From Spirochaetales bacterium (GTDB lineage: Bacteria > Spirochaetota > Spirochaetia > Sphaerochaetales > Sphaerochaetaceae): a stretch of 33,509 nucleotides of DNA. Location: contig JAAYIV010000057.1 of assembly GCA_012523305.1 (NCBI GenBank), positions 1 through 33,509 of the forward strand, in the 5' to 3' direction. The notes below the pieces were generated by a model, which did no database searches, was not told the DNA's origin, and worked only from the letters and a program-made list of their open reading frames with translations. Positions 1 to 33,509 of this stretch are shown here, piece by piece (the stretch's first letter is position 1; every line of letters starts with the position of its first letter). Position numbers and translations under genes: made by a program.

Positions 1-528
1 GCCGAGCATGAAATAACTGAAGACCTCGATGGTAAGATCAGGAATAACCTGTGCCTTACGTTTCCCCACAGTGCATGGTATTTCGAATACCAGCGAGGTT
101 GGAAAGGAGCTCTGCCCGACTGGACCGTTGTCATTATGGACGATCAAGACAATCCGGTTGCTCATTGCGGGGTGATTGAACGTAGCATTACAATAGGAGA
201 TGTTGATTATCCAATATTCGGTATTCAAAATGTATACGTATTGCCCGAACAACGCGGAAAGGGATTAGCTCATGAACTCCTTTGGTCTGTCGACAGTGAA
301 GCTTTCAAACGAGACATGGCATTCGGATTGTTGTTTTGCCGTCCCCATGTGGAGAAATTATACTATGATGCTGATTGGATAAAAATCGGTCAGCCTTTGA
401 TATATGTTCGAAATGAAAATGGCCAGGAAGTTGTCAGGGATTTTGTGCATGATTCATTATTTTTTTCACCTGTCAAGATAACTTCAATGCCGGAGGGAAT
501 AATCCACTTCAATGGTCCCGATTGGTGA
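1..528 (+). CDS. GNAT-family N-acetyltransferase (5' end missing)
   Basis: The frame is open from base 1, so the true start lies outside the window; 175 residues are visible. The first internal ATG is at 136, but the upstream codons read as good protein (FPHSAWYFEYQRGW), so I treat the gene as truncated by the window edge. The acetyl-CoA binding signature of GNAT enzymes is seen as VLPEQRGKGLAHELL (R/Q-x-x-G-x-G/A), preceded by a beta-strand-like GIQNVYV segment as in the family fold. The protein would transfer an acetyl group from acetyl-CoA to an amine; the substrate cannot be told. It is followed on the same strand, after about 93 bases, by a methyltransferase gene. Family assignment is firm, specific function unknown. 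Confidence 0.8.
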   Translation, partial: AEHEITEDLDGKIRNNLCLTFPHSAWYFEYQRGWKGALPDWTVVIMDDQDNPVAHCGVIERSITIGDVDYPIFGIQNVYVLPEQRGKGLAHELLWSVDSEAFKRDMAFGLLFCRPHVEKLYYDADWIKIGQPLIYVRNENGQEVVRDFVHDSLFFSPVKITSMPEGIIHFNGPDW

Positions 529-621
529 TACTTCCCGATATTAATGTACATTGATACTCGGACTCAATGGTTTGTATCGACCACAAAGTATCGATGTGAT
601 ATCATGTGCCACGAGGTCTTG

Positions 622-1230
622 ATGGCCAAAGATCTGTTCAATTCCATTGCGCATATTTATGGTTGGTTCCATAGATATCAAATGAAACGGTTTGCCCAAA
701 TTCTCGACTCCCATGGAGATAAGATACCACTTGCTCATATGCAAACTGTGTGTGATGTTGGGTGTGGGACCGGAGCTCTCTGTGCTGTTTTAGGAGCCAA
801 AGGTCTGACTGTAACAGGAATAGATGCTGCTCAAAGGATGCTGGAAGTAGCAAAAAAGAAAGTGAGACATCCCAATGTGACGTTTGTACAAGGCGAAGCG
901 GGCAAAGGACTATCTTTTCCAGATTCATCATTTGACGTAGTGTTTACTAGTTATGTTGCCCATGGGATAGCCAAAGAAAAACGGAAGGCATTTTACACGG
1001 AGTTGAAAAGAATCGCGACAAAAGCCGTTATTATCCAAGACTACGATGAAGAAAGGTCTTTGGCAACCACCATAATTGAATGGCTGGAACACGGAGATTA
1101 CTTTAGGTTCATACAGCATCCTCAAAAAGAAATGGAGGAAGTGTTTCCCGTGATCATCCCAATAACGGTAGGTAAACAAGCTTGTTGGTACGTCTGCCAC
1201 TGCCCAAGTAAAGAACTTACAATCAGATAG
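622..1230 (+). CDS. Class I SAM-dependent methyltransferase
   Basis: This is a 202-residue soluble methyltransferase. The SAM-binding motif I is clear (VCDVGCGTGALCAVLG), followed by the acidic end of strand 2 (VTGIDAAQRMLEVAKKK) and a motif IV-like FDVVFTSYVAHG. I chose ATG 622 (MAKDLFNSIAHIYG) because GAGG at 613-616 is well spaced and because UbiE/UbiG-like relatives begin with this type of sequence. ATG 604 is possible and a longer frame opens at 544, but neither has a ribosome site. The substrate is unknown. The last 8 bases overlap the end of the convergent gltD gene, so there is no room for a terminator between them and the two transcripts must overlap. Confidence 0.8.
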   Translation: MAKDLFNSIAHIYGWFHRYQMKRFAQILDSHGDKIPLAHMQTVCDVGCGTGALCAVLGAKGLTVTGIDAAQRMLEVAKKKVRHPNVTFVQGEAGKGLSFPDSSFDVVFTSYVAHGIAKEKRKAFYTELKRIATKAVIIQDYDEERSLATTIIEWLEHGDYFRFIQHPQKEMEEVFPVIIPITVGKQACWYVCHCPSKELTIR

Positions 1231-2635
1231 AAAGATATGAATGTACCGATTGGGCACACAACCGTCCATGCTTGATGGCATGTACCACCAATGAAGGTCC
1301 GATAACCACATCACCGGCAGCAAATACCTTGTCAACTGAACTTTTGTACTGCTCATCTATATGGATATACCCTGATTCGTTGAAAGAAAGATTAAAATCC
1401 TTAAATAGTGATAAAGAGGTATCAGGAATAAATCCCAGGCATAATAACACAAGATCAGCTTTGATGATGAACTCTGATGTATCGATGGGAACCGGTTTGC
1501 CATTTTCATATGATATTTTTTTGCAAAGTATTTCCTTTACATGTCCATCATGTCCGATAAACTCTTTGGTTTCGATGCCCCACAATCTTTTCACACCTTC
1601 CTGATGTGAACTTGATGTACGTAATATTCTCGGCCACTGTGGCCACGGATTCGATACCTGTCGCTCAATTGGTGGCTGTGGTAATAATTCAATCTGGGTC
1701 ACAGATGCACATCCGCGTCTGATGGCTGTTCCGGCACAATCTGAGCCAGTGTCTCCTCCACCTATGATGACGACATGTTTTCCTTTGGGATCAATCGTTT
1801 TTTCATTATTGAAGGTATCGCCTTCCAATAAGTCGGCTTGCTGAGAAAGAAAGTCTAAAGCATAGTGAATTCCATCAAGAGTTCTTCCCGGCACGTGAAT
1901 GTTCCTAGCTGATGGAGAGCCCGAAGCAATCAAGATCGCATCGAACTTCTGGAGTAGGTATCGTGCTGAAAGATCACGACCGACTTCCACATCCGTTTCA
2001 AATAGTATTCCTTCTTGTCGCATTTGCCCGAGTCTTCGATCCAGTACGGACTTTTCCAGCTTAAAATTTGGAATTCCGTAATGCAACAACCCTCCGATGC
2101 GCTTAGATCGTTCGAATACGATTACCTCGTGTCCCTGACGTACCAATTGTTGTGCGGCGGCAAGTCCTGTTGGTCCGGAACCTATGATTGCTACCTTCTT
2201 CCCAGTCCTATAATTAGCAATCTCAGGAAGTATCCATCCTTCCTTCCAACCATGTTCGACGATTGTCATTTCGATGTTCTGGCAAGTATTAGCTGAAAAA
2301 TTTACGGCGAGCGTACAAGAAGCTTCGCAAAGCCCGGGACATATTCGTCCTGTGAATTCTGGAAAATTGTTTGTGGAGTGCAAGATATCAAGAGCTTCTT
2401 TCCAATGGTCCTGGGTGACGGCTTCGCTGTAATCGGGAATCCTATTACCTAGCGGGCAGGCATACATGTGACAAAAAGGGACCCCGCAATCAAGACACCG
2501 TGAAGCCTGTTGTCTCAATGTTTCATTTGAAAGCATGCGATGTACCGAAGCGAAATCCTTGATACGTTCATCAACCGGTCTGAAAGGAGCATCTTGCCGC
2601 TCAACAGTAAAAAATGTTGTTTGAGCATCAGCCAT
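1223..2635 (-). CDS. gltD: Glutamate synthase (NADPH) small subunit
   Basis: This 470-residue protein is the electron-input subunit of GOGAT, passing electrons from NADPH through FAD and iron-sulfur clusters to GltB. The N-terminal cysteine sets are visible: C47, C50, C55, C60 (CLDCGVPFCHMYAC) and C99, C103, C107. The FAD-binding GSGPTG lies at 152-157, the NADPH-binding GGGDTG at about 292-297, and the C-terminal flavin signature AAGDVVIGPSLVVHAI is present. Length is normal for the family. The start at 2635 (MADAQTTFF) is chosen over an in-frame start at 2671 because GGAGGAAG stands directly before it. It overlaps the end of gltB by 8 bases, so the two are probably translationally coupled. 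It is the last gene of the nitrogen operon. Confidence 0.96.
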   Translation of the reverse strand: MADAQTTFFTVERQDAPFRPVDERIKDFASVHRMLSNETLRQQASRCLDCGVPFCHMYACPLGNRIPDYSEAVTQDHWKEALDILHSTNNFPEFTGRICPGLCEASCTLAVNFSANTCQNIEMTIVEHGWKEGWILPEIANYRTGKKVAIIGSGPTGLAAAQQLVRQGHEVIVFERSKRIGGLLHYGIPNFKLEKSVLDRRLGQMRQEGILFETDVEVGRDLSARYLLQKFDAILIASGSPSARNIHVPGRTLDGIHYALDFLSQQADLLEGDTFNNEKTIDPKGKHVVIIGGGDTGSDCAGTAIRRGCASVTQIELLPQPPIERQVSNPWPQWPRILRTSSSHQEGVKRLWGIETKEFIGHDGHVKEILCKKISYENGKPVPIDTSEFIIKADLVLLCLGFIPDTSLSLFKDFNLSFNESGYIHIDEQYKSSVDKVFAAGDVVIGPSLVVHAIKHGRLCAQSVHSYLSI

Positions 2636-5600
2636 GATATACTTCCTCCGTGACCGATAAGGTTTCTTCATCCCGGTATTCGTTTTGTTTCATCCGCTCC
2701 AACACCTTCTTGTATTCGATCGGAACTACTTTTACAAACTGGGGATATTTAGCTTCCCAATCCTCTAAGATTGCCATTGCTATTTTACTTTTTGTGTATT
2801 TTGCATGTAGTTCAATGAGTTGTTTTAGACGGGTTTGATCATCAATATCCCAAACTCCTTCAAGTTCTACAGTATCGAGGTTACATCGGGTGTCGAATAG
2901 CTCGGAAGGATCATACACATATGCTATCCCACCGCTCATTCCTGCAGCGAAGTTTTTACCGGTCTGCCCCAAAACGGCTACGATGCCCCCTGTCATATAT
3001 TCACATCCATGATCTCCGACTCCTTCGACTACTGCCATTGCCCCGCTGTTACGGACAGCGAATCGCTCGCCTGCCATTCCATTGATAAAGACTTCTCCGG
3101 CAGTTGCTCCGTAGAGAACCACATTTCCACAGATGATATTCCTATCTGACCTAAATCGTGTTTCTGGTGCTTGGACAACTGCGATTCGACCACCACTCAT
3201 TGCTTTTCCCAGATAATCATTCGCTTCTCCGATTAACCGAAGAAACAATCCCGGAGCGAGAAATGCTCCAAAACTCTGTCCCGCAGATCCATGCAAAGTG
3301 ACCTGTATCGTATTGTCCGCAAGTCCCTTCGAACCGAATTGTTTTATGATTCTTCCGCTGAGCGAGCCGCCAACGGTTCTGTCTGTGTTGGCTATAGGGA
3401 ATTCCAACGAAACCGGATATGGGAATTTCCAGAATTCTTCGGTTAGAAAAGCCTGTAATCTTTTATCAAATTCTGAAGTGGGCAATGTTGGGTTGATTTT
3501 CTGAGCATGCATCAGTTTCCTATCATGACGACGTGGAAAATCGATTAGGGCATCAAGTGTTATTGTCCTGCCTTTGATGCTGTCGGTCGGGACGGTTGAC
3601 TTTAACATATCGGAACGTCCGACCATTTCTTCTACTGTCCTGAATCCCAATCGAGCCATGTATTCTCTAAACTCGGTTGCAAGAAAACGAAGGAATGTAA
3701 CAATGTAATCAGCTTTTCCATGAAAATGAGACCGCAAGTCAGGATGTTGGGTTGCCACTCCAAACGGGCACATGTTCAAATGACATTTGCGTACCATCAT
3801 ACATCCCAATGTGATAAGCAATGATGTCCCGAAACAATACTCTTCTGCTCCTAACAATGTTGCAATAGCCAGATCACGACCTGTTTTCAAATGACCGTCC
3901 ACTTGAACAATCACTTGCTGTCGCAGGTTATTAATGAACAATGACTGTTGTGTCTCTGCTAATCCAAGCTCCCATGGGAGTCCCACATGACGGATTGCGG
4001 TTAAAGGTGCCGCTCCGGTACCACCATTTTGCCCCGAGATGAGGATCTTATCCGCTTTTGCCTTTACGACGCCCGAAGCAATGGTTCCCACACCTGGTTC
4101 TGATACCAGCTTCACCGAGATTTGCGCCTCTGAATTGACCTGTTTCAAATCGTAGATCAGTTGAGCCAGATCTTCGATCGAATAGATATCATGATGTGGC
4201 GGAGGACTTATAAGAGTAACACCCGGGACCGTGTGTCGTATGCTGGCAATGTAATCAGTTACCTTGTTACCGGGTAATTGTCCGCCTTCTCCGGGTTTGG
4301 CTCCCTGAGCCATTTTAATCTGAAGTTCATCGGCACTCATCACATATTCGGTAGTCACCCCGAATCTGCCTGAAGCGATTTGTTTGATGCGGGAACGCAT
4401 CGAGTCTCCATTGTCCAAGGGTGATGAACGCTTTGGATCTTCTCCGCCTTCACCGCTATTACTTTTTGCTCCAATCCTATTCATCGCAATCGCGACTGTT
4501 TCATGGGCTTCTTTACTGATTGACCCGATCGACATCGCGGCTGAAGCAAATCTTCGCATGATGGTTTCAATCGGCTCAACTTCTTCGATAGGAATGGCAA
4601 CAGTTTCCTTAAAGTCAAGAAACCCTCGGATTTCTCCTATGGTTCGATAGGATCCATCCATGTGAGAGGTAAAATTCTTGAATATTGCATAATCTTCAGT
4701 TTTAGTAGCCTGTTGTAGCAAACTGATTGCTTGAAAAGACCAGTAGTGCGGAACTCCATCGCGCCGGTACCGATAAAAACCCCCGGCTTGCCTTAGCTTG
4801 GGCATTTGCCTATGTGCAGGATAGGCCTGGTTATATCGCTGCATGATTTCCCAGGTAAGCTCCTTGAATCCGATACCTCCGATTCTGGAAACGGTACCTT
4901 TGAAATATTGTTCGATCAGGGGATTGCCCAATCCAAGTGCTTCAAATGACCGGATGTCAAAATAACTATGCAATGTTGAGATTCCCATCCTACTAAATGT
5001 TTTCAACAATCCTTTTTTAATGGCATTTACATAATTGTCAGCGGCGGTCTCGGCGGATAGTGTTCCAAGTTTGCCTTCTTCGGAAAGTTGGCGAATAGTT
5101 GAAAAGGCGATATAAGGGCATATGGCATCGCAACCGTAGGCGACCAACAGGGCAAAGTGGAACACTTCCCTTACTTCGCCTGTTTCAGCGATGATACCGA
5201 TATTGCTGCGCATGTTTCTCTCCATCATGTATTGATGGACTCCGGAAACCGCTAACAGCGAAGGGATAGGGGCTCTGCCTCTCTTTGCATGCGTATCGGT
5301 TAAGATCATCATCGAATGACCTTGGCTCGCAAGTGTTTCAACTTCAATACAAATTCTTCGCATAGCCCGTTCCAGGGCGTCTTTGCCATCTTCGGGATCA
5401 AAGGTGATATCGATATCTGCAGGATGAAGGTCTTCATGGGGATTCGTCCGAATTCTGACCATATCGCGAGAACTGAGAATGGGATGGTATAATTTCAGAC
5501 TTCGATATTGGCGTTCGTCAATATCCAACGGATTGCTCGCGTTTTCGATAAAGCTTTCTAGCGACATCATCAATTGTTCGCGAAGGGGGTCAATCGGTGG

Positions 5601-7223
5601 ATTTGTCACCTGAGCGAATATTTGCTTGAAATATGAAAAAAGTAGATGACTCTTATCTGAAAGCACTGCCAAGCCGGTATCATTTCCCATTGACCCGATA
5701 GCTTCCTGTCCTTGGCTCGCCATCGGAGTTAAAATCACCTTTAAATCTTCATCGGTGTATCCGAATAATATGTGTTTCTCTAACAACTCCTGATGATCTA
5801 TCGCAGGAACTTGTGACGGATTAAACAACCCTCTTAATTCGATTCGACTATCTTTTATCCATCTCCTATACGGATATTGGCGAGATAATTTTGCTTTGAT
5901 TACGTTGTCGGGGATGATGCAATGTTGCTGTAAATCCACAAGGAACATCTTTCCGGGGTAAAGACGTCCTTTTGATATGATATTACTTTCAGGAACATCC
6001 AACACCCCTGTTTCAGAAGCCAGGACAATCAAACCGTCTCTAGTAATCGTATAACGAGCCGGACGCAATCCGTTACGATCCAAAGTTGCTCCGAGATATC
6101 TTCCGTCTGTAAAGACAACTGCTGCCGGACCATCCCACGGTTCCATGATCGGCGAATGATATTCATAGAAAGCTCGTTTATCGGCACTCATCTGGATTTC
6201 GGGCGAATAAGCTTCGGGAATCATCATCGTCATGACATGCGGAATGCTACGGCCGGCTGTTACGAACAACTCAAGGACATTATCGAACATCGATGAATCA
6301 CTTCCGCTCTCATCGATGACCGGTATTACTTTTTCAAGATCCTTACCCAAAACACGCGAAGTCATAAATCCTTCTCGGTTTTTTTGACGGTGTATGTTTG
6401 CCTTCAGTGTATTGATTTCTCCATTGTGAGCCATGAATCTGAATGGCTGGGCAAGTTTCCACTGCGGGAGCGTATTAGTGCTGAAACGTGAATGAACAAT
6501 ACAAAAGGAACTCTTGAACAATTCATCATTCAAATCAATGAAGTATCGGGAGACTTGATCTTGGGTGAGCATTCCTTTGTACACAATCACAGTATTTGAA
6601 AGACTGCAAATGTAAAATTGATCGAGTGCGTAGTCAGCTGCTGCGACAGTCTTTTCGATGGTCCTTCTGAGGACATACAATTTTTGTTGGAGATGTTGGT
6701 CTTCGTTTTCATTCCACGTGATGAAGGCTTGCATTATCGCAGGTTCCGTCGAGCGGGCAAAGGCGCCGAGAACTTCTTCGTCGACAGGGACCTTTCTCCA
6801 ACCAAGTACCGAAAATCCTTGTTCATTACATGTTTTTTCGACAATCGAGATACATTGTTCTCTCAGATTATCGGATTTCGGAAGGAAGAACATACCGATG
6901 GCATAAGAGGCGACATCTGATAACGGAATATGTGAAACACGGTTGCAAAAGAATTCGATTGGAATTTGCACCATGACTCCCGAACCATCGCCGGTTTCTT
7001 TGTCACCGCCTATGGCTCCCCTGTGTTGCATTCGCTGCAATACATGCAAGCCGTTGGCGATGGTTTCATAACGTGGTCTTCCATCAAGGTGGGCTACAAA
7101 CCCAACACCGCACGAATCATGCTCAAATTCCTGACGATACAGCCCATATCTACCGTTCTGTACTAATTGTTCATATTGATTAAGATAATTGTTTACCTCA
7201 TTTGAAGCTTGTTTCTCTTGCAT
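2628..7223 (-). CDS. gltB: Glutamate synthase large subunit
   Basis: At 1531 residues this is a full-length GOGAT alpha subunit. It takes the amide nitrogen of glutamine and forms two glutamates with 2-oxoglutarate. The N-terminal nucleophile of the class II amidotransferase domain is C38 (FEHDSCGVGFVAHLDG), so a 37-residue leader should be removed. The central and FMN-binding domains follow (GEGGEDPKRSSP; AKPGEGGQLPGNKV; SGQNGGTGAAPL). The [3Fe-4S] cysteines lie near residues 1138-1152 (C-x5-C-x4-C in MVRKCHLNMCPFGVATQ). The C-terminal glycine-rich GXGXG beta-helix domain runs from about 1270 to 1480. AAGGA before ATG 7223 serves as ribosome site. It lies 16 bases after glnN and overlaps gltD by 8 bases. 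No missing key residue was noticed. Confidence 0.97.
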   Translation of the reverse strand: MQEKQASNEVNNYLNQYEQLVQNGRYGLYRQEFEHDSCGVGFVAHLDGRPRYETIANGLHVLQRMQHRGAIGGDKETGDGSGVMVQIPIEFFCNRVSHIPLSDVASYAIGMFFLPKSDNLREQCISIVEKTCNEQGFSVLGWRKVPVDEEVLGAFARSTEPAIMQAFITWNENEDQHLQQKLYVLRRTIEKTVAAADYALDQFYICSLSNTVIVYKGMLTQDQVSRYFIDLNDELFKSSFCIVHSRFSTNTLPQWKLAQPFRFMAHNGEINTLKANIHRQKNREGFMTSRVLGKDLEKVIPVIDESGSDSSMFDNVLELFVTAGRSIPHVMTMMIPEAYSPEIQMSADKRAFYEYHSPIMEPWDGPAAVVFTDGRYLGATLDRNGLRPARYTITRDGLIVLASETGVLDVPESNIISKGRLYPGKMFLVDLQQHCIIPDNVIKAKLSRQYPYRRWIKDSRIELRGLFNPSQVPAIDHQELLEKHILFGYTDEDLKVILTPMASQGQEAIGSMGNDTGLAVLSDKSHLLFSYFKQIFAQVTNPPIDPLREQLMMSLESFIENASNPLDIDERQYRSLKLYHPILSSRDMVRIRTNPHEDLHPADIDITFDPEDGKDALERAMRRICIEVETLASQGHSMMILTDTHAKRGRAPIPSLLAVSGVHQYMMERNMRSNIGIIAETGEVREVFHFALLVAYGCDAICPYIAFSTIRQLSEEGKLGTLSAETAADNYVNAIKKGLLKTFSRMGISTLHSYFDIRSFEALGLGNPLIEQYFKGTVSRIGGIGFKELTWEIMQRYNQAYPAHRQMPKLRQAGGFYRYRRDGVPHYWSFQAISLLQQATKTEDYAIFKNFTSHMDGSYRTIGEIRGFLDFKETVAIPIEEVEPIETIMRRFASAAMSIGSISKEAHETVAIAMNRIGAKSNSGEGGEDPKRSSPLDNGDSMRSRIKQIASGRFGVTTEYVMSADELQIKMAQGAKPGEGGQLPGNKVTDYIASIRHTVPGVTLISPPPHHDIYSIEDLAQLIYDLKQVNSEAQISVKLVSEPGVGTIASGVVKAKADKILISGQNGGTGAAPLTAIRHVGLPWELGLAETQQSLFINNLRQQVIVQVDGHLKTGRDLAIATLLGAEEYCFGTSLLITLGCMMVRKCHLNMCPFGVATQHPDLRSHFHGKADYIVTFLRFLATEFREYMARLGFRTVEEMVGRSDMLKSTVPTDSIKGRTITLDALIDFPRRHDRKLMHAQKINPTLPTSEFDKRLQAFLTEEFWKFPYPVSLEFPIANTDRTVGGSLSGRIIKQFGSKGLADNTIQVTLHGSAGQSFGAFLAPGLFLRLIGEANDYLGKAMSGGRIAVVQAPETRFRSDRNIICGNVVLYGATAGEVFINGMAGERFAVRNSGAMAVVEGVGDHGCEYMTGGIVAVLGQTGKNFAAGMSGGIAYVYDPSELFDTRCNLDTVELEGVWDIDDQTRLKQLIELHAKYTKSKIAMAILEDWEAKYPQFVKVVPIEYKKVLERMKQNEYRDEETLSVTEEVYHG

Positions 7224-7239
7224 AGGATTCCTTTCACTT

Positions 7240-9363
7240 TTATAACCTGAACAGCATGTCTTCGTATGTCGGAAACGGCCAATATGATCTGACGGTCAAC
7301 TTCTCCAATTCATCACCATCTAATCGAAGATCTTTCATCACAGGGACTATTTTTGTCCTAAAGAATCTTGCAGCAGCCAATACCCCTTTATCCAATTCAT
7401 TCGCTTCACTTAATAGCGACTCGAGTAGGTTTGCATCAACAATCGCCTTGTCGATGCATTCAGTGAGCATCCTTGAAATTACCTTAAGTTGTTTTGATTC
7501 GAGACCATTGGCTTTCTGCAATTGCACAGAAGATAGGATTTCAATGAGATATCGATTTGAAGCACCTATGATGTTGTTTTTTATCATTTCAATCATCAGG
7601 CTTGCTTCGATGTTGATTTGCTTGCAATAAGCATCGAGATATATTTCCTGCCGCGATCGTAATTCTGAAAAAGAAAATATCCGATGCTTTTGCAGCATCT
7701 CGATATATTTGGAATCGGTAAGGTGTGAAAGGGCTTCTACAGTACAATCCAGATTCTCAAGTCCTCTTTTTTCAGCTTCCCGAACCCATTCCTCGCAATA
7801 TCCATTGCCGTTGAAAATGATACGTTTATGATCTCGGTAGAACTCTTTGATAATTGATCTGACTTCTGCCATGACGTCATCACACGTATCAAGACGATCA
7901 GCGATTGTGCAGAGGACATCAGCCACCGCGGCATTTAACATGGTGTTTGGTCCTGCTAAAGATTGCGAAGAACCAACCATTCTGAATTCAAATTTATTTC
8001 CTGTAAATGCAAAAGGCGAAGTACGGTTACGATCTATAGCATCCTTTGGGAAGTCTGGTATGGTTGAAAGTCCTATTTCAATCAGGCGTCCGTTCTGTTT
8101 CACCAGAGGACGTTCTTCAGTAATGCAATCAAGGATCTCGGTAAGTTGATCACCAAGGAAAATCGATACGATTGCCGGGGGTGCCTCATGGGCTCCCAAA
8201 CGGTAATCATTTCCCGCAGTTGCTGTTGATATCCTCAACAGTGTGGCATATTCATCGACTGCCGAAATAATTCCTGTCAGGAATAATAAGAACTGAGCAT
8301 TTTCTTCAGGACTGTCTCCCGGGCTGAGCAGATTCTGTCCATCGTCGGTAGCAAGTGACCAGTTGTTGTGCTTACCCGATCCATTTACCTGCGCAAAAGG
8401 TTTTTCGTGCAAGAGAGCCACCATATGATGGTGCTTGGCAACGGTCTTGATAACTTCCATGAGCAATTGGTTGGTATCAGTTGAAATATTGGCTGAATCA
8501 TATACTGTGGCTATTTCGAATTGATTGGGAGCAACTTCATTGTGCTGGGTTTTTGCAGAAATTCCAAGTTTCCATAGTTGAAGGTTCAATTCCGCCATGA
8601 ACAGTGCGACCCGTTCTTTTATAGCGCCGAAATAATGGTCGGCCATTTCCTGTCCTTTTGCTCCCAGAGTGCCAAATACAGTACGTCCGCATAGGCGCAA
8701 ATCGGGTCTTTTTTCAAACAAAGCTTCATCTATCAAAAAATATTCTTGCTCAGGCCCAACATTTGGGAATACTCGTTTGGAAGTGGTATTACCTAATGCC
8801 CGCAATACTCGAATTGCTTGCGTGTCGATGGCAGCCATCGATCGTAAAAGTGGAACTTTCTTATCGAGTGCTTCTCCGTGGTATGAAACGAATGCTGTTG
8901 GGATAGCAAGGATTTTAACACCATTGGCATCCTTTATCACTGCTGGGGAACTTGTATCCCACGCGGTGTAACCCCGGGCTTCAAAGGTGGTACGAAGTCC
9001 TCCGTTGGGAAAAGATGAGGCATCCGGTTCTCCTTGGATCAGCTCCTTCCCATTAAATTCGACAAGAATTTTCCCGTCATGGCTTGGTGATATGAACGAA
9101 TCCTGTTTTTCAGCGGTGAGACCGGTTAGCGGTTGGAACCAATGAGTGAAATGCGTTGCTCCTTTACTGATTGCCCAATCTTTCATTTCCTTGGCAATCA
9201 CCTCCGCGGAAGGAAGGGATAGTGAAAGCTTTCCCTCCTGGACTGCCTTGAGTTCCTCATACACTTTTTTTGGAAGGTGCTCCTTCATCGTTGCGTCACT
9301 GAAACAATTGCTTCCATAAATTTCAGCCATTGAAGTCTTCGAAAAATCAACAGAATTAGTCAT
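7240..9363 (-). CDS. glnN: Glutamine synthetase type III
   Basis: This 707-residue protein is far longer than type I enzymes (about 470) and matches the type III (GlnN) class of Bacteroides, cyanobacteria and some spirochaetes. It condenses ammonium and glutamate with ATP. Metal and substrate motifs are visible: GPEQEYF at 203-209, KTQHNEVAPNQ at 271-281 and NGSGKHNNW at 327-335. The later GAHEAPPAIVSIF and FTGNKFEFRMVG segments are typical of this class. The start at 9363 has AAGGAG about 10 bases before it. It sits between glnK (63 bases upstream) and gltB (16 bases downstream) as the third gene of the operon, which pairs it with GOGAT in one transcript. No type I adenylylation loop was recognised, as expected for type III. 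Confidence 0.96.
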   Translation of the reverse strand: MTNSVDFSKTSMAEIYGSNCFSDATMKEHLPKKVYEELKAVQEGKLSLSLPSAEVIAKEMKDWAISKGATHFTHWFQPLTGLTAEKQDSFISPSHDGKILVEFNGKELIQGEPDASSFPNGGLRTTFEARGYTAWDTSSPAVIKDANGVKILAIPTAFVSYHGEALDKKVPLLRSMAAIDTQAIRVLRALGNTTSKRVFPNVGPEQEYFLIDEALFEKRPDLRLCGRTVFGTLGAKGQEMADHYFGAIKERVALFMAELNLQLWKLGISAKTQHNEVAPNQFEIATVYDSANISTDTNQLLMEVIKTVAKHHHMVALLHEKPFAQVNGSGKHNNWSLATDDGQNLLSPGDSPEENAQFLLFLTGIISAVDEYATLLRISTATAGNDYRLGAHEAPPAIVSIFLGDQLTEILDCITEERPLVKQNGRLIEIGLSTIPDFPKDAIDRNRTSPFAFTGNKFEFRMVGSSQSLAGPNTMLNAAVADVLCTIADRLDTCDDVMAEVRSIIKEFYRDHKRIIFNGNGYCEEWVREAEKRGLENLDCTVEALSHLTDSKYIEMLQKHRIFSFSELRSRQEIYLDAYCKQINIEASLMIEMIKNNIIGASNRYLIEILSSVQLQKANGLESKQLKVISRMLTECIDKAIVDANLLESLLSEANELDKGVLAAARFFRTKIVPVMKDLRLDGDELEKLTVRSYWPFPTYEDMLFRL

Positions 9364-9426
9364 ATAAGCTTTACTCCTTGTAAATCGCCGGGTGTCATCA
9401 TCAACTTGGTATCTTCTTGAAAGGGT

Positions 9427-9768
9427 TTATCCAATTGCTTGCGGACCGTTTTCCCTATTCCTGATACGAATGCATTGTTCTATTGGAAGGACAAAAATTT
9501 TGCCGTCACCAATCACGCTCGTTTGTGCACCGTCAAGGATTGCTTCAATTGTAGGTTCAACGAATGCATCATTTACCGCTATTTCAATCCTGACTTTTTT
9601 CAATAGATTGACTTCGATATCTACACCCCGGTATACTTTTTTGTATCCCTTCTGTTGCCCGCATCCGAGCGAATTGGATACCGATATCTTGAAAATCTCT
9701 CGTCGGTAAAGTTCTTGTTTTACATCATTCAATTTTTCTGGTTGGATATACGCTACTATCAGTTTCAT
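9427..9768 (-). CDS. glnK: P-II nitrogen regulatory protein, no Tyr51
   Basis: This 113-residue trimeric signal protein binds ATP/ADP and 2-oxoglutarate and normally gates the Amt channel. The fold signatures are present: T-loop GQQKGYKKVYRGVDI, the B-loop TSVIGDGKIFVLP, and the C-terminal RIRNRENG arginines that contact ATP. Aligning it by hand to E. coli GlnB without gaps puts Ile at position 51, where GlnB has the uridylylated tyrosine; Tyr46 and Arg47 are kept. It therefore probably acts by ligand binding alone or by another modification. It follows amt by 23 bases, the usual amt-glnK pairing, with GAAGG before the start. The symbol glnK is given on this linkage. Confidence 0.94.
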   Translation of the reverse strand: MKLIVAYIQPEKLNDVKQELYRREIFKISVSNSLGCGQQKGYKKVYRGVDIEVNLLKKVRIEIAVNDAFVEPTIEAILDGAQTSVIGDGKIFVLPIEQCIRIRNRENGPQAIG

Positions 9769-9791
9769 ATGATTACCTTCACATCATGGAT

Positions 9792-11114
9792 TCACATATT
9801 CGTAAAAATCTGGAATCCGGAATAGGATTCAGTACTGTGTTCTGCAAGATCGAGTCCTGCCAATTCTTCATGTTTGCTCACCCGCAGACCATGGGACTTC
9901 TTAATGATTGCAAATAGTATTCCCGTTGTTGCCATCACCCAAACACCTACAGTGACTACCCCTAAAAATTGAATTCCGAGTTGCTTGAATCCACCTCCGA
10001 AAAAGAGGCCTTTTATGTGCGTGGTGTTACCAAATAATCCAACCGCAAGAGTCCCCCATACCCCACAGATTCCATGTACGCTTATTGCTCCGACGGGATC
10101 GTCGATATGTAAGATTTTATCGATAAACTCAATTGAGAACACGACGATGAATCCAGAAATCAAACCGATTATTATCGCACTTAATGGAGAAACGACGGCC
10201 GTGGAGGCGGTTATACCGACCAATCCGGCTAAAGCTCCGTTCAACGACATGCTCACATCGGGGTTTTTAAATTTTATCCATGATACGATCATTGCACCTA
10301 TAGCACCGGCAGAAGCGCTGAGTGTTGTAGTCGTTGCCACCAAGGCCATTGTCGGATCGGTACCGCTGAGAGTGGATCCCGGGTTGAACCCGTACCAGCC
10401 GAACCAGAGAATGAACACGCCAAGACACGCAAGTGGCAAGTTGTGGCCCAATATTGGTTTTGAGGTTACGACTGATCCCTGAGATACATATTTCCCAATT
10501 CTTGGTCCTAATGCCATAGTCCCTACCAAAGAAGCCCAACCTCCGACTGAATGAACGACGGTAGAACCGGCGAAGTCAAAAAATCCTATACGCGAAAGCC
10601 ATCCTCCTCCCCATATCCAATGCCCGGATATCGGGTATATGAGTGCTGAAATGAATATGCTGTAGATGAGGTAAGCTGAAAATTTAGTCCGTTCTGCCAT
10701 CGCACCAGAAACGATAGTTGCCGCCGTAGCGGCAAATACTACCTGAAACATCCAGTTCCTGAATAACACCATGTCATTTCCACCGATGAAAAATTGTGAG
10801 AACCCAAATAATCCGTTCACTGATTCCCCATACATCAATGCCCATCCGAACATCCAAAACATAAGGGACCCTGCACAGAAATCCATCAAATTCTTCATGA
10901 TGATGTTTCCCGCATTTTTTGCACGGGTTAACCCGATTTCCACCATAGCGAAACCTGCCTGCATGAAAAAGACGAGTGACCCGGCGACGAGTAACCAAAT
11001 CATGTCGAACGAGTCTTGGTGTAAGGTGATCGCACTGGAAATTTCATCAGCACCTATGCCGGATAGGGTACAGGCCAGTAGTATCAGTATCATGACTACG
11101 ATACGGCTTTTCAT
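9792..11114 (-). CDS. amt: Ammonium transporter
   Basis: This 440-residue membrane protein has an N-terminal signal-like segment (residues about 1-22) followed by the eleven-helix Amt/Rh fold. The conserved pore histidines are H188 (STVVHSVGGW) and H347 (AISVHGICGVWG), and the signature GHWIWGGGWL precedes the first. The cytosolic tail carries the typical LRVSKHEELAGLDLAEHS sequence that couples subunits and contacts GlnK. GGAGG lies 8 bases before ATG 11114. It is the first gene of the amt-glnK-glnN-gltB-gltD operon and stands just after a sigma-54 promoter, so it should be induced under nitrogen limitation. Confidence 0.97.
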   Translation of the reverse strand: MKSRIVVMILILLACTLSGIGADEISSAITLHQDSFDMIWLLVAGSLVFFMQAGFAMVEIGLTRAKNAGNIIMKNLMDFCAGSLMFWMFGWALMYGESVNGLFGFSQFFIGGNDMVLFRNWMFQVVFAATAATIVSGAMAERTKFSAYLIYSIFISALIYPISGHWIWGGGWLSRIGFFDFAGSTVVHSVGGWASLVGTMALGPRIGKYVSQGSVVTSKPILGHNLPLACLGVFILWFGWYGFNPGSTLSGTDPTMALVATTTTLSASAGAIGAMIVSWIKFKNPDVSMSLNGALAGLVGITASTAVVSPLSAIIIGLISGFIVVFSIEFIDKILHIDDPVGAISVHGICGVWGTLAVGLFGNTTHIKGLFFGGGFKQLGIQFLGVVTVGVWVMATTGILFAIIKKSHGLRVSKHEELAGLDLAEHSTESYSGFQIFTNM

Positions 11115-11149
11115 ACGATGCCTCCAAAGGATGTTATGAAGGAATCATA

Positions 11150-11166
11150 TGCATGCTTCGTGCCAA
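11150..11166 (-). promoter_or_regulatory. Sigma-54 (-24/-12) promoter of amt operon
   Basis: On the minus strand the sequence reads TTGGCACGAAGCATGCA. The invariant GG (11164-11163) and GC (11152-11151) are separated by exactly 10 bases, and TGGCACG matches the -24 consensus perfectly; the -12 box is ATGCA instead of TTGCA. Transcription would start near 11140, leaving a leader of about 26 bases before amt. A sigma-54 activator gene lies immediately upstream. Confidence 0.88.
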
Positions 11167-11287
11167 ATAATCTCTGTTATCCTGATGTTTTATTAGAATA
11201 AGTATTTAAGTAGTTATAATGAAATGAATAAAAATAAAAAGGCGTATATTTTCAATTATGAATAGTCCGTAAATCTACAATACACAA

Positions 11288-11338
11288 AAGCGACAATTAT
11301 GTAGGATTTCATGGATTGATCCTACATGATTGTCGCTT
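11288..11338 (-). terminator. Long-stem terminator after the sigma-54 activator
   Basis: Two 20-base arms (11288-11307 and 11319-11338) pair with one G-T type mismatch around an 11-base loop. On the minus strand the stem is followed by TTTTGTG. It starts 5 bases after the stop codon of the regulator gene, so it should end that transcript before the amt promoter. The inner part of the stem is ATGTAGGAT/ATCCTACAT, the same word found in a dyad at the gene start. Confidence 0.82.
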
Positions 11339-11342
11339 GTTA

Positions 11343-12872
11343 TCATCGGTATCTGCTCGAATCAAAGCAGTATTTCTCAATTCGCAATCCCATGATCCTT
11401 TCGGTGATACCTAGTTGTTGGGCTGCTTTCGATTGGTTGCCCCGTGTCTGTTTCAATGCTTCGGCGATCAGTTCGTATTCCAAAGCCTCCAGTGATTGTC
11501 GTAATGTTGTTTTGCTTTGCGTGTCGGAAGATTCGGCAGATTGCAGGCTGGGTGGTAACAAATGGCCATGGATTACATCATCCTGGCTTATGATGACAGA
11601 ACGTTCGATGCAATTCTCCAGCTCCCTTACGTTGCCCGGCCAATGATACATCATAAGCAGATCGATTGCTGTACTGCTTATCCGTTTCACGTTTCGATTG
11701 TTCTTACGGTTATATTTTTCGATGAAGTGATCGCATAACAACAGAATATCAGATTTTCGTTCTCGTAACGGTGGAATATGAAGGGGAAAGACATTCAGCC
11801 GATAATAGAGGTCTTCCCTGAAGGTTCCTTTACGCAGTTCTTCTTCAAGATTGCGATTGGTAGCTGCGATAATTCGCACATCAACTTTAATCGTACGTGT
11901 GCCTCCGACACGTTCGAACTCGTGTTCTTGCAACACCCTAAGTAGTTTTACCTGCATTCCTGATGAAAGTTCACCGATTTCATCGAGAAACAACGTTCCT
12001 TGATCTGCTAGTTCAAATCGTCCCTTATGTAAGGCATAGGCTCCGCTGAAAGCTCCTTTTTCATGTCCGAATAGTTCGCTTTCAATAATGTTTGCGGGTA
12101 GGGCGGCACAATTGACCTTCACAAACGGTCTTTCGGATCGATAACTATTATCATGTATTTCTTGTGCTACCAATTCTTTCCCGGTTCCACTTTCGCCCCT
12201 GATTAATACGGTGGCATCACTTTTGCTCACTTTTGCGATGAGATCGAATAACTCTTTCATCGAATGTGATCTTCCGATAATTCGCTCCGGAGTAAAACAT
12301 TCTTTCAATTCAGCCTTCAGCCTGCGATTCTCATCAAGAAGTTGTTCCTTCTCTTCACGTAATTCTTGACGAATGCGAACAGCCCTGGCGACCATCGATG
12401 AGATAACGGACAAGAACTTAAGATACCTATCAAAATCATCATCATTGCAATCCATGAATGAGATGTTAAGAGTGCCGATAATTTCATGGCCGCTATGGAT
12501 GGGAATGCTGAAAAATGAGATTCGATGTCTTTCTTTAATCAAATCCGTTTCCGCACCGGTCTTATTCATATAACGACTGTCTTTTGAAATGTCCGGGATT
12601 ACGAGATGGTGACCGCTCTCGACAACAATTCCAGTGATCCCTTCCCCTATCCGATATCTTCCTTTCTGTTGTTGGATATCAGTTAATCCATACGCTGATT
12701 CAATAAGTATTTCTTTTGTATTTCGATTCAGGAGAGTGATCGCACCCCGGACCATAGGAGTATGGCTCGAGATTGCCAGAAGGATCGGGGTGAGGATGCT
12801 TTTCAGGTCATCCGTTTCATCCAATATCCGACTGATATCGTATAGAACCTGTAGCTCTGCAGCTGGTTTCAT
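11343..12872 (-). CDS. NifA/AnfA-like sigma-54-dependent activator
   Basis: This 509-residue enhancer-binding protein has three parts. A GAF sensor domain spans about 1-165. The AAA+ sigma-54 interaction domain spans about 195-430, with Walker A GESGTGKE (226-233), the sigma-54-contacting loop as GAFSGA (273-278) instead of GAFTGA, Walker [11 protein letters not shown] (292-301) and the R-finger region [15 protein letters not shown] Fis-type helix-turn-helix ends it (about 470-503, [21 protein letters not shown]), a sequence typical of NifA/AnfA proteins. No nitrogenase genes are in the window. It lies directly upstream of the sigma-54 promoter of amt and is probably its activator, with the GAF domain sensing nitrogen or carbon state directly or through GlnK. 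The Thr to Ser change in the loop is conservative. Confidence 0.93.
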
Positions 12873-12879
12873 GTGTCGA

Positions 12880-12897
12880 TCCTACAGAAATGTAGGA
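12880..12897 (-). promoter_or_regulatory. Dyad over the ribosome site of the activator gene
   Basis: TCCTACAgaaaTGTAGGA is a perfect 7-base inverted repeat with a 4-base centre, ending 8 bases before the start codon at 12872. In the minus-strand RNA it can fold as a hairpin that hides the AGGA ribosome binding site; as DNA it is a plausible protein operator. The core TAC-N6-GTA resembles the published VnfA-type site, but this similarity is loose. The same 7-base words recur in the terminator after the gene. Confidence 0.6.
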
Positions 12898-12946
12898 AAG
12901 TAATCAATAAATAATCATAGAATTATTGAAGATTTTACCAGTATTT

Positions 12947-14128
12947 TTACACTAAGAATCCAACAAGCAATGCGATCAGCACTAGAATCGGCGCAGGGAT
13001 TTTTTTTGTTGCCAACACTGCGACCGTTACGATCATAGCAATACTATTCTCCAGTGAAACACCATTTTTTTGGATGAGAACAATAGCCGAAGCAGCGATC
13101 AAGCCGGCTGCGACAGCAACAATTCCCTTAAAGGAGACACGAACAATCGTGATACTCTTTAGGGCTTCCCACATCGGATAAACAAAATAGATGAGTAAGA
13201 GTCCGGGTAAAAAAATCGCTACCCCGCTTATTAGCGCACCGGCAACCTGATTGAATACGGTAGAACCACGAGAAGCCATGCCTCCCGCATAAGCACTGAA
13301 ACTAAACATCGGTCCCGGCACTCCCTGCACCAATCCGAATCCGGTCAAGAACTCCGAGGAGCTCATATAACGGTTCACTTCGACAAGTTCGTTGTACATC
13401 AATGGGACTACGACTTGCCCGCCTCCGATTACCAGATATCCGTAGCGATAAAACGATTCAAATAATTTGATTAGCGTATTGTTCCACACAAGTGACAGAA
13501 GGAGCGCTCCAATGGCAAATAGTACGAAAAGAATGAGATAGATCCATTTAGGGTGTGTTTGGACACGGTTGAGCAGTCGCTTTTCTTTTGATGAGATGAC
13601 ACTCACTATCCCTCCGACAATCAAAACCACAGGATATACCCATGGATATCTGAAGAGGTAGGTGATCGCCCCGCCGAATATAAACAAAGCAAGTGTCATG
13701 GCATCTGCTATGACTTTACGCCCGATGCGAAAGGCTGCGATTATGATAAAACCGACAGCCATCGGCCCTATGAAGCGCAAACTATCCTCGGAACGATTCA
13801 TGATATCAAGCCACTGGCTTAAAAATGAACAAGCTGTCATGAACAAGAGTACGGGTAATGCCCATACCACCATGGTGAGCAAAGCCAATACCGGGCCCCC
13901 CACCTTGTATCCGATTGCGACTATCGTTTGCGTGCTGCTCGGGCCTGGAAGCAATCCCGTAAGAGCGATCAACTCAATCAATTCTTCTTCTGTAAGATAC
14001 TGTCTTTTTGCTATCAACTGATCGGTGAATACTCCGTAATGGGCTTCTGGTCCTCCGTAAGCCCCAAGTGAACAAATAAATACATCTTTTAAAAATCTGC
14101 TCCAACGCACATTCTTGAATCTAATCAA
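12947..14128 (-). CDS. chrA: Chromate transporter (CHR family, two-domain)
   Basis: This 393-residue protein has about ten or more membrane segments and two homologous halves, the long form of the CHR family. Half one carries GAYGGPEAH (22-30) and LLPGPSSTQ (59-67); half two carries GGGQVVVPL (235-243) and VQGVPGP (267-273). Members export chromate, and many relatives have no tested substrate, so export of another oxyanion is possible. The start is TTG 14128, supported by GGAGGG 7 bases before it; no ATG with a ribosome site fits. It ends 74 bases before the sigma-54 activator gene on the same strand, so read-through into that gene is possible. It is divergent from the YegP-like gene. Confidence 0.88.
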   Translation of the reverse strand: MIRFKNVRWSRFLKDVFICSLGAYGGPEAHYGVFTDQLIAKRQYLTEEELIELIALTGLLPGPSSTQTIVAIGYKVGGPVLALLTMVVWALPVLLFMTACSFLSQWLDIMNRSEDSLRFIGPMAVGFIIIAAFRIGRKVIADAMTLALFIFGGAITYLFRYPWVYPVVLIVGGIVSVISSKEKRLLNRVQTHPKWIYLILFVLFAIGALLLSLVWNNTLIKLFESFYRYGYLVIGGGQVVVPLMYNELVEVNRYMSSSEFLTGFGLVQGVPGPMFSFSAYAGGMASRGSTVFNQVAGALISGVAIFLPGLLLIYFVYPMWEALKSITIVRVSFKGIVAVAAGLIAASAIVLIQKNGVSLENSIAMIVTVAVLATKKIPAPILVLIALLVGFLV

Positions 14129-14206
14129 CCAAAACCCTCCGTTTGCGGTGCAATCAACTTACAATAATGAGATATTTCCAAAATAACCAGACTTGGAATC
14201 CCCGTC

Positions 14207-14235
14207 ATTATATAACTAATAATTTATCATGATAG
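14207..14235 (-). promoter_or_regulatory. Possible promoter of the CHR transporter gene
   Basis: On the minus strand a perfect TATAAT (14212-14207) has a weak -35 (CTATCA, 14235-14230) at 17 bases. The perfect palindrome TATCATGATA (14225-14234) lies over the -35 box and could be an operator. Transcription would start about 70 bases before the TTG start. The evidence rests on the -10 box. Confidence 0.4.
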
Positions 14236-14339
14236 AAGTTACTTGGTTTTCCATATATCTGTAATTTAGCCTTTTTTGTATGCGATGCATAAAAAAGATG
14301 GTATAGTTAAAGAAATCATCACTAAAAGGGGATATGACT

Positions 14340-14726
14340 ATGCCAGGCAAATTTATTGTAACCAAAACACCGAAAGGTTTTTTTCGATTCAGTCTCCAAG
14401 CTGCAAATGCCGTGACAATTTTAACAAGTCAGAATTATTCATCTTTGAAAGCTTGTCGTGACGGTATTGCTTCGGTCAAGAAGAACGCTTCGGTTCAGGT
14501 AGAAGACCAAACACTCCAGAAGGTAGAAAAGAAAGGGTTCCCGAAATATGAGGTGTATCTCGATACCGCCGGTCAATATCGCTTCAGGTTGCTAGCTTCG
14601 AATGGACAGAATATTGCCATTTGTGAAGAAGGCTATGCATCCAAGTCAGGGTGTCTTAACGGTATCGATTCGGTCGGCAGGACAGCAGGTGATGCTGAGA
14701 CTGACGAATCAGCGTTGGGACAGTAG
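14340..14726 (+). CDS. YegP-like (UPF0339/DUF1508) two-repeat protein
   Basis: This 128-residue protein consists of two tandem copies of the roughly 50-residue DUF1508 unit. Repeat one is FRFSLQAANAVTILTSQNYSS followed by KACRDGIASVKKNA; repeat two is YRFRLLASNGQNIAICEEGYAS followed by KSGCLNGIDSVGR. The match to E. coli YegP in length and pattern is good; its biochemical role is unknown. I chose ATG 14340 (MPGKFIVTK) over 14334 because AAAGGGG ends 9 bases before it and homologues begin this way. It is divergent from the CHR transporter and stands alone, 147 bases before the sensor kinase. Confidence 0.85.
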   Translation: MPGKFIVTKTPKGFFRFSLQAANAVTILTSQNYSSLKACRDGIASVKKNASVQVEDQTLQKVEKKGFPKYEVYLDTAGQYRFRLLASNGQNIAICEEGYASKSGCLNGIDSVGRTAGDAETDESALGQ

Positions 14727-14822
14727 TAAGACGGATTCTCACACACGAATTCGTATCTCTGTGTTTGAACGCAACTAGCGATGTTTGTATAGGGCCTTTG
14801 TAAACTATTGAGTTTGTTTTCC

Positions 14823-14851
14823 TGATAGTATCGGATATCATTGGAGATATC
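14823..14851 (+). promoter_or_regulatory. Possible extended -10 and dyad before sensor kinase
   Basis: TGATAGTAT (14823-14831) fits an extended -10 box (TGN plus TAGTAT) without a good -35. Right after it GATATC (14834-14839) is repeated at 14846-14851; as each is self-complementary this gives GATATC-N6-GATATC, a possible operator at the start of the transcript. Both are short and could be chance. Confidence 0.3.
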
Positions 14852-14873
14852 ACTAGCCCGGGAGTATAGATAC

Positions 14874-17207
14874 ATGGAAAAATCTTCTCGATGTATTGGG
14901 ATTTTTACCGCGTCTCTCGACGATGGGTACCAATCGACCATCTGGCGGGCGATTGAACAAGAAGCCCATAATCGGAATTTTAGTTCGATTTCGTTCTTAG
15001 GTTCCCGACTAGGATCTCCCATAGCGTCCGAAGCCTCATCAAATATGGCATATCATTTGGCCAGTGATCAAAATATTGATGGGTTAATCATTATTTCTTC
15101 ATCACTGGCAACATTCTTCTCTTCAAAGGACCTCAAGGAGTTCTTTACTCCATGGGAATCGCTGCCGAAAGTTTCTGTCGGAATGCATATTCCCGGGATG
15201 TCTGATATTACTGTGGAGGGTTCTCGAGGTATCTCAGAATTGGTCGAACATCTCATAAATGAGCATGGGCGGCGCAACTTCGCGCTGATAAGCGGTCCGG
15301 CGGGGCATGAGGAGGTAATCAGTCGTCAACTTGCAGTATTGGACACGCTCAAATCGAGAAATCTTCAATTAGCGCCTGAACTTTCGTTCTTCGGTACCTT
15401 CACCCAGGATTCCGGTATTAAAGCGGTAGATCAGTTTATCGAATCTGGTCTACCGTTTGATGCGATTGTCTGTCATAACGACAGGATGGCCCAAGGTGCG
15501 TTGGAACAATTGGCGTACAGGAATATCAGTGTGCCTGATGATGTTTCAGTCATTGGGTTCGACGGGTTGGAAGTCGCTCGTTATTCCCAGCCTCCTCTGA
15601 CGACGGTGGTTCAGCCGCTGAGGGATCTTGGAGCTCATGCCGTTGCTTTGCTCGATCGTATCATGCAAGGCGAGAAGGAAGAGCATATTGTTCTTTCATG
15701 TTCTACCATTATCCGCGAATCGTGCGGATGTGGTCCGCATTTCAGATATCAGCCTGAGCTGACAGAATTCCCCAGATATGTCAGTGCTTCAGAACGCCAG
15801 GCGATTTTTGATCTGATGATCCTGGTCCGCAAAGGCAATTACGAAGAGATGATCATGCATCTTAACAAGGCGATCGATAAAACCATTGCCGAAAGCGGAA
15901 CGGTAGATAGGTGGAATGAATATCTATCGATTATTGAGAATAATTGTATTGAAAGTCCCGTAGCAAATGGGGCTTCCCTGTCGAAGCTCATGGGAGCTGC
16001 CAGGGCTTTTACCGGTGAGAAGATCGGCCGATACCAAGCTGCGAAAAGAATTATGACTGAAGCATCGTTTGAGACACTGCGACAAGTAAGTGCAATGTTG
16101 GCGGGAACATTCGAACTCAACGAAATGCTTTCCAACCTAAAGAAGGGTCTGGAACTCTTTGGCATTGATAGAGGATACTTGGTAGGATTTACTAAAAAAC
16201 CGGGAAGAGCTCGTCTATTGATGAGTATGAACAGAAAGAACTCAGAAACCCCACAATTGCCCGTTGAATTCAATCATGCTGAATTGCTGCCTGCAGAAGA
16301 AGGCCAGGTATGGAAACGTGGTCAATGGATACTGATGCCATTGGTGTATATTTCCGAGCCACTGGGGTATCTGTTGGTTCCAATAGGTATAGTCATTCCT
16401 GCATTGTATGATGTGCTGCAGGAACAGATTTCGAGTAACTTAAAAGGGACGTTGTTACTTGAACAAATCAAATCACATGAACAAATATTGGCAGAAAAGG
16501 TATCATTGAGAACGAAAGATCTTATCAGGACAAACCGCGAGTTATCGAATGAAATCAAACGCCGAACCGAACTTGAGCATGAAGTAATGGAAATTTCATC
16601 CAAAACGATGGAAAGGATAGGCCAGGAACTTCATGACGATCTATGCCAACATCTGCTTGGAATCTCGTTATTGGCTTCATCGGTACGCAAGATTGCGAAG
16701 GATAACCATCAGGTTGACGTTGAAATGTTAGAACAAATCAGTCATCTTCTCAGTGAATCGATCAGCAAGATTAAAACAATATCAAGAGGGTTGCTGCCAA
16801 TAGAGATGGAAGCCCATACGTTCCTCGAACGTATCGAAGCTTTGGTCGCGGACACAAGAAGATATGTTAAAGTTGATGTGAACATCGAAGCTGACCCCTC
16901 TTTTGAAATAGCTGATACGGACCGTGCTTTACAAGTGTTTCGAATTATTCAAGAGGCATTGAACAATGCGGTCAAACATTCAAGGGCAAGATTAGTGACG
17001 ATTTCATTAAAGACGATAGTTGAAGAAAAAGAACGTGTGTGTTACATGGCAAGTGTTGTTGATGACGGGATCGGGCTTCCCGAACGAATACGTGATGGAG
17101 CGTTGGGATTACGGATTATGCGCAACCGGGCTAGCATAGCTCAAGCAGAATTATCAGTAGATTCATCACGACATGGAACGACCGTAAAAATCGTGATTTG
17201 GGAGTGA
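14874..17207 (+). CDS. Cytosolic LacI-sensor histidine kinase
   Basis: This 777-residue fusion has no signal peptide or membrane helix. Residues about 5-290 are a LacI/GalR-type sugar-binding domain without its DNA-binding helix-turn-helix (FDAIVCHNDRMAQGA; DDVSVIGFDGLEVARYSQPPLTTV; ending in RESCGCG, as in other signalling fusions of this domain). A helical linker, a GAF-like domain (about 405-530) and a coiled coil follow. The kinase core is HisKA_3 with the phospho-accepting H587 in GQELHDDLCQHLLG, then an HATPase with N-box N697/N698 (EALNNAVKHS), DDGIGLP and GALGLRIM. ATG 14874 is chosen because CGGGAG ends 9 bases before it; a TTG at 14841 has none. The partner regulator starts 4 bases after the stop. 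It probably binds an imported sugar in the cytosol and adjusts phosphorylation of that regulator. Confidence 0.93.
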   Translation: MEKSSRCIGIFTASLDDGYQSTIWRAIEQEAHNRNFSSISFLGSRLGSPIASEASSNMAYHLASDQNIDGLIIISSSLATFFSSKDLKEFFTPWESLPKVSVGMHIPGMSDITVEGSRGISELVEHLINEHGRRNFALISGPAGHEEVISRQLAVLDTLKSRNLQLAPELSFFGTFTQDSGIKAVDQFIESGLPFDAIVCHNDRMAQGALEQLAYRNISVPDDVSVIGFDGLEVARYSQPPLTTVVQPLRDLGAHAVALLDRIMQGEKEEHIVLSCSTIIRESCGCGPHFRYQPELTEFPRYVSASERQAIFDLMILVRKGNYEEMIMHLNKAIDKTIAESGTVDRWNEYLSIIENNCIESPVANGASLSKLMGAARAFTGEKIGRYQAAKRIMTEASFETLRQVSAMLAGTFELNEMLSNLKKGLELFGIDRGYLVGFTKKPGRARLLMSMNRKNSETPQLPVEFNHAELLPAEEGQVWKRGQWILMPLVYISEPLGYLLVPIGIVIPALYDVLQEQISSNLKGTLLLEQIKSHEQILAEKVSLRTKDLIRTNRELSNEIKRRTELEHEVMEISSKTMERIGQELHDDLCQHLLGISLLASSVRKIAKDNHQVDVEMLEQISHLLSESISKIKTISRGLLPIEMEAHTFLERIEALVADTRRYVKVDVNIEADPSFEIADTDRALQVFRIIQEALNNAVKHSRARLVTISLKTIVEEKERVCYMASVVDDGIGLPERIRDGALGLRIMRNRASIAQAELSVDSSRHGTTVKIVIWE

Positions 17208-17211
17208 TGGG

Positions 17212-17868
17212 ATGAAACAACAATACGAGTTTGTCGTGGTCGATGATCATCCGTTGTTCAGGCAAGGCTTGGTCAGCGTTATCGAGAACATACGATCCTA
17301 TCATGTGATCGGTGAAGCCTCCACGATTTCCGAAGCGCTGCAAGCCATAGAAGCCCGTCAACCACATGTACTGTTAGTCGACATCGCCTTACATCAAGAA
17401 AATGGTCTTGAATTGGTTAAAACAGTCAAATCATTGTATCCGGATATTTTGCAGGTTGTCGTATCAATGTACGATGAGGTAATCTATGCTTCTACCGCAC
17501 TCAAGTCCGGAGCCAAAGGATATGTGATGAAACAAGAGGCTGCAGAAACTCTGCTTGAAGCGATAGAAACGGTCATACAAGGCAAGATTTATGTTTCCAT
17601 GGCTATGCATGAGCGAATGTTGGATTCGATATTTGCGAATAAGACCAAAGTTGAATCTGATCCGGTCGTGCTGCTAAGTGTGAGGGAGCAGGAAGTGTTT
17701 CGTTTGATCGGACAGGGCTTTGGTATTTCTGAAATTGCCGAAGCATTACATTTATCTTTCAAGACCATCAATGTCTATCGTGATAATATCAGACGCAAAT
17801 TATCAATCGGCGATGCAGGTGGATTGAGAAAATTTGCCATCAAATGGATGAAAAGCAAAGAAATGTGA
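17212..17868 (+). CDS. NarL/LuxR-family response regulator
   Basis: This 218-residue protein has a receiver domain (1-125) with the acidic pair D11/D12, the phospho-acceptor D57 (VLLVDIAL), S85 and K107. A LuxR-type helix-turn-helix lies at 153-202 (LSVREQEVFRLIGQGFGISEIAEALHLSFKTINVYRDNIRRKL). This output class is the usual partner of HisKA_3 kinases. The gene starts 4 bases after the kinase stop, with GGGAG overlapping the kinase end, so the two are surely co-transcribed. The sugar ABC transporter genes begin 196 bases downstream and are the likely targets. All key receiver residues are present, though the usual MP after the aspartate is replaced by LH. Confidence 0.96.
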   Translation: MKQQYEFVVVDDHPLFRQGLVSVIENIRSYHVIGEASTISEALQAIEARQPHVLLVDIALHQENGLELVKTVKSLYPDILQVVVSMYDEVIYASTALKSGAKGYVMKQEAAETLLEAIETVIQGKIYVSMAMHERMLDSIFANKTKVESDPVVLLSVREQEVFRLIGQGFGISEIAEALHLSFKTINVYRDNIRRKLSIGDAGGLRKFAIKWMKSKEM

Positions 17869-17874
17869 GAGTGC

Positions 17875-17994
17875 ATAGGATAAATGTCCTATATGAATTC
17901 AAGCCATATGCCTACTACCGCCGTGAACTCTCAGATTATAGGGTAAGATTCAGGGGTAGGATGCCGGTTAGACCTGCCGATTACTGTTGTAATC
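17875..17994 (+). promoter_or_regulatory. Regulatory region before binding-protein gene with two dyads
   Basis: The 196-base gap between the response regulator and the binding-protein gene holds two perfect inverted repeats: ATAGGA-N6-TCCTAT (17875-17892) and GATTAC-N4-GTAATC (17979-17994). A direct repeat TACATG-N3-TACATG follows at about 18003-18017. No convincing -35/-10 pair or terminator was seen. LuxR-type regulators bind short dyads, so these are candidate sites for the regulator encoded just upstream; the first could equally be a weak hairpin after the regulator gene. Confidence 0.4.
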
Positions 17995-18064
17995 CGGAAC
18001 ATTACATGGTCGTACATGCCGGATGAACCAAATTCACGGCATGATAAAGGAAGGAGGTTTGAAT

Positions 18065-19414
18065 ATGGCTCGAAAAGTGGGATTTGTTATTGGTCTCATC
18101 TTACTGGTGTGCTTGACACCGATGTTTGCCACTGGAGCAGCTGAAACTCCAGTTACAGGAGCAGGACCGAAAGTCATTAATCTGTGGAGCTTCACGGACG
18201 AAGTCCCGAAAATGTTGGAAAAATACAAAGAACTGCATCCGGAATTCGATTATGAAATCAAGACAACCATAATCGCAACAACCGATGGAGCGTACCAACC
18301 AGCTCTCGATCAGGCTTTGATTGCAGGAGGAGCAGATGCTCCGGACATTTATTGTGCGGAGAGTGCATTCGTACTGAAGTATACACAAGGCGATGCTGCC
18401 CAATATGCTGCCACATACAAAGATTTGGGTATCGATGTTGACACATTGTTGAAGCAAGCAGATATCGCTCAATACACAATCGATATCGGTTCCAATGAAC
18501 GCGGATTGGTCGGTCTTGGTTATCAGGCAACCGGCGGAGCATTCATTTATCGCCGCTCTATCGCCAAGGCTGTATGGGGAACCGACGATCCGGCAGTAAT
18601 CAAGACCAAAGTCGGTCCGGGGTGGGACAAATTCTTTGAAGCTGCTGCTGCGTTGAAGGCAAAAGGCTATGGAATCCTATCCGGTGACGGAGACCTTTGG
18701 CACGCTGTGGAAGGTGCTTCTGAAAAAGGTTGGGTAGTCGACGGGAAATTGTATTTGGATCCGGATCGGGAAGCTTTCATCGATATGTCAATGGAACTGA
18801 TGCAAAAGGGTTATCATAACGATACCCGTGACTGGACAGATGCATGGTTCGCCGATATGAAAGACGCCAATCCTAAACAGGTCTTTGGATTCTTTGGCCC
18901 TGCATGGTTGATCAACTATGTAATGGCTGGTAACTCAGGTGGAACGAAACCCGGTGAAGGAACTTATGGTGACTGGGCGGTATGTGAACCTCCCGTTGGC
19001 TTCTTCTGGGGCGGAACTTGGCTTTTGGCTAACAAAGACAGCAAAGTCAAAGATGCGGTCGCTGATATTATTGAATGGATAACATTGGATAGTTCTGACA
19101 CTGGTTTGCAATACTTCTGGGCGAATGGGACCCTTGCAGGTCCTGGCGGAACCAAGGATACAGTGGCCTCAGGGACAGTCATGAAAAAATCAGATGGATC
19201 TTTGCCCTTCCTGGGCGGTCAGAACATGTTTGACGTATTCGTACCGGCTGGTCAGTTTGCAACTGGTAAGAACAAACACCAATATGATGAGACCATCAAT
19301 ACTTACTGGCGTGATCAGGTTCGTGAGTACACCGGTGGGAAAAAATCAAGAGCGCAGACGATTGCCGACTTCAAACAGATGGTAGCTGACAACCTTGCGA
19401 TTCCTGTGAAATAA
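18065..19414 (+). CDS. Sugar ABC transporter substrate-binding protein
   Basis: This 449-residue protein is a family 1 extracellular solute-binding protein (MalE/UgpB type). An N-terminal signal peptide is clear: MARK, a hydrophobic stretch VGFVIGLILLVCL, then MFATGAAETP, with cleavage likely around residue 26. There is no lipobox cysteine at the cleavage site. The mature part begins with the family pattern KVINLWSFTDEVPKMLEKY, and tryptophan-rich segments such as GFFWGGTWLL and WLINYVMAG suit sugar binding. ATG 18065 has a perfect AGGAGG 7 bases before it; an in-frame start at 18023 does not. It is followed by a strong hairpin and two permease genes. The sugar cannot be named; the GH3 enzyme nearby suggests a beta-linked oligosaccharide or xyloside. 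Confidence 0.94.
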   Translation: MARKVGFVIGLILLVCLTPMFATGAAETPVTGAGPKVINLWSFTDEVPKMLEKYKELHPEFDYEIKTTIIATTDGAYQPALDQALIAGGADAPDIYCAESAFVLKYTQGDAAQYAATYKDLGIDVDTLLKQADIAQYTIDIGSNERGLVGLGYQATGGAFIYRRSIAKAVWGTDDPAVIKTKVGPGWDKFFEAAAALKAKGYGILSGDGDLWHAVEGASEKGWVVDGKLYLDPDREAFIDMSMELMQKGYHNDTRDWTDAWFADMKDANPKQVFGFFGPAWLINYVMAGNSGGTKPGEGTYGDWAVCEPPVGFFWGGTWLLANKDSKVKDAVADIIEWITLDSSDTGLQYFWANGTLAGPGGTKDTVASGTVMKKSDGSLPFLGGQNMFDVFVPAGQFATGKNKHQYDETINTYWRDQVREYTGGKKSRAQTIADFKQMVADNLAIPVK

Positions 19415-19435
19415 CATTTTTGATTTCATAATTCG

Positions 19436-19459
19436 TACGGGCGGTCAAAGCCGCCCGTA
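19436..19459 (+). terminator. GC-rich hairpin after the binding-protein gene
   Basis: TACGGGCGG and CCGCCCGTA form a perfect 9-base stem around a 6-base loop, 22 bases after the stop codon. No T-run follows (ATAATGTC), so full termination is unlikely. In sugar operons such a hairpin commonly protects the binding-protein mRNA or lowers read-through, so that the binding protein is made in excess over the permeases. Confidence 0.65.
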
Positions 19460-19475
19460 TAATGTCTGTTCAATC

Positions 19476-19507
19476 TAATTCTTGTGGATTGGAGGCGTTA
19501 AGAATTA
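19476..19507 (+). repeat. AT-rich inverted repeat before permease gene
   Basis: TAATTCTT (19476-19483) pairs perfectly with AAGAATTA (19500-19507) around a 16-base loop. The loop contains GGAGG (19491-19495), a ribosome-site-like word with no start codon behind it. It follows the GC-rich hairpin by 16 bases. Its role is unknown; it may add to mRNA structure between the binding protein and permease genes. Confidence 0.4.
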
Positions 19508-19568
19508 TTATAAAACAGTTGGTAGATGTTAAGGGTATATACTTTATGGAATCTGGGGGTGAATGATA

Positions 19569-20540
19569 ATGCGACGAAAGACAATCAGTTATGCAAAATA
19601 CGGATACATATTTTCCATACCATTCGTACTAACGTTTTTGATTTTTTCGCTGTATCCCCTGTTATATACCGTTCTAATTGGTTTTACCAATCTGAGAGGG
19701 TTGGGTTTCACGGACATCAAGGTGCTTGAACAACCCTTTGAGAATTATAAATTAATTCTTAACAATCCTTCATTTCAAAAATCATTGTTCAACACACTAT
19801 ATATTTGGGTAGTTGGCTTTATACCACAAATTAGTTTGGCGTTACTATTAACTGCCTGGTTTACCAACCGGAATTTCAAAGTAAAAGGCCAAGGGGCATT
19901 CAAAGTTCTCATCTATATGCCGAATATTATCACTGCTGCGACAATCGCCATTCTTTTCCATACATTGTTTGGCTATCCGAAGGGTCCGATCAATGATTTA
20001 TTCTTGAAGATGGGATGGATTGACAGTCCGTTGAATTTCCATATCCAGACATGGACAGCCAGAGGCGTGGTTTCATTCATCCAGTTTTGGACGTGGTATG
20101 GCAATACGATGATTGTATTAATAGCGGGCGTGCTGGGCATCAATCCAACGCTATTCGAAGCAGCAGAGATCGATGGAGCTTCTCCAAGGCAGATTTTCTT
20201 TAAAATTACATTGCCTCGATTGAAAACAATTATCCTTTATACGCTGGTAACCAGCATGGTCGGTGGCATGCAAGTCTTCGATATTCCGAAACTGTTCTTG
20301 CTCGGAGGACCGGATAATGCCACCCTCACGTTGAACGTATTTATCTATAATCAAGCTTTTAGTGGAACATACCTCTATAACAGGGCTTCTGCCGCAAGCA
20401 TGATTGCTTTTCTCATTATCGTGATTCTCTCAGCTGTAATGTTCAGGATACTACGCGATAAGGATGCTGTGTTACGACGTAAATGGGAACGAGAGGAACG
20501 CCGCAGACAACGTGTCGAGGCGAGGGAGGTGAACGCATGA
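19569..20540 (+). CDS. Sugar ABC transporter permease (MalF/UgpA type)
   Basis: This 323-residue integral membrane protein has about six helices, with the first at residues about 10-35 (YGYIFSIPFVLTFLIFSLYPLLYTVLIG). The cytosolic EAA loop that docks to the ATPase reads EAAEIDGASPRQIFFKITLPRL. ATG 19569 (MRRKTISYAKYGY) is preferred over 19563 because GGGGGTGA ends 6 bases before it. The tail is strongly charged (KWEREERRRQRVEAREV). It overlaps the second permease gene by ATGA. It forms the channel with that protein; the ATP-hydrolysing subunit is not encoded here. Confidence 0.95.
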   Translation: MRRKTISYAKYGYIFSIPFVLTFLIFSLYPLLYTVLIGFTNLRGLGFTDIKVLEQPFENYKLILNNPSFQKSLFNTLYIWVVGFIPQISLALLLTAWFTNRNFKVKGQGAFKVLIYMPNIITAATIAILFHTLFGYPKGPINDLFLKMGWIDSPLNFHIQTWTARGVVSFIQFWTWYGNTMIVLIAGVLGINPTLFEAAEIDGASPRQIFFKITLPRLKTIILYTLVTSMVGGMQVFDIPKLFLLGGPDNATLTLNVFIYNQAFSGTYLYNRASAASMIAFLIIVILSAVMFRILRDKDAVLRRKWEREERRRQRVEAREVNA

Positions 20541-21385
20541 ACAATAGTATTCGCACTTCCCGTACCATTTCGAAGACAATCGTTTATGTCGTATGTATTT
20601 TCTTATCGCTTCTCAGTCTTTTCCCATTCTGGATGATGTTCATGAATGCAACCCGAAGTACGTTTGAGATCCAACAGAATTCGATCGGGTTGTTGCCTTC
20701 TAAATTTTTATTGAGCAATTGGAAAGTCCTGGAAGGCAAAAGTTTCAATCCAATGATCGGATTCATGAATTCAATGATAATCTCAGCTGGTGCTACCATC
20801 GGAGCTGTATATTTCTCATCTTTAACCGCCTATGCCTTAGTTGCCTATACTTGGAAGCTTCGGCAACCGTTCTTTACATTTATCATGGCGGTATTGATGC
20901 TTCCTGCCCAAGTATACAGCATCGGATTCTATCAGTTTATGTATCAAATACATTGGACCAATAATCTCCTGCCTTTGATCTTACCCTCGATAGCAGCCCC
21001 GGCGATGGTGTTCTTCATGCGCCAGTACCTATTGGCTACGTTGCCTCTGGATATAGTCGACTCAGCACGAATCGATGGATCAAAGGAATTCTACACCTTC
21101 AATCGGATAGTATTGCCGATTATGAAACCAGCGATGGCAACGCAAGCAATTTTTACGTTTGTTATCAAGTGGAATGAATTCTTCTTGCCTCTGATCCTAC
21201 TTACGAAAAAAGAACGGTATACGATGCCAATCATGGTGAGTCTGTTGCGCGGTGATATATACAAAACGGAATATGGATCGGTGTATCTTGGACTGTCTCT
21301 CACGGTATTGCCGTTGTTCGTTGTCTATTTCTTGCTTGCCAAGCATATTATCGCAGGAGTGGCCTTGGGAGCTTTAAAAGAATAA
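20537..21385 (+). CDS. Sugar ABC transporter permease (MalG/UgpE type)
   Basis: This 282-residue permease has about six membrane helices and the EAA-type loop VDSARIDGSKEFYTFNRIVLPIMKP. The start ATG at 20537 overlaps the TGA of the first permease in the form ATGA, and GGGAGGTGA lies just before it, so translation is coupled. A longer in-frame start at 20483 lies inside the upstream gene and is rejected. Together with the first permease and the binding protein it makes a carbohydrate uptake type-1 (CUT1) importer. The GH3 gene begins 111 bases downstream on the same strand. Confidence 0.95.
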   Translation: MNNSIRTSRTISKTIVYVVCIFLSLLSLFPFWMMFMNATRSTFEIQQNSIGLLPSKFLLSNWKVLEGKSFNPMIGFMNSMIISAGATIGAVYFSSLTAYALVAYTWKLRQPFFTFIMAVLMLPAQVYSIGFYQFMYQIHWTNNLLPLILPSIAAPAMVFFMRQYLLATLPLDIVDSARIDGSKEFYTFNRIVLPIMKPAMATQAIFTFVIKWNEFFLPLILLTKKERYTMPIMVSLLRGDIYKTEYGSVYLGLSLTVLPLFVVYFLLAKHIIAGVALGALKE

Positions 21386-21496
21386 TAGAGCTTTAGCAGT
21401 AAAAATTTTTTGCTGATAACCGGTTAAGTCAGCTGGTGGGATTAGCTATATGTGTTCACATGCGAACCTGCTGTGCGGGTAGGAAAGGAAGGTCAT

Positions 21497-23842
21497 ATGT
21501 ATACGGACCGAAGACGGGCGCTGGATGTTTTGGGTGCCATGACCTTGAAAGAGAAAATTGCTCAATTGATTTCAATATGGATAGAAATACGAAATGATGG
21601 CACCTTTGGCTTGCGAGAGGCTTTTATAAAAGAGAAAAAGGAAGCTCATTCGCACACAGAAGTCCTAAAGGACGGCATAGGACAACTTACCCGCCCGTTT
21701 GGAACCATGGCCAACGGAATTATCGAACAAGCAAAGGCAATCAATACGATACAGAAGTTTTTGATTGAACAAACACGATTGAAAATTCCCGCAATGTTTC
21801 ATGAAGAATGCCTTACCGGCGTAATGGTCAAAGGAGCTACGATCTTCCCCAGTGCGTTGAACTACGGATCGACATGGGATACCGAATTGATCCAGAGGAT
21901 CGCCAAGACAATCGGATCAGAAATGCGATCGTTGGGAAGTCACCAAGGATTGGCACCCGTACTCGATGTAGCCAGAGATGCCCGTTGGGGACGCCTTGAA
22001 GAAACTTTTGGCGAGGATCCCTATCTCACCGGATGTATGGGTATTTCATATGTTCAAGGATTACAGGGGAAAAAGCGATCGCCGATTGCCACATTAAAAC
22101 ATTTTGTCGGGCATTCGGGCAGTGAAGGAGCTCGAAACCATGCACCTGTCCATGTGGGTGAGCGTGAGCTCAGGAATATGTATGCATTGCCGTTTGAAAT
22201 GGTAATCAAAGAAGCCAGACCTGGCAGTGTGATGCCAGCTTACCATGATATTGACGGTATTCCTTGCACCGCTAATTATTCGTTGGTCACATCACTGTTA
22301 AAACATAACTGGAAATTCAACGGTCTGGTAGTCGCTGATTATGAAGCTGTCAGTCAACTTTCTACCGAACATCATGTGGCGGCAGACATGGCTGAAGGGT
22401 CCGCACTGGCTCTCAAGGCAGGACTTGATCTGGAACTACCTGGCTTTACCGCGTTCAGGAACAATCTTGAACGTGCGCTGGACCGTGGACTGATCGACAT
22501 CGGTACAATCGATGCCGCAGTACTGAGAGTCTTGAGAGAAAAGTTCCGTCAAGGTGTATTTGATCACCCTTACATCGATGAACAATCGATTCGCCTTGCA
22601 TCTGATGCGAGTCATGCACTGGCAATCGAAGCTGCTGAAAAATCGTTGGTATTACTGAAAAACAAGAACTTGTTGCCTTTGAAAAAACAACAGCATATCG
22701 CAGTTATAGGACCCCTTGCTGATCACCCGTATGCGATGTACGGCGGATACGCTCCTCCGGTTCATCTGCAAGGACTGCATACGCCCGTAGAGACTGTTCC
22801 CAAACGGGCCAAAACGATTCGAAAAGCAATCGAGGCATTAAGTGGTCTTAATGTGGTGTATGAACCCGGTTGTTTGCTCTATGAAGGGTTCTTTGAGCGA
22901 TCCTTATTCTTCCCCGGGGATGTGAAGGCTGAAGATATCACATCGACGAAGCAGCTCAGTACGGACACAAGTTATATCAAACGAGCTGTGACTGTAGCAG
23001 AAAAAGCTGATACCGTCATTTTGGTAGTCGGAGATTTGGCTGGATTATTTCAACAAGGAACTGTCGGTGAAGGTTCTGATACAGAGACACTCCGTCTACC
23101 TGGAATTCAAGAACAGTTGATGGAAGCGGTCTTGGCGACCGGAAAGCCGACTGTTGTCGTTCTTGTCAGCGGCCGACCGTATTCGATTGAAGCTGCAAAT
23201 AAGAAGGCGGCGGCGATCTTGGCTTCATGGTTGCCGGGAGAAGGTGGCGGAGAAGCTATCGCACGAGTACTATTCGGTTTGACCAATCCGAGTGGCAAGA
23301 CATGCCTGTCGTTCCCTATCGCTGCGGGTGCGATGCCGTATGCCTATAATCATTCACAAAAAGCAGGTGGAATGCCGAAGCAAAAATCATTTGGAGCTAT
23401 CTACCCGTTTGGCTTCGGATTGAGTTATACTCAATTTGCCTATAGCGGAGGAATGATTGAAAAAACAACCGTACCGACTGACGCACATGTTGTTATTCAT
23501 ATCGATATAATGAATACGGGACTGTATGAAGGTGATGAAATAGTTCAAGTATATGTGCGTGATGTTCAAGCCAGTATTGTTCGCCCAGTGAAAGAATTAA
23601 AAGGGTTTTCACGAGTAACCCTGGCATCTGGCGAGACCAAACATGTCACATTCGACATGCCTACGGACGTGCTTTCTTTCGTTACTGACGGTAAGAGGAT
23701 AGTGGAACCGGGAGTATTTGATGTCATGATCGGTTCTTCTTCCCAAGATATCCTTTGGTCAGGCCAGTTCACCCTCAGTGGTGCAACAAGAGTCTTGGAC
23801 AGGCATTGGAGATGCAGGACTTCGGTGACCGTGGATTCTTGA
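21497..23842 (+). CDS. GH3 family beta-glycosidase (glucosidase/xylosidase)
   Basis: This 781-residue enzyme has the three-part GH3 layout. The N-terminal barrel contains ATLKHFVGH and the catalytic nucleophile D281 in GLVVADYEAV. The alpha/beta sandwich holds GEGSDTETLRLPGIQ, the region that supplies the acid/base. A C-terminal fibronectin type III-like domain follows (YEGDEIVQVYVRDVQASIVRPVKELKGF). No signal peptide is seen, so it works in the cytosol on sugar brought in by the neighbouring importer. The segment SGSEGARNHAPVHVGERELRNMY resembles beta-xylosidase/beta-glucosidase GH3 members; specificity is open. ATG 21497 is chosen for AAGGAAGG before it; an upstream GTG at 21452 lacks a ribosome site. 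It is probably in the same regulon as the transporter. Confidence 0.93.
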   Translation: MYTDRRRALDVLGAMTLKEKIAQLISIWIEIRNDGTFGLREAFIKEKKEAHSHTEVLKDGIGQLTRPFGTMANGIIEQAKAINTIQKFLIEQTRLKIPAMFHEECLTGVMVKGATIFPSALNYGSTWDTELIQRIAKTIGSEMRSLGSHQGLAPVLDVARDARWGRLEETFGEDPYLTGCMGISYVQGLQGKKRSPIATLKHFVGHSGSEGARNHAPVHVGERELRNMYALPFEMVIKEARPGSVMPAYHDIDGIPCTANYSLVTSLLKHNWKFNGLVVADYEAVSQLSTEHHVAADMAEGSALALKAGLDLELPGFTAFRNNLERALDRGLIDIGTIDAAVLRVLREKFRQGVFDHPYIDEQSIRLASDASHALAIEAAEKSLVLLKNKNLLPLKKQQHIAVIGPLADHPYAMYGGYAPPVHLQGLHTPVETVPKRAKTIRKAIEALSGLNVVYEPGCLLYEGFFERSLFFPGDVKAEDITSTKQLSTDTSYIKRAVTVAEKADTVILVVGDLAGLFQQGTVGEGSDTETLRLPGIQEQLMEAVLATGKPTVVVLVSGRPYSIEAANKKAAAILASWLPGEGGGEAIARVLFGLTNPSGKTCLSFPIAAGAMPYAYNHSQKAGGMPKQKSFGAIYPFGFGLSYTQFAYSGGMIEKTTVPTDAHVVIHIDIMNTGLYEGDEIVQVYVRDVQASIVRPVKELKGFSRVTLASGETKHVTFDMPTDVLSFVTDGKRIVEPGVFDVMIGSSSQDILWSGQFTLSGATRVLDRHWRCRTSVTVDS

Positions 23843-23953
23843 TTGTATTGGTGTTCTGTAAAAACATGCCATATACCACAGGGTGAACAGCTTGGACTTT
23901 GATTGACAAAAAGGCTCACTATGATGGTGATTTAATCCATCTATCTTCCGGTT

Positions 23954-23983
23954 TTGACAAAATAATAAAATAATGGCTTTATT
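23954..23983 (+). promoter_or_regulatory. Possible promoter of the CPBP gene
   Basis: A perfect -35 box TTGACA (23954-23959) is followed after 18 bases by TTTATT (23978-23983), a weak -10. The start would fall near 23990. The perfect palindrome TATCATGATA at 24001-24010 and a small hairpin (CCCTAT 24015-24020 with ATAGGG 24030-24035) lie in the leader before the gene at 24059. Confidence 0.42.
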
Positions 23984-24058
23984 TATAACAAACAAAGGAC
24001 TATCATGATAATGACCCTATCGTAAAAAAATAGGGAAACCATTGTTACGGAGTGTGGC

Positions 24059-24799
24059 ATGATGAAATCCGCATTGGTCCGACCTGTGCGCATCGTGTGT
24101 GCTGTCGTGATTCTATTTTGGTTTCAATTATTTGCCGGCAAGACCGGTCATGTGGTCGCCGATCTGTTCAATTATGATGGTATTGATCCCTATGATGTGT
24201 TTGCTGCCAATTGCGTACACCATCTTGTGATGTTTGCCGTTTCTTTACTAGTCATTATATTATTGACCAAGTCGTTTGCATTGAAAGTCCACTTTGGTCT
24301 GGGAAACAAAGACCTCGGGAAAAAATTTGTCCTGATTTTTACATTGATATGTGTTGTTATGGCCGTCGGTTCCCACATATTCATGAAGTTAAACAACAAT
24401 TTGCCAAAGTATGAATTCCCATTGAAAGCGAATCCGATTATCGGAACTATCGTCTTTCAATTGCTCTTCACCGGTCCTGCGGAAGAATTGATGTATCGAA
24501 TGCTTCCAATCGGTATCCTGGCTTTGGCAATCGAATCAAAGCAAGATTCATCGAAGACATTCACGAGCGAAGTGTTATTGGCAGCGTTCTTGTTTGCTTG
24601 CGCCCATATGAAATGGACTTTTAGTCCTTTTAACATTCAATTTGACCTGTTTGCAATTGCCTATGCATTTGCCATGGGGGTTGTCCAAGGTGTCGCGTAT
24701 CACACATGTAAAAGTATTGCCTATCCTATGCTAATGCATAGTATCAGTAACGTATTGATGGTCACGACCGGGTATGTGTTCGTCGCATTGTCTACGTGA
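24059..24799 (+). CDS. CPBP-family intramembrane metalloprotease homologue
   Basis: This 246-residue membrane protein has about six to seven helices and all CPBP/Abi (CAAX-protease-like) motifs. Motif 1 is PAEELMYR with E142/E143 and R147, motif 2 is FACAH with F179 and H183, and motif 3 is HSISN with H227 and N231. These residues form the active site of glutamate proteases related to Rce1. Bacterial members cleave or bind membrane proteins, and some protect against self-made bacteriocins; nothing nearby shows a substrate. GGAG lies 6 bases before ATG 24059; a second ATG at 24062 is also possible. It seems to be a single-gene unit between the sugar cluster and the cyclic-di-GMP genes. Confidence 0.9.
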   Translation: MMKSALVRPVRIVCAVVILFWFQLFAGKTGHVVADLFNYDGIDPYDVFAANCVHHLVMFAVSLLVIILLTKSFALKVHFGLGNKDLGKKFVLIFTLICVVMAVGSHIFMKLNNNLPKYEFPLKANPIIGTIVFQLLFTGPAEELMYRMLPIGILALAIESKQDSSKTFTSEVLLAAFLFACAHMKWTFSPFNIQFDLFAIAYAFAMGVVQGVAYHTCKSIAYPMLMHSISNVLMVTTGYVFVALST

Positions 24800-24812
24800 A
24801 CTGAATATTCGT

Positions 24813-24840
24813 TAGACACAAGGATAAAAACCATGATAAT
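24813..24840 (+). promoter_or_regulatory. Promoter of the cyclic-di-GMP gene pair
   Basis: TAGACA (24813-24818) and GATAAT (24835-24840) each match the consensus in 5 of 6 positions with a 16-base spacer. The start would be near 24847, giving a leader of about 110 bases before the EAL gene. Confidence 0.6.
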
Positions 24841-24855
24841 GTAAATATTATAGAA

Positions 24856-24902
24856 ATCTCATGAGATCAATCTTAAACATGGATGATGTATGTTCCCCAT
24901 GT
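24856..24902 (+). promoter_or_regulatory. Palindrome and hairpin in leader of the EAL gene
   Basis: The leader holds a perfect 12-base palindrome ATCTCATGAGAT (24856-24867), followed by a hairpin of ACATGG (24877-24882) with CCATGT (24897-24902) and a 14-base loop. The palindrome lies about 10-20 bases after the predicted start, a place suited to a repressor. I could not match the region to a known riboswitch. Confidence 0.4.
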
Positions 24903-24958
24903 AGCTGTTTGCTCAATTGACGGACGAGTACTTGAATGGATAGGAAATATACGACTGT

Positions 24959-27478
24959 ATGTCAGTAAAAATCTTGCTTGTAGGAGTTACTGAACAGGAA
25001 CTGTCACAGTTCAAAATATTAATTCATAGTTATCAGATAGAGACCGCCGAGTTTCTCACTGAATCTACGTATCAACTGATTGCCAACTCGGATATAGCAC
25101 TTGTCATCATAGATATATGCCGAGTCCCTGAGCATGCATTCGAATTACTAAAGATCATCAAGGCAAAGACATCCGGGAAAAATATCCGTACGATGTTACT
25201 TTCAGATGCCGATACTATCGAACAAGAAAAATATGGCTTACAGCTAGGAGCCGATGATTGTATTAGAAAACCAATCTACGGGGAACTGTTGGAAATACGG
25301 ATCAATATGCATCTGATGCTTATTGAAGAATCAAATGTAAAAGAGAAACTCAAAGATAGGGACCTTCTCCTTGATGCCATGTTCACGCAAGCTCCTTTTG
25401 GTATTTCTATATCTCATAAAAGCGAACCGGTAGAGGGTGAAGGTAAATCACTATTTAGATTCAATCAAAAATTTCAACAGATTACCGGTAGAAGCAAAGA
25501 AGACCTTGTCCGGCTAGGATGGGCGAACATAACTCATCCTGATGATGTAGAGGAGGACCTTCGGAATTTCAGAAGGCTCAAAGCAGGTGACATTGACAGT
25601 TATTCGATGGAAAAACGTTATATAAGAGCCGATAACTCAATCGTATGGGTGCATATGGTTGTGGCTAAACTGAATCTTGATAATAAATACCTGTACAACC
25701 ACATTTGTCTGGTGCAAGACATAACCGAAAGGAAGATGATGGAAAAATCATTGGCTGAAAGCGAACGAAGCAAATCGATTCTTCTTTCTCACCTTCCAGG
25801 AATGGCTTATAGGTGTGATTATGATCGCGAGTGGACAATGCGGTTTGTTTCTGCGGGATGTGAAAGTCTTACCGGGTATCCTCCCGAGAGTCTGATACTT
25901 AATCGAGACCTTTCGTTCAATGATGTGATTGCCCCCAATTATCGTGATTCTCTCTGGAAAGAGTGGGAACGTGTACTTCAGCATAAAAAACAGTTTAGAC
26001 GAGAGTATGAGATAGTGACAGCTCAAGGTATCCGGAAATGGGTTCTTGAGCTTGGTCAAGGGATATTTAATGAACAGGGAAAGATTGAAGCATTGGAAGG
26101 AATTATTCTTGATATTTCTGATCGGAAGAAGATTGAGAATGAGTTGATGTATCATACCGTACACGATATGTGGACCGATTTGTATAACCTCAGACATTTG
26201 AAAAATTCTTTGATGTTCGATGCAAAAACAAGAAGTGTGAAACAGCGTGCTCTCGTCGCGGTTGATTTGAGTACCATCCATACGCTTACTAAGATTTACG
26301 GCTTTCAATACGGTCAGAATATTCTAAAGAATGTTGCTATGGCTTTGAAAAAGTTAACACGTACTTCCAGATTGCTTTTCAATGTGTACGAAAATCATTT
26401 TGTTTTTTATGTGAAAGATTATGAAGGGATGAAGAACTTAGAAGTATTCTGCCAAGAAATCCATGACAGGTTGAGCGCTTTGCTCGCTATAGAACGGATC
26501 GGATGGGGAATCGGGATTGTCATAATCGATGGGCATAACAAACATGACGCAGAGCAACTATTGAGAAATTTGATGGTGTCAGCAGATATCGCAGCAGCGA
26601 ATTATGATAAGGAAAGTCTGAGTTGTTACATTTTTGACAGCGAGTTGGAAACAAAGATTCAGCGAGAAGAAGATATTACGGTTGAGTTGACACAGATTGC
26701 ATCAAACGAATATCCCGATAGATTGTTTTTACAGTATCAACCAATAATTGATATTGCTTCGAATCAAATTTGCTGCTTCGAGGCTCTTGCAAGATTAAAA
26801 AGCGATCATCTGGGACTTGTTCCTCCTCTTGAATTCATTCCAATTGCAGAAAAGACAAAATTAATTATTCCTATTGGCAAAATAATTATCCAAAAGGCGT
26901 TATTATTTCTTTCAAAATTAAAAAAACTTGGCTTCGATTCAATCGGCATTTCCATTAATATCTCTGTTATTCAATTACTGAAAAAAGACTTTTATAAAAG
27001 CTTGCTGAAATTAATAGATGATTACCAAGTCTCAGCTGAAGATATCGGCATAGAGATTACCGAATCAGTCTTTATCTCGAACTACCAAGAGATCAACAGT
27101 GTGCTCGGAGAACTGAGAAAACACAACATACGTATCGCCATCGATGATTTTGGAACAGGGTACTCGTCCTTTGCGCATGAACGTGAACTTAATATCGACT
27201 GTGTCAAGATAGATAAGTTTTTCATCGATAAATTACTTACTTTAAAGAAACAGGAAGCTATTACCGGAGATATTGTCTCACTCGCTCACAAGCTGGGTCA
27301 CTGTGTCATTGCCGAGGGAGTCGAGCACATCGCACAACGGCGGTACCTTGAAGAGTACGGATGTGATAAATTTCAGGGATATTTGATCAGTAGACCTCTT
27401 GATGAAGATGCTGCTGTTGAGCTATTAGTTAGGCAACGTGATCTTTCAGATACGGATACGGCCCCCACGAAACAATGA
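24959..27478 (+). CDS. REC-PAS-PAS-GGDEF(degenerate)-EAL cyclic-di-GMP phosphodiesterase
   Basis: This 839-residue soluble protein begins with a receiver-like domain (1-125) that keeps D52 and K104, but the usual acidic pair is missing (ILLVGVTEQE), so phosphorylation is doubtful. Two PAS domains follow (about 130-265 and 270-395, ending QDITERK and LDISDRK). The GGDEF domain (about 400-545) is broken: NVYENHFVFYV stands where RYGGDEF is expected near 475, so it cannot make cyclic-di-GMP and may bind GTP. The EAL domain (about 580-825) is intact: EAL at 608-610, GIEITESV, DDFGTGYSS from D729/D730, VKIDKFF and AEGVE. It should cleave cyclic-di-GMP to pGpG. It shares its transcript with the following gene, 10 bases away. 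Its own ribosome site (AGGA, 12 bases before the start) is weak. Confidence 0.93.
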   Translation: MSVKILLVGVTEQELSQFKILIHSYQIETAEFLTESTYQLIANSDIALVIIDICRVPEHAFELLKIIKAKTSGKNIRTMLLSDADTIEQEKYGLQLGADDCIRKPIYGELLEIRINMHLMLIEESNVKEKLKDRDLLLDAMFTQAPFGISISHKSEPVEGEGKSLFRFNQKFQQITGRSKEDLVRLGWANITHPDDVEEDLRNFRRLKAGDIDSYSMEKRYIRADNSIVWVHMVVAKLNLDNKYLYNHICLVQDITERKMMEKSLAESERSKSILLSHLPGMAYRCDYDREWTMRFVSAGCESLTGYPPESLILNRDLSFNDVIAPNYRDSLWKEWERVLQHKKQFRREYEIVTAQGIRKWVLELGQGIFNEQGKIEALEGIILDISDRKKIENELMYHTVHDMWTDLYNLRHLKNSLMFDAKTRSVKQRALVAVDLSTIHTLTKIYGFQYGQNILKNVAMALKKLTRTSRLLFNVYENHFVFYVKDYEGMKNLEVFCQEIHDRLSALLAIERIGWGIGIVIIDGHNKHDAEQLLRNLMVSADIAAANYDKESLSCYIFDSELETKIQREEDITVELTQIASNEYPDRLFLQYQPIIDIASNQICCFEALARLKSDHLGLVPPLEFIPIAEKTKLIIPIGKIIIQKALLFLSKLKKLGFDSIGISINISVIQLLKKDFYKSLLKLIDDYQVSAEDIGIEITESVFISNYQEINSVLGELRKHNIRIAIDDFGTGYSSFAHERELNIDCVKIDKFFIDKLLTLKKQEAITGDIVSLAHKLGHCVIAEGVEHIAQRRYLEEYGCDKFQGYLISRPLDEDAAVELLVRQRDLSDTDTAPTKQ

Positions 27479-27488
27479 ATGACGATAT

Positions 27489-30197
27489 ATGAAAAATAGG
27501 CCTAAAGATCTATCAATAAAGCATACAATCATTTCACTTTTTATCATCGCCATGGTCATCGCAGCCTGTGCCATCGGGTATATTATTTTTTCCCGATGGT
27601 ATGCTTCGGCAGAAGATACCGCCAGACGCATATCGGCCACTGTGAGTGAACAGATACATGACAAGATCAAGTCGTTCATGGACCTTCCTAATATTCTGAA
27701 CGATGCCGGACATAATTTCCTGAACAACAGGATCATAGATATTGATGATGAGCAGCAGCGAGATAAGTTCTTTGTCAGTTCGCTGGCATCCAGTTCAGAA
27801 GATATCTATAGTTTCAGTTATGGTACCGAACAGGGGGAATACTATGGGGCTCGTAGAAATGAGCATGGCTCCATAGAGATAATGCGCAATAATTCCGCAA
27901 CAGGTGGAACTTCTTGGTATTATTCGGTAAATGACGACCTTACCACCGGTGATGTGGTGGTTCAAGCAGGCACCTTCGATCCAAGGACTCGTGCATGGTA
28001 CCTCGCGGCAAAAGAATCGGGGAAACAAGCACTTTCCCCTGTTTACAAGCATTTCGTGATGGATGATTTGACGATTTCCGCTTCTAGACCGGTCTTTGAT
28101 GCAAATGGAGAGCTTGAAGGAGTGATCGGAACACATATGCTGTTATCTAATATTGGCCATTTCCTTGAACAAACTCTGAACGATTATCAAGGTAATGCAA
28201 TCATAGTCGAGAAAGAGACCGGACTTCTCATAGCAAATTCCATGGATTTGGCAAATTTCTCTCGTACAAAGGAAGGAACATTATATAGGGTTAGTGTGCA
28301 TGACATTGATAATCCGACTTTGATCGAAGCATATGAAGTGTATCGTACTGAACAGAACCTCCATCATACTGGTATCGATAAGACTAAAAGGATGTATGCC
28401 AATATCAGTGAGTATCAATCAACCGGAGCTGAGTGGCTGGTGATATCGGTAATCCCCGGTGATTTTGTATTGGACCCAGTGCTTGAAAGTATATTCATGA
28501 CGATAATCTTGATAGCCATTGCAATTCTGATAATTACCTTCCTCTATAATCTATTGGCAAATAGATTATTCAGACCGGTGCGGGACTTGCTCAATATTTC
28601 CTCTGCATTTTCCTCGGGCGATTTGTCAAAGCGTGCAAAAGTGATAAGAAAAGATGAAATTGGCAATATTTCGAGCAGCTTCAACCAGGTTGCCGATGAG
28701 ATGCAATTCCTTATCAACAACCTTGAAGAAAACGTAGAACAAAGGACAACAGCACTACACAATGCGAATATTGAGTTGGAGAAAAACAAAGGGCAACTCC
28801 AACTTATTCTCGATTCAACAGCCGAAGCCATCTATGGAATCGATCGTAACGGGAATTGCACGTTTTGCAATCTCAGTTCCATAGGATTGCTGGGGTATGC
28901 TCAGCAAGAAGATCTTCTTGGAAAAAATATGCACGAGATGATTCACCATAGTTATTCCGATGGAACTTTGATGCCCAGTGATGAGTGCAAGATCTTTCAA
29001 TCGATTAGGGACGGCAAAGGATATGCATCTGAAGATGAGGTGTTTTGGAGAGCAAACGGAACTTCATTTGATGTTGCTTACCATGCATATCCACAGATTC
29101 GCGACAACCAGATAATCGGTGGGGTGGTCACATTCATGGATATCACCGAACGCAAGCAGCGAGAACGCGAAATCAACTACCTCATGTGCCATGACACGCT
29201 TACCGGTCTACATAACAGGAGTTGCTTTGAACAACACTACAGAGATCTTGATATCCAAGAAAATCTTCCGTTATCAATAATATTTGCAGATATCAATGGT
29301 TTGAAAATGGTTAATGACATTTTTGGCCACGCCTCCGGTGACAGACTTATAAAAACATCAGCTGACATTCTCGAACACGCTTCTCGTGAACGTGATTTGA
29401 TCGCTCGGATTGGTGGGGATGAATTCGTAGTGTTGATGCCAAAGACTGATAAAGCCATGGCAAGGGACATTGTTGATCAGATCCAGATGGAGGTATCGGA
29501 GGCTCGTATTGAGGCGATGAAATGCAGTATCTCAATCGGTATTGGTACAAAAGAACACCCTGATCAATCAATCGAAGAGATCATGACCGATGCCGAGAAT
29601 GAGATGTACAGGGATAAGGCGATCAACCGAACCTCTGTCAATGATGAAATCATAGACACGCTTCAAGAAACATTACATGCAAGAAGTGCAAGAGAAAAGC
29701 AGCATTCAGAATTTGTCAGTGAATATTGTGGTAAGTTGGGCATGGCATTGCAATTGCGCGAGACTGAGGTTGCAACCTTAAAACGTGCGGGCTATCTGCA
29801 TGATATCGGAAAAATAACCTTGGATGAGAAACTACTGGAGAAAAGTTCGTTAACCGATGAAGAGTACGAGAGAATGCACATGCATTCAGTTGCAGGATTC
29901 AGAATACTAAATCTTTTTGACCATACGCTTGATTTGGCAGAGTATATCTATAGTCATCATGAGCGTTGGGATGGTACAGGGTATCCTCGAAAATTACGCG
30001 GCAATCAGATTCCGAAGATCGCCCGCATCCTATCAATCGTTGAAACCTATGAGCGAGTATTGAATAGAGGAACTCGGTCCTATGATGAAAGGAAACATGA
30101 AGCCCTGACCGTTATCAAAGAGGGTGCCGGTACTCAATTCGATCCGCACTTTGCGAAAGTCTTCATCGAGCTTATTGAACAAGAAGCCCAAGCATAA
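27489..30197 (+). CDS. dCACHE-HAMP-PAS-GGDEF-HD-GYP cyclic-di-GMP protein
   Basis: This 902-residue membrane sensor has a first helix at about 10-33, an extracytoplasmic dCACHE ligand-binding domain (about 35-335, with FDPRTRAWYLAAKESG and VIGTHMLLS), a second helix at about 338-358, HAMP (360-415), a coiled coil, PAS (430-555, ending MDITERK), GGDEF and HD-GYP. The GGDEF signature (642-646) is intact with the product-inhibition site RERD just before it (633-636). The HD pair is H771/D772 (LHDIGKI) and the GYP motif lies at 831-833 (HHERWDGTGYP). One polypeptide thus has predicted diguanylate cyclase and phosphodiesterase halves. It begins 10 bases after the EAL gene without a clear ribosome site, which suggests translational coupling, and ends 3 bases from the convergent MFS gene. 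Confidence 0.94.
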   Translation: MKNRPKDLSIKHTIISLFIIAMVIAACAIGYIIFSRWYASAEDTARRISATVSEQIHDKIKSFMDLPNILNDAGHNFLNNRIIDIDDEQQRDKFFVSSLASSSEDIYSFSYGTEQGEYYGARRNEHGSIEIMRNNSATGGTSWYYSVNDDLTTGDVVVQAGTFDPRTRAWYLAAKESGKQALSPVYKHFVMDDLTISASRPVFDANGELEGVIGTHMLLSNIGHFLEQTLNDYQGNAIIVEKETGLLIANSMDLANFSRTKEGTLYRVSVHDIDNPTLIEAYEVYRTEQNLHHTGIDKTKRMYANISEYQSTGAEWLVISVIPGDFVLDPVLESIFMTIILIAIAILIITFLYNLLANRLFRPVRDLLNISSAFSSGDLSKRAKVIRKDEIGNISSSFNQVADEMQFLINNLEENVEQRTTALHNANIELEKNKGQLQLILDSTAEAIYGIDRNGNCTFCNLSSIGLLGYAQQEDLLGKNMHEMIHHSYSDGTLMPSDECKIFQSIRDGKGYASEDEVFWRANGTSFDVAYHAYPQIRDNQIIGGVVTFMDITERKQREREINYLMCHDTLTGLHNRSCFEQHYRDLDIQENLPLSIIFADINGLKMVNDIFGHASGDRLIKTSADILEHASRERDLIARIGGDEFVVLMPKTDKAMARDIVDQIQMEVSEARIEAMKCSISIGIGTKEHPDQSIEEIMTDAENEMYRDKAINRTSVNDEIIDTLQETLHARSAREKQHSEFVSEYCGKLGMALQLRETEVATLKRAGYLHDIGKITLDEKLLEKSSLTDEEYERMHMHSVAGFRILNLFDHTLDLAEYIYSHHERWDGTGYPRKLRGNQIPKIARILSIVETYERVLNRGTRSYDERKHEALTVIKEGAGTQFDPHFAKVFIELIEQEAQA

Positions 30198-30200
30198 CAA

Positions 30201-31445
30201 CTATTGGAGAGCAGACGGTTGTATTCCAGGATCGGGAGCACCTGCCCGTAGCAGTTTTTTGTTGCGTGACATTACCCACCCTTCGATTGCCATGATTGTT
30301 CCGGTAACGAATAACATCCATTCGATTTTGATTACGTCGGCGAGCGGACCGAAGAATAACATCGCCAACGGCATCACCGAACTGGAGATCATGCTAAATA
30401 CTCCGAATACCCTGCCTAGATAGGCTGGATCAACCTTTTGTTGGAGTAACACGGTGAACGGGGTGTTGAATAACGGCATGCTTACCCCAATGATTGCCAT
30501 ACAGGCAAGATATATCCAAAAAGGGGGGATCAGAGACATGGCAATGATAAATACCCCGTTTATCAATATGCTCAATACCATGGTGTGTAACTTGTTTGCA
30601 AAGCCTTTCCATAGGGCAATCAATGCGCCGCCGATCATCATACCACCTGAAAAGGTGACTTCAATTGCAGTTAGGCGCCATATGTCGGGTCCGTAATTTC
30701 GAGTGGTTTGCAATGGTGAGAGAAATGCTATGGGAGAGACCAGAACAAAGAAGAATGCGCAAAATACAAAGAGCGTTTTAATAAAATCATGGTGATGGAT
30801 ATAGATGATCCCATCACGAAGGTCGGTGAAATAACTTACCTTGATGGTTCCGTTTATTCGCTTTTGGGTTGGAATCTTCAAGAGAAAAAGAAGAATCCCG
30901 ATTGCAAGGGCAGCCGTGAGCACATCGATGCCAAATATCTGTTCGATCGGTGTTATTGATAATAATGCGCCACTGAGTATGGGTGATATGATCGAAACAC
31001 ATGCCTGGATACTCTGTTGGATACCATTTACCTTAGTAAGTTGTTCATTCGGGACCAGTTGGGGTAACAGAGCGCTTACGGCAGGAGTCTGAATTCCATT
31101 TCCGAAAGAGCGGATGGCCATGACCACAAATAATTGCCATAGTGATTCAAAACCAAAGTAGAAAGAAATGGCCATGGCCAAGGTAGTAATCGCTATCATC
31201 GCATCAGATAGTATTATTACTTTTTTCCTTTCGAGGCGATCTGCCCAAACACCGGCGAAAGGGGAGATTATCAGCGTGGGGATGAATCCGCAGATTATTG
31301 AAATCATCATCATCGTGCCCGATTGTGTGGTCAGTGTGATATGCCACATAATTGCATATTGCACCAACATCGATCCGAATAAACTGATATTTTGGCTAGC
31401 GAGAAAGAAAATCGTATGTTTCTTCCATGATGACTGTGATTCCAT
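30201..31445 (-). CDS. MFS transporter (MefA/EntS-like efflux type)
   Basis: This 414-residue protein has about twelve membrane helices and the MFS motif A between helices 2 and 3 (GVWADRLERKKV, about 65-76). Repetition of the pattern FSMISSSVMPLAMLFFGPLAD in the second half fits the MFS_3 group, which includes macrolide and siderophore exporters. The substrate is unknown. ATG 31445 (MESQSSWKKH) is chosen because GGGGA lies 7 bases before it; a TTG at 31460 has none. It converges on the GGDEF/HD-GYP gene with only 3 bases between the stop codons. The gene upstream on the same strand starts 137 bases away and is unrelated in function as far as can be seen. Confidence 0.88.
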   Translation of the reverse strand: MESQSSWKKHTIFFLASQNISLFGSMLVQYAIMWHITLTTQSGTMMMISIICGFIPTLIISPFAGVWADRLERKKVIILSDAMIAITTLAMAISFYFGFESLWQLFVVMAIRSFGNGIQTPAVSALLPQLVPNEQLTKVNGIQQSIQACVSIISPILSGALLSITPIEQIFGIDVLTAALAIGILLFLLKIPTQKRINGTIKVSYFTDLRDGIIYIHHHDFIKTLFVFCAFFFVLVSPIAFLSPLQTTRNYGPDIWRLTAIEVTFSGGMMIGGALIALWKGFANKLHTMVLSILINGVFIIAMSLIPPFWIYLACMAIIGVSMPLFNTPFTVLLQQKVDPAYLGRVFGVFSMISSSVMPLAMLFFGPLADVIKIEWMLFVTGTIMAIEGWVMSRNKKLLRAGAPDPGIQPSALQ

Positions 31446-31582
31446 ATGGTTCCCCAACAAGATAAAAACTTAACAAGAACTGGGCCAGTGTGACAAGAAT
31501 TCACGGAGCGAAAGTTGAAAAATGTTTATTATTTTTCTCTTTTATCGTTATCTGAGATGTAATTATCTGTAATCCGGATATG

Positions 31583-32566
31583 CTAACGATACGTCTTAAG
31601 TACTCGTAGAGCCTTTAATGTTATCCACTTTGACGGTAATCCTTTCGTTTCAATCGGAACGAGAAGACGGTCATTGAAAGAATTTTCCATCTTCCACGTT
31701 CCATCCGGTGTTCGTTTTTTTTCTACCAATGAGATTGCTTCATCTAAATCTGGAGAATGAATATGTAGTGAGGCCAAAATATCTAGAATCTCCAGAACAT
31801 CGCTCTGGTACATCAAAGGGAAGCCAAATTTTGTCCATCCCGGTTTTGAAATTTTATTAAGATCGTGGCTTTTCTTGAAAATCCTGTGCTTCAAGAAATA
31901 TTCTACAAGTTGCTCAATTTTATGATTCACTAACTCATTTCTCATATGTGTTGGAATGGCAGCCAATCCCTTAAGCGCCTTGGCAACTCCCATATGGCAA
32001 GAATGGGAACCCCAGCAATATCGATATCGATCATACATTTCACCTTGCGGAGGAACAGACTCTCCATCATCTGATTGTTGATACGTACATATCCACTCAA
32101 TACTTTTTTTCAGGCGTTCGTCTTGTCCATATCCCAATTTGCTTAACGCATACACCATATTCCCTGTTAAACATGGTATTACCAAACTCGATAGTCCACG
32201 GTTTGTTTTTCTGCTTTCTCCTGTGGAAAATCCTCCGCTTTCGGGTTCCATCGAATGACTAAGCAGGAATTCACAACCATAACGGACTTTTAAATCGTCT
32301 TTATGCGCACCCATTTCAGCCAAGATCAAAACATTCCATACCGTACCGGAGTATTTTGCTGTATAAAACGTATGGGGAACACCCCAATATCCCCCAGGTT
32401 CTTGGAGATCCAGTATGTGCCGGACAACACCGTTTTTCATAATCTCTGACCTTGTTTCCAAAACCAGAGGATCGTCTTCGTGTAATCCAAGTAAAGTCGT
32501 CAGTGTCTCATACCTGACTGATGGGTCATCCTTTTCTAATAACCAATCAAGGATTGCCGTATCCAT
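31583..32566 (-). CDS. Alpha/alpha-toroid protein (squalene cyclase/prenyltransferase-like repeats)
   Basis: This 327-residue soluble protein has repeated helical hairpins with the pattern of the (alpha/alpha)6 toroid of terpene cyclases and prenyltransferases: QEPGGYWGVPHTFYTAKYSGTVW, EPESGGFSTG, CLTGNMVYALSKLGYG and KRTPDGTWKME. It is much shorter than squalene-hopene cyclase (about 630) and I see no DxDD catalytic motif, so the chemistry is unknown. A tryptophan/cysteine/histidine-rich part (RYCWGSHSCHMG) may bind a metal. ATG 32566 (MDTAILDWLLEKDD) has GGGAG 8 bases before it and is preferred over 32581 and a TTG at 32587. A perfect TTGACA (32630-32625, minus strand) upstream could be its -35 box, but the -10 is poor. 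Confidence 0.75.
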   Translation of the reverse strand: MDTAILDWLLEKDDPSVRYETLTTLLGLHEDDPLVLETRSEIMKNGVVRHILDLQEPGGYWGVPHTFYTAKYSGTVWNVLILAEMGAHKDDLKVRYGCEFLLSHSMEPESGGFSTGESRKTNRGLSSLVIPCLTGNMVYALSKLGYGQDERLKKSIEWICTYQQSDDGESVPPQGEMYDRYRYCWGSHSCHMGVAKALKGLAAIPTHMRNELVNHKIEQLVEYFLKHRIFKKSHDLNKISKPGWTKFGFPLMYQSDVLEILDILASLHIHSPDLDEAISLVEKKRTPDGTWKMENSFNDRLLVPIETKGLPSKWITLKALRVLKTYR

Positions 32567-32668
32567 CCTCAATACTCCCATGAACAAGTGAATGTACTCT
32601 CATGCTGGCTAAACAAATAATTTTTGTCAATAGAATTATGTAGAAGGATTTCGGTTTAAGAATGAGCA

Positions 32669-32691
32669 TGAGCCGACATCATGTCGGCTCA
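32669..32691 (-). terminator. Hairpin downstream of the FMN reductase gene
   Basis: TGAGCCGAC and GTCGGCTCA form a perfect 9-base stem around a 5-base loop, starting 26 bases after the reductase stop codon. On the minus strand it is preceded by AATTAAAAG and followed by TGCTCATTCTT, an imperfect T-rich tail. It is best read as the terminator of the reductase gene, though the plus strand has the better T-run (CTTTTAATT). Confidence 0.62.
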
Positions 32692-32717
32692 CTTTTAATT
32701 GGAAATGGTCTAGAAGA

Positions 32718-33293
32718 TTATACTCGGGCTTGCTTCAATGCTTTGGCCCACCATGCCAATTGTTCAAGCAGTTGTTCAGCAAGCGGATTAAGGTATTCGA
32801 ATTCTTCGACCTTCTTCTGACCTTGCATCAGTGCATAGAAATCAGCTCCTTGAAGGTGGACAGCTTGGCGGACGGGTGCCATCTGCAATTCGACGCAGAT
32901 ATCCTTGAGGTGTTGGATTGCGCGGGCGCCTCCCACAGAACCGTATCCGACATATGCGGCGGGTTTGCGTCCCCATTCGACGTATGCATAATCCAAAGCA
33001 TTCTTCAACACCGCAGGGATACTATTATTATACTCTGCTGTTACGAAGATGTATCCGTCAAGCGAACCAATTTTCTTTTGCCATTGTTGGGCTGTCGGGT
33101 CTTTTGAAGGTACATATGCGTTGGAAGCCAATTCATTGAAGAACGGCATCGGGAAATCTCGTAAATCGAGCAATTCGAATTCCATATCCGTTCGTTTCGA
33201 AGCAATAGCATGTACCCAGTTGGCTATTTGAGAACCATTACGGGTATCTCTTGTCGTGCTTATTATTATACCAATTTTTGGTTTGTTCATCAT
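32718..33293 (-). CDS. NADPH-dependent FMN reductase family protein
   Basis: This 191-residue flavodoxin-fold protein reduces FMN or quinone/azo/chromate-type acceptors with NAD(P)H. The FMN phosphate loop is STTRDTRNGSQIA (about 12-24), the flavin-ring loop is AEYNNSIPAVLKNALDYAY (86-104) and the third loop GYGSVGGARA (116-125). These are the signatures of the ChrR/YieF/ArsH-like NADPH_dep_FMN_red family. GAGGAG lies 5 bases before ATG 33293; a second ATG at 33290 is equally placed. It is transcribed alone from a good promoter and has a hairpin after it. Some relatives reduce chromate, but the CHR transporter gene is 19 kb away, so a link is only a guess. Confidence 0.9.
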   Translation of the reverse strand: MMNKPKIGIIISTTRDTRNGSQIANWVHAIASKRTDMEFELLDLRDFPMPFFNELASNAYVPSKDPTAQQWQKKIGSLDGYIFVTAEYNNSIPAVLKNALDYAYVEWGRKPAAYVGYGSVGGARAIQHLKDICVELQMAPVRQAVHLQGADFYALMQGQKKVEEFEYLNPLAEQLLEQLAWWAKALKQARV

Positions 33294-33326
33294 TACATCT
33301 CCTCAATCACAATTCCTGTGTACCAG

Positions 33327-33355
33327 AACATACTTACCTAAGCAGTGAACGTCAA
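33327..33355 (-). promoter_or_regulatory. Sigma-70 promoter of the FMN reductase gene
   Basis: On the minus strand TTGACG (33355-33350) and TATGTT (33332-33327) are spaced by exactly 17 bases. Transcription would start near 33320, giving a 27-base leader that contains the GAGGAG ribosome site. The remaining 154 bases to the window end hold no gene or repeat I could identify. Confidence 0.68.
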
Positions 33356-33509
33356 CATGAATTGGAATAGATTCAATTAATCACCCCAATACTGTCGTGA
33401 TAGTCTTGGATCTCACACTATCCTTACCCGTACGGACGTTGTGATCGAGCTCGGAACGATTCAAAGGACACTATGTAACCGAAGATATTCTCAATTTTCT
33501 TTATTTTTA

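Follow-up and report, generated by a model that had tools for sequence, protein, structure and literature searches.

A soluble LacI-type sensor kinase and its predicted operator at a sugar importer operon of Sphaerochaeta-type spirochaetes

Textbook two-component systems for sugars sense outwards. The sensors of NarX/NarL and UhpB/UhpA are membrane proteins, sensing outside the cell or through a partner, and in Geobacillus a two-component system with a membrane sensor and an AraC-type regulator (XynDC) lies beside an ATPase-less CUT1 importer for xylo-oligosaccharides (XynEFG). The name XynEFG occurs in PMC4194401. The spirochaete locus described here resembles the Geobacillus system in that a two-component system adjoins a CUT1 importer that lacks an ATPase of its own, but its sensor is cytosolic and of the LacI type, and its regulator is of the NarL type. 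With NarX/NarL and UhpB/UhpA it shares the HisKA_3 kinase and NarL/FixJ regulator families and a predicted target of the NarL kind (7-2-7), whereas its sensor is soluble and carries the domain of a sugar repressor. This domain has the ligand-binding fold of the LacI/GalR repressors (RbsR, CelR, LacI, PurR), with the pocket positions kept, but the helix-turn-helix (HTH) head of the repressors is missing and the output is a kinase. The locus probably encodes a soluble, cytosolic two-component system that senses a xylan-derived sugar and activates an importer/GH3 operon through a palindrome. A literature search, with most subscription journals outside its reach, returned no description of LacI-type kinases, and the terms 'fusion' and 'two-component' are absent from a review of the LacI regulons (PMC4052901).

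The window, i.e. the whole stretch of 33,509 nucleotides that was analysed, is contig C161 of a 2.56 Mb genome in 187 contigs, the nearest named relatives of which are Sphaerochaeta-type spirochaetes. Kinase, NarL-type regulator, solute-binding protein (SBP), permease 1, permease 2 and GH3 enzyme follow one another on the plus strand, and the coordinates given in an earlier note on this DNA required only slight refinement:

14874..17207, plus strand: cytosolic sensor histidine kinase, 777 aa (Pfam, NCBIfam, AlphaFold2, Foldseek, alignment)
17212..17868, plus strand: NarL/FixJ-type response regulator with REC and GerE HTH domains, 218 aa (Pfam, alignment)
17876..17891, plus strand: predicted regulator site TAGGATAAATGTCCTA, a 7-2-7 inverted repeat (conservation of place)
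17899..17918, plus strand: second conserved promoter block, consensus TC.aG.CAaA.gcC.A.T (ungapped conservation, 17 loci)
17939..17944, plus strand: -10-like box TAGGGT, family consensus TAgnaT (constant distance to the palindrome)
18065..19414, plus strand: importer SBP, 449 aa (PDB relative, signal peptide by eye, position)
19563..20540, plus strand: CUT1-type permease 1, UgpA/MalF-like (BPD_transp_1, E = 1.3e-9)
20537..21385, plus strand: CUT1-type permease 2, UgpE-like (BPD_transp_1, E = 5e-15)
21497..23842, plus strand: cytosolic GH3 glycosidase of the beta-xylosidase type, 781 aa (Pfam GH3 N, C and Fn3-like domains; 7zb3)

The architecture, the lack of membrane segments, the fold, the gene order and the operator-like site are direct computational observations. 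Elsewhere in the window, the minus strand carries a group of nitrogen-assimilation genes (2628-11114), for glutamate synthase, an ammonium transporter and a glutamine synthetase of type III, and beside this group lies the gene (11343-12872) for a GAF-containing activator of the sigma-54 type.

The earlier note had described the sensor as a LacI/GalR-type ligand-binding domain without its DNA-binding head, fused through a GAF-like domain to a HisKA_3 kinase with no membrane segment, and every part of this description was borne out. The ATG at 14874 has GGGAG directly upstream. The true N-terminus was inspected for a membrane or secretion signal, and the alternative TTG at 14841, which lacks such a ribosome-site-like stretch, adds no hydrophobic segment. 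Pfam recognizes Peripla_BP_3 (residues 124-284, E = 1.3e-30), HisKA_3 (580-642, E = 8e-9) and HATPase_c (E = 1e-8), the last two both above cut-off, but no HTH and, in particular, no LacI HTH (PF00356). In an AlphaFold2 model built from 38 homologues (mean pLDDT 83.6, pTM 0.64), the chain opens with the first strand of the ligand-binding domain. Given this absence of an N-terminal LacI HTH, the kinase is not a LacI transcription factor. The model places the LacI-type domain at about residues 1-284, a helical linker at 305-409, a small alpha/beta, GAF-like domain at 415-503, a long helix running into HisKA_3 at 510-611 and the ATPase domain at 650-776. The phospho-acceptor is H587, which is conserved in the homologue alignment together with N698, D730 and G745. 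Foldseek matches the N-terminal part to LacI-family ligand-binding domains, including those of RbsR with ribose (9ny7, TM-score 0.87 over the target) and CelR with cellobiose (5ysz). The middle domain has no GAF match in Pfam, but a separate model of residues 296-556 finds mainly GAF domains in the PDB and, judged from this modelled fold, the label 'GAF-like' is right. The only hydrophobic peak of the chain (508-526) was considered as a membrane segment and rejected, because the model shows it as a loop and helix start beside a strand and because orthologues, that of locus L033 for example, have polar residues there. Hydropathy and model thus reveal no transmembrane segment or signal peptide in the kinase, and both sensor and kinase must therefore be cytosolic.

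A single-sequence scan of genome collections found no relatives of the kinase. An alignment (profile) scan found 299, and the 80 of these that were kept are nearly all from spirochaetes; in 70 proteins both kinase ends are covered. The kinase is a member of a large and widespread spirochaete family rather than an isolated oddity. One homologue, from genome G036, is split over two frames (L035:15483-17778), through either a mistake in the assembly or a genuine frameshift, and was left out as an intact member. Within the reach of the contigs, 17 Sphaerochaeta-type loci (L048-L063 and L065), among them L055 of the cultured Sphaerochaeta halotolerans, have the genes for kinase, regulator, SBP, permeases and GH3 in this same order, with a single transposase insertion within the conserved block at L049. 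The order also extends to another family within the class, represented by genome G040 (locus L065). In a further genome, again from a different family (G025, locus L033/L077), the kinase and regulator genes are directed towards an inverted operon that encodes another importer and a related GH3. The kinase of genome G022 (L036) has only 33% identity and is accompanied by its own regulator, a GH52 gene and then an importer 75-78% identical to that of the window. This stretch (L036:1-9917) looks as if the regulator had been exchanged, with a near-identical importer and a similar DNA site retained.

More distant pairs of LacI-type kinase and regulator in Treponema apparently share operons with genes of the families GH10, GH67 or GH8: the same-strand gene 18-60 nt after the regulator encodes GH10 at L099 and L117, GH67 at L083, L086, L087 and L097, and GH8 at L093. 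A tally of 82 neighbouring proteins gave 14 GH77, five GH10, four GH67, four SASA esterases, two GH8 and one each of GH39, GH43 and GH3. The GH77 genes beside 14 Treponema pairs, recognized from the tally and from gene length, were considered as a target and dropped, being convergent with the regulator where this was checked. In the tree, the Sphaerochaeta-type branch stands apart from the Treponema-type branch, with context labels taken partly from gene length.

The importer and the enzyme are as the earlier note had them, a CUT1 importer lacking its ATPase and a cytosolic GH3 on the same strand as the kinase. The SBP has a signal peptide by eye and no Pfam match, and its orthologues are 73-89% identical. 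It is followed by the two BPD_transp_1 permeases, the start of the second overlapping the stop of the first (ATGA). There is no ATPase gene in the cluster, and seven TOBE_2 matches, the mark of CUT1-type ATPases, were found elsewhere in the genome; a shared ATPase is common among CUT1 importers. The GH3 has N and C domains and no signal peptide by eye or hydropathy. Its best PDB match is the beta-xylosidase 7zb3 (E = 1.4e-197), which it matches with 662 bits, versus 394 or fewer for any differently named enzyme, and its score of 763 bits against the xylosidase/arabinosidase model NF052329 lies under the cut-off of 1050, yet is the best of all models. The genome also encodes a xylose isomerase, and GH52 enzymes, such as that encoded beside the orthologous importer in L036, are beta-xylosidases. 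Together, the 7zb3 match, the GH52 gene, the xylose isomerase and the Treponema GH10, GH67 and GH8 contexts make a xylo-oligosaccharide more likely as substrate than cellobiose or glucose.

The same circuit might nevertheless import, cleave and sense cello-oligosaccharides, arabino-oligosaccharides or some other beta-glycoside. The sole PDB match of the SBP is the cellobiose-binding protein 8bfy, a distant relative (E = 1.6e-13), GH3 is a polyspecific family in which this enzyme falls below the xylosidase equivalog cut-off, and GH43 and arabinofuranosidase genes lie near L069. Such a substrate seems improbable, given the gap in bit scores that separates 7zb3 from differently named enzymes, the GH52 gene beside the orthologous importer and the xylan enzymes adjoining distant kinase/regulator pairs. 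About equally improbable is a kinase that senses a general carbon or energy metabolite, such as a sugar phosphate, or one that senses mainly through its GAF-like domain, with the LacI-type domain acting only as a modulator. The presence of the additional GAF-like domain is consistent with this, as is the textbook knowledge that the LacI fold also accommodates purines or partners bearing phosphate, as in PurR and CcpA. However, R151, N202 and D230, which we take to be the sugar-contacting Arg, Asn and Asp of LacI and RbsR (an equivalence visible in the alignment), are each conserved in at least 90% of the 38 homologues, in keeping with the earlier note's view that the ligand pocket had been kept. 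The best fold matches include RbsR with ribose and CelR with cellobiose, and the kinases remain linked to glycan genes. A xylan-derived sugar, or a metabolite of it, as ligand of the LacI-type domain is therefore preferred. This ligand may be an oligosaccharide, xylose or a metabolite, and sensing after import, as proposed in the earlier note, would be one possible reading; the note's further proposal that the kinase replaces a repressor is an evolutionary hypothesis.

The regulator, a NarL-type partner on the same strand as foreseen, is encoded 4 nt after the kinase and has REC (E = 2.7e-22) and GerE (E = 2.7e-12) domains, with Asp57 as the receiver aspartate. Alignment of the gaps between regulator and SBP genes revealed a 16-bp palindrome at the SBP promoter, newly found here, with the consensus TAGGACA-NN-TGTCCTA. 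It is present in all 17 testable loci (the window and 16 others), with 12 to 14 of the 14 fixed letters matching. Downstream of it, at constant distance across loci, follow a second block, possibly a weaker regulator site near the -35 region, and the TAgnaT box, a -10-like element from which a transcription start was predicted. In itself a match to the palindrome is unremarkable, since a window this long is expected to contain about 1.1 at three mismatches, and its weight as a candidate operator lies in its conserved place. In the genome of the window, position 17876-17891 is the sole place with at most one mismatch; no wider regulon emerged there, as there is no second site at this stringency and matches with two mismatches are fewer than those of a control pattern. 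The relaxed pattern TAGG..A..T..CCTA has 18 matches in 1.516 Mb of loci, every one at such a promoter, and 16 of these are independent, because L029 and L052, and likewise L033 and L077, are the same contig twice. Thirty palindromes made by rearranging the same letters, with TAGG..A..T..CCTA itself counted in, average 1.8 matches.

In more distant loci (L064, L067 and L036) the site takes variant forms, of the type TAGGTGA-NN-TCACCTA, and in these few cases a changed half-site goes with a changed recognition helix in the regulator. At up to four mismatches, nothing comparable was detected in the stretches examined of L035, L066, L068 and L069, nor near the Treponema pairs examined, around which other 7-2-7 palindromes proved unconvincing. 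At L033/L077 a variant of the site (17159 of L033) lies upstream of the SBP start (17046), ahead of the inverted importer operon. A function that depends on the regulator transcript is thereby ruled out and, with it, a terminator or RNA-hairpin reading. That another regulator binds the palindrome, or that it folds as an RNA hairpin, with the kinase/regulator pair adjoining the importer by chance, is the least likely alternative and quite improbable: palindrome-keeping changes of the half-site would also fit an RNA stem, and in most loci the site is located where the regulator gene ends, but at L033/L077 it is off the regulator transcript, its 2-nt loop without a T-run is ill-suited to a terminator, its 7-2-7 geometry suits NarL-type dimers and it co-occurs with this regulator.

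An inverted repeat of 7-2-7 geometry, which is that of NarL sites, is thus predicted from sequence at the target promoter. Its conserved place at the importer promoter is strong support for the view that the regulator controls the importer, which gives the regulatory loop of the earlier note a candidate DNA site, and it is very probably through this conserved site that the partner regulator switches on the importer and the GH3. For the ligand, the phosphotransfer, the sign of regulation and the substrate, we infer the following course. A xylan-derived sugar, or a metabolite of it, would bind the LacI/RbsR-type domain in the cytosol, and the signal would travel via the GAF-like domain and the long helix to the HisKA_3 kinase, which would phosphorylate the regulator. 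A dimer of the phosphorylated regulator would then bind the palindrome, about 67 bp ahead of the predicted transcription start, and a second dimer would probably, or at least possibly, occupy the weaker site nearer the promoter, at about -44. Activation from about -67 is suggested by the spacing between palindrome and -10-like box, and the regulator could repress instead. Activation would switch on the SBP, the two permeases (served by an ATPase encoded elsewhere) and the cytosolic beta-xylosidase, resulting in a positive feedback loop.

The intracellular sugar pocket of a repressor seems to drive a phosphorelay here, so that the same sensory part would serve one-component and two-component regulators. 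As both the DNA site and the operon are specified and the target is single-copy in the genome, the loop is directly testable. If true, it would be, to our knowledge, the first model of how Sphaerochaeta- and Treponema-type spirochaetes of guts and sediments regulate their uptake of xylan sugars, and it suggests a ready-made module for the design of sugar-responsive kinases.

LacI repressors usually end near the last strand of the ligand-binding domain, whereas here a motif, SCGC (residues 283-286), directly follows that strand. It is present in 66 of the 70 kinases, with TCGC or SCNC in two more, whereas all 32 LacI repressors taken from related genomes lack it at that place. Guesses as to its role include a metal site, a redox switch or a structural turn. 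Other headless LacI fusions have the same N-terminal ligand-binding domain with another output, and those examined from spirochaetes (MCP, AraC and LuxR fusions) share SCGC, or TCGC, at the same place. Whether the LacI ligand-binding domain is a general plug-in cytosolic sugar receptor in spirochaetes, marked by SCGC and wired to kinase, chemoreceptor, AraC or LuxR outputs, with the kinase branch as an undescribed class of intracellular xylan sensors with its own operator, seems to us evenly balanced. One protein (L038:7440-9740, plus strand) combines a headless LacI-type domain, SCGC and an MCPsignal domain, and resembles in its sequence a cytosolic sugar chemoreceptor. Another (L043:7461-9731, plus strand) has a LacI-type domain, PAS and a LuxR-type HTH in a single chain, possibly a one-protein version of the kinase/regulator circuit. 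Further headless LacI-type proteins run off the contig end in the genome of the window (L039:6131-7553, contig C102) and in a congener (L045:8791-10441). On a plasmid of Deinococcus peraridilitoris, a protein with LacI-type, GGDEF and EAL domains (L174:3947-6988), a region of which aligns with the middle part of the kinase, has SCGT in place of SCGC and suggests sugar-linked control of c-di-GMP outside the spirochaetes.
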